Of a stretch of DNA of 60,512 nucleotides, positions 1 through 60,512 are shown piece after piece. The notes under the pieces are model-generated. The model did no database searches and had not been told where the DNA came from. It saw nothing but the letters and a program-made list of their open reading frames with translations. Location of the stretch: the NCBI GenBank assembly GCA_016935015.1, contig JAFGRT010000061.1:1-60512 (forward strand). The letters are read 5' to 3'. Every line of letters begins with the position of its first letter. The stretch's first letter is position 1. A program made the translations under genes and the position numbers. The DNA is from Acidobacteriota bacterium (GTDB taxonomy: Bacteria; Acidobacteriota; JAAYUB01).

Positions 1-93
1 CGGCGGACAGCGCCCGGGGCGATGGCGTGGGTTCAGCTTCCGCCCCAGCCGTTGTCCGGCCAGTTGCAGATGGCCGATGAGTCGCTTCATCAT
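1..93 (-). CDS. 5' end of an unidentified gene, cut by the window edge
   Basis: A reading frame opens at ATG 93 (a second ATG lies at 90) and stays open to base 1, giving about 31 codons that begin MMKRLIGHLQLAGQ and are rich in Arg and Lys. A GAGG lies directly before the first ATG, so the second ATG may be the better start. The frame begins 44 bases after the alpha-2-macroglobulin stop, on the same strand. In many bacteria a penicillin-binding protein 1C gene follows the alpha-2-macroglobulin gene, and a short basic cytoplasmic N-terminus would fit that. The visible part is too short to prove it, so the identity is only a guess from context. Confidence 0.35.
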   Translation of the reverse strand, partial: MMKRLIGHLQLAGQRLGRKLNPRHRPGRCPP

Positions 94-136
94 CCTCAAC
101 TTTGGCCCGGCCGGCGTGGCGGCCGGGCGTCGACGG

Positions 137-3100
137 TCATTCCTCCCGCGGCTGGATGCGGACGCGGGTGCCGTCCGAATGACCGTAGACCGATTGCTTG
201 TACATCATCTCCGCCCGGGCCGGCGGCTGGGTGAAACTGCCGGCGATGCTGGCCCGTACCCGGAAGTAGAAGTCATAGGTGCCCTTGGGCAGGGTGTCGA
301 AGTAGAAGGTCACCCGGTCGTCCAGGTACTGGGCGTAGGACGGCTGCAGGGTCGGGGCGCCGCTGGGCCGGGCCTCGGGCGGCGCCGTGGCCAGGTTGGG
401 GTTCAGCGGCTCGAAGCCGGCGGCCAGGGGCGCCTGGATGGCCACGTAGTGCCGGTCCGCGGCGTTGACCACCCGGATGTGCTCCTCCACCAGGGTGCCC
501 ATGGTCAGTTCGGTCTCCCGGCCGGCCTGGGCCAGGATCTTGTCCGGCGGTTGGCCGGCGGCGCCGTGGACGAGCATCTCCCGTTCCACGACGAAGCCCT
601 CGTTGGCCTGTCGGACCTGATCGCCGGTGCCGGCCGGCACGTAATCCACCCGCAACCAGGCCAGGGGTGGCTCCGCAGCACCCGATTCGGTGAGAGTGAC
701 CCGACCGGGGGCCGGCGAGGTGGTGCTGAACCGGCTGACCACCTGGCCGCTGGTGTCCATCTGCTGGCTGTCGGGACCGAAGCTGAACCGCAGCCGGGCG
801 CCCTGTCCCGGCGGGGCCGGAACGCCGAGCACCATGGCCAGGGCCCGCAGCGCCGCGGCGTTGGCATTGGTGTCGCCCCAGCCGTCGCCGGCGCCCAGGG
901 AGATCAGTTCGGTTACCAGCAGGCCGACCCGCGGATTCTCCGGCTCGGACCGGTGCAGGGCGCGGGTCACGCTGGCCAGGGTTTTGGTCTCGCTGGCCAG
1001 AATCAGTCCACCCCAGCTTTCGGCCCGGTACTGCAGGCCTTCATACACTTCCCGGCCGTCGCGCAGCTTGAAGACCATGCTGCGGATCAGGTCCTCCCGC
1101 AGGCGGCTGATCTCCCGGGCGAAGGCCGGCCCTTCCTCCTGAAAGGCGGACATGATCTGTGCCTCGCTGTAGAGATCCATGCTCGTGGCGCGGGCCAGCA
1201 GATCCTGGGCGTAGGCCTCGTCGAATTCGCCGGCCCGGGCCAGGGCGGCCAGGGCCTCGGCCCGTTCAACGAAAGAGAAGCCGTCGATGAAACCGCTGTA
1301 GTCGGAACGGAGGGACTCCTTGAGGGCATCGATGCCCCGGCTGAGCAGCTCTGGTTTGAAACGGTAGCCTTGGGCCTCGGCCTCCAGCAGGAATTCCACC
1401 ACGTAGGCTGTCAGGCTGACATAGGTGTTCGAGCCGGGCCAGGCGCTGAACAGGCCACTGTCATGCTGCGTCTTCTCCAGATAGGCGAACGTCTCCTCCA
1501 TCTGGCGCCGGCTGGCTTCCAGCCGTTGTGGGCGCCCGATGCGATCGAAGATGTCCTTGAGGGCCAATTCGGGGAACATCTGGCTGACGCGTTGCTCGGT
1601 GCAGCCGTGCTCGTAGCGGGCCAGGTAGTCGAGGGCGGCCAGCATCCGCAGCAGCGCCGGCTGGCCGGTCACCAGGGCGCTCTGCTGCACCGTGCCCGGG
1701 CGGGGCTCTTCCCGGGGAGCCGGAAACCGTGCTTCCTCCGCCGGCGCCAGGGTGACGAAGGTTTCCAGGTGACGGCGGCGCTTGTCCTCCTGCACGGGCA
1801 GGGTCACTTCGAAGGCGTCACTGGCACCATCGGACTGGCGCTCCACCGCCAGTCGGACCACCACCCGGTTGTCGTCGCCGGTGGCGGCCTCGGCGGGGAC
1901 GGACAGCGGGAAGAAGATGCGCTCCGGCTGATCCTTGACCCAGGTCAGGGACCGGCTGCGGTCGCCCGTCACGGTCAGCCCCTCCACCTGGAGTTCGGCG
2001 CAGCCGGGACCACCCTCGCCCTCCACCACCCGGCCGATGCCGCCGGCCAGGAACGTGTCGCCGGGTCGCACGAAGCGCGGCAGGGCCGACTGGACGATGA
2101 GTGGCAGGCGGACCGCCAGCATGGATTTCGCGGCACCGAAACGACCCCGGCCGTTGGTGGCCACCGCCCGCACGGCGAATTCCGTCAGGTTGTCGGGCAG
2201 CTTGATGGTGACCTCGGCCACGCCGCCCGTCACCGTCACCGCCGGATTGTAGTAGGGCACGGATTCGAACTGGCGTCGCACCGTCACCCGTCCGAAGAGG
2301 CCCGCCTCTTCGGCTTCGGCACCGTCGCCGCCGGCGATCTCATCCACCGACAGGTTGCCGACCACCTGGTTGCGGGTTTCGCGAAAACGCAGCATGGACT
2401 GCACCGGGTCGATGAAGGACGGCACCGGGTCCAGCGGCTTTTCCTTGCCCAGGGCCAGCACGGCCCGGTCCACCAGCCACAGGGTGACCTCGCCGTCCAG
2501 CGGCTGCCCCTCGGGCGAGGCCAGGCGGACGGTCATGGTGATGGTGGCGCCGGGCTGGCATTTCTCGGGATGTTCCAGGCGCACGTCCAACCGGTTGTCG
2601 CGGGGCTTGACGGTGATCCAGGTGGTGCTGGCCATAGCCTGGGGCTTGCCCCGGTCCTCCTTGCCCCGGGCCAGCGCGCCGGTGGTACCGGGCAGGCGGC
2701 CGCGCATCAGCAGTACATGCACTGGTACCTGGGGCGTCATGTCGCCGGTGATGGGCAGGGTGAACAGGCCCTGGCCGCCGGTGACATCCAGCCAGTGATA
2801 TTCATTGGCCGCTGGGCCCTCCACCACCACCAGGGCGCGGGCCTCCTGGAAGGGGCTCTTGAGGATCAGGGTGGCGGTGTCACCGGGGACGTAGTCTTTC
2901 TGGTCCAGTGACGTTTCGAACACGTTGGCCTTCGGCTTTTCCCAGGCGATGGGCGTCTCGCCGGCCATGTAGAGATCGGCGAAAACCTTTTGCAGGCGTC
3001 CCAGCCGGTCACGGGCGGAGATTTCCACCACGTAGACGCCGGACTCCGCCACCGGCAGGGGGATGGCTTGCGGCCCGTCGCCGGACACATGGTCGCTTTC

Positions 3101-5881
3101 AGCGATGATTTCGTCCACCACATCGGTGACGTATTTGGCCTTGCCCGTGGTGAAGTCGCTCTCGCGCAGGTAGGAGTGCCACTGGCGCTGCAGCAGGCGC
3201 ACATGAAATCCCTTGCCGGCCAGCGGCTTGTCGTCCGGCCCTACCACCAAGACCTCCGGGCTGATGGTGGTTGTGTCCTTGAGGAGGCGGGGCAGTTTCA
3301 GGCCCAGCACGAACGGCGGCAGGGCCAGGACCGACCGGGTGGCCGTGACGGTCTGCTCATCCGCTCCGCGGACCGTGGCCTCGGCCACGTAGCGCCGTGG
3401 CCGGGCGTCCTCTTCGGCGGTGGGATCGATTTCCAGCCGGGCCGAGCCGTTCTCGTCGGTGACGTCCATGACGTCGATGCTGCCGGTGGACTGGAAGGAG
3501 CGTCCTTCGCTGAAGCGTTCGTCGGAGGAAAAGATGAAGCCCGGATAATCCGGAATCTGGTGACGGTAGGGGAATTGGGTCACCTGCCAGTTGATTTCCT
3601 GGCCGACCACCCGGCCGCCGGCATAATAATCGGCCGTCAGGGTCAGGGTGAACGGCTGGTCCAGCGGGGTCCGGTCGGGGCCGGCGATATGCACCTCAAA
3701 GCGGGGGATTCGATAGGCCTCCTTGCGGAAATCCACCTGGGCCAGGTCATAGCCCTCGGTTTCATCACGGATGGCGGCGAAGAACGTACCCGTGGGCAGA
3801 TCCGCCTCGTCGAACTTCACGTAGAAGCTGCCGGCGGCCGTCAGGGTTACAGGATAAGTAAAGCGCAAGCCGCCCGGCCCTTCCACGATGACGCTGCGCG
3901 GCCGGTCCGGATCGGGCGACAGGATTTTCCCCTGCCGCCGCTGCCGGACGTAGCCCTTGATGTGAACCGGCTCCTCGGGCCGATAGACCGGCCGCTCGGT
4001 GAAGATGTGCGCCTTGCGCACCGCGGCTTCCTTGCTGTTCTCCGGTTCCAGGTTGAGCCAGCTCAGCCAGGTGGAGTACGAACCGTACCAGTGATTGTCC
4101 ATGAAGTGGGGCGGCGGCTCGTCGGGATCGAGCACCAGCACGTCGTCCCCCTTGCGGACGGCGATGCGGACCAGCCGGTGGCGAATGCGCTGGGTGTGCC
4201 GGTAACGGTAACGGCCCGCCGCATCGGTGGTGCCGGTGATCACCGTTTCCCACTGGTTGTTGCGCTCGCCGTCGATGCGGATCTCGGCGCCCGACACGGG
4301 CTGGCCGGTCTGCAGCGAGGTAACGACGAAGGTGACGGCCGATTCTTCCTCCACTGTGCTGAGGCTGAGATCCGTGACCTGGATGCGCACGAAGTGGCGG
4401 TACGTGTCTGTACCGATGGAGCGGTAGCCCACCAGGTAGTGGCCGGGGCGGTCCGCGCCGGAAATGGCGGCCAGATGGGCTTTCAGGTTTAGGCCGAAGG
4501 TGATCTGGCCCTGTTCGGTGCGCATGGGCAGGGGCTCCAGCCGGGAGACCAGGGGGCTGCCCAGCAGCCGGATCTGTTCGGCCATGGCCGTGGCGTAGGC
4601 CGGCTCCTCGCCAGGACCCGGCGGCCGTTCGCTCTCGTCCACCATCACCGGTTCCAGGGGAAAGGGCCAGAAATTGCGGCTGAGGGGATCGATTTTGTGG
4701 AGACGCAGATCCAGTTGCTCTTCGCCGCGCCCTTCCATGGGGAACATCTGCGGGCCGTAACGCTCCACGATCCCCTGGCTGCCGAGCCATCTCAGGTAGG
4801 GCTCGGCCTGGCGGTAGAAAAAGTAGAGGGACGTCTCGCCCGGCGGCTGCATCTCCCGACCTTCCAAATTGCGCAGGCCGGCGGACTCCAGGCGCAGCCG
4901 GTACACGTCATCGCGCCGCGCCGCGAAGTGAAGCAAAAGCCGGTCACCGTTGGCCTCGAAACGGAAGTCGTCCACCGCCGGCAGAAAATGGATCAGGCGT
5001 TTCAACTGTTCCAGGGATACCGGCCCCAGGTTGTCGCTGAATTGCAGAAAGATCGGTTCCCGGCCGGTACCGCAGTCCAGGGCCTGTTCGCGGGAATAGA
5101 CGCTGCCGCGGACGGCCACCGGATAGACGGCGGCGCCGCAGCCGATGCCCGTCAGGCGGAAAACGGGCTTGGTCTTGAAGGTGTACCGCACCAGGGCGCC
5201 CCGGATCCGGTCGTCCAGGGACAGGCGCAGGTGCAGCCGGCAGACCTTGCCGTGGGGGATGGCCTGGCGGAAGGTGATCTGGTACTGCGCCGGTTCGTCC
5301 AGGGAGGGGCGTTCCAGTGGCTTGACCACGAAATCGCGGTCGGTCAGCCAGTAGCCTTCGCCCTCGCCGGCGCCGGGCAGGGGTTGTACCTGGAAGGTTA
5401 CCATCCGGGCCAGCCGTTCGGTATCCACGGGATCGGCGAAGGACAGGTTGACATCCCGGATGGGATCCAGCCCTTCGCTGCCCGGGGCCGGTTGTACCTG
5501 CCGCGGCGGATGCATGAAGGTGACCAGGGTGATCCGCGCGCCCGCCGTAACCACGGTGAAGCGGTCCAGAGCCGGCCAGGGAGTGGTGGGCAGGAACTGA
5601 AGGGTGCGGGCGTCCACCCAGCGGTATTCGCCGGGATGGGCCGGGCTCAGGCGGAACAGGTCCCCCGGCTGGTCCAGGGGGCCGCCGCCCGCGGGGCCGC
5701 GGTCATCGGGAAAGAAGATGGTGATGGGGTCATAGCCGCGGAGGAACGTATCGGGCACGATACTGATCGCGCTCTTCCCCAGGGTGTGGTCGATGCCGCG
5801 TTCCTGGGCCGCACTCCACGAAACCGGTCCGGCCAGCAGGAGACAGAGGCTGATGAGCAGGGTGGTGGTGCGGCTGTTCAT
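137..5881 (-). CDS. Bacterial alpha-2-macroglobulin with thioester motif
   Basis: This 1914-residue exported protein is a bacterial alpha-2-macroglobulin, a family that traps attacking proteases through a reactive internal thioester. The N-terminus is a signal peptide (hydrophobic core LLISLCLLLAGP, likely cut after SAAQ) with no lipobox Cys, so it is probably periplasmic rather than lipid-anchored. A macroglobulin MG2-type motif (RPVYRPEEPVHIKG) lies near residue 632, and the family-typical LPDNLTEFAVRAVA near residue 1235. The thioester motif GCTEQ has Cys1427 and Gln1430, followed by the complement-like helical domain. It is longer than the usual 1500-1650 residues; an extra carboxypeptidase-regulatory-like module lies near residue 530. 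Its ATG overlaps the stop of the upstream giant gene by 4 bases (ATGA), so the two are translationally coupled. Confidence 0.93.
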   Translation of the reverse strand: MNSRTTTLLISLCLLLAGPVSWSAAQERGIDHTLGKSAISIVPDTFLRGYDPITIFFPDDRGPAGGGPLDQPGDLFRLSPAHPGEYRWVDARTLQFLPTTPWPALDRFTVVTAGARITLVTFMHPPRQVQPAPGSEGLDPIRDVNLSFADPVDTERLARMVTFQVQPLPGAGEGEGYWLTDRDFVVKPLERPSLDEPAQYQITFRQAIPHGKVCRLHLRLSLDDRIRGALVRYTFKTKPVFRLTGIGCGAAVYPVAVRGSVYSREQALDCGTGREPIFLQFSDNLGPVSLEQLKRLIHFLPAVDDFRFEANGDRLLLHFAARRDDVYRLRLESAGLRNLEGREMQPPGETSLYFFYRQAEPYLRWLGSQGIVERYGPQMFPMEGRGEEQLDLRLHKIDPLSRNFWPFPLEPVMVDESERPPGPGEEPAYATAMAEQIRLLGSPLVSRLEPLPMRTEQGQITFGLNLKAHLAAISGADRPGHYLVGYRSIGTDTYRHFVRIQVTDLSLSTVEEESAVTFVVTSLQTGQPVSGAEIRIDGERNNQWETVITGTTDAAGRYRYRHTQRIRHRLVRIAVRKGDDVLVLDPDEPPPHFMDNHWYGSYSTWLSWLNLEPENSKEAAVRKAHIFTERPVYRPEEPVHIKGYVRQRRQGKILSPDPDRPRSVIVEGPGGLRFTYPVTLTAAGSFYVKFDEADLPTGTFFAAIRDETEGYDLAQVDFRKEAYRIPRFEVHIAGPDRTPLDQPFTLTLTADYYAGGRVVGQEINWQVTQFPYRHQIPDYPGFIFSSDERFSEGRSFQSTGSIDVMDVTDENGSARLEIDPTAEEDARPRRYVAEATVRGADEQTVTATRSVLALPPFVLGLKLPRLLKDTTTISPEVLVVGPDDKPLAGKGFHVRLLQRQWHSYLRESDFTTGKAKYVTDVVDEIIAESDHVSGDGPQAIPLPVAESGVYVVEISARDRLGRLQKVFADLYMAGETPIAWEKPKANVFETSLDQKDYVPGDTATLILKSPFQEARALVVVEGPAANEYHWLDVTGGQGLFTLPITGDMTPQVPVHVLLMRGRLPGTTGALARGKEDRGKPQAMASTTWITVKPRDNRLDVRLEHPEKCQPGATITMTVRLASPEGQPLDGEVTLWLVDRAVLALGKEKPLDPVPSFIDPVQSMLRFRETRNQVVGNLSVDEIAGGDGAEAEEAGLFGRVTVRRQFESVPYYNPAVTVTGGVAEVTIKLPDNLTEFAVRAVATNGRGRFGAAKSMLAVRLPLIVQSALPRFVRPGDTFLAGGIGRVVEGEGGPGCAELQVEGLTVTGDRSRSLTWVKDQPERIFFPLSVPAEAATGDDNRVVVRLAVERQSDGASDAFEVTLPVQEDKRRRHLETFVTLAPAEEARFPAPREEPRPGTVQQSALVTGQPALLRMLAALDYLARYEHGCTEQRVSQMFPELALKDIFDRIGRPQRLEASRRQMEETFAYLEKTQHDSGLFSAWPGSNTYVSLTAYVVEFLLEAEAQGYRFKPELLSRGIDALKESLRSDYSGFIDGFSFVERAEALAALARAGEFDEAYAQDLLARATSMDLYSEAQIMSAFQEEGPAFAREISRLREDLIRSMVFKLRDGREVYEGLQYRAESWGGLILASETKTLASVTRALHRSEPENPRVGLLVTELISLGAGDGWGDTNANAAALRALAMVLGVPAPPGQGARLRFSFGPDSQQMDTSGQVVSRFSTTSPAPGRVTLTESGAAEPPLAWLRVDYVPAGTGDQVRQANEGFVVEREMLVHGAAGQPPDKILAQAGRETELTMGTLVEEHIRVVNAADRHYVAIQAPLAAGFEPLNPNLATAPPEARPSGAPTLQPSYAQYLDDRVTFYFDTLPKGTYDFYFRVRASIAGSFTQPPARAEMMYKQSVYGHSDGTRVRIQPREE

Positions 5882-8800
5882 TGGCGTTCCTCCTTCAGGT
5901 ATTTTTCCAATACGTCATCGGGGATACCCTGACGGCTGCCGGTTGTGCCCAGCACCACCGGCCGGTACTGCACCGGGGCGTCGCCGCCGGCCACCAGCAG
6001 CAGGTAGTCGCCGGGCGGGAGCTTCCGGAACATCAGCGGACCCCGGGCCATGACCCGGTTGTCCATGTCCGTCAGCCAGGCCGTGAGGCGGTCGGTGTCG
6101 GTGCGGATGCCGGCGCCGACATTGCCCGCCACCGTCACCGTGAAGGTGTAAGCCTGAATTTCGCCGGGCCGGATGAGCCGGACCGGGGCTTCCTCGCCGG
6201 GGGGCAGCATCTCGGGTTCCAGATGCGTACAGCGCAGGACGCCGGTCCGGGACTGTCCGGCCAGGGGGCGGGCGCCCAGCCGGTACGTGCCGGCTGGCAG
6301 CCGTCGGACCAGGTGACGGTCGGCAAAGGTGCTGGCCGCCCGCAGGTCGAGGACGGCGGCGCCGTCTTGGAGGCTGATCACCCCGGGCGCGTCGGTGACT
6401 GCGGCCACCAGTCGCGGCGCCGCCAGGGTCAATGTCCAGGCCTGGGGTTCGTTCTGCAGCATGAGGAGGCCGGGCGTGAGCGGGACGGGCACCGTTTCGG
6501 CCTTCCCGGCCGCCAAACGGCAGGCGGGCCGATCCGCCGCGTCCATCCAGACGCTGATCAGCCCCGGGCCGTGGCGGATTTCCAGAATCCCCGGCGCCGC
6601 ATCGAACGTGGCGATCCAGGGTCGCTCCCGCACCGCGCGCGGCTCGCGCAGCCGGCCGTCGGCACCCCACAACCGGGCGGAAAGGTCCTCGCCGGTGATG
6701 TACAGCCGCTGACCGGCCGGCAGAGCGGGCACGTCAGCCTGCAGAGTTCCGGCCCTCGAAGCCACGGTTTCGTAGCCGTTGTCGGGCGTGATCCGCACGG
6801 CCTCCGGCCGCGGGGCCGGGATCTTTTCGGCCCTGAACAGGGCCGGGGCGGCGGCGGTGTTGAGAATCGTCAACAAACCGCCATTGGTGTTGAGCAGGCG
6901 TTCGCCGTTTTCCTCAAGGCAGGCGACCAGGCCCTGCGGATCGTCGCCCTGCCAGGCATAGGCCATCATGCCGCGGCCCATGGACAGCCGCAGTGACTGC
7001 GGCGAGTCGGGCAGGGTCAGCAGCAGGGAACGGCCGGGAGGGATCTCCTGCTCCAGCGATGCGATCTGGCGGAAATCGCGCTGCCCCAGGGGCGGGTAGG
7101 ACGTCAGGCGCAGGGTCACCCGTTCGCTGCCCGACTCGCGCATGCCCGCCGAATGGATCACGAGCCGGTCCCCGGTGGACCACAACCGGGCCTGGTAGCT
7201 CCCCTTGCCGGGGATACCGAAGAAAGTGCCGGCCGGCTGGGCCAGCATGCCGGCCCAGCGGTATTCCTCCGGTGGTGGCTGGCCGGCCGGGTAGGCGCTG
7301 ATGCCCACCGGACGGCCGACGGTTTCCGCCCGGAGCAGCAAGGGCGCGTCCAGATCCTGCTCCAGCGCGCCGTGCAGGGGCATGTCGCCCAGCAGGACCG
7401 TAACCGGTCTTTCCCGACCGATCACGAAGGGCTCCAGCCGGACGTCGGCGGAGTCCGGCGCCACCAACCAGCCGCCGTCGGCGGCCAGGGCCACCGGCTC
7501 TCCCTGGAGGGGCAGACACGGTCGCTCCAGGGACGGGGCGAAGAACAGCTCCGTCCCCTCGGCCAGGCAGCGCCAGCTCAACCCGGCGGTGTCCCGCAGC
7601 CGGGCGGCCGTCAGGGCAGGTTCCAAGCGGCTTTCGCCCGTCAGGTTGATGGTGCGGAAATCGAGGGGCGCGGCGGCGATCTCCGCTGTGCCACCGGCGG
7701 ACTGCCAGGCCAGCAGCGTGTATTCGGCGTCGGCGGCCAGGGGGACGATCAGCCGATCCTCCCCTTCGGCCAGCAGGCGCCCCTGGCGGTAGAGGGCCAG
7801 TCCGGTGCGGCCGGCGCTGCCGGTGAAACGCACCAGCCCTTTCTGGCGGGCGGTGAACGGGATTTTCAGCACCGTTTGCGCCAGGTCTTCCCGGACCGCA
7901 AACGGCACACTTTGAGTAGAGAGGGACTTTTCCGGCCGTTCATCCATGTTCACGGCGAACGGTTGCACATCCGGGCCCACGGCCACCAGTTTCAGTTGAT
8001 ATTTCCCCGGCGGGAGACGCCGGGAGATCAGGAAATTCCAGTCATCGGCCCGGTCGTCGTTCCAGGCCAGCAGTTCGGTCAGGTTCTCGTCCCAGAGATA
8101 GGCCTTGACGTCGGTCCGGCCGAAACTGGCGATGTCCTGCAGCGCCTCACGGCTGACACTGACCCGCAGGGTGTACGGCAGCTCCGGCACCTGCTGGGAC
8201 ACACCGGGAATGAGGTCCTCGGTGGTCATCCGGAGGGTATAGGGTACCCGGTTGTTCTCCTCGACGCTGCGGACCTCGATCCGATAGTCACCGGCGGCCA
8301 GCACGCCCTCGGCGAAACCGTCGCGCACCGTCATGGCGTCGGCTCCGTCCGGACCGCGGAGAGTCGCTGTGAGGGTCGGTTTCAGGTACACGTAGACCTT
8401 GGCTTCGGCCGTCATCGCCAGGGTGTAGACATCGGGCGGCCGGCCCGGCTGCTCCAGCCAAATGTTGTCCAGGGGCTGGTTGAGAATCAGGGGATGCGGC
8501 CCCTTGCCGCGGATTTTTTCCGGTTCCGTCACTCGCTGCAAGGTGACCACCCGGCGGCTGTCCACTGGTTCCGGCAGGGAAAAATAGTGGTATTTGCCGG
8601 GTTCCAGCTCCAGGGTGATGGGCCCGACCTCATCCGTGGGGAGGATTGGCCAGCCGTCGGCGTCCTCCAGCCGCCGGGCAAACGTCTTGCCCAGGCCGAA
8701 AGTATCCAGGTGATACGTGCCCGGGTCCGCCAGGGCGAAAGGCAGGCGGATGGCGCCGTCGGCCGGTACGCTCCGGCGGATGACGCTGCCCGGTGCCAGT

Positions 8801-11028
8801 CCGGAGACCTCCGCCAGAGAGGTGCGCCGCAGGTGAATGCCGGCCCGGCCGGCGCTGTTGCCCCGCACCTGGACGGACACCAGGTATTCACCCGGCCGGA
8901 AGTATTGCTGCACCAGCGCGTTCCGGCCGATACCGTTTTCGGTGGCGGCGAATAGCGTGGTGGTCAGGCGGGTCCGCACCCGGATCTGGGTGGCCAGGCG
9001 GCCGCTGGTTTCCAGTCGGTAGAGGCCGGCTTCCGTGACCCGCAGGAGGTAAAATTTGGCCTGTCCGCGGGCGAAATCGACGAAGACGGGATCATCCTCC
9101 GTCAAAATCTTCAGGAGTGCGGCCCAGTCCTGCAGCTGGGGCGGGGGCGGCGGCACCAGCGAGACGGCATTGGCCCGGATGTTGAACAGGGCGGTGCTCG
9201 TGCCTGTATTTCGAAGCGTCACCTGGTAACGGCCGGGGGTGACCAGATTCTTCAGATTGTGGGGGGCTTCATTCAGACGCAGCTCGAACGAGCCGCCCGT
9301 CACGTCCAGCAGCGAGTTTTCGGCCACCGTGGCCGGAAAGGCAACCTCTTCGCCCGGATGAAGCGTTACCGGTAACGGTTCCGTCAGATCGACGGGCAGG
9401 GACCGGACCAGAAGGCCCGACTCCACGCCCGGGCGCTGGTTCAGCCAGACGGTGTAATAATTGGCCGAGCGATCCAGCGTCACCTGTGGCCAGTGGATGC
9501 TCTGCCGCTGCGGTCCAATCGTGGCGGCCGACGCTGCCCAGTCCATGGCGCCGGCTTCGTCTTTGAGGCGCAGGTCGAAGTGCAGGATGCCCGTCGAACG
9601 GGGATTCATGGCCAGCACGTAGTAGCCGCGGGTGAGTTCCAGCTCGCTGCCGGCCGGGACAAACGGCGGCGGACGGTAGCCGCGCGGTCGCGAGACCATG
9701 AACGGCGCCGCCTGATATTCGGCCGTGGCTCCGGCGGCCGGGTTTTCCTCGATGACATAGGTGCCGGTGGTCTCGACGAACAGAAAGACGCTGGCCGCGT
9801 TGAGCAGGTTGACGCGGCGGATCAGGGGGGCACCGGCGCCGACATTGAGGGTGCTGGCTTCCAGGGGAGTTTTGCTGTCCGAGGCAATGAGGAGGGCGGT
9901 GGCGTCGACGGCATCCCGCCCGGCGGCGGAGTGGATGCTGGAAATCCAGAACTGGTTGGGCTTGTCAGGTAGCTGATGGCGGTCCTGCTGGACGAAATAG
10001 TCCAGTTCCAGGGTGTCGCCGGGCGCGGCCGTGACGATGATCCAGTGCCGGTTACTGCCGTAGTTTGTATAGAGGCTGCACCAGGGATCACGGGATTCCT
10101 TGGTGATTTCCGTGGTTTCACCGTAACCGAACCGGCTGTCCTTCTCCGACCAGTAACGGACCTGCAGCGTCGTCGCTTTCTTGTCCGGGCGCACCAGCTG
10201 GAAATAATTGGTGTCCCGTCCCACCAGGAACGCATCCCGGCCGAACGGGGACATGGTGAACAGGCGTTGCCCGTTTTCACCGAGGAAAGGTACTCCCCAG
10301 CGCAGGTAAAGGGAATGGGCGCCCGTGTTCTGGGTCCAGTCGGCGGCCGGGCCGCCGTAACAGGTCAGCAGATAGAGTCCGGGATTGAGATCATGGTGGA
10401 ATTCCAGGTACTGCATGGGCTGTCCGGCCACGGGCTCGAATACGCTGGCGGTGGGACGGACGTCGGCCAGCCAGGCTCCGTCCTGCCAGAGCCGGCAGTC
10501 CCGCAGGTTGCGGCCCATGATCTCGAGCCGGAGGGTCTGGCGCTGCTCGATATGGATCCACCAGGAACGCTGCTCGAGGTCGTCCATGGCCGACTCCACC
10601 ACCTGCCGCGACGGCAGAAAGGGCAGATCACGGATATCGGCGGCATCATGCATCTCCCGAAAGGGGGCGACCGTGGCCGTGACCTCGCCGCTCCCCTTCT
10701 TGTGCGAATGCAGGCGCAGCTTGTAGGTGCCCTTGTCCAGCAGCAGATCGAGGCGGCCGTCCGTTTCACCTGCCGTGCCGTCGGCAGCGAAGGGACCGGC
10801 CATGCGGTCGAGGATTTCCAGCCGGGTTCCCTGGCCGCTCTGGACCTGGATGCTGTAGCGGCCCGCCTGATGGACGTGGAGCAATGTGTCGTTCGTCCCC
10901 CGGGCCTCGAAGACGGCTTGGGCCAATTCGGCGGGGGGGCTCGACGGGTCCGCCGACGGGAATATGACACCCGGCCACGCTGCCATTCCCAGAATCAGGA
11001 TGATGAGACGCCTGGTCCATGCTGACAT
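5878..11028 (-). CDS. Giant secreted protein of unknown function, coupled to alpha-2-macroglobulin
   Basis: I do not recognise a family for this 1716-residue protein. It begins with a signal-anchor-like segment (RRLIILILGMAAWPGVIF) and has no further strong membrane segment, so it is probably exported. The body consists of repeated beta-rich stretches that end in motifs such as LPPGKYQLKLV, LEPGKYHYFSLP and FRPGEYLVSVQV. This pattern resembles pre-peptidase C-terminal (PPC) or other beta-sandwich modules. No catalytic motif is visible. The start at 11028 is chosen because GAGGAGG lies about 8 bases upstream; an open frame continues to 11658, but that part is Arg/Pro/His-rich noise. The gene overlaps the alpha-2-macroglobulin gene by 4 bases, which suggests that the two products act together at the cell envelope. 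A scaffold or partner role is inference. Confidence 0.8.
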   Translation of the reverse strand: MSAWTRRLIILILGMAAWPGVIFPSADPSSPPAELAQAVFEARGTNDTLLHVHQAGRYSIQVQSGQGTRLEILDRMAGPFAADGTAGETDGRLDLLLDKGTYKLRLHSHKKGSGEVTATVAPFREMHDAADIRDLPFLPSRQVVESAMDDLEQRSWWIHIEQRQTLRLEIMGRNLRDCRLWQDGAWLADVRPTASVFEPVAGQPMQYLEFHHDLNPGLYLLTCYGGPAADWTQNTGAHSLYLRWGVPFLGENGQRLFTMSPFGRDAFLVGRDTNYFQLVRPDKKATTLQVRYWSEKDSRFGYGETTEITKESRDPWCSLYTNYGSNRHWIIVTAAPGDTLELDYFVQQDRHQLPDKPNQFWISSIHSAAGRDAVDATALLIASDSKTPLEASTLNVGAGAPLIRRVNLLNAASVFLFVETTGTYVIEENPAAGATAEYQAAPFMVSRPRGYRPPPFVPAGSELELTRGYYVLAMNPRSTGILHFDLRLKDEAGAMDWAASAATIGPQRQSIHWPQVTLDRSANYYTVWLNQRPGVESGLLVRSLPVDLTEPLPVTLHPGEEVAFPATVAENSLLDVTGGSFELRLNEAPHNLKNLVTPGRYQVTLRNTGTSTALFNIRANAVSLVPPPPPQLQDWAALLKILTEDDPVFVDFARGQAKFYLLRVTEAGLYRLETSGRLATQIRVRTRLTTTLFAATENGIGRNALVQQYFRPGEYLVSVQVRGNSAGRAGIHLRRTSLAEVSGLAPGSVIRRSVPADGAIRLPFALADPGTYHLDTFGLGKTFARRLEDADGWPILPTDEVGPITLELEPGKYHYFSLPEPVDSRRVVTLQRVTEPEKIRGKGPHPLILNQPLDNIWLEQPGRPPDVYTLAMTAEAKVYVYLKPTLTATLRGPDGADAMTVRDGFAEGVLAAGDYRIEVRSVEENNRVPYTLRMTTEDLIPGVSQQVPELPYTLRVSVSREALQDIASFGRTDVKAYLWDENLTELLAWNDDRADDWNFLISRRLPPGKYQLKLVAVGPDVQPFAVNMDERPEKSLSTQSVPFAVREDLAQTVLKIPFTARQKGLVRFTGSAGRTGLALYRQGRLLAEGEDRLIVPLAADAEYTLLAWQSAGGTAEIAAAPLDFRTINLTGESRLEPALTAARLRDTAGLSWRCLAEGTELFFAPSLERPCLPLQGEPVALAADGGWLVAPDSADVRLEPFVIGRERPVTVLLGDMPLHGALEQDLDAPLLLRAETVGRPVGISAYPAGQPPPEEYRWAGMLAQPAGTFFGIPGKGSYQARLWSTGDRLVIHSAGMRESGSERVTLRLTSYPPLGQRDFRQIASLEQEIPPGRSLLLTLPDSPQSLRLSMGRGMMAYAWQGDDPQGLVACLEENGERLLNTNGGLLTILNTAAAPALFRAEKIPAPRPEAVRITPDNGYETVASRAGTLQADVPALPAGQRLYITGEDLSARLWGADGRLREPRAVRERPWIATFDAAPGILEIRHGPGLISVWMDAADRPACRLAAGKAETVPVPLTPGLLMLQNEPQAWTLTLAAPRLVAAVTDAPGVISLQDGAAVLDLRAASTFADRHLVRRLPAGTYRLGARPLAGQSRTGVLRCTHLEPEMLPPGEEAPVRLIRPGEIQAYTFTVTVAGNVGAGIRTDTDRLTAWLTDMDNRVMARGPLMFRKLPPGDYLLLVAGGDAPVQYRPVVLGTTGSRQGIPDDVLEKYLKEERQ

Positions 11029-11342
11029 ACCCTGTCCTCCTCTTTTTACGATCCGGGCCCGGCTACTGAACCGTATCGGCGACTGCGTTCGGAAGACCGG
11101 ATCCGGGGATGGTCGACAGAAAAGATGACTGATAATGTGTATATTACCATGGTTGGTTTCCGCTGCCCAAAGGATTTCACTGGGGCAGCCGCGGATGAGA
11201 GATTCTGACGGATTGGACCCCTGACATGGCGCAGAGTTCCTGGAGGGGGCACGACCGCGCCACACCCGCTCATGATCGGGTGGTGGTGTGCGGCGGACGG
11301 TCGATCGACCATCCCGCCCGGACAGCGTGCGCCGCCACGGGG
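11029..11342. other. Intergenic region upstream of the giant secreted gene
   Basis: No gene is supported in these 314 bases. The half near the giant gene (about 11110-11160) is unusually AT-rich and probably holds its minus-strand promoter. The best pair is TTGGGC, then 18 bases, then TAATAT, which is weak. A perfect 12-base palindrome, GGTCGATCGACC, lies at 11299-11310 and could be an operator or chance. Confidence 0.4.
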
Positions 11343-12584
11343 TCAGGGGGCGTGGGTGGCCTCGGCAGAGAATTCTCCCCGCTGCAAGAGGGCCATGAGA
11401 CGGCTTACCAGCAGGGCGAAACCGTTGGTGTCGATGGCCTCGCTGGTGTGATTGACGGTAGCGGCCAGGGCGTACGCTGGTCCGTCCGCCGCCGGCTGCA
11501 GCAGGTGGGTGAAATTGAGTACGCCCGGCTCCGAACCTCCCTTGTAACCGATGCGATGCCACTGGGCGGGATTGGCCAGGCCTGTATTGATGGCCAGGGA
11601 TGGGTCGTCCCGCAGGGAGTGGATCAGCCGGCACAGCTCCCGGGTGGAGATGTGCCATTCGATCTCGTCCACCATGACCGGGCTGCCGTCATAGGCGATC
11701 TTGTTCAGAGGGAAATCCTGCAGCTTTTCCAGCAGCTGGCGTCGCCCCGCGAGATCGGCGGCGGCGTAGCGCTGTCGGGTGTCCGCTTCGACGCCCCACT
11801 TCAGGACGAACATCTCGCGCGTGGAAAGGAACGGGCGCAACCGCTGCGGGGCATGGGCCTCCACCCGCTCACGGCCGAGCAGAAACAGCAGATGATCGGT
11901 GGCGGTATTGTCACTGATGCTGATCATCAGGTTGGCCAGGGTGCGCAGTGTCAGCGGGCTGTCGGCGGGCCAGTTCTGCAGGATGCCCGACGGCAGGGAC
12001 ACCCGGTCGGCCCGCAACGGCACCACCTGGTCCCAGCGCATTTTTCCGGCCCGCACCTGATCGGCTGCCGACTGCAGAACGTACAGCTTGAACGCCGACC
12101 CGACGGCCAGGGGCAGGTCGCTGTTCAGCGAGAAAAGCGTTTGGCCGTCGTCGCGGACCAGGGTAACGGAAACCTGGCCCGGTATTCGGCTGAATTCCTC
12201 GCGCAGGCTGGTCGGCGAGTCGTCAAAGAGCGTCCAGTGTCCGAACCAGAGTCCGACAATCTGGCGCTGTTGGTTGAGAGTGATGCGGCACGGAGTTTTC
12301 CCCTTGGTAAACACCAGCTCGTAGTTCCCGCTGGAACCCACGATCTGCTCCAGGTCACCCAACGCGCCGCGGTAGGTGTCGAGGATCTGTTTCATCTGTG
12401 GTTCCGGCACCTGTTCCAGGAAGGACGGGTGGAAGAAACGTCCCAGGTCATGGGCATCCGGGGCGAACAACTTGAGGAGGACGGCTTTTTCGGCGTCGCC
12501 GGCCGGATCCAGATCCGTCGCCGGTGTGCCGACAGGCAGGATGAGCAGACACAGGAGGCCGGCCAAGCTCAGTCTGAAAGGCAT
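11343..12584 (-). CDS. Class A beta-lactamase-fold serine hydrolase, exported
   Basis: This 413-residue protein has a signal peptide (LSLAGLLCLLILPVGTPA) and a C-terminal class A beta-lactamase-like domain. The three hallmark motifs are visible: SAFK with nucleophile Ser163 and Lys166, SDN in LMISISDNTATDHL, and KGG in GYKGGSEPG in place of KTG. Residues about 25-120 form a separate N-terminal domain resembling DUF3887-type beta-lactamase-associated domains. The family includes true beta-lactamases, but also many peptidases and esterases of the same fold; resistance cannot be claimed, as no typical Glu166 omega loop is obvious to me. AAAGGAGAT precedes the ATG. The gene lies upstream of the giant protein and alpha-2-macroglobulin genes on the same strand, separated by 314 bases. 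Confidence 0.85.
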   Translation of the reverse strand: MPFRLSLAGLLCLLILPVGTPATDLDPAGDAEKAVLLKLFAPDAHDLGRFFHPSFLEQVPEPQMKQILDTYRGALGDLEQIVGSSGNYELVFTKGKTPCRITLNQQRQIVGLWFGHWTLFDDSPTSLREEFSRIPGQVSVTLVRDDGQTLFSLNSDLPLAVGSAFKLYVLQSAADQVRAGKMRWDQVVPLRADRVSLPSGILQNWPADSPLTLRTLANLMISISDNTATDHLLFLLGRERVEAHAPQRLRPFLSTREMFVLKWGVEADTRQRYAAADLAGRRQLLEKLQDFPLNKIAYDGSPVMVDEIEWHISTRELCRLIHSLRDDPSLAINTGLANPAQWHRIGYKGGSEPGVLNFTHLLQPAADGPAYALAATVNHTSEAIDTNGFALLVSRLMALLQRGEFSAEATHAP

Positions 12585-12812
12585 AGTATCTCCTTTGGCG
12601 GATTATTTTCTTTTTTCAGTACGCGTCAGTCGTGGCGTTATTCGGGCCGCGGCTGACAATTTCGGCTCACCGGTGCCGCCGGGATCGGCGACGAGGCCGG
12701 CGACGGCGGATTATACGACCGGTGGCCCCGCACATGGCATTGATCCGGACGGCCTCGAGATGGTATGCTGATGCCGAACACTCCATATTATATGCCACCG
12801 GAGGCAAAGGCC

Positions 12813-13370
12813 ATGGAAAAATTCATACCCCGGCGAGGACGGACCGCCTTGTTGGTCATCGACGTCCAGGAACGCCTGGCGGCGGTGCTGGATCAGGCGT
12901 GGCTGCGCAACGTCGTGGTCAATATCCAGCGCATGCTGCAAGGGATGGAGGTTCTGGGGTGCCCGGCCATCCTGACGGAGCAATACCCCCGCGGCCTGGG
13001 GGCGACGGTGGCGGATTTGCAGCTCTTCCGGCAGAACATGCCGGTCATGGAAAAGATGGCCTTCAGCTGTTGCCGCGACTTGCCGCTGGTGGCTGACCTG
13101 CAGCGTCGGGACGCGGAGTATGTGCTGCTCACCGGCATGGAAACCCATGTCTGTGTGTTGCAGACCGCTTTGGATCTGCTGGCGGCAGGACGGCGGGTGC
13201 ATGTCCTCCAGGACGCCGTTATCAGCCGTACCCGCGACAACTGGCGCGCCGGCCTGGAGCTGATGCGGGATGCCGGCGCCGTCATCAGCACGACGGAAAT
13301 CGCCCTTTTCCAGCTGCAGGAGACCTCCGGGACGGCGTCCTTCAAACAGATCTCGAAACTGGTGAAATGA
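12813..13370 (+). CDS. Isochorismatase-family cysteine hydrolase
   Basis: The 185-residue protein matches the isochorismatase-like hydrolase fold (a YcaC-like or nicotinamidase-like group). The expected catalytic triad is visible: Asp17 in LLVIDVQERL, Lys81 in VMEKMAFSC and Cys114 in METHVCVLQ. Family members hydrolyse isochorismate, nicotinamide or other amides, and the substrate cannot be told from sequence. The start at 12813 is chosen because GGAGG lies 8 bases upstream; the frame is open further upstream without better support. The protein is cytoplasmic, with no signal peptide. It is transcribed divergently from the beta-lactamase-fold gene and ends 37 bases before the convergent Memo gene. 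A short GCCGG-AAGA-CCGGC hairpin lies between the two convergent stops. Confidence 0.85.
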   Translation: MEKFIPRRGRTALLVIDVQERLAAVLDQAWLRNVVVNIQRMLQGMEVLGCPAILTEQYPRGLGATVADLQLFRQNMPVMEKMAFSCCRDLPLVADLQRRDAEYVLLTGMETHVCVLQTALDLLAAGRRVHVLQDAVISRTRDNWRAGLELMRDAGAVISTTEIALFQLQETSGTASFKQISKLVK

Positions 13371-13407
13371 TCATCGGCGCGGTCGGCACCCCGGCCGGAA
13401 GACCGGC

Positions 13408-14214
13408 TCAGACGAAATAGAGGCTGGCGTAGCCCACAACACTGGAATAATCACCTGAAACATCCCCCGAAGTGGCGTAGCGGACCAGCTCCCCCCGCGT
13501 GGCCCCCAGCTGACGGCAGGCCTGCATGACGGCCACGGCCGCCGCATATCCGCACATGGAGATGCTCTCCCGGTTCACCACCTCATGCAGCCCTTCGGGA
13601 TTCAGCGCCTTCATTTCGGCGATGGCCAGGGAGTCCTTCTTGCGGGAGATCTCATCCGGCTCGAAATGACTCATGTCGGAGCTGGCCACCAGCAGGACCG
13701 GTTCCCCGCTCCGGTGGACGGTATCGGCCAGGGCGTCGCCCAGTTCCAGCAGAATGGGCAAGCGGCCGGTACCGAGACAGATGGGCACGAATGTCAGGTC
13801 GGGCTGCAGATAGCGGAGAAAGGGGAGGTGCACCTCCAGCGAATGCTCGCGGGAATGGGCCAGGGCATCGAATTTCAGGTCGGGAAAGCGTTCCTGTAGG
13901 GCATAGGCCGTTTCCTCGTCCAGCGGGACTTCACCCAGGGGTGTCTCCCAGGATCCCTCCCCCATGAAGGCCAGTGTGGCACCCAGCCCGGAGTGGTTTG
14001 GGCACAGGATGATCACCCGGCGGGGAATGCGCACGGCGGCATACACTTCACCCGCGACGGCCCCCGAATAGATATAGCCGGCATGCGGCGCCACCACTCC
14101 CTTGACCTCTATTTTCTCGGAAACATCCGGAACAAATCGTTGCAGATCCCGTTCCAGGGCTGCGGCGGAGGCCGGATAAAACGTGCCGGCGACGGCGGTT
14201 CTTCGAATGTGCAT
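13408..14214 (-). CDS. amrB: Memo family protein (AmmeMemoRadiSam system protein B)
   Basis: The 268-residue protein matches the MEMO1 family: HIRRTAVAGTFYP at the start, VVAPHAGYIYSGAVAG, the metal-site HSLEVHLPFL, LLVASSDMSHFEP, and SMCGYAAAVAVM near the end. The fold is dioxygenase-like and the bacterial function is not settled. In many genomes it sits with an AMMECR1 protein and a radical SAM enzyme, neither of which is in this window. The start at 14214 has GGAGAGGAGGA about 5 bases upstream; the frame runs on to 14475, but that part is basic noise. A good minus-strand promoter lies at 14330-14358. Confidence 0.88.
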   Translation of the reverse strand: MHIRRTAVAGTFYPASAAALERDLQRFVPDVSEKIEVKGVVAPHAGYIYSGAVAGEVYAAVRIPRRVIILCPNHSGLGATLAFMGEGSWETPLGEVPLDEETAYALQERFPDLKFDALAHSREHSLEVHLPFLRYLQPDLTFVPICLGTGRLPILLELGDALADTVHRSGEPVLLVASSDMSHFEPDEISRKKDSLAIAEMKALNPEGLHEVVNRESISMCGYAAAVAVMQACRQLGATRGELVRYATSGDVSGDYSSVVGYASLYFV

Positions 14215-14524
14215 CTTGTCCTCCTCTCCCCTGCTCGACTGAAGAGTGTTTCCGGAGACGGCCGTCGGGACGGGCGGTGGCGCCGTCTGCCGGAATACAA
14301 TCAAATCTGCCGGAATAGATCCCGTGATCATTATAACCCGTTTGCCGCCGGGCGACAATGCCTGATTCAAGCGCCGGATCCGGCGATGAACGGGGCGTGG
14401 ATCCGCGGCCGGTCGGCCGGTTATTTTCCGTGCAATAAGGTGTGGATTTTTTTTATAAAATATCGTAAAATACAACGTTTATTGCAAGTTAATCCGTGGA
14501 TGAAACCACTGTGGAGTTATGGGT
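14215..14524. other. Divergent control region between the Memo gene and gyrA
   Basis: These 310 bases hold the Memo promoter and, next to gyrA, a strikingly AT-rich stretch (about 14450-14482) with a T8 run that probably contains the gyrA promoter. An exact 8-base inverted repeat, TGCAATAA (14431-14438) and TTATTGCA (14479-14486), brackets that stretch. It may be an operator or a topology-sensitive promoter element; this is inference. Confidence 0.5.
14330..14358 (-). promoter_or_regulatory. Promoter of the Memo-family gene
   Basis: On the minus strand TTGTCG (14353-14358) and a consensus TATAAT (14330-14335) are spaced by 17 bases. Transcription would begin near 14323, giving a leader of about 110 bases before the Memo start. 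Confidence 0.65.
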
Positions 14525-16976
<2,452 letters not shown>

Positions 16977-17002
<26 letters not shown>

Positions 17003-17822
17003 ATGGCTGCATTTTTTCCTGGACCATCTGCGGTTCATCATCCTGGTGACCATCCTGATCCTGGTGTTTGTGGGTGTGATCATGTTTTCCAACCGGGCCA
17101 CGCCCGAATCACTTTTCATGTCCGCCCTGGAGGAGGAGGGGATCGGCGAGTACGCAGCCGCCCGCGAGGTGTACCAGGAAATCGAAACCCATTTCCCCCA
17201 CTGGGAGAAAATCGGTGAGGTGTACTACCATCTGGGCAATTTGTGCTATTTCCGCGAGAACGATATTCACGGCGCCATGAACTACTGGTCACGGGTGTTG
17301 CTCCTCGATTTGGAATCACCCCATGAATTCACCATCCGCACCCGGCTGGCCGAGATTTACCAGAATACCGTCGGGGACACGGAAAAGGCCGTGGAACAAT
17401 GGCGGTACCTTATCGACAGATACCCGCAACGTCCGGAGATCCAGCAATTTCGCCTCAACATCGTCAAGACTCATGTCCGCACCGACCAGTTCGAGTCGGC
17501 CCTGATCGAGCTGAAAAACCTGCAGACCGAAGTGCAAGATGCCCATCTGTTGGATCAGATTTCGCTCCAGATCGGGATGATCTATACCTTCCAAAAAAAC
17601 TATGTGTTGGCCCAGAAGATTTTCGAGGATGTGCTGGCCAGTCCCCATTGCGCGGAATGCCGCAATATGGCCGTCCTGCACCTGGTGGATGTGCTGGAGG
17701 CCCAGGAAAATTACCAGAAGGCCGTTGAAATTTTGCAACAAATTCCAGATAATGTTCTCGTACCGGAAAGCCGGCAGTCCCGGATCAACAGTATCCGGAA
17801 GAAATGGCGGGAAAAGCCCTGA
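16977..17822 (+). CDS. Membrane-anchored TPR protein
   Basis: The 281-residue protein has one N-terminal transmembrane segment (about residues 19-38, [18 protein letters not shown]). TPR-like helical repeats follow, for example [29 protein letters not shown], and [15 protein letters not shown]. The topology resembles YfgM- or BamD-like proteins that hold TPRs outside the membrane, but no specific family signature is seen. It starts inside the 3' end of gyrA with a 26-base overlap; GGAGG lies about 12 bases before the ATG. The role is unknown; a scaffold for envelope or secretion complexes is a guess. Confidence 0.8.
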
Positions 17823-17849
17823 AGCTTTTCCCGCCGGAAAAGGAAACGC

Positions 17850-18185
17850 ATGATGCCCGAAAAGAAAAACATCCCCATGAAGTTGGTCTACCCCCAGGGC
17901 AGAGAAAAGATTAGATTTGTCAACCATTTCCTGTTCTCCCAGATCGAAATGGACGTCGTTCTGGATATCGGGGTTGTGGACCCCCGCAAGGTGATGGAGA
18001 TCAATCACAAGATTCAGCAAGGGCTGCTCGAGCCGGAGGAACATCTGGAATCGGTGGTCATCCAGCGTCTGGGTATGAGCATCAGCTCCTTCATGAAGCT
18101 GAAGCACCAGATCGACCAGATCTTCAACAGTCTCGAAAAGCAGGGTGTGCTGGTTAAAAAACAGGGGAGTATAACGACGCAGTAG
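17850..18185 (+). CDS. Small DUF3467-like protein
   Basis: The 111-residue protein is cytoplasmic, with no signal peptide or membrane segment. The segment IRFVNHFLFSQIEMDVVLDIG resembles the core of DUF3467 proteins (a short beta-rich domain of unknown function), and the C-terminal half is helical (FMKLKHQIDQIFNSLEKQG). The match is from memory of the family pattern and is tentative. AAGGA sits just upstream of the ATG; a second ATG immediately follows. It lies 27 bases after the TPR gene, in the gyrA transcription unit. Confidence 0.7.
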   Translation: MMPEKKNIPMKLVYPQGREKIRFVNHFLFSQIEMDVVLDIGVVDPRKVMEINHKIQQGLLEPEEHLESVVIQRLGMSISSFMKLKHQIDQIFNSLEKQGVLVKKQGSITTQ

Positions 18186-18244
18186 CCTGCGGACCGCGCG
18201 GCCGGGTGGTGACTACAACTCGACCCCGACCGCAGCGGAGGGGA

Positions 18245-18280
18245 GGGGAAAGGTGCGGCGGCACGGTGTTGCCTTTCCCC
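18245..18280 (+). terminator. Stem-loop between the DUF3467-like and DUF4388 genes
   Basis: GGGGAAAGG (18245-18253) pairs perfectly with CCTTTCCCC (18272-18280), and a smaller GTGC/GCAC stem lies within the loop. The hairpin is strong but is followed by GTTCGAATCTTT rather than a clean T run, so it may be a weak terminator, an attenuator or an RNA-stabilising element. Confidence 0.35.
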
Positions 18281-18314
18281 GTTCGAATCTTTGCACTCTC
18301 AGGGAGAGCTTCCT

Positions 18315-19427
18315 ATGCTGCTAAAAGGTAGTCTGAAAGTTACCACCCTTCCCGAAATTCTTCATTCCATCTGTATCAGCAAAGAGACAGGAATTCTCAC
18401 CCTCCAGCAATTCAACGTCAAGAAAAAGATTTACTTCGAAGAGGGAAAAATCGCTTTCGCCTATTCCAACCAGCGGAAGGATTCGCTGGGCGATGTGCTG
18501 TTGCGCAGCGGGACCATCGCCCTGGAGATGTACCTGAAAACGGCCGATCAGATACGTCCCGGTCTGCGTCACGGCCAGATCCTGCTGCGCGAGAAGGTCA
18601 TCACGACTCAGCAGCTGATCACGGCCGTGCACAGTCAGGTCCAGGATATCATCTTTTCGCTGTTTCACTGGGTGGAAGGCACGTTTGAGTTCGAGAAGGA
18701 AGAGAAGAACAAGGAAACCATCAAGCTGAACATCTCCTCGTCGGACCTGATCCTGTCCGGCGTCAAGCGGATTACTGACTGGTCCATCATTTCCAAGATG
18801 ATCGGTGCCATCGACAACGTCATGGAAGAATCGCCCGAGTTTGAAACCAAACTGAGCGAAATCCAGCTGGATGATCAGGAAAACGACATCGTGAAATACG
18901 CCGTCGGCCGGTCCATCGAGGACGTGCTGGGCTACAGCCTGCTCAACGATTACGAGACCTGCCGATTGCTGGCCGGTTTCATCACCATCGATCTGTTCCG
19001 GATCCGCAAGTCCCAATTCTTTATCCTGGAGCCCGTCACGGATATCGACACCGACAAACTGAAGCGCATGGCCGACCTGTTCAACAACATCTATCGGCAC
19101 ATCCAGTCCACACTCCGCAACAGCGCCGGGCCGATGGCCGAAAAGATTCTCAAGAACTACTACATGGAAGTACGCCAGACGGAAAAAGAACTCCTCAAGA
19201 ATGTGGAGATGAAGGACGACGGCGCCCTGGACAGCGATCTGCTGGATCTCAACCTGATGAACCTGGAGATGGAAAACAAAACCGAACGGGTCTATCAGAT
19301 GTACTTGAAGGTTCTCAGTTCACTGCTGAAGGCAGCCCGGGAGCTGCTGGGTGGTGATGAGATGTCCCGCCTGGATCAGGAAATCAAGGAACTTGTGGAA
19401 CGGATGTCCGCGACGACGGAGGAATGA
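18315..19427 (+). CDS. DUF4388 (PATAN-type) domain protein
   Basis: The 370-residue protein begins with a DUF4388/PatA N-terminal-like domain: LKGSLKVTTLPEILHSI, ETGILTL, KKIYFEEGKIAFAYSN, and GDVLLRSG. A further region resembles a helical output (VITTQQLITAVHSQVQDIIFSLFHWVEGTFEF). The last 120 residues are charged and probably coiled. Such proteins are common in Acidobacteriota and myxobacteria and are thought to join regulatory or motility networks; no exact function is known. The start at 18315 has AGGGAGAG about 6 bases upstream; the frame opens 24 bases earlier without a good site. Confidence 0.78.
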   Translation: MLLKGSLKVTTLPEILHSICISKETGILTLQQFNVKKKIYFEEGKIAFAYSNQRKDSLGDVLLRSGTIALEMYLKTADQIRPGLRHGQILLREKVITTQQLITAVHSQVQDIIFSLFHWVEGTFEFEKEEKNKETIKLNISSSDLILSGVKRITDWSIISKMIGAIDNVMEESPEFETKLSEIQLDDQENDIVKYAVGRSIEDVLGYSLLNDYETCRLLAGFITIDLFRIRKSQFFILEPVTDIDTDKLKRMADLFNNIYRHIQSTLRNSAGPMAEKILKNYYMEVRQTEKELLKNVEMKDDGALDSDLLDLNLMNLEMENKTERVYQMYLKVLSSLLKAARELLGGDEMSRLDQEIKELVERMSATTEE

Positions 19428-19457
19428 CGGCCGGCACGGCCGGCGGTCTTCCCTCCC

Positions 19458-21302
19458 TCAGCGGGACAGGTCGCTGAGGGTGATCTGAAAGTCGAGGCGG
19501 TATTCGGCGCGGCGTCCATCGATGGAAATCTCCCGCCGGATGTTTCTCAGCTGGTTGCGGTTGCGGGGATCCTTGTACAGGACATAGAGCAGGTAGTCAC
19601 CGCCCGGCAGGCCGTCGAGGCGATAGCGGCCGTCGCCGGTGGTGACGGACTTGGGCAGATTGCGGAACGAGGCGTCACCGTAGGGCCGGGCGAAGACAGT
19701 CAAGCCGGGGAGTGGGCGGCCGTCGGTATCGATGACGTAGCCCCAGACGCCGCTGCCCGTGCTGAGCTGGATATCCACATGGGTGGTTGACCCGGTGTCG
19801 AGGATGATTCCCTCGCGATCCTGCGGGATATAGCCTTCCAGAAAAACATTCAGCCGTCCGATGCCCGCCTCCAATCCGGAGAAGGTAAAGCGGCCGCTGG
19901 AATCAGACCGGATGGAACGGGAATAGCGGTCCTGGTCCGGTGTGGTCACGTCGAGGCGCACGCTGGACTGGGAGAAATCCATGGCCCGTCCGGCGGAAAT
20001 GGTGCCCGTGAGCACCGCCCCGCGCCGCAGATCGAACAGCACCTCGGCCGTATCATCCTTGGTCAGGTCGACGTTCACCGGCTCGGGGAGGATGAAATCC
20101 TCGCTCTGGGTCAGCAGCTGAACCTGATATTCGCCCGGTTCCAACATGACGAACCGGAACTGGCCTTCGGGGTCCACTGCCACGTTGAACGGGCTAGTAC
20201 GGGAGCGGCGCGATTCCATGTGCCGGGCCAGCGCCTGCAGATCGTCGGGGATAGCCAACCCTTTATCCATACATACAAAACCGAGGATCTGGCGGCCTTC
20301 CGTCAGGATGATTTCCACCAGGTTTTCCTGGTGGAGCGATACATCCACCTCCGGCCCCGGCCGTGGTTGACTGCCTTCGGTCCAGATTTCCAGCCGGGTC
20401 CGCCCTGGCGGCACTCCTTCGATCATAAAATAGCCCTGTTCGTCGGACAAGCCCATTTGGGTGCCCAGCCGCTCAGGATCGCGCGGAGTGGATATGCGGA
20501 TGCCGGCCACGGGCTGCCGTGCTTCGTCGCGCACGGTGCCGACGATGGTGGCCCCGGGATCCAGCGTCAGCAACAGGCCGGTCTTTTCCTCCATATCCGC
20601 CAGGGTGATTTCACTGATGGTGGAAGCCGTGTAGCCGTCGGCCCGGGCCGACAGATGATAGCTCCCCGGCGGCATGCCCCGGAGTTCGAAGCGCCCCGAT
20701 TCATTGGTCTGGGATATGAACCGGCTGCGGCGGCTCAGAACATACACGCTGGCCGGAAAGATGATCTGCCCGTCGGCGTCACGGACTTCGCCCGACACCA
20801 GACCGCTGCCGGGCAGGACCACGTCCCGGACCAGCATTTCGCCGGGTGCAACAGGCAGGATCTCCCGAAGTTCGCCGCAAAAGAGGGTGTACTGGCGGGG
20901 CGGCAGGTCACGGAAGATGAAAAAACCGTTATGGTCGGTCAATACCTTGGTGGTGGTGAAAAACTGGGTGGGATAGCTCATCATTTCCACCGGCAGAATC
21001 TCCACCACCTGGAAGGGGATGGTGTTGCCCAGGGCGTCGGTCACGTGGCCGGAGATCCCGCCCCGGTCCGGGTCGGTGTAATCCTGCCGCTCGAAGACCA
21101 GGCCCACCACGGCCATTTCCTGGTTGGGCGCCTCGGGCAGGGCGGATCGCTCCCGGCGCGGGGTGAGCCGGGTCGAAGATTGCTGTTCCGCCGTACGGAC
21201 CGCCGGAGATCCGGTGCCGGACTTGTCGCCGAAGAGCACCAACAGCGTCAGTGCCACTAAAAGGATAATACCCAGAATCAGAAGCAGGTTTTTGCCGTCC
21301 AT
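19458..21302 (-). CDS. Membrane-anchored multi-module carboxypeptidase-regulatory-like protein
   Basis: The 614-residue protein has an N-terminal transmembrane anchor (LLLILGIILLVALTLLVLF). A run of carboxypeptidase regulatory-like or CnaB-type beta-sandwich modules follows, seen as repeats of the pattern G-x-V-x-D-x-x-G ... DxxGxFxxxGLPPGxYxL. Examples are ISGHVTDALGNTIP, VSGEVRDADGQII, IVGTVRDEARQPVAG and VWGYVIDTDGRPLPG. No catalytic domain is present. Such modules serve in adhesion, substrate binding or structural spacing on the cell surface. It is transcribed divergently from the M49 lipoprotein gene. A 9-base perfect stem (19455-19463 with 19472-19480) covers its stop codon. Its Shine-Dalgarno site (AAGGCAG) is weak. 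Confidence 0.82.
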   Translation of the reverse strand: MDGKNLLLILGIILLVALTLLVLFGDKSGTGSPAVRTAEQQSSTRLTPRRERSALPEAPNQEMAVVGLVFERQDYTDPDRGGISGHVTDALGNTIPFQVVEILPVEMMSYPTQFFTTTKVLTDHNGFFIFRDLPPRQYTLFCGELREILPVAPGEMLVRDVVLPGSGLVSGEVRDADGQIIFPASVYVLSRRSRFISQTNESGRFELRGMPPGSYHLSARADGYTASTISEITLADMEEKTGLLLTLDPGATIVGTVRDEARQPVAGIRISTPRDPERLGTQMGLSDEQGYFMIEGVPPGRTRLEIWTEGSQPRPGPEVDVSLHQENLVEIILTEGRQILGFVCMDKGLAIPDDLQALARHMESRRSRTSPFNVAVDPEGQFRFVMLEPGEYQVQLLTQSEDFILPEPVNVDLTKDDTAEVLFDLRRGAVLTGTISAGRAMDFSQSSVRLDVTTPDQDRYSRSIRSDSSGRFTFSGLEAGIGRLNVFLEGYIPQDREGIILDTGSTTHVDIQLSTGSGVWGYVIDTDGRPLPGLTVFARPYGDASFRNLPKSVTTGDGRYRLDGLPGGDYLLYVLYKDPRNRNQLRNIRREISIDGRRAEYRLDFQITLSDLSR

Positions 21303-21606
21303 TGACGCTGCCTTGTCCGCTACAGAATCGGAAACCGATGGCCGGAATCCCCTCGTGCGATGTGAACGGCGGAGCGACGGTCAGGCGTATGCGGGGTTGT
21401 GTGGCCGACGCTCCGTGTTCACCATCAATTTTTACCTGAAAGTGCTTCGTCTGACAACCTTTTTGTCAGACCCTGTCCGGTCGCTGTTGTCCGTCTGACG
21501 GCGAGAGCGTTCGTTGCCCCGGTAAGAACCTCTGGCGCCGGGTGGTAATTTCGGGTAAAATAAGGATTCCGGACCACCCATGGAAATCTTGCAGGGGTCA
21601 CAGATA
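21303..21606. other. Divergent control region with GTCTGAC repeats
   Basis: No gene is seen in these 304 bases. An exact inverted repeat, GTCTGACA (21449-21456) and TGTCAGAC (21464-21471), has a 7-base loop. The same CGTCTGAC core recurs as a direct repeat at 21492-21499 within the palindrome CCGTCTGACGG (21491-21501). This arrangement suggests binding sites for one regulator between the two divergent genes. No clear promoter pair is evident. Confidence 0.45.
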
Positions 21607-23319
21607 ATGTCGAAAAACACCACTCTTGCCGCCATGATCGGGCTGGCGCTTGGCCTGACCCTGGTTTACCTGGCGGCGTGTCAGGCCGAACCCGAGCCTG
21701 TTGCCGAAATGGCGAAGCCCGAGGAGGGAAAACAACCGATGACCGCAGCCCACACCCTGAAGGACGCACTGGAGCAGTATGTCCCCGTCCGCCTGGATTA
21801 TAACGCCGGCGGGTTGAGTGAAAAGGAGCGGCAGATCGTGCAGAAACTGATCCAGGCGGCCACGTATATCGATGAGATCTTCTGGCGGCAGGTGTATCAT
21901 CGCAACATCGAATTGCGCGAACAACTGTCCAAGGCCGGTGATCCGGCGGGGCAGGATCTGTTCCAGTATTTTCTTGTCAATTATGGTCCCTTTGACCGTT
22001 TGCTGGACGATGAACCCTTCTGGGGGACGGAGACCAAGCCGGCCGGCGCCAATTTTTACCCTGTCGACCTGACCCGGGAGGAGTTTGAGACGTGGCTCAC
22101 CGAGCATCCGGAGGATGAGACGGACTTTCGCAGCGCCTTCACCGTGATCCGTCGGGAGGAAGGGCGTTTGGTGGCCGTGCCCTATCACACCGCCTACGAG
22201 GAATTCCTGCAGCCCGCCGCCCGGCTCTTGCGGGAAGCGGCGGCCCTGAGCGACAGCGCGTTACTGAAAAGATACCTCGAGCTGCGGGCCCGCGACCTGC
22301 TCACCGATGATTTTTTCGAAAGTGACATGGCCTGGATGGATCTGGCCGACACGCCCATCGAGGTGGTCATCGGCCCGTACGAAGTCTACGAAGACAAGCT
22401 CTTCGGCTACAAGGCCGCCTATGAGGCGTTCATCACCATCCGCAACGCGGAGGAGAGCGCGAAGCTGGCCACCTACGCCGGTTTCCTGACGGAGATGGAG
22501 GACAATCTGCCCATCCCCGACGATCTCAAGAATTTCAACCGGGGTGCATCGTCGCCGCTGACGGTGGTGGATGAAGTGTTCACCGCCGGCGACACCCATG
22601 CCGGCGTGCAGACCAGCGCCTTCAACCTGCCCAATGACGAACGGGTACGGGAGGCCAAAGGATCCAAGAAGGTGATGTTGAAAAATGTGATGCGGGCCAA
22701 GTTCGAGAAGTCCCTCACTCCCATCGCTTTGCGGATCCTGGAGCCGGACCTGCGCGACGATCTGGATTTCCAGTCCTATTTCGATCATGTGGTCCTTCAC
22801 GAGATCAGCCATGGCCTAGGCCCCGGCAATATCACCAGGAACGGAAAGCCCACGACGGTCAGCGCCGAGCTGAAGGAATTGTATCCGCCGCTCGAGGAGT
22901 GCAAGGCCGATATCGTGGGCGTCTGGAACTGCCTGTTCCTGGCCGACAAGGGTATTTTGCCTCAACGGGAGCGGAAGCAGTTCACCACCTACCTGGCCGG
23001 AATCTTCCGGTCGGTGCGTTTCGGTATGGGTTCGGCCCACGGCAAGGGAATGGTGATTCAGTATAACTTCCTCAAGGAGAAGGGCGGGTTGGTCTTCGAT
23101 CCGCGGACGCGTCGCTATGGGGTGAATTTCGATAAAATCGGCGAGGCCGTGCGCGAGCTGACCCGCCATGTCCTGTTGATTCAAGCCGAAGCCGATTACG
23201 CCAAGGCAAAGCGGTTCGTGGAAAAATATGGCCGGGTGCCGGTCGAGATCACAGCCACCCTGGCCGAGCTGGAAGATATTCCCGTAGACATCCGGCCCAT
23301 CTATGTCCCGTTGCGGTAA
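21607..23319 (+). CDS. M49 (DPP III-like) zinc peptidase lipoprotein
   Basis: This 570-residue protein matches the M49 dipeptidyl-peptidase III family, zinc enzymes that release dipeptides from peptide N-termini. The zinc motif is the pentapeptide HEISH (His398, Glu399, His402) followed by GLGPG, with the second motif EECKAD (Glu430-Glu431). Most M49 enzymes carry the hexapeptide HEXXGH; a shorter HEISH form is known from Caldithrix DPP III. The N-terminus has a lipoprotein signal ending in LVYLAAC, so it should be lipid-anchored outside the cytoplasm, which is unusual for a largely cytoplasmic family. The start at 21607 is preferred (AGGGG about 9 bases upstream); ATG 21580 would put extra residues before the signal. 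Confidence 0.88.
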   Translation: MSKNTTLAAMIGLALGLTLVYLAACQAEPEPVAEMAKPEEGKQPMTAAHTLKDALEQYVPVRLDYNAGGLSEKERQIVQKLIQAATYIDEIFWRQVYHRNIELREQLSKAGDPAGQDLFQYFLVNYGPFDRLLDDEPFWGTETKPAGANFYPVDLTREEFETWLTEHPEDETDFRSAFTVIRREEGRLVAVPYHTAYEEFLQPAARLLREAAALSDSALLKRYLELRARDLLTDDFFESDMAWMDLADTPIEVVIGPYEVYEDKLFGYKAAYEAFITIRNAEESAKLATYAGFLTEMEDNLPIPDDLKNFNRGASSPLTVVDEVFTAGDTHAGVQTSAFNLPNDERVREAKGSKKVMLKNVMRAKFEKSLTPIALRILEPDLRDDLDFQSYFDHVVLHEISHGLGPGNITRNGKPTTVSAELKELYPPLEECKADIVGVWNCLFLADKGILPQRERKQFTTYLAGIFRSVRFGMGSAHGKGMVIQYNFLKEKGGLVFDPRTRRYGVNFDKIGEAVRELTRHVLLIQAEADYAKAKRFVEKYGRVPVEITATLAELEDIPVDIRPIYVPLR

Positions 23320-23351
23320 TTTCCGGCGACGCTTGCCCCCGGCCGGACCGG

Positions 23352-24053
23352 TTACGGGCGGTGGGGCGTTTCCGGCGGCCGGTATTCCTTGATGCGGCGC
23401 CGGGCGTCAGGGTAGGACAGGGGGCCGGCCACCACTTCATCGTTTTCCAAAAGGCTCTTTTTGCCTTTGACGATGAGGAGCGACGACACACCTTCCCGGC
23501 GAATCACAAAGAAATCGTTCAGACTGTGGTTCAGCCCAAGACTCTGGCTGTCGTTTTCCGTGGCGGCCAGATCGGCGGCCGGCCCGCCCGGCAAGGCACT
23601 GCCGGCGGTCAGGCCGTACCAGGGGAAAATAACATCGCCGATCTGCTGGAAGGTCCCGGCGATGAAGTAGTCCGACCGGTACAAGGGATTGGGGGGGACA
23701 GACTCGGGCCGCATGATCCACCCCTCCCAGAAGTAACTCCCCTCATGTTCGCCGTACAGAATCAGCCGCCGCTCCAGCAGGAAACCGGTGACCGGTTTAC
23801 CCAGCAGGACGCCTTCCACGCGGTGGGATACAGGGTCCACTGTGTAGTTCAACCAGCCGGTCCGGCCGTTGGCGTTGATCCACCAGCGCGTGGGTGGTTC
23901 CGCATTCGCCACCGGCGACACGGCCGGGTCCGGCACTGCCACCGAAGTGTCCTGGGCGGACGTGGCTGCCCGGACGGACAGGGACAAAAAGGCAGCGAGG
24001 CAGGCAAGCGGTATCAGCCATCCGAGCGAGTGGTTAGGTGTCGGTGCAACCAT
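23352..24053 (-). CDS. Secreted protein of unknown function
   Basis: The 233-residue protein is not recognised. It has a signal peptide (WLIPLACLAAFLSLSVRAATSA). The mature part has several aromatic-rich strands (RTGWLNYTVD, YFWEGWIM, GDVIFPWYGL) and no catalytic motif. The start at 24053 has AAGGAGAT about 6 bases upstream. It is the last gene of a minus-strand run (PfpI, NUDIX, Mth938-like, deacetylase), 76 bases after the deacetylase, and its stop faces the M49 gene stop 32 bases away. Confidence 0.68.
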   Translation of the reverse strand: MVAPTPNHSLGWLIPLACLAAFLSLSVRAATSAQDTSVAVPDPAVSPVANAEPPTRWWINANGRTGWLNYTVDPVSHRVEGVLLGKPVTGFLLERRLILYGEHEGSYFWEGWIMRPESVPPNPLYRSDYFIAGTFQQIGDVIFPWYGLTAGSALPGGPAADLAATENDSQSLGLNHSLNDFFVIRREGVSSLLIVKGKKSLLENDEVVAGPLSYPDARRRIKEYRPPETPHRP

Positions 24054-24129
24054 GGGTGATCTCCTTGAACCATAAACATCCTTCGGCGGAGCCAATCGCC
24101 ACGGCCGGACCGCAGCCGCGGGTGGCCGG

Positions 24130-25131
24130 TTATTCCGCCGCGACGTCGGCCAGTTTCAGGATGAAGTCCGGCGTCCGGGGCTCGCCCTCGAAAAAGGACG
24201 GCGCCACGCCGCGGGTGATGGCCCAGCGATGCAGCCAGCTGATGCCGGCCGGTCCGGTGTACGTGTCGGGCAAGCCGTAGGCCGGATCCGGCAGTACATC
24301 GTCCAGCGGGACGAAACGATAGCCGCGGGCGGCCATCCTTTCCAACAGGGCGCCCAGGTACCGGGCGTTCAACCGGTTGGCATGCAGCAACAGGACCTGG
24401 CTGATGTCCCGCCCCAGCAGGTCACGGGACTGTTGCTCGTAATAGGCCAGTTTGGCCAACATGTACTCGAGATAAGCCTCGCCGATGCGGGCGGCCGTGG
24501 CATGGTCCCGGCGCTGGGTCGCCCGGTCGAAGGCCTTGGAAAAGATCCATTCGGAGTTGTCGATGGTCACCGGGGCGACGCGGCAGCCGCCTTCGGCCAG
24601 CAGATCCAGGATCGCTTGGCGGGTGGGCAGGTCCCGGCCCGTATGCAGGCAGGGGTGGCGGAAATAGCGCAGGCGCCGGCCATATTCGGCCAGAATGGGC
24701 CGCAGCGCATCTTCGCCGCGCCGCAGATCCTCAGCGAAGGCGGACAGATCCGTGCGATGCAGATCGGTATGGGAGAAGGTGTGATTGCCCAGTTCCAGTC
24801 CGGTGGCCAGCCAGGCGCGCAGCAGGTCGGCACGGGCCGGGGCGGGTCGGCCCGCCTGGAAGAGTTTGTTCCCGTTTACGAAACCGATGGCCGGAATGCG
24901 GTAGTGATCGAGCCAGTGTAACAGCCCCGTGGTGATGGTTCGGGCAGTTTCCAGCGAATGGTCGGTGGTGCAGACAAACGGCAGGTCGTCGATGGTGATG
25001 GCCATTTGCCGGGCCGGCGGCGCATCGATCGCCCCGGCAATGCCGGTCGTGATGAACAGCAGCAGTCCGAAGCGGAGCCCCGAGGACCATCGCCGGTACG
25101 AGTATAACCTGTTCCGCCTGTCGCCTGACAT
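24130..25131 (-). CDS. Polysaccharide deacetylase (NodB domain)
   Basis: The 333-residue protein has an N-terminal membrane or signal segment (LRFGLLLFITTGIAGAI) and a NodB-type deacetylase domain of carbohydrate esterase family 4. Motif 1 is ITIDDLP, with the catalytic and metal Asp pair; motif 2 is GNHTFSHTDLH, with the metal-binding His residues; and a late LLLHAN matches motif 5. Enzymes of this family remove acetyl groups from peptidoglycan, chitin-like or capsule sugars; the substrate is unknown here. GGAG lies 4 bases before the ATG. It follows the Mth938-like gene by 60 bases on the same strand. Confidence 0.87.
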   Translation of the reverse strand: MSGDRRNRLYSYRRWSSGLRFGLLLFITTGIAGAIDAPPARQMAITIDDLPFVCTTDHSLETARTITTGLLHWLDHYRIPAIGFVNGNKLFQAGRPAPARADLLRAWLATGLELGNHTFSHTDLHRTDLSAFAEDLRRGEDALRPILAEYGRRLRYFRHPCLHTGRDLPTRQAILDLLAEGGCRVAPVTIDNSEWIFSKAFDRATQRRDHATAARIGEAYLEYMLAKLAYYEQQSRDLLGRDISQVLLLHANRLNARYLGALLERMAARGYRFVPLDDVLPDPAYGLPDTYTGPAGISWLHRWAITRGVAPSFFEGEPRTPDFILKLADVAAE

Positions 25132-25191
25132 GATTCTCCGTTATGGCCTGCCGCGTCGTCCAAATGGTTCGCCGCCTGGACGGTGGACTCT

Positions 25192-25560
25192 TCAGCACGT
25201 GGTGTGGAACAATCCGATGACGGACCCTTTTGTCTTGTTCCAGAGCTCGGCGGCGGCAGGGGTCGGCGCCAGCCGGACCTGGCAGCCCTTTTGACGCAGA
25301 TAATCGGCTGCTTCCTCGGAAAGTTCCACCAGGCCGGTCTGACCGGTGCCGATGACCAGGCATTCGGCGCCGTCTTCGTACACATATTCCATCTCGGACA
25401 ACGATACCCGGTGGGACGTGCCGTAGACGGCCTTGGACAGTTTTTTCTTCCGTTTTTTCACCGTTCCGTCCAGACGGATGATGATATCATGATCATACTT
25501 GACGCCGGCGACGGTAATTCGGCCGAACGATGTTTTCCCGATGCGCGGTGTGGACCCCAT
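25192..25560 (-). CDS. Mth938-like (DUF498) domain protein
   Basis: The 122-residue protein fits the Mth938/NDUFAF3-like family, small alpha/beta proteins of unclear bacterial function. Visible matches are FGRITVAGVKYDHDIIIRLDG at the start, ECLVIGTGQTGLVELSEEA in the middle and CQVRLAPTPAAAELWN near the end. It is cytoplasmic. The start at 25560 is set by GGGAGG 7 bases upstream. It sits 109 bases after the NUDIX gene and before the deacetylase gene. Confidence 0.8.
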   Translation of the reverse strand: MGSTPRIGKTSFGRITVAGVKYDHDIIIRLDGTVKKRKKKLSKAVYGTSHRVSLSEMEYVYEDGAECLVIGTGQTGLVELSEEAADYLRQKGCQVRLAPTPAAAELWNKTKGSVIGLFHTTC

Positions 25561-25669
25561 GATGGCCCTCCCATGGATCGTCTGGATTTCTGAAATTCTC
25601 CGGATGATATTATAAGAAAACCCACCGGCCATGGCAACTGGCACGTGGCGGCCGGAAAAAGCCGGCGGT

Positions 25670-26287
25670 TCAGGGGGGTGGCGATCCGGCGGATTCCGGA
25701 CGGGACGACGCCTCGTCACCGTAGCGCTGCCACCACCATAGGAAGGCGAACATCAGGCCGGGTGTCTTGGCCTTGCTCTCGTCGTAGAGGAAATTCCAGA
25801 TCCGTTCCTGGGGCAGCTTGATGACCTCGATATCCTCATTTTCCACCCCGCCGCCGGCGGACCGGCGCTGGCGGCCGGTCACCTCGGCGTAATACAGATA
25901 CTGCCGGGCGCCCGATTTGCCCACGGAAGTGTAAAAGGAAGTCACTTCCCGCAGATCAGTCAGGGCAATCTCGTAGCCGGTCTCTTCCCTGATTTCTTCC
26001 CGGGCGATCTCGGCGAGGGGCAGTTCCTTGTCTACCAGACCGGCGCACAACTCATAGGTGAAGCCGTCGCCGTTGTGCAGGTAGACCGGCGGCCGGAACT
26101 GCTTCACGAGAATGAAGGAATGGGTGTCGATTTCGTAAAGCAGCACCGCGATGCTGTCATGCATGACGGCGATGTTCCAGCGTCGCCGCCGTCCATTGAG
26201 GGTGTAGTCCATGCGCTTGAGCTGAATGTACTCCACCCCGCCCAGATCGCTGATGACCACGTCCTTGAGAATGAATTCCTTGCCCAT
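25670..26287 (-). CDS. NUDIX hydrolase, NUDT14/UDP-sugar diphosphatase-like
   Basis: The 205-residue protein is a NUDIX hydrolase, probably acting on a nucleoside diphosphate sugar such as ADP-ribose or UDP-glucose. The box reads GLVDKELPLAEIAREEIREE followed by TGY. Compared with the canonical GX5EX7REUXEEXGU, the first Glu is Leu and the Arg is Glu, while the metal-binding EEXXEE core is kept. The preceding ELCAGLVD and the following SFYTSVGKSGARQYLYYAEV resemble eukaryotic NUDT14. ATG 26287 is preferred since GAGG is 8 bases upstream; ATG 26293 is possible. It lies 23 bases after the PfpI gene, probably in one operon. Confidence 0.87.
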   Translation of the reverse strand: MGKEFILKDVVISDLGGVEYIQLKRMDYTLNGRRRRWNIAVMHDSIAVLLYEIDTHSFILVKQFRPPVYLHNGDGFTYELCAGLVDKELPLAEIAREEIREETGYEIALTDLREVTSFYTSVGKSGARQYLYYAEVTGRQRRSAGGGVENEDIEVIKLPQERIWNFLYDESKAKTPGLMFAFLWWWQRYGDEASSRPESAGSPPP

Positions 26288-26310
26288 ATTCATGTCCTCG
26301 GGGGGATAGT

Positions 26311-26937
26311 CTAGAGGTCGATTCGCCGCGCCAGGCTTTCGGGATAGGGATATTCCATGTAACGGGCGGTCCGCCGGGCCACTGCCTCACCGCAGTAGCG
26401 CACCACCACCCGCAGAGCCATGTCGATGCCGGCGGATATGCCGGCCGCAGTGATGACGGTGCCGTCCTCGACCACATGCCGGCTCCGGTCGACGCTGACC
26501 AGCGGAAACGTTTCCTGCATCCAGTCGAAGGTCTGCCAGTGGGTGGTCGCCGTCCGTCCGTCCAGCAGGCCGGCCTTGCCCAGCAGCATGGACCCCGTGC
26601 ACACGGAGGTGACGGTTTCCACCTCGCGGCCCTGGCGGGCGATCCAGTCGATCACCTGATCGTTGTCGATCTCCCGCCTTACACCATAACCGCCCGGGAT
26701 GACCAGGATATCCAGCGGCGGGCAGGTCACAAAGCTGTGATGGGGAATCACCTGCAGACCGCCGCGAGCGGTGATGATGGCCCCCCATTCCGCCACCAGC
26801 AGCACATCGAAGGGAGAGGGGCTCTCCCGAAGGTGGTTTTCATCCAAGCGGGTGCAGGAGAACACTTCAAAAGGGCCGCAGAAATCCAGCACTTCCACCT
26901 CGGAAAAAACCAGGATGCCGACACGATGCTGCTTCAT
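26311..26937 (-). CDS. DJ-1/PfpI family protein, isonitrile hydratase-like
   Basis: The 208-residue protein belongs to the class I glutamine amidotransferase-like DJ-1/PfpI superfamily. The nucleophile elbow is TSVCTGSMLLGKAGLLDGR with Cys113, and ATTHW follows, a pattern typical of the isonitrile hydratase-like branch. The acidic partner lies in the N-terminal VLDFCGPFEVF. It has no AraC domain, unlike regulatory members of this branch. It is cytoplasmic and probably heads the run that continues with the NUDIX gene. AAAGGCAG lies 6 bases before the ATG. The substrate is unknown. Confidence 0.86.
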   Translation of the reverse strand: MKQHRVGILVFSEVEVLDFCGPFEVFSCTRLDENHLRESPSPFDVLLVAEWGAIITARGGLQVIPHHSFVTCPPLDILVIPGGYGVRREIDNDQVIDWIARQGREVETVTSVCTGSMLLGKAGLLDGRTATTHWQTFDWMQETFPLVSVDRSRHVVEDGTVITAAGISAGIDMALRVVVRYCGEAVARRTARYMEYPYPESLARRIDL

Positions 26938-27084
26938 GGTGAACTGCCTTTCGCTATGCGTTCAAAATGGGGGCGGTTTCCCACACAATAGGGCGCGGAT
27001 ATCATGGCGTCCCGGGAGCGGTGGATTTGTAGGCTCCGGCCCCGTTGGATCGGAACCGGCCGGAGGCGGACACATTGCCACCAT

Positions 27085-27110
27085 CGCCCCCGCGCGGCAG
27101 CGCGGGGGCG
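27085..27110 (-). terminator. Strong hairpin just after the merR-type gene
   Basis: An 11-base perfect stem, CGCCCCCGCGC (27085-27095) with GCGCGGGGGCG (27100-27110), closes a 4-base loop right after the regulator's stop at 27114. There is no T run on either strand, so termination would need help; it may instead protect the mRNA end. Confidence 0.5.
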
Positions 27111-27113
27111 GAT

Positions 27114-27578
27114 TCAATTCTGTTTCCGGGCGGCGGTCAGTTGTCTCAGCCGGATGACGAACAGGGATTTCAGGCTCTCGCAGTTAATGGAATAACGGAA
27201 GGCCGGACAATCATGGCAACCCAGTAGCTGGGCGCCGACGTTGTGGGCGCGGGCGATCCAGCAGGGTTTGTTGACGTCCTTATCGGCCTGGCAGGCGGCA
27301 TACCGCGCGTCATCGCATTTCTTGAAATCACGGCAGGGAATCAAGGCCAGCAGACGGCGAATCCCCTCCAGATTCAGGCCCAGCTCCGTGATCATCCGCC
27401 GGATACAACGGATCCAGGCGATGTCATTTTCGTCGAAATAGCGGGTGCCACCGTCGGACTTGATGGGGATCAGCAAACCCTCATTCTCGTACATGCGCAA
27501 CGTCGGGACGGAGACGCCCACCATTTCTGCAGTCACCCCGATTTTGTAAATTGTTCGATCTTGCGGCAGTTGTGACAT
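27114..27578 (-). CDS. MerR-family regulator with Cys-rich C-terminal domain
   Basis: The 154-residue protein has an N-terminal winged-helix MerR DNA-binding domain: YKIGVTAEMVGVSVPTLRMYENEGLL, GTRYFDENDIAWIRCIRRMI and GLNLEGIRRLLALI. The C-terminal part holds an unusual set of Cys residues in the patterns C-x6-C-x7-C-x9-C and C-x2-C-x8-C (PCRDFKKCDDARYAACQ, LGCHDCPAFRYSINC). This could bind a metal, an iron-sulfur cluster or respond to thiols; that is inference. It lies 54 bases downstream of the Thi4 gene on the same strand. An AAAGTGTCA sequence in that gap resembles the inverted repeat around the Thi4 promoter, so it may regulate Thi4. Confidence 0.88.
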   Translation of the reverse strand: MSQLPQDRTIYKIGVTAEMVGVSVPTLRMYENEGLLIPIKSDGGTRYFDENDIAWIRCIRRMITELGLNLEGIRRLLALIPCRDFKKCDDARYAACQADKDVNKPCWIARAHNVGAQLLGCHDCPAFRYSINCESLKSLFVIRLRQLTAARKQN

Positions 27579-27632
27579 GATGAAACCTGCTGTTAAAGTA
27601 AAGTGTCATTCTAGGCGATATGAAACGAAAAA

Positions 27633-28457
27633 TCATGGCTTCCCGGGGGCGGCGGACGAATGCGGCGGGTCGGCCAGCCGGTTGATTACAAGTTGCGCCG
27701 CCTTGCGGCCGGACAAAAGCATGCCGCCGAAAACGGGCCCCATCCGATGACTGCCCAGGGCGGCGGCAGCGGCCATACCCATGACCACCAGGCCCGGAGC
27801 GATTTCCATGGTGTTGCGGACCACCATTTCCTCCGCCGGCCCGGCCCACATGGGGCCCTGACCCATGATCCGACCACTGGGCGTGGCGAGCGCCATGCCG
27901 TGATCCTGGGCCATGCGGGCGATGGAACAGTCATGGCCGGTGCCATCGATGACATGGCGGGCGGCGATGGTCAGCGGATCGACGTGCAGCCGGGTGAGTT
28001 CCACCGACGTCCAGTTGATGACCAAACCGGCGATGCGGCCGTCGATGACCATGATGTCCTCGACATGGATGCAGTTCATAATTCGTGCGCCGGCCCGCAG
28101 GGCGCTGAAAATCAGTCCAGCGGCCAGTTCGACGGAGTCGGCCAGGTGAGATCCGGCCATGTCGCTGTCGTGGTGCCGGATGCCGAACTTGTCCAGCAGT
28201 GGAAGGGCTTCCTCTTCCACCACCACCTCGTTGAATTTCATGCCGCCGCCCCAAATGCCGCCGCCCGGAGCCAGCTTCTTCTCAAAAACGGCCACCCGGT
28301 GACCGGCCTCGGCGATGAGCGCCGCGGCGGTGAGTCCGGAAGGACCGGCGCCGACGATGGCGACATCGAGGTCGAGGACCTCCTCGAGTTTCTGCATATA
28401 CGCGCGGAGAATATTGCGTGAGACGTCGATTTCCCGTATGCTCAAGGCGCTGACCAT
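27633..28457 (-). CDS. thi4: Thi4-type ADP-thiazole synthase, His (non-suicidal) form
   Basis: The 274-residue protein matches the Thi4/ThiI-type thiazole synthase that makes the ADP-thiazole precursor of thiamin from NAD, glycine and a sulfur source. It has the Rossmann motif VAIVGAGPSGLTAA, a GGGIWGGGM segment, GTGHD and the C-terminal MGPVFGGMLLSGRKAA. Where plant and yeast enzymes have the sulfur-donating Cys (QSCMDPN), this protein reads RLHVDPL with His158. Archaeal and anaerobe enzymes of this His type are known to use free sulfide and turn over repeatedly. A near-consensus promoter lies upstream; no TPP riboswitch is seen. The Shine-Dalgarno site is poor (CTGG). The Cys-rich merR-type gene follows. 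Confidence 0.9.
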   Translation of the reverse strand: MVSALSIREIDVSRNILRAYMQKLEEVLDLDVAIVGAGPSGLTAAALIAEAGHRVAVFEKKLAPGGGIWGGGMKFNEVVVEEEALPLLDKFGIRHHDSDMAGSHLADSVELAAGLIFSALRAGARIMNCIHVEDIMVIDGRIAGLVINWTSVELTRLHVDPLTIAARHVIDGTGHDCSIARMAQDHGMALATPSGRIMGQGPMWAGPAEEMVVRNTMEIAPGLVVMGMAAAAALGSHRMGPVFGGMLLSGRKAAQLVINRLADPPHSSAAPGKP

Positions 28458-28474
28458 CCAGTAAAAATCTATAG

Positions 28475-28549
28475 TGATACTTTAGCTTCAAGGAGCATGT
28501 AACTTTTTATTATACGTATATATACTGTAGATTTCAATACAAAGTATCA
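28475..28549 (-). promoter_or_regulatory. Thi4 promoter bracketed by an exact inverted repeat
   Basis: On the minus strand TTGAAA (28532-28537) and TATAAT (28509-28514) are spaced by exactly 17 bases, with a TATATA-rich spacer. An exact 9-base inverted repeat lies on both sides: TGATACTTT (28475-28483) downstream and AAAGTATCA (28541-28549) upstream. A single-mismatch copy, AAAGTGTCA, lies at 27600-27608 between thi4 and the merR-type gene. This looks like an operator set. The regulator is not proven, but the adjacent MerR-type protein is the natural candidate. Confidence 0.7.
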
Positions 28550-28573
28550 GAAAAAAATGTTGGCTCTGGGGGG

Positions 28574-28906
28574 CTAGGCAGTGAGTTGATCGGTCAGCGC
28601 CTTCAGAGTGATGGCGCCGTGAGAGGCGTCCCAGGCAATGCGGCCGTTTCGGAAAATATATGCCTGGGGGGACTGGTGGGGGATGCCTGTCTCCGTGGCG
28701 ATGCGCCGCGACAATTCCTTGTGCTCGACAACGTTCAGCCAGACGCAGGGAATGTCCGGATGATGCTCCGCGAATGACCGCACGTCGGCGTTGGCGCCGG
28801 CGGAAATGGGGCAGCGCAGGGAATGCTTGAAAAAGATGACGGGTGTCTCATGACTCTGCTCCAGCAGAGATCGGAACTGCTGATAGCTCGTGCATTCCTG
28901 AAGCAT
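28574..28906 (-). CDS. ytxJ: YtxJ-like thioredoxin-fold protein (monothiol bacilliredoxin-like)
   Basis: The 110-residue protein matches the YtxJ (DUF2847) family: PVIFFKHSLRCPISAGA with a single active-site Cys, then IPCVWLNVVEH, and TGIPHQSPQAYIFRNG with the cis-Pro loop typical of thioredoxin folds. In Firmicutes YtxJ/BrxC is a monothiol bacilliredoxin that removes bacillithiol from proteins. Presence here hints at bacillithiol or a related thiol, but bshA/B/C are not in the window. The start at 28906 has AGGAG 7 bases upstream; in-frame ATG 28912 and GTG 28939 are less well placed. Confidence 0.85.
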   Translation of the reverse strand: MLQECTSYQQFRSLLEQSHETPVIFFKHSLRCPISAGANADVRSFAEHHPDIPCVWLNVVEHKELSRRIATETGIPHQSPQAYIFRNGRIAWDASHGAITLKALTDQLTA

Positions 28907-29060
28907 GGTCATTCTCCTGGCACACAACGTTTTTCTCACTGTTTACCACTCCGGCCGGTGGGTGATGGCAGCCACGCCGGATGATTCCAATATAGATGCA
29001 TGATTGCCGAGAGGGAGGCAGGGAATGTGCGCTGTCTGGTTCGCCGCGCCGCACTTCCGG

Positions 29061-29627
29061 TCAAGTGTCCGTTTCCGCGGCCAGTTGCTCCAGAGCCTGC
29101 GCGTAGGCGGAGTAGGATCGGTCGTCGAACAGGAAGAAGATGACCTTGTCCGGTGCCTGCTGCCGCCGCAGATCCGCGGTGACCGCCCGTAACGCCACGG
29201 GTGCCGCCTGTGCCAACGGATAGCCGTAAACTCCTGTGCTGATGGAGGGAAACGCCACCGACCGGCATTGCCATGTCCGGGCGATGTCCAGGCTCGTCCG
29301 GTAGCAGGAGGCCAGCTGCTCGGCTTCGCTGGCATGGCCGCCTTGCCACACGGGGCCGACCGTATGGATGACATGTTGGGCCGGCAGCCGCCCGCCGCCC
29401 GTTCGAACGGCCTGGCCCGGGGGCAAGAATCCGATCTGCCGGATGATTTGTCGGCATTCGGCCATGATTTCCGGACCACCGGCCCGGTGGATGGCGCCGT
29501 CCACTCCACCGCCCCCGCGCAGGCCGCTGTTGGCCGCGTTGACGACGGCGTCGGTCTCGCTGCGGGTGATGTCCCCCTGCTCCAGGTAAAGGCCGCAATT
29601 CCCCACGGCCAGAAAGGTGCTGCTCAT
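29061..29627 (-). CDS. Macro domain protein (ADP-ribose/O-acetyl-ADP-ribose hydrolase type)
   Basis: The 188-residue protein is a single macro domain. It shows GDITRSETDAVVNAANSGL, the ADP-ribose-binding loop GGGGVDGAIHRAGG, VIHTVGPVW, and FPSISTGVYGYP. These features match the MacroD/YmdB type that hydrolyses O-acetyl-ADP-ribose or removes ADP-ribose from acidic residues. GAGGAG lies 5 bases before the ATG. It lies 44 bases downstream of the sensor kinase gene's end, on the same strand, and 154 bases ahead of the YtxJ-like gene. Confidence 0.92.
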   Translation of the reverse strand: MSSTFLAVGNCGLYLEQGDITRSETDAVVNAANSGLRGGGGVDGAIHRAGGPEIMAECRQIIRQIGFLPPGQAVRTGGGRLPAQHVIHTVGPVWQGGHASEAEQLASCYRTSLDIARTWQCRSVAFPSISTGVYGYPLAQAAPVALRAVTADLRRQQAPDKVIFFLFDDRSYSAYAQALEQLAAETDT

Positions 29628-29671
29628 GGTACTCCTCGTTCCGTGTCTTTTACAACCGGACGGGTCGCCCC

Positions 29672-32600
29672 TCAGCGCGGTGCGCCGATGAAAATATTTT
29701 CCAGCGTGCTCAACAGCACCTGCGCCTCCACCGGTTTCTGGATAAAATCCCGGCAGCCCATGGCCATCATCTCGCGGATTGTTTCATCGTGACCATAACC
29801 GCTGAGGATGACCACCGGGATATCCGGTCGGCGGGCAAAGATTTCCTGCAAGGCATCCCGGCCGTCCATGACCGGCATATTGACATCCATCAGGATGGCG
29901 TCGAGCTCCTGTTGATGCTCTGTAAACAGGAACAGGGCTCTGGCACCGTCTTCGGCGACGATGGTCCGCATGCCCATTTTCTGAAAGAGCTTGTTCAGAA
30001 AATCGCGATTGATGCGGTCGTCCTCAGCGATGAGTACGTTCCTGCCTCTCAGATTGTCGAACCGGCGGCCCAGGCCCGGGGCCAGTTCGTTCAGGGGAAG
30101 CGCCGCTCCGGGCGGCGCGAACCGGGCATTGGGAATGTACATGGTGGCCCGGGCGCCGTCGTTGCCTGCGTGATCATGGTCAAAATAGATGAAGCCCTGG
30201 TGATTTTTGATGATGCCGTATACATTGGCCAGGCCGAGACCGGATCCCTTGCCGTGCGGCTTGGTGGTAAAAAAGGGATCGAAAATGCGGGGCAGGATTT
30301 CCACCGGGATGCCCGGGCCGGTGTCCTCCACCACGATTTTCAGGTATTGGCCCCGGGGGATCACGTGATTGCTGCGATGGATGTCGGTGGCAAACTCCTC
30401 CAGGCCGATGACGATGTGGATTCGGCCGCCGTCGGGCATGGCGTCCCGTGAATTCAGGAACAGGTTCAGCAGCACCTGCTCGAACTGAGAGCGATCCCCC
30501 TGGATGAACAGCGGGCCGGTTTCCTCGGTGACGTCAAATTCGATTTTCAGGGGGATGGTGCGTCGCGACAGGGCGATAACGGAATCCACCACGTCACGGA
30601 TATTGAACCAGCTCACGACGTACTTCCCCCGCCGGGCAAAGCCGAGCAGTTTTTTGGTGAGAGCGGCCGCCTTCTCGGCGGCTTCTTCGATCATGGAAAT
30701 GTCCTTCTGGGCGATATCTTCGGCCGGCATCTGCAGGCGCAGCAGGGACGTGTGGCCGAGGATACCCTGGAGAATGTTGTTAAAGTCGTGGGCAACCCCC
30801 CCGGCCAGGGTGCCGATGGATTCCAGTTTCTGGTAATGAATCAACTGTTCCTGCATCCGCTTCTGTTCGGTAAGATCCGTCAGATTCACCATCAGCGCGG
30901 GCTGGCGTTCGAAGACGGTCACCGTCGAACGAACCAGGAATGATTTCAGTGAATCGTCACCACACAGAAGTCGCAGCTCGAATTCCTGAATCCGGTGCTC
31001 ATGCCGACGTGTGAGGACCAGGTGGGAGCGATAGGCGGCGAGGTCATCCGTGCAGACGAAGGGTTCGACTTCACGTCCCAGCAGCTCACGCTGGGGATAG
31101 CCCAACATGCGCGAGAGCTGGGGATTGACGAAAACGAACCGGTTGTTCTGGATGATGGCGATACCCGAGGGCGAAGCCTCTACCAGCAGGCGATGCTTCT
31201 GCTCTGAGGCCATGAGTTCGGCGGTGGTTTCGGCCACCAGTTGCTCGAGTTTTGCCCGTTCACGGTGGTTGAGATAGGTCTTGTATCCAAACAGGCCGGC
31301 GATGATGGTCGCCAGCCCGGTGATGATCAACAGCAGAAACCAGATGGTCTGGATGAACGGCGGAGTGACATGCAGGGAGAGGGCGATGGTCTCCTCGCTC
31401 AGGAATCCCTGGGAGTTGAGCGCCCGCAGCCGGAAGGTCGTCCGTTCCAGGGGCAGGTAGGGATAAAACACGTGGTGGTCGCTCGTCGGTTTGCACCAGG
31501 TGTCGTCCACGCCGTCCAGCATGAACTGGAACCGGTTTCCGGATTCATTGAGGAAGCTGAGGCAGCGGAAATCGATATTCAGGCTGCTGTTGTGGTCCAG
31601 CTGCAAGATCCCCGGGGAAACCGGCATCGTCGTCTGGTCCACTTCGATCCGTTCAATCCGAATTCGTGGCGGTGGGGGCGGGATGGAACGCGAGGGTGTA
31701 TACTGGATGAGGCCCTGGGTCGAACAGAAAAAATAGGCGCCGTTCACGTCCTGAAAGATGCTGTTCTTGTTGGTGATCTCATCGTGGGGTAGACCATGCA
31801 TGTCATTGAAATCACGCCCTTTGTTGTCTATAAAATAACTGATGCCCCGGCTGGTTCCCACCCAGAGACGATCCGACACATCAAGATAGAGGCACCACAC
31901 ATGATCCCCCTGGTAATCGTCGGCCGGGGCGAACGGCATGAAGCGACGACCATCCCAGCGAAAGATCCCGGCACCGATGGTGCCCACCAGGATGTCCCCG
32001 CCGGGCAGCCGCAGCAGGCACTGCGAGCCGCGGCCTTCCAGGAGCAGGCTCGAGGCAAAATGCCATTGGCCGTCCGGCTGCCGGTGCAGGGTCAGAATGC
32101 CCACTTCCAGGCATAGCCACCAGGTGCCGTCGTCCCGGGCCATGATATCGTAGATGATAGGATTGGTGATGAATCCCGGCAACTCGATGGCCTGGAAATG
32201 GGGGAAACGACCGGTGTACAGCCCATGATCGGTCCCGACCAGCCATTCTCCATCGGGCATCGACAGCAGCTTGTAGACTTTGGCCTCCCGCAAGGGGCCC
32301 GCGGCGGCGGGCGTACAGGTTTCATCCCGAAAGCGGTAGATGCCCTGGTCCGTACCCAGCAGCATGTCCCGCTCATTCACGGGGTGCACTTCGGTGACGG
32401 TGACCTGCGGCAGGTAGACCTTTTCCTGGAGGCCGACATCCGGATCCAGGAACTGGAATCCGCTTTCCGTGCTGACCACCAGCTTTGAATTCCAGCGCTG
32501 AATGCTCCAGACGATGTTGTTGTTCAAACCGTTCTGGGTAGTGAAAACGGTGATGGAGCGATCGGAGAGTTTGGCCACGCCCAGGCCAGTGGCCGCCCAC

Positions 32601-33553
32601 AGGTTGTTTTCGTAGTCCACCAGCAATTTGGAGATGTCGATGTTTTCCAGGCCGTTCTGTTCGGCCAACCGGCGGAAGGAACCGTCGGGCCGCTCCATGA
32701 ACAGGCCGTTGCTGGAACTGATCCAGGTGACACCCGTCCGGTCGCGTGCAGCACAATGCAATTCCAGCGGTTCCGGCGATGGATACATATCGTGACTGGA
32801 TTCGCCGGCGGCATCTACCACCGTCAATCGTCCCGGACGGGTGAGCAGCAACTCACCCGTCCGCCGATCCAGGAAGATATCCCGCACCAGATCATTGGCG
32901 CGTCGGTTCAGGTGAGACAGCGGGATGAACCGGTCCTGGCGCCGGACACATAATCCCTGATCGGTTCCCAGATACAGATCGCCAGAGGGGTGCGGATGCA
33001 GGGCGTAAATGACGTTGCCGGCCAGGCCCTCCGTGGACGTAAAGTGACTTTCCTCGTACTGGGTGAGGCGAAACAGGCCGTTGTCCGTGGCCACGAGCAT
33101 GGCCCCGTCGGCGTCCTCGACCAGGGCGTAAACCTTGGGTTGGTTCTTGACGCTTTTCAGGCGTCGCGGCACGAAACGGCCGTTTTTCAGCAGGGCGACG
33201 CCCTGGTAAGTGCCCACCCATATCTGGCCGGTGTGGTCCTCGCTGATGGCCTGGATATAGGAAGAGGGAAGACCGTCCTTCATGGAATAATTCTGGCAGG
33301 CATATCCGTCGTAGCAGGAAATGCCACCCAGGGTGCCGATCCAGATCCGTCCGGCCTGGTCCTGGTAGAGGCAGTTGGGCTGATTCTGGACCAGGCCGTC
33401 CCGGACGGTGTAGTTGCGCAGGAGGAAGGAGCCTTCGGCGTGATGGTCGGCCCGCAGGCCGGGCAGCCCACCGCACGCGATCAGCAGGAGCACCGCCAGA
33501 ATCCAGCGATGACCCGGTTGCCGGTCGATCTCAGAAGGTGATGATTTCCGCAT
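29672..33553 (-). CDS. Beta-propeller (Reg_prop) hybrid histidine kinase
   Basis: The 1293-residue protein has an HTCS-like sensor layout. A signal or membrane segment ([14 protein letters not shown]) comes first, then a two-component-regulator propeller array (about residues 50-640; repeats such as [15 protein letters not shown] and [14 protein letters not shown]). A Y_Y_Y-type beta domain follows near 671, a transmembrane helix near 735-755 and a PAS domain near 785-890. HisKA follows with His922 in [11 protein letters not shown], then HATPase with DTGPGIP near 1081, and a C-terminal receiver with Asp1223 in [12 protein letters not shown]. It senses a periplasmic ligand, often a glycan in Bacteroidetes relatives, and ends in a receiver without a DNA-binding domain. 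The start lies 22 bases inside the end of thiI; GGAAG lies about 9 bases upstream. Confidence 0.92.
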
Positions 33554-34727
33554 CGTGAAACGCTTCCTGTTCCAATGTTTCCAGGTCGATATTTTCTTCC
33601 ACTTCCCGCATGCGTTCAACCCGGCCATGGGTTTCCGGCCGGCGGGCCAGCATGAACGTGCAGCAATCGGAATAGGGCAGAATGGAAATGTCATAGGTGC
33701 CGTAGTGACGAGCCAGATCCACCACCTGCTGCTTGTTCATGCCGATGAGCGGTGTAAACACAGGCAGACGGGCGACGGAGTAAATGGTGCGCAGGTTCTC
33801 CAGCGTCTGCGAGGCGACCTGGCCGATGGAGTCACCGGTGACGAAACCAAGAGCGTCCTCCTTGTCCGCCACCCGCTGGGCGATCCGGAACATGACGCGG
33901 CGGTAAAGGATCATGCGTTCCCGGGCCGGGCAGAAGGAAACGATGGCCTTTTGCAGGTGCTGGAAGGGCACCATGTACAACCGGGACGGCGGCTGGTATG
34001 CCTGCAGGAAGGCCACGATCCGGTGGATCTTGTTGCGGACGCCACAGGCGTCCATGGTCTGGTTGTGATAATGAACATACGTCACCCGGCAGCCGCGATT
34101 GTACAGCAGACGGGCGGCGACGGGACTGTCGATGCCGCCTGACAGCAGCGAGACTACCTTGCCGGAGCTGCCCACGGGCAGCCCCCCGCAGCCACGGAAC
34201 AGATCCGAATAGAGCAGCAGGCTGTCCTTGAGAACATCCACGTGAAAGGCGCGTTGCGGCCGGTTCAGATCGACAGGCCATCCCTCGGCCACCAGGACGG
34301 CGCCCAGTTCCCGGTTGATCTCCACGGAATTCATGGGGAACGGTTTGTATGAACGACGCGTGCGGATGGCAAAGGGGACTTTGTCCATGCCGGCCGCCAG
34401 CCGGCGCAGGAAGGTCTTCAGCTGCGCCAGGTCGTGGGGCAGGCGATGGGCGAAGAAAAATGTCTCCACGCCGGGGATTCGCGAGAGCATGTGCCGATAG
34501 TCGTCCAGTGCGGTCCCCGGCGCGAGGGGCAGGAGAAATTTTCCCATGGTTTGCTGGACTTCGCTGATGCCGCCCAACCGGCTGATGGCCAGGCGCAGGT
34601 TTTTCATCAGGATTTTTTCGAAGAAAGGACGATTCTTTCCCTTGAGGATCAGTTCGGCGGAATGCACGCCGGCAATATGAAACGGTTCCCCATCGGGAAA
34701 AAACGGCTGCGGATCGTTCGTTACCAT
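33531..34727 (-). CDS. thiI: tRNA 4-thiouridine synthase ThiI (no rhodanese domain)
   Basis: The 398-residue protein matches ThiI, which adenylates tRNA U8 for sulfur transfer. It has an N-terminal ferredoxin-like/THUMP region (SAELILKGKNRPFFE, where most ThiI read YGEI-LKGKNR). It also has the PP-loop VVSLLSGGIDSPVAARLL and the typical GFVTGDSIGQVASQTLENL and VFTPLIGMNKQQVVDLAR. It lacks the C-terminal rhodanese domain of E. coli ThiI, so sulfur must come another way. The start at 34727 has no clear Shine-Dalgarno site but is the only start that keeps the N-terminal domain; an open frame continues upstream without homology. It overlaps the kinase start by 23 bases. It is divergent from gpsA. 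Confidence 0.9.
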   Translation of the reverse strand: MVTNDPQPFFPDGEPFHIAGVHSAELILKGKNRPFFEKILMKNLRLAISRLGGISEVQQTMGKFLLPLAPGTALDDYRHMLSRIPGVETFFFAHRLPHDLAQLKTFLRRLAAGMDKVPFAIRTRRSYKPFPMNSVEINRELGAVLVAEGWPVDLNRPQRAFHVDVLKDSLLLYSDLFRGCGGLPVGSSGKVVSLLSGGIDSPVAARLLYNRGCRVTYVHYHNQTMDACGVRNKIHRIVAFLQAYQPPSRLYMVPFQHLQKAIVSFCPARERMILYRRVMFRIAQRVADKEDALGFVTGDSIGQVASQTLENLRTIYSVARLPVFTPLIGMNKQQVVDLARHYGTYDISILPYSDCCTFMLARRPETHGRVERMREVEENIDLETLEQEAFHDAEIITF

Positions 34728-34847
34728 CGCAAAATATTGTAGCAGAGATCGGTCCGTTTGGGGAAAGGCTTTTCTGATGTGATTGATTTTACTTGAAATC
34801 AGGTATGGCATCGGGTACCATGCCACCCAACGAAAAAGGAGATGGAG

Positions 34848-35867
34848 ATGGACGTCCAAGCCTATACCATTGCCGTCATCGGCGCCGGCAGCTGGGGGAG
34901 CACCTTGGCGCTGCTCCTGCATCGGAACGGACACCGGGTACGGGTCTGGTCCTATGAACAGCAGGAGGTGGACAACGTGCAGCAGAAAGGGGAGAATACC
35001 CGCTTTCTGCCCGGCATCCCGGTCCCGCCCGAGGTTCTTTTTTCCACCGACATGGTGCGGGTCATCGCCGAAGCGGACCTGTTCCTTATGGCCACCCCCT
35101 CCCAGTACATGCGTCGTGTGGCCGAACAGCTGGCGGTGTTGTCCCCGGCGCCCGGACCGGTGGTCAACGTCTCCAAAGGCATCGAAAACCGCTCTCTGCG
35201 CCGCATGTCCGAGGTGCTGGCCGAAACCCTGCCGGACGGCTTCCGGGACTATATCGTCACCCTGTCCGGCCCCAGTCATGCCGAGGAGGTCAGTCGCCAC
35301 ATTCCTACGGTGGTGGTGGCGGCGTCGCCGAATCTGGAGACGGCCACGCAAATCCAGCAGATCTGCATGTGCGAAACGTTCCGGGTATACACCACGCCGG
35401 ATCTGCTCGGCGTGGAGCTGGCCAGCTCTCTTAAAAACATCATCGCCCTGGCCGCCGGGATATCCGATGGCCTGGGCTACGGCGACAATGCCAAGGGCGC
35501 GTTGCTGACCCGGGGGCTGGCCGAGATCAGCCGGCTGGGCGTGGCCATGGGAGCGAAGATGGCCACCTTTGCCGGGCTGGCCGGCATGGGGGACCTGATC
35601 ACGACCTGCATGAGTCGTCACTCCCGCAATCGCTACGTGGGCGAACAGATCGGCCGCGGCAAGAAGCTGCAGCAGGTGCTGGATGAAATGGTGATGGTGG
35701 CCGAAGGGGTGCGGACGACGGTTTCCGCCGTGGAACTGGGCGATCGGATGGGCGTGGAATTGCCCATTACCCGGGAAGTGTACAAGGTACTCTTCGAGGA
35801 CAAGGATCCGCTGCAGGGCGTTCTGGATTTGATGCTGCGGCCTCCCAAACCGGAAATCTACTGGTAG
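34848..35867 (+). CDS. gpsA: Glycerol-3-phosphate dehydrogenase [NAD(P)+]
   Basis: This 339-residue cytoplasmic enzyme reduces dihydroxyacetone phosphate to sn-glycerol 3-phosphate for phospholipid synthesis. It shows the NAD-binding IAVIGAGSWGSTLALLL, SKGIE, LSGPSHAEEV, catalytic-Lys region ASSLKNIIALAAGISDGLGYGDN and AGMGDLITTCMSRHSRNR. The start at 34848 is set by AAGGAG ending 6 bases upstream; ATG 34842 directly abuts that site. The TAG stop is 9 bases before the sigma factor's TTG start. Confidence 0.96.
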   Translation: MDVQAYTIAVIGAGSWGSTLALLLHRNGHRVRVWSYEQQEVDNVQQKGENTRFLPGIPVPPEVLFSTDMVRVIAEADLFLMATPSQYMRRVAEQLAVLSPAPGPVVNVSKGIENRSLRRMSEVLAETLPDGFRDYIVTLSGPSHAEEVSRHIPTVVVAASPNLETATQIQQICMCETFRVYTTPDLLGVELASSLKNIIALAAGISDGLGYGDNAKGALLTRGLAEISRLGVAMGAKMATFAGLAGMGDLITTCMSRHSRNRYVGEQIGRGKKLQQVLDEMVMVAEGVRTTVSAVELGDRMGVELPITREVYKVLFEDKDPLQGVLDLMLRPPKPEIYW

Positions 35868-35876
35868 GGCGCGTGT

Positions 35877-36431
35877 TTGGAACTGAGTGAAATTCTGGCG
35901 GCACTTCTCGAAAAAAACCGCTTCTTCTATCGGCGATACTGCCTGAAATACATCAAGAAGCCGGACCTGGTGGATGACTGCCTGCAGAGCGGTTTCGAGA
36001 AATTCCTGTCGTGCCGGCGCCAGTTCAACTCCCTGCAGGAGGCGGAGAAATATCTGTGCCGTCTGCTCAGCAATCATTTCATCGATTACCTGCGGCGGTC
36101 CATGCATCGGCCCTTGCATTTGACCGCCGTCACCGAGAAGTGGGACAGTACGACTCCCGAAGAACTGCCCGAACAGCAGCTGGCGAGCAAGCAGCGAGAA
36201 ATTTTCCGGCGGCAGGCTGTGGCGCGTATCTGCCGCGGGCTCGAAGAACTGCCGCCCCATCAACGGGAGATTGTACACCTGCTGTTTCTGCGCGAGCCGC
36301 CCTTGAGCTGTCGGGAAATCAGCCGCAAAAAGAAGATCCCCATCACCACCGTCTACAGCCGTTTTCGATCGGCACTCCGGTCGCTGGGATCTCTGTGTGG
36401 CGACCTGGCGCGGGAATGGGAGAAATACTGA
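35877..36431 (+). CDS. ECF-type RNA polymerase sigma factor
   Basis: The 184-residue protein looks like a sigma-70 family ECF factor. Region 2 is seen around FYRRYCLKYIKKPDLVDDCLQ through LLSNHFIDYLRR, and region 4 around LEELPPHQREIVHLLFL and SCREISRKKKIPITTVYSRF, a helix-turn-helix. It begins with TTG at 35877, with AGGG about 8 bases upstream; no ATG fits. The gene follows gpsA by 9 bases and precedes a zinc-finger membrane protein by 124 bases, the usual sigma/anti-sigma order. Confidence 0.85.
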   Translation: MELSEILAALLEKNRFFYRRYCLKYIKKPDLVDDCLQSGFEKFLSCRRQFNSLQEAEKYLCRLLSNHFIDYLRRSMHRPLHLTAVTEKWDSTTPEELPEQQLASKQREIFRRQAVARICRGLEELPPHQREIVHLLFLREPPLSCREISRKKKIPITTVYSRFRSALRSLGSLCGDLAREWEKY

Positions 36432-36555
36432 TGAGTACGCCGACCCGTCGTGGATGGAACCGGCCGCCGGGTGGGCGGCCAGGCGGATCCGGTGATCGGA
36501 AAAGAGAGCCGATGGGAATGGTGTCGCCGCCGCCCGTCAGACAGGATGTGAGCCT

Positions 36556-37302
36556 ATGAAATGCCCGGATGTGAACCTGCCGGACTTTCTGAACGGAGAG
36601 CTGGACGCCGGTGAGATGGAGCGGACGTTGCAGCATCTGGAGCAATGCCCGGCCTGTCAGGCGGTGTTCCAGCAGATGCTTGCCCTGCGGGTCCAGGCAC
36701 CGGAAATCGAGCGGTCCCTGTCGCCGAAATTCTATGATTTCCCACGCCCGGCGAGGGCGGCGGGCGGCTGGTGGTGGCGTCTGGGCGCCGTGGCCGCCGT
36801 GCTCATCGCCCTGGCGGGCGGGTTGTTCGTCGTCCTCCATCTGCTGCGGCAGGATCCCGCCGTGCAGCTGGCGGAAGTGCTGGAAAACCGGGCCTACGAG
36901 TATGTGCCGCCGGTGATCCGTGGGCCGGACGAGATGCCGCCGGATCCGGCGCGGGAAAACGTGTTGGCGCTGTATGTGGAAGGCCGGTATGCGGAGTTCC
37001 TTCGTGCCGCCGGCACCCGGCTGGCCGCCCAGCCTGACGATGAGCGGCTCCTGTTCTTCAGCGGTGTGGCCGCCTATCAGCTCGGTCGCTATGCGGAAGC
37101 CGAATCGCTGCTGGAACGTGCCCTGGCGAGTGATCCCTATCGCCGGCCTGAGGTGATCTGGTATCTGGCCAACACCTTTTTGCGACGGCAGGAGACGGCC
37201 AAAGGGCGCCGGCTCCTGGAGGAACTGGCGACCCTCGATCATCCCTATAGCCGGCGGGCCCGAGAAGTGATGGCCGTGCTGGACCGGTTTGCCGCCGACT
37301 GA
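36556..37302 (+). CDS. Zinc-finger anti-sigma factor candidate with TPR domain
   Basis: The 248-residue protein starts with a zf-HC2-type anti-sigma domain (CPDVNLPDFLNGEL, then HLEQCPAC, giving the H-x3-C-x2-C motif). Next come one transmembrane helix (about residues 74-95, LGAVAAVLIALAGGLFVVL) and a C-terminal TPR-like domain (LLFFSGVAAYQLGRYAEAESLLERAL). It probably binds the preceding sigma factor in the cytoplasm and carries the TPR outside as a sensor or partner-binding part; this is inferred from gene order. The Shine-Dalgarno site is weak. Confidence 0.8.
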   Translation: MKCPDVNLPDFLNGELDAGEMERTLQHLEQCPACQAVFQQMLALRVQAPEIERSLSPKFYDFPRPARAAGGWWWRLGAVAAVLIALAGGLFVVLHLLRQDPAVQLAEVLENRAYEYVPPVIRGPDEMPPDPARENVLALYVEGRYAEFLRAAGTRLAAQPDDERLLFFSGVAAYQLGRYAEAESLLERALASDPYRRPEVIWYLANTFLRRQETAKGRRLLEELATLDHPYSRRAREVMAVLDRFAAD

Positions 37303-37331
37303 ATCCCCGTGGCCCGTGATCCTTCTTTCGT

Positions 37332-38726
37332 CTAGTCGACCTGCTTGCTGAGCCATCGGTTGAACAGCCACATGCCCAGAGCCGAGGCGAATCCGATCAC
37401 CATCAGAATGATCCAACCTATGGCATTCCAGGTGGGATCCAACTCCAGCAGCCCGTTGGGCAGCTGGGTCGAATTGTGACACATGATCTCGTTGAAGATG
37501 GCGGCGCCGCCGAAACCGCTGATGATGGCCCCCATGGCGATGGGCAGGTTGGCGTAGCCGAGGAACAGTCCCTCCTTGCCGCGGGGGGCCAGGGCGCCGA
37601 TGTATTCGTAGGAGCGGGGCGCCGTGAACAGCTCGCCAAAGGCGATAAGGCCTACGGTGGCGATGCCCATGACGGAGCCGATGGGCAGGATGGCGAAAAG
37701 GATATCGGTGTCCAGGCGGATATCCCGCACGAGGTAGATGGGGATCAGGTTGATGAGCATGGACAATCCGACGATGATGTTACCGATGATGATGGAGCGC
37801 ACCGGCTTGAGTTTGCCGAACAGCCGGGTGATGAGCAGCTGAAAGAAGACGATGACGAACGGGTTGGCGGTGGTGTAGATGTCCACGGCCGGGTCCGTTT
37901 CCAGCACTTTCTTCCAGTATAGCGGCACGATGTTGTAAACCTGGTTGTACAGGAACCAGAAGCCGGTGGAGACCACCAGGAAAAGGGAGAAGCGCAGGTT
38001 TTTCAGCACCACCACCATGTCCAAAAGGATCCGGCCCACCGATTTTTTGGGTTTCCCCTCGGCCGCCGCCTGCAGGCGCGCATGTTTCTTGGCCAGGTCA
38101 TCAGGGTCGCTGTAGAGGAACAGCACCACCAGGAAGGAGATGATGCAGAAGGCCGTGCCCACGGCGAAGATGTAACTCAAATCGAATTTCGTGCGGATGG
38201 CCCAACTGATGAAGCGGCCCAGCAGTGAGCCGATGTTGATGGTCATATAGAAGATGGCAAAGGCCAGGGTGGCCCGGTTAGAAGCGGTCTTTTGCACGGT
38301 GCCCGAAACGCATGGCTTGATGACGGACCCTCCGATACCGATGAGCAGGACGCCCAGAACCACCGTCAGGACGATGCCGGCGCTGACGGTGACCTCCGGT
38401 TCGATGGTCTGGCTGAGAGTGGTAAAGCCGAACCAGACGGGCGTGCCGTTGAGGAAGTAACCGATGGCCATCAGCACGAACGCCACCAGCAACGCCCGTT
38501 TGAATCCCACCTGGTCGGCGATGGTGCCCGACAGGATGGGCAGAAAATAGATCAGCCCCCACAGCACGGTGCTGGACAGGATGCTGGGCCAGTACTCGCC
38601 GAGGCCCAGCTGCCCGAGATAGATGACCAGAAAACTGGCCACGGCATAGTAGGCCGAGCGTTCGAAGAGTTCGGTGAGGTTGGCCGTCCAGAACGGCATG
38701 GGGAAGCCTTTTTTGTTCTCTTCCAT
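37332..38726 (-). CDS. POT/PTR family proton-dependent oligopeptide transporter
   Basis: This 464-residue integral membrane protein has 12 or more transmembrane helices and belongs to the POT (PTR2) branch of the major facilitator superfamily. It takes up di- and tripeptides with protons. The ExxER motif is visible in TELFERSAYYA on helix 1, followed by VLLIGIGGSVIKPCVSGTV and FYMTINIGSLLG. AGGAGG lies 6 bases before the ATG. It stands alone, 158 bases after the polyprenyl synthase operon. Peptide uptake would suit the several secreted peptidases in the window. Confidence 0.92.
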   Translation of the reverse strand: MEENKKGFPMPFWTANLTELFERSAYYAVASFLVIYLGQLGLGEYWPSILSSTVLWGLIYFLPILSGTIADQVGFKRALLVAFVLMAIGYFLNGTPVWFGFTTLSQTIEPEVTVSAGIVLTVVLGVLLIGIGGSVIKPCVSGTVQKTASNRATLAFAIFYMTINIGSLLGRFISWAIRTKFDLSYIFAVGTAFCIISFLVVLFLYSDPDDLAKKHARLQAAAEGKPKKSVGRILLDMVVVLKNLRFSLFLVVSTGFWFLYNQVYNIVPLYWKKVLETDPAVDIYTTANPFVIVFFQLLITRLFGKLKPVRSIIIGNIIVGLSMLINLIPIYLVRDIRLDTDILFAILPIGSVMGIATVGLIAFGELFTAPRSYEYIGALAPRGKEGLFLGYANLPIAMGAIISGFGGAAIFNEIMCHNSTQLPNGLLELDPTWNAIGWIILMVIGFASALGMWLFNRWLSKQVD

Positions 38727-38884
38727 TCATTCCTCCTGGGAAGCGTTTTCGCCGTGTTGTACCGGACTCATGCCGAGTCCCTGCACCATTTGTGCAAAAA
38801 TACGGCGCTACTATAGTCAAATCCGGAGGGTAAGTCCACGAAAAAGCGGGGGGGAGTGACGGCCCGAAAATTTTACCGACTGGC

Positions 38885-39859
38885 TCAATGCCGGCGGTCG
38901 AGGATGTAATCGGCCATGGCGGCCAGGGAATCCCGTTGGGGCGATGCGGTGAAAGTGTCGATCAGGCGGCGGGCTTGGTGCGCGTATTTCCGGGCGTGTT
39001 GCATGGCCCGGGTGAGGCAGTCATGTCGGTGGAGGGCCGCCCGTAAATCGGCGGCGAAAGCGGCGCCGTTCCCGGCCGGCTGCATCATGGCTTGTACCAG
39101 CTGTTTATAGGACGGATTGTTCTCCTGCAGCAGGAGGATCACCGGCAGCGTGACCTTTCCTTCCCGCAAGTCGTTCATCACGGGTTTACCCAGTTTCTTC
39201 TCGTCGGCGGAAAAATCCAGGATATCGTCGACCAGCTGAAAGGCCAGGCCCAGCGAAAGGCCGATCTCGCCCAGTTGGTCGATCTCCTCCGCCGACCGGT
39301 CACTGGCCAGGCCGGCGATGCGCGTGCAGGCCGAGAAGAGGTGGGCCGTCTTACGGGCGGCGATGTCCAGGTGCTCCTCCACCGTCAGATCGATGCGCTG
39401 CAGCACGTCCAGCTGGATGAGTTCCCCTTCCACCATGCGCTTGGTGACGTCCAACAGGACATCGAGGATGGGGAAACTGCGCCGGGCGATGGCGATCTGA
39501 AAGGCCGTCATGTAAAGCCAGTCGCCCATGAGGACAGTGATCTCGTTCCCGAACACCCTGTTGGCTGATGGCCGACCACGCCGCGTGTCAGCCAGGTCGA
39601 TGATGTCGTCATGCACCAGGGTGGCGGTGTGCAGGATTTCCACCAGGGCCGCCAGGTGATAATGGCTGTCGCGGAGGGGGCCGAACAGGCCGCCGGTCAG
39701 CAGCACGATGGCGGGGCGCAGCATTTTGCCCCGCCCCTGGACAATGTAGGAGCTGACCCGATCCACGATGACATCCCGGGAAGCGAGATAGTCACGGATG
39801 AGCTCTTCCACCCGGATCAGGTCCGGAGCGACGGGGGCAAGAATCTGGGTCTGGTTCAT
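38885..39859 (-). CDS. Long-chain trans-polyprenyl diphosphate synthase
   Basis: The 324-residue enzyme extends isoprenoid chains by head-to-tail condensation. It has the first Asp-rich motif in TLVHDDIID, the second in FQLVDDILDF, and GKMLRPAIVLL near the start. The class is octaprenyl/heptaprenyl (IspB-like), so it probably makes the menaquinone side chain, in keeping with menG nearby. The exact chain length cannot be told. It is the last gene of a larC-tatD-synthase minus-strand operon, 36 bases after tatD. Confidence 0.9.
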   Translation of the reverse strand: MNQTQILAPVAPDLIRVEELIRDYLASRDVIVDRVSSYIVQGRGKMLRPAIVLLTGGLFGPLRDSHYHLAALVEILHTATLVHDDIIDLADTRRGRPSANRVFGNEITVLMGDWLYMTAFQIAIARRSFPILDVLLDVTKRMVEGELIQLDVLQRIDLTVEEHLDIAARKTAHLFSACTRIAGLASDRSAEEIDQLGEIGLSLGLAFQLVDDILDFSADEKKLGKPVMNDLREGKVTLPVILLLQENNPSYKQLVQAMMQPAGNGAAFAADLRAALHRHDCLTRAMQHARKYAHQARRLIDTFTASPQRDSLAAMADYILDRRH

Positions 39860-39895
39860 GGTCTCGTCCTGTTTGCGCGGCCGGATCCGAGTATA

Positions 39896-40684
39896 TCATT
39901 CGATCAGCCGTTCCCCCAAAAGCTTTTTGAAGTTGTGGGTGGTGTGCCGGGCCATCTCGGGCGCGGGTAAACCATGCGTCTCCGCCAGCGCCTCGATCAC
40001 CAGCGCCACGTGGGCCGGTTCGTTGCGACGGCCCCGATGGGGTACCGGCGCCAGGTAGGGAGCGTCCGTCTCCGCCAGCAGTCGGTCCGGGGGTACGGCC
40101 GCGGCGGCGGTCCGCAACGTGCCGGCATTCCGAAAGGTAAGGTTGCCGGCGAAGGAGATGTGCAGGCCCAGCGCCAGGCAGCGCTGCGCCATGTCGACGT
40201 CGCCCGAGAAGCAGTGCATGATGCCGCCGGGATGGGGCGGGGACCAGTATTCCGCCAGCAAGGCCAGCGTGTCCGCCTCGGCCTCCCGGCTGTGGACGAT
40301 GATGGGTAGCCCCAGTTCCCGGGCCAGGATGAGCTGGTCGCGAAAAACGTCCCGCTGCCGATCCCGCGGCGAGAAATCATAGTGATAATCCAGGCCGATC
40401 TCACCGATGGCCACCACTTCCGGCTCCCCGGCCAGGTCCATGATCTGGCGGTACCAGCGGTCCGAGGCGATGCGGGCGTCATGGGGATGAATGCCCGCCG
40501 TGGTGGCCAGGCCGGAATGGTGGCGGCATAATTGCAGAGCGCGCTCCATGGAGCCCTCTTCCGGCTGGGCATTGCCGATGGAGAGGATGAAGATGACACC
40601 GGCCCGGCGGGCCCGCTCGAGGACGGCCTCCCGGTCGTCGTCAAATGCCGGCATCTCCAGATGGGCGTGGGAATCGATGATCAT
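39896..40684 (-). CDS. tatD: TatD family metal-dependent deoxyribonuclease
   Basis: The 262-residue protein matches TatD-type TIM-barrel hydrolases. It has the first metal motif DSHAHLEMP, then GIHPHDA, GEIGLDYHYD, VHSREAEADT, GIMHCFSGD and LLAETDAPYLAP. Homologues act as 3'-5' exonucleases or D-aminoacyl-tRNA deacylases. Its ATG shares one base with the larC stop (TGATG), so translation is coupled. The protein is cytoplasmic. Confidence 0.93.
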   Translation of the reverse strand: MIIDSHAHLEMPAFDDDREAVLERARRAGVIFILSIGNAQPEEGSMERALQLCRHHSGLATTAGIHPHDARIASDRWYRQIMDLAGEPEVVAIGEIGLDYHYDFSPRDRQRDVFRDQLILARELGLPIIVHSREAEADTLALLAEYWSPPHPGGIMHCFSGDVDMAQRCLALGLHISFAGNLTFRNAGTLRTAAAAVPPDRLLAETDAPYLAPVPHRGRRNEPAHVALVIEALAETHGLPAPEMARHTTHNFKKLLGERLIE

Positions 40685-42021
40685 CAGGTGTCTTCTCGCG
40701 GGTGGCGGCGGGCCAACTCTGTCCAGTGCTCGCCGATGGCCCGTTCCACCTCACGACAGACATCGGCCAGGCTGAGGTGCTGCCGTTCGGCTACCTGCCG
40801 GCAGGATTCGAATTCGGGGGTCACCTTGAGCAGGCGCTCGCCGTGCCAGCCCGCCTTGACCGAGACCGGTCCCAGCCGGGTGCCGATGGTCAGCTGGCGT
40901 CGCTGCAATTCCGTGCGCTCCCATGCGGAGCGGCGAACGCCGAAGGTCGTGCTGTGCTGCAGGAGCAAGTCCGTCAGCCGCTCGGCCTGCTCTGCCCGGC
41001 AGAGGAGCGACAGGCAGACGCCGGGCCGAAACTTCTTCATCTGGATGGGGGTCAGCCAGACATCCAGAGCGCCCTCGGCCAGCAATCGTTGCGCCAGTTC
41101 ACCGGTGTGTTCGGGATTCATATCGTCCAGGTTACATTCCAGCAGCCGCACACCGTCGGGAACAGCATCGGCGGCGGGAGTTTCGTCGATGATCATGATG
41201 CGCAGCACGTTGGCACCGTCTTCGAGATCGCGGGTCCCGGCGCCGTAGCCCAGGGCCTGCAGAGTGCCGGCGGGCATCTTGCCGGGAAGAGGCACCAGGG
41301 TTTTGAGGACGGCCGCCCCTGTCGGTGTGGTCATCTCGCCGTGGAAGTGGGCCGCGTAGATGGGGAATCCTTCCAGCAGGGCGGCGGTGGCCGGGGCCGG
41401 GACGGGCAGGATGCCGTGGGCGCAACGGACCGTTCCCGATCCGACATTTACGGGGGAGCAGGCGAAACGGTCGATGCCCAGCTGATGCAGGCCCAGGGAG
41501 ATGCCCACGATGTCCACGATGGAGTCTACGGCACCGACTTCATGAAACGCCACCTTGTCTATGGTGGTCTGATGAATATGGGCCTCAGCGCGGGCCAGGT
41601 TCTCGAAGATGGCCAAAGCCCGCCGGGTGACCGGCGCCGGCAGGGATGATTCCAGGATCATTCTGCGTATATCGGCGAAATGACGGTGCTCGTGGGTGAC
41701 CGGCTGCGGGTGCGGCGGTGCCGGTTGGGCCGGACTATCATGCGCTGATCCGTGGTGGTGATGGTGTGCGGGCGGCGGTGCCGAACCGTCGGTTGCGGGC
41801 GCCGGTTGGGGCGTTTCCGGCTCGTGATCGAGGTGGACCACGACCTGGGTTGCCCGGATGCCGCGTTTGTTTACGGGAATGCATTGCAGGGTATACCCCT
41901 TCAGAGGTAGGCAGGCCAGCTGGTTGCGGAGCTGCTCGAAATCCACCCCGGCGTCCACCAGGGCGCCGAGAATCATGTCGCCGCTGCAACCGGCAAAAAG
42001 GTCGAAGTACAACGTCTTCAT
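40684..42021 (-). CDS. larC: Nickel-pincer cofactor nickel insertase LarC
   Basis: The 445-residue protein matches LarC (DUF111), which inserts nickel into the pyridinium dithiocarboxylate cofactor of lactate racemase and related enzymes. It shows YFDLFAGCSGDMILGALVDAG, a His-rich metal segment near residues 85-112 with HHHHHG, VAFHEVGAVDSIVDIVG, GAAVLKTL and ECNLDDMNPEHTGEL. In Lactobacillus LarC is made by frameshifting from larC1/larC2; here it is one continuous gene. larA, larB and larE are absent from the window. GGAGG precedes the ATG by about 8 bases. Confidence 0.93.
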   Translation of the reverse strand: MKTLYFDLFAGCSGDMILGALVDAGVDFEQLRNQLACLPLKGYTLQCIPVNKRGIRATQVVVHLDHEPETPQPAPATDGSAPPPAHHHHHGSAHDSPAQPAPPHPQPVTHEHRHFADIRRMILESSLPAPVTRRALAIFENLARAEAHIHQTTIDKVAFHEVGAVDSIVDIVGISLGLHQLGIDRFACSPVNVGSGTVRCAHGILPVPAPATAALLEGFPIYAAHFHGEMTTPTGAAVLKTLVPLPGKMPAGTLQALGYGAGTRDLEDGANVLRIMIIDETPAADAVPDGVRLLECNLDDMNPEHTGELAQRLLAEGALDVWLTPIQMKKFRPGVCLSLLCRAEQAERLTDLLLQHSTTFGVRRSAWERTELQRRQLTIGTRLGPVSVKAGWHGERLLKVTPEFESCRQVAERQHLSLADVCREVERAIGEHWTELARRHPREDT

Positions 42022-42065
42022 CGGGGAAACTCCTCCAAAAGAAATGCCGCATCGGGTCGATGATT

Positions 42066-42074
42066 TGGTATAAT
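42066..42074 (+). promoter_or_regulatory. Extended -10 promoter candidate for aroB-menG
   Basis: TGGTATAAT is a perfect extended -10 element (TGnTATAAT) without a good -35. A second TATAAT lies at 42246-42251, close to aroB. Either could start the aroB transcript; the first would give a leader of about 200 bases that includes a C5G-CTTT-CG5 hairpin and a run of ten G. Confidence 0.45.
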
Positions 42075-42115
42075 GAGCACGATTTGCCGGATACCCGTTC
42101 CGCGGTCACACGATT

Positions 42116-42136
42116 CCCCCGCTTTCGGGGGGGGGG
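42116..42136 (+). repeat. Hairpin and ten-G homopolymer in the aroB leader
   Basis: CCCCCG (42116-42121) pairs with CGGGGG around a CTTT loop, and the G run continues to ten bases (42127-42136). Long G runs are prone to slippage and to sequencing error. It lies upstream of the supported aroB start, so any length change would alter the leader rather than the protein. Confidence 0.6.
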
Positions 42137-42290
42137 CGGCCACGGCGGGACAGCTCGCGGATGGGGTGAACCACCCGATGACTTCGAAAGCGCAACGGAG
42201 CCGGAGACTCTCCTGTCCCATCCGCCGGCCGGAGCAAAGGCTTACTATAATATAGCCCGGGGTGGAAAGCAAGCCATGAGGGAACAGCGG

Positions 42291-43409
42291 ATGTCGGACC
42301 AGGATGTTCCGCAGATTGTCATGCAGCTGCCGCACGTCCGGGTGCCTGTCTGGACTGTCAAGGAAGCTCCGCTGGCGGCGTTCATCCGCTGCTGTGTCGA
42401 GCCGCTGTCCCCGGACCGCGTGGGGGTCGTCTCCGATTCCAATGTTTTTCGTCACTACGGTGGTGCTCTCGTCAGGGCCCTGACCGGAGCGGGCTACAAC
42501 GTTTCGACAGTGGTGCTCGAACCGGGCGAAAAGACCAAGAGCCTGCCCATCGCCGATGAAATCTACGGCTGTCTGAGCATGGCCGGCTTCTCCCGCCAAT
42601 CCCTGTTGCTGGCCCTGGGGGGCGGCGTGGTGGGGGACCTGACCGGCTTCGTGGCCGGGACCTACATGCGGGGCATGGCCTATATCCAGATGCCCACGTC
42701 GTTGCTGGCCCAGGTGGATAGCGCCATCGGCGGCAAGACCGGGGTCAACCATCCGTCCGCCAAAAATCTCATCGGGCTGTTTTATCATCCGGCGGCCGTA
42801 TGGGCGGATATCGCCTGGCTGCGAACCTTGCCGGCGGAAGAGTTCGCCAGCGCCTTCGCCGAAGTGTTGAAGTATGCCCTGGTCCTGAATCCGGAGCTGT
42901 TCCGGATGATCCAGGAGTTCGACGGCCTGCCGCTTTTGCGTGAGCGGGAGGATCTTCTCGCCGACATGGTGCAACACTGCGTCCAGGCCAAGATCGAGGT
43001 CGTGCAGGCGGATGAGCGCGAGGCCGGGTACCGGCGTGTCCTCAATTTCGGTCATTCCTTCGGACACGCCCTCGAGGCGGCCACCACCTACGGGCGATTC
43101 CGACACGGTGAAGCCGTAGCCTGGGGCATGATCATGGCCCAGGAACTGGCCCGCACCCTGGGGATTGTTCCGGACGACTGGGCAGCGGCCAGCCAGGCCC
43201 TGGTCCGCCGTTTTCTCGATCTCCCGCGCCTGGCGGACCTGTCAGCGGAGGATCTTTGCCCGTTTCTGCGACGGGATAAAAAGAATACCGGGGGCAACTG
43301 TTTTTTTGTTTTTTCTCCGGCACCGGGAAAATACCGTTTCGAAGCGGCGGTGGATTTCGAGCGGGTGCAACAGGTGGTCAGAGGATTTGTGGATGATACG
43401 CAGCCCTGA
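42291..43409 (+). CDS. aroB: 3-dehydroquinate synthase
   Basis: The 372-residue enzyme converts DAHP to 3-dehydroquinate in the shikimate pathway. It has LEPGEKTKSL, LALGGGVVGDLTGFVAGTYMRG, the substrate-site MPTSLLAQVDSAIGGKTGVNH, AEVLKYAL and the metal ligands in LNFGHSFGHALE and HGEAVAWGM. The start at 42291 has GAGG 9 bases upstream; ATG 42276, fifteen bases earlier, is nearly as likely. The frame is open for several hundred bases further upstream but without homology. Its end overlaps menG by 17 bases. Confidence 0.95.
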   Translation: MSDQDVPQIVMQLPHVRVPVWTVKEAPLAAFIRCCVEPLSPDRVGVVSDSNVFRHYGGALVRALTGAGYNVSTVVLEPGEKTKSLPIADEIYGCLSMAGFSRQSLLLALGGGVVGDLTGFVAGTYMRGMAYIQMPTSLLAQVDSAIGGKTGVNHPSAKNLIGLFYHPAAVWADIAWLRTLPAEEFASAFAEVLKYALVLNPELFRMIQEFDGLPLLREREDLLADMVQHCVQAKIEVVQADEREAGYRRVLNFGHSFGHALEAATTYGRFRHGEAVAWGMIMAQELARTLGIVPDDWAAASQALVRRFLDLPRLADLSAEDLCPFLRRDKKNTGGNCFFVFSPAPGKYRFEAAVDFERVQQVVRGFVDDTQP

Positions 43410-44169
43410 TGAAAAATCCCGCCGGGTGCGGGAGATGTTTGCAGGCATCGCCCGCCGCTATGATTTCCTGAATCATTTTTTGAGCCTGGGCACGGACATC
43501 TACTGGCGCAAGCGCGTGTTCCGACGGATGACCGCTCTGCTGGACGGGGCCGACGGCCGGATTCTCGACCTGTGCTGTGGAACGGGTGATCTGGCCCTGG
43601 AACTGGCCCGCCGTTGGAAAGTGGTGGGCTGTGATTTTTGCCATCCCATGCTGGTGCTGGCCGGTCAGAAGCTCGTTCGCCGGGGAAACGGCCGCCAGGT
43701 GATCCGGCTGGCAGAAGGGGATGCCCTGCAGCTGCCGTTTGCCGACGCTTCCTTCTTGGCGGTGACCGTGGCGTTCGGCGTCCGCAATTTTGCCGATATT
43801 GACCGGGGTTTGCGGGAAATCCGGCGGGTATTGCGCCCCGGCGGGGTCCTCGGGGTGTTGGAATTCTCCCACCCGGTGGTGCCGGTGTTCCGCGGCATTT
43901 TCCGCTTCTATTTCCAGCGGATTCTGCCGCGGTTGGGCCATTGGGTCTCGGGAGACCGGTCGGCGTATACCTATCTGCCGGCGTCCGTGGGCGATTTCCC
44001 GGCGGCGGAGCCGTTCCGGGAAATGCTGCAGGTATGTGGTTTCGTCGAGACGGCGTTTGAACGTTTCACCGGCGGTGTCGCCGCCCTCCACGTGGGCCGG
44101 CGGCCGTCACTCCGGGGCAACGAGGGACCGGTGGCGCGGGAACGGGCGGATGAGAATGAAGCTAGTTGA
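43393..44169 (+). CDS. menG: Demethylmenaquinone methyltransferase (UbiE/MenG family)
   Basis: The 258-residue SAM-dependent methyltransferase probably carries out the last step of menaquinone synthesis. It shows VREMFAGIARRYDFLNHFLSLG and YWRKR, motif I ILDLCCGTGDLALELA, VTVAFGVRNFADIDRGLREI and LRPGGVLGVLEFSHP. The C-terminus carries about 20 extra charged residues. The start at 43393 lies inside the aroB end, with GAGG 8 bases upstream. Its last 8 bases overlap the convergent pseudopilin-like gene. Confidence 0.93.
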   Translation: MIRSPDEKSRRVREMFAGIARRYDFLNHFLSLGTDIYWRKRVFRRMTALLDGADGRILDLCCGTGDLALELARRWKVVGCDFCHPMLVLAGQKLVRRGNGRQVIRLAEGDALQLPFADASFLAVTVAFGVRNFADIDRGLREIRRVLRPGGVLGVLEFSHPVVPVFRGIFRFYFQRILPRLGHWVSGDRSAYTYLPASVGDFPAAEPFREMLQVCGFVETAFERFTGGVAALHVGRRPSLRGNEGPVARERADENEAS

Positions 44170-44644
44170 CGGGTGCGCCGGCGGGGTAGCGGACGAAATG
44201 TCCGTCATACAGCACCAGGTCATCGCCGGCATCGGCATGACCGGAGTACGGAGGATATGCCTCCCGGATCCCGTTGGGCCCGATGCTGATGATACAGGGG
44301 AATCCCGATGGGCCGGCTTCGAACATGAAGTCGTTGCCCCAGGCGTCCTGGGACGGTACTTCAGCGACGAATTCCGGCACCAGGAGATCCGTCAGGGTGG
44401 TGTGGTCGTATTCGCCGGGGAATTCACCGGGACGGTCGATGGCGTAAATCTCCATCAGTGACTGGATGCGCCGCATCTGGACGATGGTTTCCTTTTGCTG
44501 GGCGGCCTGTTTGGCCTGCACGAGATTGGGGACGGCGACGGCCGCCACGATGCCGATGATGACGACGAGGGCGATCAGCCCGACCACCGCGCCGATGATA
44601 ATCAGGACGATGGTGAGCGGCTGCATTCCACCGGATCTGGGCAT
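44162..44644 (-). CDS. Pseudopilin-like (GspG-like) protein without a canonical prepilin site
   Basis: The 160-residue protein has one N-terminal hydrophobic helix (LTIVLIIIGAVVGLIALVVIIGIVAAVAVPNLVQ) and a C-terminal domain. The latter includes DAWGNDFMFE and a GspG-like end with DDLVLYDG. The family layout is that of type II secretion major pseudopilins or short type IV pilin-like proteins. The usual GFTLIE processing site is missing; the sequence there reads GGMQPLTIVL, so normal prepilin peptidase cutting is doubtful. GGGAGG lies 7 bases before the ATG. It stands alone and converges on menG. Confidence 0.78.
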   Translation of the reverse strand: MPRSGGMQPLTIVLIIIGAVVGLIALVVIIGIVAAVAVPNLVQAKQAAQQKETIVQMRRIQSLMEIYAIDRPGEFPGEYDHTTLTDLLVPEFVAEVPSQDAWGNDFMFEAGPSGFPCIISIGPNGIREAYPPYSGHADAGDDLVLYDGHFVRYPAGAPVN

Positions 44645-44830
44645 GAGTTTTCCTCCCGGTGCTGATTTTCCCGTCATTGTAACGAAATTTCTTGCCAAAT
44701 ACAGCCGGATTTTGTAAAAATAGCTTATTTGCATGCCGGTCGCCCCGGGCGGCGATGGCAGCCACGGTATGACCGGCTGGCAACCCTTGCCTGATCAAGG
44801 GAAGGGCTTGTAACGCACAGTAAAAAAGGC

Positions 44831-44860
44831 TTGCATTCCCCGGGGTCCTGTGCTTATATG
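44831..44860 (+). promoter_or_regulatory. Promoter candidate for the rpsP cluster
   Basis: TTGCAT (44831-44836) and TATATG (44855-44860) are spaced by 18 bases, about 30 bases before the rpsP start. A CCCTTG/CAAGGG stem-loop lies just upstream (44784-44801). Confidence 0.5.
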
Positions 44861-44893
44861 GTACGCTATCATTTTTGACCATGGAGGAGACTG

Positions 44894-45136
44894 TTGTTAA
44901 GAATCAGGTTGACACGAAAGGGACAGAAGAAAAGACCTTTTTACCGCGTGGTGGTGACGGAGAAAGACGCACCCCGCGACGGACGTTTCGTCGAAATCGT
45001 GGGCCATTATAACCCTCTTCCGGATCCTGTGGAAATCAAGCTGGACATGGAGAGAGTGCAATACTGGATCAGCAAGGGAGCCAAACCCAGCGACACGGTC
45101 AAGGGACTTATCGATAAAGCAACCGCTTCCTCATGA
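44894..45136 (+). CDS. rpsP: 30S ribosomal protein S16
   Basis: The 80-residue protein matches bS16 of the small subunit: [36 protein letters not shown] and [18 protein letters not shown]. It uses a TTG start at 44894, with GGAGGAG ending a few bases upstream; no ATG is available in frame at the conserved N-terminus. It opens the classical rpsP-khpA-rimM-trmD-rplS cluster. Confidence 0.97.
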
Positions 45137-45204
45137 TCGACCCAGATCTTCCGATTTTTGCCTTTTGCGAATAAAGTGCCAAGTTCCTTTTACAGGAGGA
45201 GTTA

Positions 45205-45435
45205 ATGAAAGAGTTATTGGAAATGATCGCGAAAGTCCTCGTTGACAATCCGGATCAGGTTCAGGTCACTGAAGTCGAAGGCGAGCAGACTACTGTTTTG
45301 GAACTCAGAGTTGCCCAATCTGATCTCGGCAAAGTGATTGGAAAACAGGGGCGTACCGCTCGCTCCATCCGTACCATTCTCGGGGCGGCCGGCATGAAGA
45401 TGCACAAGCGGTTTGTCCTGGAAATCCTGGAATAA
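45205..45435 (+). CDS. khpA: KH-domain RNA-binding protein KhpA
   Basis: The 76-residue protein is a single KH domain with the RNA-binding loop [16 protein letters not shown] (GXXG is GKQG). In other bacteria KhpA pairs with KhpB and binds many RNAs, affecting cell division and envelope genes. AGGAGG lies 6 bases before the ATG. It sits at its usual place between rpsP and rimM. Confidence 0.94.
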
Positions 45436-45436
45436 G

Positions 45437-45964
45437 GTGTCCGCGGACCAGCTGATAATTGTCGGATCGATAATAAAGCCTCATGGCATAAAAGGGGAGG
45501 TTGCTGTGGAGATCGGCAACGACTCCCCCGAAGTTTTTCAGGTTGCGCGAAGGTTCACCCTGCGCCACCCCAACCGCCCGGAGCTGACCCTGGAAGTCGA
45601 GGCAGTACGCTTTCATCACGGACGGGCGTTGATCTTTTTCAGAGGAATTCATGATCGAAGTGCTGCCGAGCAGTTGCGTCACTATGCTCTTTTGATCCCG
45701 GCCGCTGACTTGCCGGCGCCGGAAACGGATGAATATTACTTCTACGAGGTTCTGGACAGCATCGCGTCGGATGGCGAAGGCCGGCGGATCGGTCAGGTGG
45801 CGGCCATTCTCGAAACGGGGCCGGCCGTCCTGCTGGAGATTCGGACGCCCGGCGGAAGCTTCTATCTGCCCTTTGTCGCCGAGTACATCGAGCAGGTGAA
45901 ACGCGAGGAAAAAGAACTGGTCATCCGGAATTTCCAGCCCTTGATGAAGCTCGATTCGGAATGA
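45437..45964 (+). CDS. rimM: 16S rRNA processing protein RimM
   Basis: The 175-residue protein matches RimM, an assembly factor for the 30S head that binds uS19. The N-terminal IIVGSIIKPHGIKGEVAV and the C-terminal PRC-barrel YYFYEVLDSIASDGEG and LPFVAEYIEQV are visible. The GTG at 45437, one base after the khpA stop, is chosen as start because it gives the family length; the frame opens 24 bases earlier inside khpA. It overlaps trmD by 4 bases (ATGA). Confidence 0.93.
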   Translation: MSADQLIIVGSIIKPHGIKGEVAVEIGNDSPEVFQVARRFTLRHPNRPELTLEVEAVRFHHGRALIFFRGIHDRSAAEQLRHYALLIPAADLPAPETDEYYFYEVLDSIASDGEGRRIGQVAAILETGPAVLLEIRTPGGSFYLPFVAEYIEQVKREEKELVIRNFQPLMKLDSE

Positions 45965-46647
45965 AAATAGATGTCATCACCATTTTTCCGGAAATGTTCG
46001 AGTCGATCTTTGATTTCGGTATCATCCACAAGGCCCGCCAGGCGGGAACCCTGGAGTTGAACTGCCTGGATCTGCGGAACTTTGCCGCTGACCGGCACCG
46101 CATGGTGGACGATCGTCCTTTCGGCGGCGGGGCGGGTATGGTGTTCAAACCCGAGCCGCTCGCCGCGGCCATCCGCTCCCGGCGGGACGAATCCGCCTCG
46201 TCTTGGACCGTGTATCTCTCGCCGCAGGGGCACGTGCTGAACCAGACCCGGATGCGCGCTCTGGCGGACAAGGATCATCTGATCCTGATCTGCGGCCGCT
46301 ACGAAGGGATCGATCAGCGGATCATCGATCTGTTTGTGGATGAAGAGTTGTCCATCGGCGATTACATTCTCAGCGGGGGTGAAATCCCGGCCATGGTACT
46401 GGTGGACGGCATCGTCCGCTGTCTGCCGGGGGTTGTGGGACACCCGGCCTCGACGCGCGACGAATCTTTCGAGACCGGCCTTCTGGATTACCCCGTGTAT
46501 ACGCGGCCGGCCGAATTCGAGGGACTGTCCGTACCGGAGGTTCTGTTGTCGGGCGATCATCGTGAAATCGCCCGCTGGCGCAGACTCCAGGCCCGGGAGA
46601 AAACACGCCGGGTCAGGCCGGACTTGTTGGACCAGAATGAACAATAG
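45961..46647 (+). CDS. trmD: tRNA (guanine-N1-)-methyltransferase
   Basis: The 228-residue enzyme methylates G37 of tRNAs that read CNN codons. It has the SPOUT trefoil-knot signatures [36 protein letters not shown] and [16 protein letters not shown]. It is coupled to rimM by an ATGA overlap and lies 17 bases before rplS. Confidence 0.97.
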
Positions 46648-46664
46648 ATGTGAGGTATGCATAC

Positions 46665-47015
46665 ATGAACAAGCTGGAATTTGTTGAACAGGAATTCATG
46701 CGGTCGGATCTTCCCAACTTCCGCATCGGTGACACGGTGCGGGTGCATGTCCGCATTACCGAGGGAGAGAAATCCCGAATCCAGATTTTTGAAGGGGTGG
46801 TTATCGCCCGCAAACATGGCGGCGTGCGTGAAACCATCACCGTCCGCAAGAATTCCTTCGGCTACGGCGTCGAGCGCGTTTTCCCCCTCCATTCTACCGT
46901 CGTGGACCAGATCGAGGTGGTCCGCTCCGCCCGGGTGCGAAGGGCCAAGCTGTATTTCCTGCGTCAGCGTCGCGGCAAGGCGGCCCGTCTGCAGGAAATC
47001 CGACGGGACCGGTAA
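46665..47015 (+). CDS. rplS: 50S ribosomal protein L19
   Basis: The 116-residue protein matches bL19 at the subunit interface: [39 protein letters not shown], and [14 protein letters not shown]. The start at 46665 has GAGG 9 bases upstream; the frame opens with GTG 15 bases earlier. Confidence 0.96.
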
Positions 47016-47078
47016 TCCGCGGTCATTCTCGACACTCGCCCGCTCCTCCTCGTTTCGCGAGTCTTTCCCAAGTTGTCA

Positions 47079-47107
47079 TTGGCCGATTTCCGGCCCTTGT
47101 GTATAAT
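47079..47107 (+). promoter_or_regulatory. Promoter candidate overlapping the 5' end of rnhB
   Basis: TTGGCC (47079-47084) and a consensus TATAAT (47102-47107) are spaced by 17 bases. Initiation would fall near 47114, almost exactly at the likely GTG start of rnhB, so the transcript may be leaderless for rnhB or serve the downstream TPR gene. Confidence 0.45.
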
Positions 47108-47113
47108 ACGTGT

Positions 47114-47764
47114 GTGTCCGACAAACAGAAACGGCTGTTTGAGATCGATTACCCCTGCCCCGTCGAAAAATATTTTTTCGGCGAGGGATTCCGTCTGATC
47201 GCGGGGACCGACGAAGTGGGGCGCGGCGCGTTGGCCGGTCCACTGGTGACGGCGGCCGTGATGCTCGATCCCGTCCGGCCCATCGACGGTATCCGCGATT
47301 CCAAGCAGATCCACGCCCCGGAGCGGGAACGGCTGGCGGCGGAGATCCGCCGCCAGGCACTGGCTTTCGCCCTTGATCTGGTGGACAATGAAACCATCGA
47401 CCGGGTGGGCATTGTTCCGGCCACCCGTCATTCCATGATCCGCTCCCTGCGCAAACTTCGAATCCGGCCCGAACTGGTTCTCATTGATTTTATTGAATTG
47501 GATACACTTGACATTCAGAGCGTAAGTTTGATAAAAGGGGATCAGGTGTCTTTGAGTATCGGGGCTGCCTCCATTATGGCCAAGGTGTTCCGGGATCGTT
47601 GGATGAAGCGGGCCGCCGTTCGATACCCTGTATACGAGTTCGAGCAGAACAAGGGCTATGGAACCGCCCGGCATCTGGATTTGCTGCGGCTGAGCGGGCC
47701 GTGTCCATTGCACCGGATAACGTTTAGGCCACTAACAGGACTTGGAAAGCATGGCTTTCTTTAA
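47114..47764 (+). CDS. rnhB: Ribonuclease HII
   Basis: The 216-residue enzyme removes RNA from RNA-DNA hybrids and single misincorporated ribonucleotides. It shows the catalytic AGTDEVGRGALAGPLV, IRDSKQIHAPERERL, LIDFIELD and the late ASIMAKVFRDRWM. The start is uncertain: GTG 47114 and GTG 47099 are both in frame and neither has a Shine-Dalgarno site. 47114 is chosen because 47099-47113 overlaps a consensus -10. It overlaps the TPR gene by 14 bases. Confidence 0.92.
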   Translation: MSDKQKRLFEIDYPCPVEKYFFGEGFRLIAGTDEVGRGALAGPLVTAAVMLDPVRPIDGIRDSKQIHAPERERLAAEIRRQALAFALDLVDNETIDRVGIVPATRHSMIRSLRKLRIRPELVLIDFIELDTLDIQSVSLIKGDQVSLSIGAASIMAKVFRDRWMKRAAVRYPVYEFEQNKGYGTARHLDLLRLSGPCPLHRITFRPLTGLGKHGFL

Positions 47765-50700
47765 CCGGCAAAAATTTATCAAGAATGCCCAGAAGTACGT
47801 CAATCAGGGGAAACTAGAAAACGCCATCAAGGAATACGAAAAAGTCCTGCAGCATGACCCCAACGACGTCAGCCTGCTCAACACCATCGGTGACCTGAAT
47901 CTCAGTCTCCGGCGCACCCAGACCTCCATCAGCTATTTCAAGAAGGTCGCCCAAAAGTACATCGATGACGGTTTTTACGGCCGTGGATTGGCCGTGTACC
48001 GCAAGATCGTGCGGGCCGATCCCCGCAACCTTGAAAACTCCGAAGTTCTGGCCGATCTCTTCATCAAGGAAGGCGTCGTTTCCGAAGCCAAGAAAATGTA
48101 CGCCGAGATCGGCAGCGAATATCTGCATGCCAACAATTTCTCCAAGGCATACACCGTTTTCCGCAAACTGGGCGACCTGACCCAGGACGATCCCAACATC
48201 CATCTCAAACTGGCGGAACTCGGCCTGAAGCTCAACAAGCGGGACAGCGCCCGCGACTGCTATGTGAATGCCGCCGTCATCTGCACCAAACAGAAAAATT
48301 TCACCCTGGGGATGGAAGCGGCCAAAAACGCCCTGGAGATCGATCCCCAGCATCAACCCACCCTCAAGATTCTGTTCAAGCTCTCTCTCGAGAAAAACGA
48401 ATTCAAGCTCATCACCATTGCCCTGGAAAAAGCCCTGGAGGTGACGCCGGACGATCCCGAGAGTCTGGAAATGCTCGGTGAATCCTATCTTTTTCAGGGA
48501 CGCCTGCAGGATGCCTTCACCGTCCTGTCCGAAATTTATCAGCAGAACGAGGAAAAGTACCACCTGTTGTATGAATTGACCGAAGCGGCCATCAAACTGG
48601 ATGACCCCGATCTGGCCGTGGCGGCCCTGGACGAGATCGGCAACACGCTGCTCACCCGCAAGGAGAACCAGAAGATGGTGAGCCAGCTGAACGCCATCCT
48701 GGAGAAGAACGCCGTCCACCTGGGTGCCCTGCGCCTGCTGTCGGATGTGTACTACAAGACCTCGGACAATTTTAATTATGTCGAGATTCTCAAGCGGATG
48801 ATCAACGCCTCCATGTCGTCCGGAGAATACAAGGAAGCCATCGCCATCGTGGAAAAACTGATGGGCATGGATGTTTCCAACGAGGAATACCTGGAATACC
48901 ATCGCGAAGCGTTTACGCGGCTCTATCCCGACGAAGATTACATCCCCCCGTTTACCGGTGATCGACCGCTGGCCGAAGTGAACACCGGTGTCTTCAAGCT
49001 GGATACCTCCGAACTGACCGAAGAGGCGCCGGTGGACCCCAAGAGCGAGACGGATACCTCTCTGGAGATCGATCTGCTGCTCAGCTATGGCCTGAAAGAA
49101 AAAGCCAAGAAAAAGTTGCAAGAGCGGATCAGCAAGGATCCGGAGAATATTGAAAGCCGCCGAAAACTGCGAACCATCCTCAAGGAAGAGGGGGAGTCGA
49201 AACAGGCGGCCAATATCTGTTTCGAAATCGCCAACATCCTGACCTTGCGCGGGGAACACGAGAAAGCGGCCATGTTCATCGAGGAGGGCCGGACGCTGGA
49301 TCCCAGCCGCAGCGACATGTCTCTGCCCACCGGGCTTCTGAAAAGCGAAATCCAGTTTCCCGATGAGCTGGACACCTCCAATACCGGCTTCGATGTTCTG
49401 GAAATCGAGGAATCCATCGACCTGACGGATGATCTGTCGGAAATACTGATCGGAGAAGAGGAGACCGATGAGGAGGCGGCGGCGTTCTCCGATCGGCTCC
49501 GGATCGAGCCACCGGTGATTCCGGATGAGGAACCGCTGCGGCCGGCGGAGATCGATACGGACATCAGCCTGCGCCTGGAGGAGACGCTTCGTTCATTGCA
49601 AGACCTGGGCCTCAACCCCGAGGACATCGGCATGGAAAGTATTGCCCGCCCATCCTCGTCCTCCGCCCGGGAGCACAAGCCGCCGGAAGCGGCACCACCG
49701 CCGGTGGAAGCGAAAGCCGAGAAGGAAGCGGCGCCACCGCCGGTGGAAGCGAAAGCCGAGAAGGAAGCGGCGCCGGATGACCTGTGGGAGGAGGTTTCGG
49801 TCACGGAAACTCCGTCGGATACCGGAAAACGGGAATCCCTGGCCGACGGGCGGGAAGAAGCTGAAGAAATCGTGGAAGTTGAAGAAAAAGTTCAATTTAA
49901 TCTGTCCGTGATCCGGCAGGAGGATGCACCGGCGCCGAAGGCACCGGAGATGCCGGTCCGCCGGGAACCCGTCTCCCGACCGGCAGCACGCCCTCCCGCC
50001 CGCGCGGCGTCCGCCGGTCTCTCGGACAAGGAACTGGAGGCGACACTCCAGGAAATCGACTTTTTCATCAAGCTCGGTTTCAAAGATAACGCCGTCGAGG
50101 AGTTGCGCAATCTTCAGGCGGGTCATCCGGATCATCCGGAGATCGTTGCCCGTCTGGAGAAGTTGGGTGCCGTGGTACCATCCGCCCCGTCTCCGGCCGT
50201 GGAAAAAACAAAGCCGGAACCCATCGCCCTGGAGGGGGATGAACAGGAGGAGATGTACAAGGGCGTTTCGGGATTCGAACAACCGGCGGAGTTGGCCGAG
50301 GAGATTCCGGCCGAAGACGTCGATATTGATCTGTTCCGCCAAAAACTGGGGCCGGAGGGGGCGAAGGCGGAGGCGCTTCCCCAGCTGGAAGAGATTGCGC
50401 CGGAGGACGTAAACATCGAGCTCTTCAATTATGTGGCCGATCAGGCCGTGGATGAAGACGCCGGTCCGCGGAGCAGTTTTGAGGCGAAAAAGAGGATGCC
50501 CAACATTTCGCCGCCGGTGGAGGAAGAGACACCGGCCGACCAGGAAGAAGAGCCCGGATCCGATGCCATCTTTGCGGAGGTCGACGAAGAGGAGTTCCTG
50601 GACAATCCTCTGCTTTTCAAGGAGAAGGCAACCTCCAAGAAAGCCCCTTCCGAACAGAAAGGGCTCTACATAACCAGTGATGAGGAGGAGAAGGCCTACG

Positions 50701-51197
50701 ACTCGGAACAGGGTGCACCCCAGAATGTTACCACCATGCACAATATTTTTGCCGATATCGTCGAGGAAGCCAACAAAGTTTTCGCCAGCAACGTGGATGA
50801 TGAAGAGGGTGACTTTGAAACCCATTACAATCTGGGGATTGCTTACAAGGAGATGGGCTTGCTGGATGATGCCATCGGCGAATTCCAGAAAGCTTTCCAG
50901 CTGATCAAGGATGAGCCCAGCTCCCCTCAATTCATCAAGGCCTGCCACATTCTGAGCGTTTGCTTTTTCGAGAAAGGTCTTTACAAGTCAGCCGTGAAAT
51001 GGTGCGAACGGGGTATTAACTGTCCCGGCCATGAGGAGCACGAGTACAAAGCGTTGAAGTATGACCTGGCCCAGGCATACGAGCGTCTGGATAACGGGAA
51101 GAAGGCGCTGGAGGTCCTGACCGAGATTTACGAAGTGGATATCAACTACCGGGACGTCACGACGAAAATTGAGGAACTCCGGAAAAAAATCGGCTGA
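47751..51197 (+). CDS. Large cytoplasmic TPR protein with acidic, Pro/Ala-rich linker
   Basis: The 1148-residue protein has no signal peptide. Residues about 1-400 and 435-515 hold TPR repeats (YVNQGKLENAIKEYEKVLQHDP, ESLEMLGESYLFQGRLQDAF). Residues about 540-1000 are an acidic, low-complexity region with Glu/Pro/Ala blocks, including an exact 13-residue tandem repeat (EAAPPPVEAKAEK twice). The C-terminal 150 residues hold further TPRs (ETHYNLGIAYKEMGLLDDAIGEFQKAFQL, EHEYKALKYDLAQAYERL). This shape suits a long scaffold that joins two sets of partners; its role is unknown. The start at 47751 lies inside the rnhB end; TTGGAAAGC precedes the ATG. Confidence 0.87.
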   Translation: MAFFNRQKFIKNAQKYVNQGKLENAIKEYEKVLQHDPNDVSLLNTIGDLNLSLRRTQTSISYFKKVAQKYIDDGFYGRGLAVYRKIVRADPRNLENSEVLADLFIKEGVVSEAKKMYAEIGSEYLHANNFSKAYTVFRKLGDLTQDDPNIHLKLAELGLKLNKRDSARDCYVNAAVICTKQKNFTLGMEAAKNALEIDPQHQPTLKILFKLSLEKNEFKLITIALEKALEVTPDDPESLEMLGESYLFQGRLQDAFTVLSEIYQQNEEKYHLLYELTEAAIKLDDPDLAVAALDEIGNTLLTRKENQKMVSQLNAILEKNAVHLGALRLLSDVYYKTSDNFNYVEILKRMINASMSSGEYKEAIAIVEKLMGMDVSNEEYLEYHREAFTRLYPDEDYIPPFTGDRPLAEVNTGVFKLDTSELTEEAPVDPKSETDTSLEIDLLLSYGLKEKAKKKLQERISKDPENIESRRKLRTILKEEGESKQAANICFEIANILTLRGEHEKAAMFIEEGRTLDPSRSDMSLPTGLLKSEIQFPDELDTSNTGFDVLEIEESIDLTDDLSEILIGEEETDEEAAAFSDRLRIEPPVIPDEEPLRPAEIDTDISLRLEETLRSLQDLGLNPEDIGMESIARPSSSSAREHKPPEAAPPPVEAKAEKEAAPPPVEAKAEKEAAPDDLWEEVSVTETPSDTGKRESLADGREEAEEIVEVEEKVQFNLSVIRQEDAPAPKAPEMPVRREPVSRPAARPPARAASAGLSDKELEATLQEIDFFIKLGFKDNAVEELRNLQAGHPDHPEIVARLEKLGAVVPSAPSPAVEKTKPEPIALEGDEQEEMYKGVSGFEQPAELAEEIPAEDVDIDLFRQKLGPEGAKAEALPQLEEIAPEDVNIELFNYVADQAVDEDAGPRSSFEAKKRMPNISPPVEEETPADQEEEPGSDAIFAEVDEEEFLDNPLLFKEKATSKKAPSEQKGLYITSDEEEKAYDSEQGAPQNVTTMHNIFADIVEEANKVFASNVDDEEGDFETHYNLGIAYKEMGLLDDAIGEFQKAFQLIKDEPSSPQFIKACHILSVCFFEKGLYKSAVKWCERGINCPGHEEHEYKALKYDLAQAYERLDNGKKALEVLTEIYEVDINYRDVTTKIEELRKKIG
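49686..49763 (+). repeat. 39-base tandem repeat, two copies, in the TPR gene
   Basis: Units 49686-49724 and 49725-49763 differ at a single base (a/g) and are followed by a partial third unit. They encode the in-frame repeat EAAPPPVEAKAEK in the linker, so copy-number change would alter linker length without a frameshift. Confidence 0.9.
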
Positions 51198-51209
51198 TCG
51201 AGCAAATGC

Positions 51210-51470
51210 ATGTCCTCTCCGCCCCGCCCCAATTCGTTTTTCGCGAAATATACTTTTGTGATTTATCTGATCTACTGTTTCTATGTGGGAGCGCTCATCA
51301 CCGCCTTGCCGTGGATCCCCTGGATTTGGGAGAAGAACTACTTCCTCTATCGTTTCCCCGTCATCAAACCGTTGCTCCTCAGCCCGTTTTTCCGGGGCGC
51401 CGTATCCGGTCTCGGCCTGCTGAATATCCTGTTGGGCGTCCTGGCCATCTGGAATCGCAAGCGGCACTGA
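51210..51470 (+). CDS. Small two-helix membrane protein
   Basis: The 86-residue protein has two predicted membrane segments (about residues 13-38, TFVIYLIYCFYVGALITALPW, and 63-81, AVSGLGLLNILLGVLAIW) and a basic tail (NRKRH). No family is recognised. No good Shine-Dalgarno site is visible. It is 12 bases after the TPR gene and 4 bases before thiE. Its hydrophobic pattern is good evidence for coding; a competing frame at 51206 lacks this. Confidence 0.6.
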   Translation: MSSPPRPNSFFAKYTFVIYLIYCFYVGALITALPWIPWIWEKNYFLYRFPVIKPLLLSPFFRGAVSGLGLLNILLGVLAIWNRKRH

Positions 51471-51474
51471 CACC

Positions 51475-52143
51475 ATGAAACCCTTGCCGCCTATGCCGAT
51501 TCTCTACCATATTTCCGCCGGAACCGCGCCCGCGGACCAATGTCCGGAACCGTGTTTCTCCAACCTGGCAGCGGCGGGAGTGCCCTTGCTGCAACTTCGG
51601 GAACCATCGCTGCCCGCGAGGGATATCGTGGAGTTGGCCGGTCGGCTGCGTCGGCGGTGTCTCTTCGAGGGGGTCCGTATCCTGCTCAATGACCGTTTCG
51701 ATATCGCGCGGGGGGCCGGTGTGGACGGCGTGCATCTGCGGTCGGGCAGTGTTCCGGTGAAAAGGGTGCGGGAGTTGGTGGGGCCGGATTTTGTCATCGG
51801 CTGTTCGGCCCATGAGCTGGCCGATGTCCGGCGTGCGGAAGACGGCGGTGCGGATTTCGTGGTGGTGGGTCCGGTGTTCCCAACCCCTTCGAAGCGTGGC
51901 CACCCCGGTCTGGGCCTGGAACACCTGCGGCGGATCCGGCGCCAATCATCCATCCCGATCCTTGCCTTGGGGGGCATCCGGATCGCCAATGCCGCCGCCG
52001 TCCTGGACTGCGGCATCCAGGGCCTGGCCGGTATCCGCTTTTTTCACGACCGGCAGGAATTGGCGGCCATCCAGGCGTTGGTAGCCCAGCGACAATCCAG
52101 CGCCGGCGCTGCTTGTCAGGCCGGCCAGGACTCCTGCCCGTAG
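51475..52143 (+). CDS. thiE: Thiamin-phosphate synthase (ThiE/TenI family)
   Basis: The 222-residue TIM barrel protein joins the pyrimidine and thiazole halves of thiamin. It shows LLQLREPSLP, RILLNDRFDIARGAGVDGVHL, VIGCSAHELADV, the phosphate-site GPVFPTPSKRGHPGLGL and PILALGGI. The Lys of the usual QLREK is Pro here (LREPS), and confusion with the TenI branch is possible; the NDR motif and the pyrophosphate loop favour ThiE. Its 3' end overlaps the convergent tenA end by 28 bases. Confidence 0.85.
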   Translation: MKPLPPMPILYHISAGTAPADQCPEPCFSNLAAAGVPLLQLREPSLPARDIVELAGRLRRRCLFEGVRILLNDRFDIARGAGVDGVHLRSGSVPVKRVRELVGPDFVIGCSAHELADVRRAEDGGADFVVVGPVFPTPSKRGHPGLGLEHLRRIRRQSSIPILALGGIRIANAAAVLDCGIQGLAGIRFFHDRQELAAIQALVAQRQSSAGAACQAGQDSCP

Positions 52144-52775
52144 ACCGCGTCCCAGTATAGGTACTCATAGCGGCTGGCCGTTACAAACATCTCACGCAGA
52201 GGCCCGTAGGGATACGTCCGGGTCACCTCGTCCACCAGGGCCGTCAACCGGACCACCAGCTGCTGGTATTCGTCGGTACCGTAAACCGACGCCCATTCCC
52301 GATACAGGGGCTGGGGATTCTCTCCGAGGCGTGTTCGGTGATGTTCGGCGATGGCGGCATACGTCCAGAAACAGGGCAGGGCCGCTGTCAGCGACTCCGG
52401 GAACGGCTTCAGACAACTGGTGGCCAGCAGGAACGAGCGGTAGGAAAGATTGGCCGGGATGGGTTCCACGGCCGCCGCCTCGACCACAGTATAGCCGAGT
52501 TTTGTCAGGAATTGCTCATAACTCTGGAGCTCACTCACCGCCTCCAGGTGGGCGATTTCCAGAACGCGGCGCCGCTGATCGGCCGTTTCGGCCCGCGAGG
52601 CGATCAGGCAGAAGTTCTTGATGGCATCGACGAGATAATGATAGTCTTGCAGGATGTATAAAACGAACTTCTCGAGGGGGAGGCGGCCTTCGTACAGCTC
52701 CACTACGAAGGGATGGCGGAAGATTTTCTGCCATACGGGATCAGCGTCTTCGCGCAAGCGCCGGCTGACGTTCAT
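52116..52775 (-). CDS. tenA: TenA family aminopyrimidine aminohydrolase (thiaminase II)
   Basis: The 219-residue all-helical protein matches TenA, which salvages thiamin breakdown products by hydrolysing aminomethylpyrimidines. It shows PFVVELYEGRLPLEKFVLYILQDYHYL near the start and the active-site LPCFWTYAAIAE, in which Cys135 falls at the same number as in Bacillus subtilis TenA; thus it is the TenA_C type. Its ATG overlaps the stop of the thiD-methyltransferase gene by 4 bases, so it is controlled by the same TPP riboswitch. Confidence 0.9.
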   Translation of the reverse strand: MNVSRRLREDADPVWQKIFRHPFVVELYEGRLPLEKFVLYILQDYHYLVDAIKNFCLIASRAETADQRRRVLEIAHLEAVSELQSYEQFLTKLGYTVVEAAAVEPIPANLSYRSFLLATSCLKPFPESLTAALPCFWTYAAIAEHHRTRLGENPQPLYREWASVYGTDEYQQLVVRLTALVDEVTRTYPYGPLREMFVTASRYEYLYWDAVYGQESWPA

Positions 52776-54283
52776 GACTTCCTCCCGCTTACAACCACAT
52801 AGTCTCCCCGGTCGTAACCGGGGACGGGCGGCTCCACGGCCTCGTTGGTGTAGCGAGGATGGCGGGTCAGGGTCTGCACGAATTCCAGGTTCCTGAAACC
52901 GTTTTCCTCCAGCAACTGCCGGATGTCGTCGGTGGAACACCAGTCGACGCCGGCCATGAATTTCAGGGGATAGGGCGCGGGCGGCGCCGTCTTGGGATCA
53001 TGGTAGCCGCGCCGGTAGGCCAGGTCGTACATCAGGGCGTAGGAGCCTTCCCGCGGCAGGTAGGAGATGACGATGGCGCCACCCGGTTTGAGGACGCGCC
53101 GGGCCTCGCGGATGGCCTGTCGGCGGTCCGGGACGTAACTGAGGATGGTGCCCAGGAGGACCGCGGCAAAGGATTCGTCCGGGTAAGGCAGATCCTCCGC
53201 GCCGGCGATCTTGACCTCCACGCCCCGTTGCCGGGCCAGGGCGGCCATGCCTTCCGCCGGCTCCACGCCCTGCCGGATGCCCAGCCGCTCTTCGAACAGG
53301 CCGCTGCCGACGCCGACGCTAAGGGTGTGTTCCGGATCGGAGATGAACGCCTTTTCGGCCAGCAGCTCCGATTCAAACACCGCCGGATTCCGGCGGAACC
53401 AGTCGTCGAAGTCGCCGGCTTCCTCCACGAAGGCCGACGCCCGGCCGGCGGCCAGCAAGTCCAGGTTCCGCAGGAATGGATGGCCGCGCTGTTCCAGCAG
53501 CAGAAAGGCGAAATGGTTGGTGGGACCGTGTCCCGCTCCCAGGCGCAAGGCATAGTCGATGGCCATGGTGATGTAGTCCTTGGCGCGGGCGACGGCCTGG
53601 GGTAGGGGAAGGCCCTGGCCCAGGCCAGTGGCGATGGCGGCGGACAGGGTGCAGCCGGTGCCGTGGGTGTCGCGGGTTTCGATGCGCGGACATCGGAATT
53701 CGGTGAATTCGCGGCCGTCATAGAGCAGATCCAGAGCATCGCCGGGCAGGTGTCCGCCTTTGAGATAGACGGCCGCCGGACCGAGGTCGTAGATGCGGCG
53801 GGCGGCGGCCTGCATGTCCGCCGGCGACTGGATGGTCAGGCCGGCGAGGGTTTCCGCCTCGGGGATATTGGGGGTGACCACGGCTGCCAGAGGCAGCAGT
53901 TCGCTGACCAGCGCCGCCTGCGCATCCTCCCGGATAAGACGGGCGCCGCTCTTGGCCACCATGACCGGGTCCACGACCAGGTTGGGGACATCATAATGCC
54001 TGATTTTCTCCGCGACCGTGTGGATGACTTCCCGGGTGGCCAACATGCCGGTTTTGGCCGCGTCCGTTCCGATGTCCGCCGCTATGGCTTCGAACTGCAA
54101 GGCGATAAATTCAGCGGGGACGTCGTGAATGCCCAGCACTCCCACCGTATTCTGGGCCGTCAGCGCGGTGACGACACTCATGCCGTACCCGCCCAGGGCG
54201 GCGATGGTCTTCAGATCGGCCTGGATTCCGGCCCCTCCGCCGGAGTCGGACCCGGCAATGGTCAAAATTCGTTGCAACTTCAT
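52772..54283 (-). CDS. thiD: ThiD kinase fused to a SAM-dependent methyltransferase
   Basis: This 503-residue protein joins two domains in one frame. Residues 1-265 are HMP/HMP-phosphate kinase Thi[60 protein letters not shown] and the anion-hole [17 protein letters not shown]. Residues about 290-503 are a class I methyltransferase: motif [16 protein letters not shown] near 322-336, GVEPAEGM, the [17 protein letters not shown] strand and [16 protein letters not shown]. The two parts are joined by a linker without a stop. ThiD fusions with ThiE or TenA are common, but this partner is unusual; its substrate is unknown. The start at 54283 has AGGAGG 9 bases upstream. A TPP riboswitch and terminator precede it. 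Confidence 0.9.
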
Positions 54284-54324
54284 GATGGATTTTCCTCCTC
54301 TTCCCGCAGATTTCGGAAAGGCCA

Positions 54325-54365
54325 CAAAACAAAAAGGACATCGCCGCGGGGGGATGCCCTTTTTG
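54325..54365 (-). terminator. Riboswitch-controlled intrinsic terminator
   Basis: On the minus strand AAAAAGGGCATC pairs with GATGTCCTTTTT (one G-T wobble) around a CCCCCGCGGC loop and runs into TTTTTGTTTTG. It lies between the TPP aptamer and the thiD start, so TPP binding would end transcription early. Confidence 0.85.
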
Positions 54366-54369
54366 TTCA

Positions 54370-54446
54370 TGATCTCCCTGCGCTGGCATTATCCAGATCA
54401 GGTTCAAAGGGTATGATCTCAGCCTCGACGGCACCCCTGCGCATCA
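54370..54446 (-). promoter_or_regulatory. TPP riboswitch (THI element)
   Basis: The minus strand shows the conserved THI-box parts in order: AGGGGTGC, CTGAGA, ACCCTTTGAACCTGATCTGG, ATAATGCCAGCG and CAGGGA, closed by a short TGAT/ATCA P1 helix. It controls the thiD-methyltransferase and tenA genes, switching them off when thiamin diphosphate is plentiful through the terminator that follows. Confidence 0.96.
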
Positions 54447-54520
54447 GTTGTCAAGGTTTAGTTTTACTTCATTTTTCATCTGGAATCAAGGACAACCGGC
54501 TGGCGGTGACGTTTCGACGG

Positions 54521-55303
54521 CTACCGGCCGATGGGGTCGACCGGTTCCGCCGAACTCGTTGCGGTGACCACGGGGTGAAGGGAAAGCTGATAGGGAGCAC
54601 TTCCCTTGGCCGGATCCTGGATGCGAATGCGCACCTCCCGGCGCGGGTCTTCGCGGGGCAGAAGCTCGGCGGTGCCGCGGCCCTCGATGATCCGCAGACC
54701 GTAGTCCGTCGCCGGGTCCAGTCCCTCGGGCCGGGCAAAGTAGTATTTCAGCTGGCCCACGGGCCGGCCGGTGATCTTGTACGTGGTCACCTGGTTACCC
54801 GTGATGCCCACCACGACGTCATCATCCACCTGGGCGAACAACTGGAAGGATGGATCCGGATCACGGGGCGACGGATTGGCGTACACGGAGAAACGGTATG
54901 GACCGGCTCCGCCGAAAGCGGTGTCGTCTACTTCCACCAGCAGGGTAAAGGCGTTGTAGTCATCCCCCTGCCGGATGATCCGCACAGGGCCCCGGCCCCG
55001 CTCGGGAATGAGTACCACCGGGAAAACTCCGGCCTGCAGCGGCTGAAGGAAATGACACCGCACCTCCTCGACCGGACGATGACTCTCGTGCTCCACCCAC
55101 CCATGCTGATCCTGGAATTTGAGGAGATCCAGTCCATCCACCCGCCCGGCCCAGGTAAAGAGCCGTTCGGACGCCGGCCGCGCCGGGGCCGGCGGCGCGC
55201 CGCCGACGGTGTCATCTTCAGTGGGCGCGGATGGACGGACACAGGCCGCGAGTGCGGTCAGGCCGATGAGCAACAGAATGCGTGCCAGCCGGCAATGGAT
55301 CAT
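54521..55303 (-). CDS. Lipoprotein of unknown function
   Basis: The 260-residue protein begins with a lipoprotein signal (ARILLLIGLTALAAC, lipobox LAAC). The mature part is beta-rich, with patterns such as EVRCHFLQPLQAGVFPVVLIP, GPYRFSVYANPSPRDPD and APYQLSLHPV. These recall the PPC-like segments of the giant protein at 5878-11028, but no family is assigned. The start at 55303 fits the signal peptide; GGGGG lies upstream. It follows the small gene at 55414-55623 on the same strand. Confidence 0.72.
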   Translation of the reverse strand: MIHCRLARILLLIGLTALAACVRPSAPTEDDTVGGAPPAPARPASERLFTWAGRVDGLDLLKFQDQHGWVEHESHRPVEEVRCHFLQPLQAGVFPVVLIPERGRGPVRIIRQGDDYNAFTLLVEVDDTAFGGAGPYRFSVYANPSPRDPDPSFQLFAQVDDDVVVGITGNQVTTYKITGRPVGQLKYYFARPEGLDPATDYGLRIIEGRGTAELLPREDPRREVRIRIQDPAKGSAPYQLSLHPVVTATSSAEPVDPIGR

Positions 55304-55413
55304 ATACGGTAGCCCCCGGTCGCTTTCGGATCGGGCCGCGGCCACGGCTTCCGGCGTCGCCTGAAACCCGGCGGACGGCGGTCTGGCTCAGGCCGTCGAG
55401 TGGTAGATCGCCC

Positions 55414-55623
55414 TCAGTAATGGATGTGGCGGATGGCTTCGAAATAGAGACGGATTTCGCGGTTGAGGGTGTCCTTCATGATCAGTTGCGGAAATCCGGC
55501 GGGTCCCTGACCCAGGCCGATCACTTCACCTTTCAGGCGACGGCCGTCCACGTGCAACACTTCAATAAATCGAATGTTCCGTTGTTCCAGATCCTCGATC
55601 AGGGGTTGCCAGTTCTGGTCCAT
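55414..55623 (-). CDS. Small conserved-looking protein of unknown function
   Basis: The 69-residue protein (MDQNWQPLIEDLEQRNIRFIE at the start; LYFEAIRHIHY at the end) is cytoplasmic and has a strand-rich middle (VLHVDGRRLKGEVIGLG) that recalls small Sm-like or SH3-like barrels, though this is only an impression. AAGGAG lies about 10 bases before the ATG. It is 110 bases upstream of the lipoprotein gene. Confidence 0.6.
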   Translation of the reverse strand: MDQNWQPLIEDLEQRNIRFIEVLHVDGRRLKGEVIGLGQGPAGFPQLIMKDTLNREIRLYFEAIRHIHY

Positions 55624-56336
55624 CGCACTAATTCTCCTTTTCGGCGTTTCGTGCCGCAGGCGCAGTTACAGTATACTGTGAGTGTGGCCAAAAGCCAAAT
55701 CGATTTGCGGCGAGAATATCCGACCACAAGAGAGGTCGAGCCGAAGGTGCAAATTCCAAATGAAATAGCGATCTATCTTTTTAGTTAAAGTGCTTTGAGG
55801 AGGAAGTCCTCATGCCGGATTGCTGGCCAAGCTGCTCCTCAAGCAAACGACGCTGGTGGTTGATCTGATTACATGATTCGGTTGTAGAGATTCTTGGAAA
55901 AGTATTCTTACAATGACGCTGTTTCCGAGACCGTATCTCATGGGCTTTAATGATTTGACGGCGTTTGTGTCTATCACGAAAAAACAGCACCATGTAGAAA
56001 AAGATAACAAAGACAAAAATCCCCCACATCCCTATTGTTGACATATGCGTCCCCCCGCATACCAAAATGTTGAAGTGAAAAACAGAATAGCATGTAGTGC
56101 CTGACATGTCAATAATCTGAACGAGATACTCTTGAGTATTCTATCTACAGTTGAGTGGGTGTATTTGTCTAAACGTTGATTTTAAATAGTTTGTATTCTG
56201 AGAGTTCCACACTTGGCTACTCCTCAGGAGGCTAACGGAGCATGAAAATCGTCGCCGGCGTGGCATTCGCCAAACCCGGTGTGCTCTTTTCCCGTATGTT
56301 ATGGGTTGTGATGAAACATCAAGAGTGAGGTAAATC
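55624..56336. other. AT-rich region with little coding support
   Basis: This 713-base stretch is clearly richer in A and T than its surroundings, and codon use in its open frames is unlike the rest of the window. A single small membrane-protein frame (55781-56044, minus) is the only coding candidate. The part next to the tricorn gene (56045-56336) shows no gene. GAGGTAAATC at the right end is the tricorn ribosome-binding site. The region may be recently acquired or decaying. Confidence 0.5.
55781..56044 (-). CDS. Possible small membrane protein
   Basis: An 87-residue frame starts at ATG 56044 with a single membrane segment (MWGIFVFVIFFYMVLFF) followed by a basic region (RDRHKRRQIIKAHEIRSRKQ). 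GGGGGG lies about 7 bases upstream. The rest is low in recognisable structure and the region is AT-rich, so the gene may be spurious or decayed. Confidence 0.35.
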   Translation of the reverse strand: MSTIGMWGIFVFVIFFYMVLFFRDRHKRRQIIKAHEIRSRKQRHCKNTFPRISTTESCNQINHQRRLLEEQLGQQSGMRTSSSKHFN

Positions 56337-59300
56337 ATGAAGCGATTTCACGAGTGTGTCGAACGGCCCCTGCTGCTGCTCAGCCTGCTGCTCCTGGCCG
56401 TCGGCGCCGTTATGGCGGCGCCGGAGGCGAGGCTGTTGCGTTTTCCCCATATCCAGGGGGACAAGGTGGTGTTCGTCTACGGCGGCGATCTCTGGACCGT
56501 GTCCGCCCGGGGTGGCGAAGCCCGGCGCCTGACATCTTTCGGCGAGGGCTTCGAAGTCCTGCCCAAAATCTCGCCCGACGGCCGCTGGGTCGCCTTCAGC
56601 GGCGAGTATGCCGGTAACCGGCAGATCTACGTCATCCCTTACGAGGGCGGCATCCCTAAACAGGTGACGTTCTATCCCGATGTCGGCAACATGCCGCCGC
56701 GGGGCGGTTACGACCACCTGGTCTACGACTGGACGCCCGACGGCAAGAAGATCCTCATCAAGTCCAACCGCACGCCTTACGGCGAGCGTATCGGCAAGTA
56801 TTTTCTGGTGGATCCCACCGGCAACGGTGTGGAAGAGCCGCTGCAGATCCCTGAGGGCGGGCCGGCCACCCTGTCGCCCGATGGCACCAAGCTGGCTTAC
56901 AGCATCATTTCCCGCGAATTCCGGACCTGGAAGCGCTATCGCGCCGGCCGGGCCCAGGACCTATGGATATATGACCTGAAGAATAATCAAATCGAACAGC
57001 TGACGGAATTTGAGGGCACCGATAATTTCCCCATGTGGGTGGGTGACCGGATCTATTTCACGTCCGACCGGGACCGCCTGCTGAACCTGCACTGTTTCGA
57101 CCTGAACACCCGACAGATCCGCCATGTCACCGATTTCACCGACTATGACTGCCTCTTCCCCGCCCGGGGCGGCGACCAGATCATTTTTCAGAAAGGCGGC
57201 TACCTCTGGGTCCTGGACACTCAGACCGATGAGGCGCACCGGCTGGACATCACCCTGGCCGACGACCGGCCCGCCACCCGGCCCGTCTTCAAGAATGTCA
57301 CCCGCAACATCGAGGACTACACCATCTCCCCGTCGGGGGCCCGGGCCGTGTTTTCGGCCCGGGGCGACCTGTTCACCGTGCCGGCCGAACATGGGCCGGT
57401 GCGCAACATCACTTTGTCCGAAGGGTACCGGGAGATGGGCGCCCAGTGGAGCTCCGACGGGAAGTCCGTCTCCTACCTGGCCGAAACCGATGGCTATTAC
57501 GAGATTTTCATCCGGTCCCAGGACGGCTCGGGCGATCCGGTTCAGCTCACGTCGGGCAACACCAGCTGGATCCTCGGCCATGCCTGGTCCCCCGATTCCA
57601 AAAAGATCGCCTTCGTCAACATGCAGAACGAGCTGCTGCTGCTGGACGTTCAATCGCGTGAGGTGACGAAGATCGACAGTTCCAGCAAGAACCGTATCCA
57701 GGACGGGCAATGGTCGGCCGACAGCAGCTGGATCGTTTACTCCAAGATGGCCGACAACAATATCATGCGTATCTGGGGCTATTCCCTGGCCGACGACAAG
57801 ACCGTGCCCCTGACCAGCGCGGTCTTTTCGTGCTATTCGCCCAGCCTGGACCCGGAGGGAAAATACCTCTATTTCATCTCTGCCCGGGACTTCAACCTGC
57901 GGGAGCGGGATTTCTCCGCCACTATCTACGCCGCAACGCTGCGGTCCGATGTGGAGTCGCCCCTGGCGCCCCAGTCCGATGAGGAGAAACCGGCGGCGGA
58001 GAAGAAAGCGGCGGGCAAAGCGGCGCCCGATGAGTCCGCGGCCAAGGTGGAAAAGAATACGGCTGACGAAGGCGCGCCGGAGAAGAAAGAAGCCGCCGCC
58101 GAAAAAACTCTGGTGATCGAGGCCGAAGGCATGCCCGACCGGGTGGTGGCCCTGCTGACGGAAACCGGCCGCTACCGGCAGCTGCAAGCCGTCAAGGGCG
58201 GCGTGGTCTTCCTCAAGGGGGGCGACCTGCAGCAGTTCAGCCTGGAAAAACGCAAGGCCGTCACCATCACCAAGGGTGTGCAGTCGTATTCCCTGACGAC
58301 GGACGGCAAAAAGGCCCTGATCCACCGTGGGCAGGACTATTTCATCATCCCTATGAAACCGGGGGTGGATCCCAATGAAGGCAAGCTCAACCTCGGCGGT
58401 ATGGAGATGCGCATCACCCCGCTGGTGGAATGGCGGCAGATCTATTCCGACGCCTGGCGCATCATGCGCGACTGGTTTTACGATCCCAACCTGCACGGCG
58501 TGGACTGGCCGGACATCCATGACAAGTACGAGGTCATGCTCCCCTACCTGGCCCATCGTGCCGACCTGGATTTCCTCATCGGCGAGATGATCAGCGAGCT
58601 CAACGCCGGTCACACCTATGTCTTTCCCGGCGACGCGCCGGCAGTGGAACGGGTGGATGTCGGTCTGCTGGGCTGTGAATTCAGCGCTGACGGAGAGTAC
58701 TACCGTATCGCCAGGATCTACCATGGCGAAAACTGGGACACCCGCGCCCGCTCACCCCTCAACGCGCCTGGATTGAATGTCACGGAGGGGACGTACCTCC
58801 TGGCAGTGGACGGCCAGCCGTTGACCACGGCTGTCTCCCCCTACAGCCTGCTGCAGAACAAGGCCGGCCGGCAGGTGCGGCTGACTATCCACGACAAGCC
58901 GGCAAGAGATGGCGCCCGGGATATCACCGTCATCCCCATCCAGTCCGAGCTGCGGCTGCGCTACCTCGACTGGGTGGAGAACAACCGGGCCATTGTGGAC
59001 AAACTGTCCGGCGGGCGCATCGGCTACGTGCACGTGCCCAACACCGCTTTCGAGGGCTTCGAGCAGATGTACAAGTGGTTCACGCCCCTGACGGACAAGG
59101 AGGCCCTCATCGTGGACGACCGCTACAACGGCGGCGGCTACTCGCCCCTGGACATGGCCGAGTTGCTGGCCCGTGAGCCCATCGCCTACTGGTCCCGGCG
59201 TCACCTGGACCTGGTGAGCCAGCCCTTCATCCTCAACGACGGCCCCAAGGTCATGCTCATCAACGGCTACTCGTCGTCAGGCGGCGACGCCTTCCCGTTT

Positions 59301-59615
59301 TACTTCCGCGAGCTGAAGCTGGGGTCCCTCATGGGCAAGAAGACCTGGGGGGGGCTCATCGGCTACGGCTATTCGCCGCGGTTCGTGGACGGCGGCGGCA
59401 TGGCCGTGCCCAGCTCCGCCTTCGTCAACAAGCAGGGCGAGTGGGATGTGGAGGCCGTGGGGGTCGATCCCGACATCGAGGTATTCGATGATCCGACGCT
59501 TATCGTTCAGGGGCGCGAGCCCATGCTGGAGGCGGCGGTGGAACACCTGCTGAAAGAGCTGGAGAAGAACCCGCGCCGGAAGGTGGACACCCCGCCCCAT
59601 CCCATCCGTAAGTAG
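56337..59615 (+). CDS. Secreted tricorn-type protease (S41 family)
   Basis: The 1092-residue protein has a signal peptide (LLLLSLLLLAVGAVMAA), so unlike archaeal tricorn it is exported. Two N-terminal beta-propellers are seen as TolB/WD40-like blades (ISPDGRWVAFSG, WTPDGKKILIKS, WSSDGKSVSYLA, WSPDSKKIAFVN). A Lys/Glu/Ala-rich insert follows near residues 545-600, then a PDZ-like part (LLAVDGQPLTTAVSPYSLLQ) and the S41 core. Catalytic residues fit His759 in LNAGHTYVF and Ser981 in NGYSSSGGDAFPF. Tricorns trim peptides to short products. GAGGTAAATC precedes the ATG, and a strong terminator follows. Confidence 0.95.
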   Translation: MKRFHECVERPLLLLSLLLLAVGAVMAAPEARLLRFPHIQGDKVVFVYGGDLWTVSARGGEARRLTSFGEGFEVLPKISPDGRWVAFSGEYAGNRQIYVIPYEGGIPKQVTFYPDVGNMPPRGGYDHLVYDWTPDGKKILIKSNRTPYGERIGKYFLVDPTGNGVEEPLQIPEGGPATLSPDGTKLAYSIISREFRTWKRYRAGRAQDLWIYDLKNNQIEQLTEFEGTDNFPMWVGDRIYFTSDRDRLLNLHCFDLNTRQIRHVTDFTDYDCLFPARGGDQIIFQKGGYLWVLDTQTDEAHRLDITLADDRPATRPVFKNVTRNIEDYTISPSGARAVFSARGDLFTVPAEHGPVRNITLSEGYREMGAQWSSDGKSVSYLAETDGYYEIFIRSQDGSGDPVQLTSGNTSWILGHAWSPDSKKIAFVNMQNELLLLDVQSREVTKIDSSSKNRIQDGQWSADSSWIVYSKMADNNIMRIWGYSLADDKTVPLTSAVFSCYSPSLDPEGKYLYFISARDFNLRERDFSATIYAATLRSDVESPLAPQSDEEKPAAEKKAAGKAAPDESAAKVEKNTADEGAPEKKEAAAEKTLVIEAEGMPDRVVALLTETGRYRQLQAVKGGVVFLKGGDLQQFSLEKRKAVTITKGVQSYSLTTDGKKALIHRGQDYFIIPMKPGVDPNEGKLNLGGMEMRITPLVEWRQIYSDAWRIMRDWFYDPNLHGVDWPDIHDKYEVMLPYLAHRADLDFLIGEMISELNAGHTYVFPGDAPAVERVDVGLLGCEFSADGEYYRIARIYHGENWDTRARSPLNAPGLNVTEGTYLLAVDGQPLTTAVSPYSLLQNKAGRQVRLTIHDKPARDGARDITVIPIQSELRLRYLDWVENNRAIVDKLSGGRIGYVHVPNTAFEGFEQMYKWFTPLTDKEALIVDDRYNGGGYSPLDMAELLAREPIAYWSRRHLDLVSQPFILNDGPKVMLINGYSSSGGDAFPFYFRELKLGSLMGKKTWGGLIGYGYSPRFVDGGGMAVPSSAFVNKQGEWDVEAVGVDPDIEVFDDPTLIVQGREPMLEAAVEHLLKELEKNPRRKVDTPPHPIRK

Positions 59616-59640
59616 CTTATATTGTTACGTTTATCGACCT

Positions 59641-59673
59641 GAGCCCCGGTCATTGCGGCCGGGGCTCTTTGTT
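59641..59673 (+). terminator. Intrinsic terminator of the tricorn gene
   Basis: GAGCCCCGG (59641-59649) pairs perfectly with CCGGGGCTC (59659-59667) and is followed by TTTGTT. It lies 25 bases after the stop. Confidence 0.85.
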
Positions 59674-59674
59674 G

Positions 59675-59962
59675 GCATGCAGCCAGTGGCGCAAGCATCC
59701 TCAGGCTCGGCGTAGTCACGCTTTGGTGACGAAGCCGGCTGCGTGCAATCCCTCAAGCTGGAAGCTTGAACTACGTGGCGCAAGCATCCTGCTTGCATGC
59801 TGTTACAACGAAATTCTCTCGCCCGTCGCGATCACCCTCCAAAGACGACGACGTTGGCTGCTGGCATCACGCGGTGGCATCTTCAACCGAACCGTGCCCA
59901 TCTTTTCCTTCGCCTTTCCTCGCGGGATGCCTGGCCTGTTCCTCCGGCAAGATGCCGGAGCC
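59675..59962. repeat. Cluster of short palindromic (REP-like) repeats
   Basis: The segment GTGGCGCAAGCATCCT occurs at about 59686 and again at about 59776. The second copy completes a palindrome GCAAGCA-TCC-TGCTTGC, and CTCCGGCA-AGA-TGCCGGAG is a third one at 59942-59960. GTCACGCTTTGGTGAC and CAAGCTGGAAGCTTG are further imperfect palindromes between them. The shared design of a short hyphenated palindrome with a CAAG/CTTG or CGGCA/TGCCG arm suggests a dispersed REP-type element family. Confidence 0.6.
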
Positions 59963-59974
59963 ACCGTTTTTAAG

Positions 59975-60196
59975 GAACAGATCCCCCCACCCCAGCCCCC
60001 GCGCCTGCAGCACCGCCGCCGGCGCGCAGCCGGCATGGTCGTGCAACAGGATCCGCTCCACGGTGAACGTCACGGCCAGGGACGGCGTCTCGTCGGCGTG
60101 GGCCGGGCAGGCGGCCAGGTAATGCCCCGGCCGCCCCAGCTGCACCCCCGCGTCCTCATTCCGGTCCAGCTGCGCCAGGCAACCTGGCGGCGAATG
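59975..60196 (-). pseudogene. Fragment of a CHC2-type zinc-finger (primase-like) protein
   Basis: The minus-strand frame reads HYLAACPAHADETPSLAVTF, then RILLHDHAGCAPAAVLQARG and LGWGDLF. This matches the CPAHDDxxPSLxV ... LLHCHAGC ... LGL-DLF pattern of primase-type zinc fingers found in phage, plasmid and integrated elements. The first Cys of the second ligand pair is Asp (LLHDHAGC). No start or Shine-Dalgarno site is present, and the frame runs straight into a palindromic repeat. It is therefore taken as a decayed remnant of a mobile gene. Confidence 0.45.
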
Positions 60197-60280
60197 AAAA
60201 ACAATTGCCAGTGGGAAACATGAACACCGACGGGGGCGTCCCCTCCATTTTCCCGGCGACGGGTAGTGTTGCGCTGCCGC

Positions 60281-60512
60281 TTACCGCGGATCGTAGCGCA
60301 GGAAGGCCGTGAAGCCGAGGGTAAAGGCGCCGAGGGTGAAGAGGATGAGCAGGGCGCCGTCCAGCAGAGTCCGGTCCAGGGCCGTGGCAAAGGCGTGCCC
60401 GGGCGGCTGGAAGCGGGGCAGGCCGCTGGTGTCGATGGCGCCACGGTCGCGGGGCCGCTGAAAATTCACCTTGCCGTCGCGGACCGAGATGGTGAACATG
60501 TTGCTGTCGCCC
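60281..60512 (-). CDS. C-terminal end of a DUF3526-like ABC permease, cut by the window edge
   Basis: The frame is open from the window edge to a TAA at 60281 and encodes about 76 residues. It ends in a membrane helix and the tail GALLILFTLGAFTLGFTAF with LRYDPR. The final RYD-x-R tail after a last helix is typical of DUF3526-type ABC-2 permeases. The 5' end lies outside the window; an internal ATG at 60499 is not necessarily the start. Confidence 0.6.
   Translation of the reverse strand, partial: GDSNMFTISVRDGKVNFQRPRDRGAIDTSGLPRFQPPGHAFATALDRTLLDGALLILFTLGAFTLGFTAFLRYDPR

Follow-up and report, generated by a model that had tools for sequence, protein, structure and literature searches.

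A type I alpha-2-macroglobulin (A2M) encoded beside PBP1c has been proposed to act with it as a periplasmic defence pair, in which a protease trap is combined with wall repair (PMC5764988, PMC3328433). Such pairs, for example yfhM-pbpC of E. coli and the locus of SaA2M in Salmonella, consist of a thioester (CxEQ) A2M that is usually followed by PbpC, and both the function of bacterial type I A2Ms and their cooperation with PBP1c have been open questions since the gene pair was noticed. Type II A2Ms lack the thioester and are encoded with five other genes in the mag operon of Pseudomonas aeruginosa and the yfa operon of E. coli; in the mag operon, MagA, MagB, and MagF bind the A2M (PMC5764988). 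In archaea, A2M homologues near large beta-domain surface proteins are described in the excerpted text of a study of the VARTIG module of Thermococcales (PMC8416519), and those neighbourhoods are variable; the same excerpts mention neither PbpC nor the protein family reported here.

The locus analysed here resembles the first of these systems in its thioester A2M, which in relatives is usually followed by PbpC, and the second in that the A2M is encoded with a further exported protein. However, it differs from the type I pair by an extra gene of ~1700 residues upstream and by an A2M that falls in a separate, fully supported branch, and from the mag and yfa operons by having a thioester and a single, giant partner. 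A search of open-licence papers found no description of the giant gene, which would appear to be a third, overlooked component of a suspected system that protects the bacterial envelope. A third gene whose presence coincides exactly with that of one A2M branch would offer a direct biochemical handle on the A2M/PBP1c question, and a widespread family of ~1700-residue proteins, mostly annotated as hypothetical, gains an identity linked to function.

Layout of the locus

The window, i.e., the whole stretch of DNA that was analysed, is one entire contig of 60,512 bases, and the contig ends 136 bases past the A2M stop codon. The features of the locus are as follows:

5878..11028, minus strand: first gene of the unit, encoding the giant exported protein (1716 residues plus stop; translation) with predicted tandem PPC-like beta-sandwich domains
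137..5881, minus strand: second gene, encoding an exported type I (thioester) A2M of 1914 residues (Pfam domains, PDB sequence matches, tree)
1592..1606, minus strand: GCTEQ thioester motif of the A2M, residues 1426-1430 (sequence)
5878..5881, minus strand: ATGA overlap, 4 bases shared by the stop codon (TGA) of the giant gene and the start of the A2M gene; translational coupling
5889..5894, minus strand: AGGAGG, Shine-Dalgarno-like site for the A2M, within the last codons of the giant gene and 7 nt before the A2M ATG
11036..11041, minus strand: AGGAGG, Shine-Dalgarno-like site for the giant gene, ahead of the ATG at 11028
1..93, minus strand: possible third gene, start only, basic (MMKRLIGHLQLAGQRLGRKLNPRHRPGRCPP...), running off the contig end

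An earlier reading of the sequence alone had described a 1716-residue exported protein whose gene overlaps the A2M gene by 4 bases. Both the coordinates and the length proved right, the N-terminus (MSAWTRRLIILILGMAAWPGVIFPSA) is a signal-peptide-like segment in translation, and the ATGA at 5878-5881 is served by a Shine-Dalgarno site inside the giant gene. The reading frame of the giant is open up to 11658, upstream of the chosen ATG; since AGGAGG precedes the ATG at 11028, the start at that position is nevertheless supported.

Upstream of the giant gene and on the same strand, positions 11343-12584 (minus) encode an exported protein that carries a DUF3887-like domain and a Beta-lactamase2 (PF13354) domain. 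This gene was considered as a member of the unit and rejected, since genes of this kind do not recur beside other giants. Elsewhere the window encodes a hybrid histidine kinase that includes a two-component-regulator propeller (29672-33694, minus) and a tricorn-like protease with PDZ_Tricorn and S41 domains (56337-59615, plus).

Co-occurrence of the giant gene with one branch of A2Ms

Within the Acidobacteriota, the giant was found in only three other genomes among 99 related ones, each time directly upstream of an A2M that is 45-51% identical to the A2M of the window; other A2Ms in the same genomes are about 22-30% identical to it over long stretches. A profile of the giant gave long matches in 19 of 396 genomes of the phylum, and a profile of the giant-linked A2M picked out the identical 19 genomes with scores above 2300 bits, the next best score being 588. 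The hypergeometric probability of this co-occurrence is 8e-33. All of the phylum loci with downstream sequence left run on into an A2M gene, and most then into PbpC. Since the unit is missing from relatives in the window's own family and order, its distribution is patchy.

Named genomes were surveyed with one conserved peptide pattern taken from an alignment of 18 giants, patterns made from the window protein alone having been too specific to give any match. The survey, which was a sample rather than an exhaustive count and drew many of its loci from metagenome-assembled genomes, found 112 relatives, and 80 loci were kept. These loci were found by the giant alone; 70 have an A2M gene directly downstream on the same strand, nine are cut by a contig end inside or just past the giant gene, and one is without an A2M. 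The sequence-only reading had posed the question of whether homologues always lie beside a thioester A2M or mostly far from one, and the answer was clear: a thioester-type A2M adjoins the giant in 70 of the 71 testable loci, all but one, and the arrangement is not a matter of chance. A 4-base overlap of the two genes is possible in 31 of the 70 loci. The loci belong to Acidobacteriota, Alpha- and Gammaproteobacteria, Thermodesulfobacteriota, Myxococcota, Nitrospirota, Elusimicrobiota, Fibrobacterota, Spirochaetota, and Eisenbacteria, and the giant family is thus widespread, with members in at least nine bacterial phyla. When the ORFs of all neighbourhoods were clustered, no other gene family recurred around the unit across lineages.

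The sole giant with room downstream (8 kb) yet no A2M lies at 9908-14806 of locus L128, which carries a second, partial giant of 532 residues at 18080-19678. The unit of "Mycobacterium sp. KBS0706" (L130, NZ_VCCH02000083.1) nests among Alphaproteobacteria in the A2M tree, and this genome is probably misnamed.

In a maximum-likelihood tree of 72 A2Ms, built by a quick search and with long branches for some rows outside the giant-linked group, the 48 giant-linked A2Ms lie on one side of a single branch (SH-aLRT 100) and the 24 without a giant lie on the other. Two genomes, G010 and G025, contain A2Ms of both kinds. Several A2Ms of the giant-less side adjoin PbpC with no giant; therefore, a two-gene A2M-PbpC unit also exists, sometimes in the same genome (G010). 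Pairwise identities among giants and among their A2Ms are correlated at r=0.96, a value in which the shared species tree remains, and the best of 999 shuffles reached 0.17. In nearly all pairs the A2M is more conserved than the giant (median 42% vs. 30%).

Such tracking of distances is what any co-inherited genes would show, including the genes of an old operon that were kept together by common descent only, with no functional partnership. That explanation is scarcely credible, however, considering that the two genes are adjacent in at least nine phyla despite a patchy distribution, that their presence and absence are identical across the 396 genomes, and that no other gene has been kept with them. 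The giant and its A2M almost certainly belong to a conserved functional unit.

The A2M, PbpC, and the three-gene unit

The A2M of the window gave Pfam matches above cut-off to bMG10, A2M_BRD, MG2, A2M, and bMG3, and its PDB sequence matches are the bacterial A2Ms 4u48 and 4rtd. Judged by these domains and its motif, it is a type I A2M, having macroglobulin and bait-region domains; the CxEQ motif, whose absence marks type II, is present. Across 16 giant-linked A2Ms, C1427, E1429, and Q1430 are invariant. In the wider set, where the thioester cysteine was scored on a TED-only profile, it is retained in 41 of the 48 giant-linked A2Ms. The seven that have lost it come from Rhizobium (GSTEQ), Plastoroseomonas, Roseococcus, and the loci L120 and L123, and the losses took place inside this type I branch. 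Since seven of the 48 lack the cysteine, the pair can persist without covalent trapping. The cysteine-less A2Ms (L131, L139, and L145, with GSTEQ; L146, L169, L120, and L123) keep the giant-A2M order intact, most with PbpC.

The pairing had been thought distinct from loci with PbpC, and this view found no support, as in most relatives with enough contig the A2M is adjoined by PbpC (Transgly, Transpeptidase, and BiPBP_C domains). Among the 80 named loci, PbpC follows the A2M in at least 52. It is not adjacent to the giant-A2M pair in L098, where it lies upstream of the giant, or in L099, L116, L121, and L123, and is therefore a looser member of the unit. In the genome of the window, neither a BiPBP_C domain nor a PbpC was found when each was searched for; the window contig ends 136 bases after the A2M, and we read this negative result as a contig-end problem that does not prove the gene to be absent. 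A basic ORF (MMKRLIGHLQLAGQRLGRKLN...) runs from base 93 on the minus strand, past the A2M stop, off the contig, and the position and basic composition of this candidate would fit the cytoplasmic start of a PbpC.

From gene content and order, the unit is giant-A2M-PbpC, in which the known type I A2M-PbpC pair is extended by a third gene and not replaced. Our main reading is that this three-gene unit is a variant of the type I A2M-PBP1c pair to which a large, obligate partner has been added, with the giant acting as a scaffold, and we give this reading as a whole a probability of roughly 0.55.

Two further observations concern individual loci. A Nitrospiria genome carries a second, distantly related A2M (L127:1042-6993) ~3 kb upstream of its giant-A2M-PbpC unit. 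PbpC is split into two ORFs in one Aminicenantes record (L081, 14577-17042), and A2M is split likewise in another, closely related one (L083, 5290-11062), possibly by sequencing errors.

Architecture and possible roles of the giant protein

The giant had been described as a protein of no recognised family built from PPC-like beta segments, and both parts of that description stood up. Searched against Pfam and NCBIfam, the window giant matched no family above cut-off. Comparison of its profile with itself revealed homologous internal repeats (e.g., ~650-745, 745-840, 880-1050, and 1590-1690) at up to 97% probability. PPC (PF04151) matches several members of the family below its cut-off of 25.9 bits, and no Pfam match to it was found in the window giant itself. 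The protein was modelled with AlphaFold2 in two halves, with 62 sequences each, and both models were confident (residues 36-868, pLDDT 91.7 and pTM 0.85; residues 836-1716, pLDDT 89.1 and pTM 0.76) and almost wholly beta, with only a few short helices. In Foldseek the halves resemble beta-sandwich arrays: the collagen-binding domains of ColG rank top for the N-half and second for the C-half, and 5iku was matched at a probability of 1.00 by both, with TM-scores that are low because the domain arrangements differ. A PDB sequence search with a profile of the N-half gave no match. The models thus depict the giant as an all-beta series of tandem sandwiches resembling PPC and collagenase-binding domains, and its length would accommodate about fifteen domains of ~105 residues. 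Its predicted folds match s3a/s3b of the clostridial collagenase ColG; unlike the collagenases, it carries no peptidase and is a long series of tandem domains, and its sequence stays under the Pfam cut-off. Weak matches of the giant profile in family f46 and in other genomes covered one PPC-like domain of 60-70 residues only and were set aside as unrelated proteins.

The sequence-only reading had offered the giant as a scaffold or a second protease trap in an undescribed envelope unit. Of these, the scaffold is compatible with the all-beta tandem models and a conserved envelope unit is a fair reading, but the trap is not borne out. That the giant is itself a second trap, or presents a bait in the manner of A2M and complement, would agree with its position beside an A2M and with its weak structural similarity in Foldseek to A2ML1, ECAM, and proteins of complement. 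Nevertheless, the A2M fold was matched at TM-scores near 0.07, typical of any beta-sandwich array, and no A2M, TED, or macroglobulin (MG) Pfam match was found in 27 members. Since the models have almost no helix, the giant cannot hold the all-helical thioester domain, and we consider this explanation very improbable.

We somewhat favour the giant as a physical scaffold or partner of the A2M. Since partners encoded in the mag operon bind and stabilise a type II A2M (PMC5764988), a scaffold role would, by analogy, be the most economical guess. We infer that the periplasm is the destination of the exported giant and that its approximately fifteen PPC-like beta-sandwich domains would make up an extended scaffold there, to which the co-translated A2M binds. 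The A2M would covalently trap intruding proteases via its bait region and thioester, and the giant would keep it close to peptidoglycan and to PBP1c, the synthase responsible for peptidoglycan repair. The unit would come into play on a breach of the envelope, e.g., by proteases and cell-wall hydrolases of a host, predator, or competitor, and envelope protection is its probable purpose. PADLOC gave no match at this locus, and phage defence is not suggested.

The signal peptide by itself leaves the final location of the giant unfixed, and tandem PPC or collagen-binding-like beta domains are common in secreted proteins. The giant might accordingly be a surface or adhesive protein that the A2M shields, or one that displays the A2M outside the cell. 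We find this unlikely, since neither a C-terminal sorting signal nor an anchor or outer-membrane domain was recognised in the giant, no second membrane-like segment was found near the C-terminus among 80 giants, and its partner PbpC is active at the inner membrane.

In about 17 alphaproteobacterial loci, many of them from Rhizobium and some plasmid-borne, the giant is fused to an N-terminal LprI (PF07007) domain, the domain of M. tuberculosis LprI and Salmonella ScwA. These fusions, the fact that PbpC is a peptidoglycan synthase, and the often ligand-binding nature of PPC-type domains would suit a giant that inhibits or senses cell-wall hydrolases: its beta domains would bind peptidoglycan or lysozyme-like enzymes, the A2M would handle proteases, and PbpC would repair the wall, in parallel and with no complex. 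This alternative is doubtful, however. By Pfam, LprI is absent from the window giant and most family members, no catalytic or known carbohydrate-binding Pfam family was found in the giants (the window giant and 27 members), and co-occurrence is exact with the A2M and looser with PbpC, which points to the A2M as the true partner. Furthermore, the LprI domain of ScwA does not inhibit lysozyme (PMC7933661); therefore, the fusions would link the unit to the cell wall and its enzymes in general terms only.

The scaffold reading can be extended, tentatively, to one in which the giant is the obligate core subunit of an undescribed periplasmic A2M complex of at least nine diderm phyla. Its beta-domain scaffold might there couple protease capture, peptidoglycan repair, and, via fusions such as LprI, control of cell-wall hydrolases; the complex would then be the bacterial equivalent of a complement-like envelope response that involves several proteins.

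The LprI-fused giants include those of L131, L133, L139-L145, L103, L136, L148, L169, and others. On Rhizobium plasmids, the giant is annotated as "hypothetical protein" or "lysozyme inhibitor LprI family protein" and is followed by an "MG2 domain-containing protein" and then a "transglycosylase domain-containing protein".

Follow-up and report, generated by a model that had tools for sequence, protein, structure and literature searches.

A ThiD–methyltransferase fusion coupled to tenA behind a TPP riboswitch: a putative enzyme of thiamin salvage or repair

The locus

The window, a stretch of 60,512 nucleotides from an Acidobacteriota genome (contig JAFGRT010000061.1), carries on its reverse strand a gene in which the thiamin enzyme ThiD is joined to a class I S-adenosylmethionine (SAM) methyltransferase (MT), preceded by a TPP riboswitch and followed by tenA (Table 1). 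The first-pass annotation of this DNA had described one uninterrupted frame encoding a complete ThiD and then a class I methyltransferase. This is borne out, since the frame from 54283 to 52772 has no internal stops and both parts score above the cut-offs of the corresponding family models, TIGR00097 and PF08241. The sequence GAGGAGG lies upstream of the start at 54283. A longer variant of the reading frame begins at 54370, that is, inside the riboswitch and terminator. The same annotation had placed the operon at 52772-54446, of which the lower coordinate is the end of the fusion and not of the operon; tenA continues to 52116, beyond that range.

Table 1. Features of the window and of the related loci discussed in the text (positions are those of the respective stretch).
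Feature	Position	Strand	Basis or remark
ThiD–MT fusion	52772..54283	-	single open frame, 503 aa + stop
ThiD domain, residues 1-259	53507..54283	-	PF08543, TIGR00097
Linker, residues about 260-282	53438..53506	-	alignment; residues 245-287 of low model confidence
TM1293-like class I SAM methyltransferase domain, residues 283-503	52775..53437	-	PF08241, 1vlm
TPP riboswitch aptamer (THI element)	54358..54448	-	Rfam RF00059, 71.6 bits (gathering score 54.3)
Intrinsic-terminator-like hairpin, U-rich 3' arm	about 54323..54371	-	overlaps the 3' end of the aptamer match
tenA, thiaminase II family, 219 aa	52116..52775	-	PF03070, 141.6 bits (cut-off 22)
thiE/tenI-like gene	51475..52143	+	PF02581, 159.5 bits; convergent, 28-nt overlap with the 3' end of tenA
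Thi4 (thiazole synthase)	27633..28457	-	PF01946, 233.6 bits at 27729-28421; same contig, 24 kb from the fusion
Full ThiD–MT fusions	L064, L066-L072		L066 and L070 are the two full-length members of the family of G380
ThiD–MT fusion cut by contig end	L073		G380
Thi4–MT fusion	L063
Compact thiamin operon	L063 4800-10616		Syntrophobacterales bin
Thi4, then MT as separate genes	L065
MT and TenA-family gene	L151 5243-6786		G522
Distant MT (28%)	L074		set aside

The N-terminal part of the fusion is a predicted HMP/HMP-P kinase, matching its family models over their full length and above their cut-offs. The match to TIGR00097 covers residues 6-258 with 347.6 bits (cut-off 204.95), as befits a complete ThiD, and that to PF08543 reaches 324.8 bits (cut-off 27). 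HGTGCT and QNT, which we take to be the catalytic motifs of ThiD, are invariant across nine fusions. The C-terminal domain is a predicted SAM methyltransferase with a TM1293-like class I fold over its whole length. Residues 321-406 match PF08241 with 59.3 bits (cut-off 21.2), and residues 289-502 match 1VLM, the TM1293 methyltransferase of Thermotoga maritima, with an E-value of 1.5e-30. The model of the domain (pLDDT 87.8) superposes on 1VLM with a Z-score of 31.4 and an rmsd of 1.7 over 205 aligned residues; the next structures follow at Z 23.6 and 20.1. Class I methyltransferases bind SAM through a GxGxG motif and an acidic residue after strand 2. The MT of the window reads GVGSG (motif I) and GVEP at these places, and the three motif glycines and the glutamate are invariant in 11 aligned rows. 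The linker is longer in the window than in the other fusions according to the alignment. In a structure model of the whole fusion it stays below a pLDDT of 50, and the mean of 70 is too low for the arrangement of the domains to be read.

The region upstream of the fusion had been annotated as a TPP aptamer followed by a terminator, and this too stands: a match to RF00059 above the gathering score lies upstream of a thiamin gene, and a terminator-like hairpin follows as expression platform, features which together characterise a TPP riboswitch. The 89-nt stretch with the hairpin (54284-54372, reverse strand) folds at -35.6 kcal/mol (z -4.07), and none of 200 shuffled sequences was as low. This was the sole RF00059 match found in the source genome, with 150 of 265 candidates scored.

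Downstream, the start of tenA overlaps the stop of the fusion by 4 nt, confirming the ATGA coupling proposed earlier, at 52775. Asp44, Tyr112, Cys135 and Glu204 are invariant in 10 TenAs and are matched in the alignment by the same letters in the PDB chains 1to9 and 1yaf, which we take to be B. subtilis TenA, these positions presumably being the catalytic ones. TenA thus looks active, with the Cys and Glu columns kept. The TIGR04306 equivalog model for TenA gives 124.3 bits, below its cut-off of 130, and the equivalog name is not claimed. The convergent gene behind tenA likewise scores 132.9 bits with the thiE equivalog model, below the cut-off of 145.1.

Recurrence of the fusion in other genomes

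The same two-domain architecture occurs elsewhere. Including that of the window, ten ThiD–MT fusions are now known, the nine others comprising eight complete examples and one cut by a contig end. When 396 genomes of the phylum were searched with the whole fusion, three candidates being scored per genome, the matches listed included one two-domain match, that of the source genome itself, and a fusion in G380 of the same phylum that is interrupted by a contig end within the MT. The family of G380 supplies three carriers among 38 genomes: G380 and two with full-length copies, 55% and 53% identical. A scan of a wider genome collection with an alignment of three MT domains yielded 12 loci; it relied on two short patterns taken from the beginning of the MT, so that the counts of fusions are lower bounds. 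No further fusions were gained from the phylum of L064, where four genomes were reached. The MTs of the eight complete further fusions are 57-63% identical to that of the window.

These relatives bear on the possibility that two genes had been joined by an assembly or sequencing artefact, in which case related genomes should show the frame stopped or shifted around residues 265-290. The source assembly is indeed a draft in 237 contigs. However, the frame is open, and the eight full-length fusions from other genomes span the same junction without any such interruption; with the architecture recurring in independent genomes, an artefactual join can be rejected, its probability being close to nil.

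Carriers of the ThiD–MT fusion are assigned to Aminicenantes, Zixibacteria, WOR-3, Eisenbacteria and Krumholzibacteria, to an archaeal-labelled bin and to an unclassified bacterium. The eleven named records of the MT clade (L063-L073) bear the labels Syntrophobacterales, Zixiibacteriota, Deltaproteobacteria, Aminicenantes, Eisenbacteria, WOR-3, Krumholzibacteriia, Euryarchaeota UBA202 and 'bacterium Bin_043'. All eleven are metagenome bins, in which single taxon labels, the archaeal one above all, may be wrong. Being bins, they offer no native host for genetics, which leaves enzymology as the practical approach. The archaeal label belongs to L071, where the fusion and tenA (7200-9322) lie on an 85-kb contig assigned to Euryarchaeota UBA202; no tRNA was found in 16.7 kb of this contig, and the label would be explained either by gene transfer into an archaeon or by wrong binning.

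Phylogenetic trees suggest that the fusion of the window arose separately from the other ThiD–MT fusions, albeit with marginal one-clade tests. In the ThiD tree (35 rows, with L041 left out as the same G380 fusion and L054 counted as fusion-derived) the ThiD of the window groups with those of Syntrophobacterales and G705 (100/97), apart from the other fusions, and a constraint placing all fused ThiDs in one clade is marginally rejected (p-AU 0.035). In the MT tree (54 rows) the MT of the window groups with the Thi4-linked MTs and G593 (97/94), and a single ThiD–MT clade gives a p-AU of 0.055. A single origin of all ThiD–MT fusions is disfavoured by these two values, and the favoured reading of the trees is that two ThiD–MT fusion events and one Thi4–MT fusion event took place. 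In G092, a ThiD of the fused clade (L054 1486-2322) has a frame that stops a few residues after the MT begins, so that the MT appears to have been lost. This genome gave no TenA match, and since it is without both, MT and TenA can be missing together; the MT step is dispensable in this lineage.

Coupling of the methyltransferase to tenA

The regular neighbour of the MT is tenA. Directly downstream, its start overlaps the end of the MT by 4 nt (ATGA or GTGA) at 11 loci, namely the window, L063, L064, L066-L072 and L132, the last on a contig which ends inside the MT, any fusion partner lying beyond the contig end. At L065 there is no tenA start in the 115 nt left on the contig after the MT. Two more distant members of the clade lie outside this count. 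Around the MT of G660, 48.7% identical, no thi gene among those sought was found within 6 kb. That of G522 (38%) is followed by a divergent TenA-family gene, non-overlapping and apparently retaining the Cys and Glu positions, and no other thi gene among those sought turned up within about 6 kb. In the 38 genomes of the family of G380, TenA (E 1e-5 or better) occurs in two, both of which have a complete fusion (hypergeometric 0.0043); this co-occurrence reflects the same two-gene unit as the coupling itself and is not independent of it. Mean pairwise identity in nine fusions is 67.5% for the MT, 64.3% for ThiD and 58.9% for TenA, so that the MT is constrained at least as much as its partners.

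Control by a riboswitch, earlier put forward as a point to check, is not a constant companion of the fusion. The aptamer is present in one of nine ThiD–MT fusions for which at least 1.1 kb of upstream sequence was available, the one being that of the window. In the other eight no TPP aptamer was found at the gathering score or up to an E-value of 1, and riboswitch control is rejected as a general trait of these fusions. L069 falls outside the count, its contig starting 7 bases before the fusion. The Thi4–MT operon of L063 does have a TPP aptamer.

Association with Thi4

L063 places the MT in a different thiamin context. Its order is TPP aptamer, thiamin pyrophosphokinase-like gene, ThiD–ThiN fusion, Thi4–MT fusion, tenA and thiC, in which Thi4 was confirmed by PF01946 and ThiC by PF01964, whilst ThiN and the pyrophosphokinase were named by sequence recognition. 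From this gene order the MT lies inside a thiamin operon. At L065, Thi4 and the MT are encoded by distinct genes that share a reading frame and have three bases between them; the record gives this contig a coverage of 1.03. A Thi4 gene (E below 1e-68) is present in 10 of the 12 MT-bearing genomes, the source genome included.

These observations raise the alternative that the MT belongs to the thiazole branch, acting on the Thi4 product, on its dephosphorylated forms or on the nicotinamide set free from NAD by Thi4, with the link to TenA secondary. The fusion in L063, the adjacency in L065 and the 10 of 12 genomes with Thi4 all point this way. Ten MTs, however, that of the window among them, are fused to ThiD rather than to Thi4, and the Thi4 of ThiD–MT genomes, where present, is on another contig or, in the window, 24 kb off. 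TenA is moreover the more constant neighbour. The co-occurrence with Thi4 is weakened as a signal by a control: 11 of the 38 genomes in the family of G380 have Thi4, two of them among its three fusion genomes, which is no clear enrichment (hypergeometric 0.20). A role in the thiazole branch accordingly appears improbable.

The wider TM1293-like family

The MTs linked to thiamin genes, together with those of G660 and G522, form one clade (100/100, stem 0.86) apart from ordinary TM1293-like MTs. TM1293 shares their fold and family, but the thi-linked MTs are set off by a stretch of their own, REGSYA..YDLA..PYP.KF, which is largely conserved among them. The 1VLM entry is named 'possible histamine N-methyltransferase'. 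A search of the literature under the name TM1293 found no paper, and we know of no proven substrate.

A survey of ordinary TM1293-like MTs covered 38 loci and as much as 6 kb of flanking sequence, which was compared with seven thi reference proteins; G660 and G522 were counted apart. Three lie near thi genes: in G705 (L139 5992-10201) a free TM1293-like MT ends a thiD-thiN-thi4-thiC cluster, and in G613 and G702 the MT converges on thiD beside thiE and tenA. A thiamin role for TM1293-like MTs at large was set aside, three of 38 loci with no chance control being suggestive only.

The survey also bears on the notion that the fusion is an accident of operon structure, the MT serving outside thiamin metabolism or merely as a SAM sensor and having been joined to thi genes in no shared pathway. 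In line with this, 35 of the 38 loci show none of the seven reference proteins, and the clade member in G660 also lacks the thi genes looked for. Against it, the MT has been fused to two different thiamin partners, ThiD and Thi4, this in several phyla and mostly with tenA kept alongside, and even distant family members sit by thi genes at the three loci described. An accidental union is thus doubtful.

Proposed function

The proposal that the MT works in thiamin metabolism gains from the ties to thiamin genes, namely ThiD–MT fusions in other phyla, the Thi4–MT operon and tenA in 11 loci; riboswitch control is not a trait shared by the fusions. It is likely that the MT is a thiamin enzyme in the TenA branch. 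Its close coupling to TenA speaks for the pyrimidine side, and our main reading, to which we give a probability of roughly 0.6, is that the MT is a dedicated thiamin enzyme working with TenA and ThiD in the salvage or repair of the pyrimidine. A ThiC match is absent from five of the 12 MT-bearing genomes, G403 (94% complete) and G380 (92%) among them, and present in seven; the ThiC-less genomes fit a salvage role. Pyrimidine salvage has points against it as well: the thiazole enzyme Thi4 is sometimes the partner of the MT, G660 is an exception to the linkage, and TenA acts on its known substrate aminopyrimidine without any methylation.

Outside the making of the antivitamin bacimethrin, no SAM methyltransferase is known to us from thiamin synthesis or salvage. 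It is attractive to consider how such a step might precede TenA. The MT would methylate a pyrimidine-bearing product of thiamin degradation, for instance the amine AmMP or a thiol formed from thiamin by sulfide, and once methylated, the group borne by the C5 methylene would leave more readily. TenA would then hydrolyse the methylated product to HMP, which ThiD would convert to HMP-PP; in the window, low TPP would cause the riboswitch to turn the operon on. This particular chemistry, methylation of a pyrimidine substituent ahead of TenA, is a guess that is rather unlikely to prove right. In a bolder form, and one to be held just as loosely, anaerobes may carry the MT as a mobile module for repair, one that became fused more than once to whichever thiamin enzyme adjoined it and that activates a dead-end pyrimidine (sulfide-derived HMP thiol to a sulfonium, or the amine) for release of HMP by TenA.

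Several known systems resemble the operon in part. ThiD fusions on record are ThiE–ThiD, ThiD–TenA, such as THI20, and ThiD–ThiN, and the types appear also in the titles of NCBIfam models and in the THI20 entry. These join ThiD to another protein of thiamin metabolism; in the window the partner is a SAM methyltransferase, not an established thiamin enzyme, and tenA lies next door. The multi-domain ThiD models of NCBIfam match the ThiD part alone, below their cut-offs. ThiD fusions as such are thus already known. No description of a ThiD– or Thi4–methyltransferase fusion was found in the open-access literature searched, PMC8474910 and PMC8454699 included. In Nitrospina, tenA clusters with thiD, which the authors took to mean AmMP recycling (PMC12236431). 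This salvage pair has tenA and thiD as in the window but no methyltransferase, and the word methyltransferase is absent from the main text of that paper.

Bacimethrin clusters resemble it in composition, in that thiaminase I occurs there together with a SAM methyltransferase and a ThiD-type kinase (PMC5627462, PMC12345177). An analogous antivitamin route would have the MT O-methylate a hydroxymethyl pyrimidine and ThiD phosphorylate the product. The operon of the window, however, consists of the fusion and tenA only, with the convergent thiE-like gene behind, and has TenA (thiaminase II) in place of thiaminase I. Six proteins of the window were scanned, three of them without a match to any Pfam family, and neither thiaminase I nor the thymidylate synthase and deoxyribosyltransferase of such clusters was detected. 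The MT of L063, furthermore, lies in an operon with thiC and thi4, and the operon of the window is under a TPP riboswitch. An antivitamin route is very unlikely on these grounds, and pyrimidine salvage or repair remains the preferred reading. Unrelated microbes share a conserved MT–TenA pair, fused in some to ThiD and in others to Thi4, which points to a thiamin reaction that has been missed. If this is true, some at least of the TM1293-like methyltransferases, whose family is represented by the solved structure 1VLM, would gain a class of substrate.

Other thiamin genes of the source genome

Besides the fusion, the source genome has a second, more distant ThiD (41%), a free TM1293-like MT (36%), and ThiC in addition to Thi4. 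The Thi4 of the window probably serves the same pathway as the fusion, separately from the fusion operon. It reads LHVD where yeast Thi4 has its suicidal Cys, which suggests a sulfide-dependent type of Thi4. An open reading frame nearby (25670-26293) looks Nudix-like by eye.
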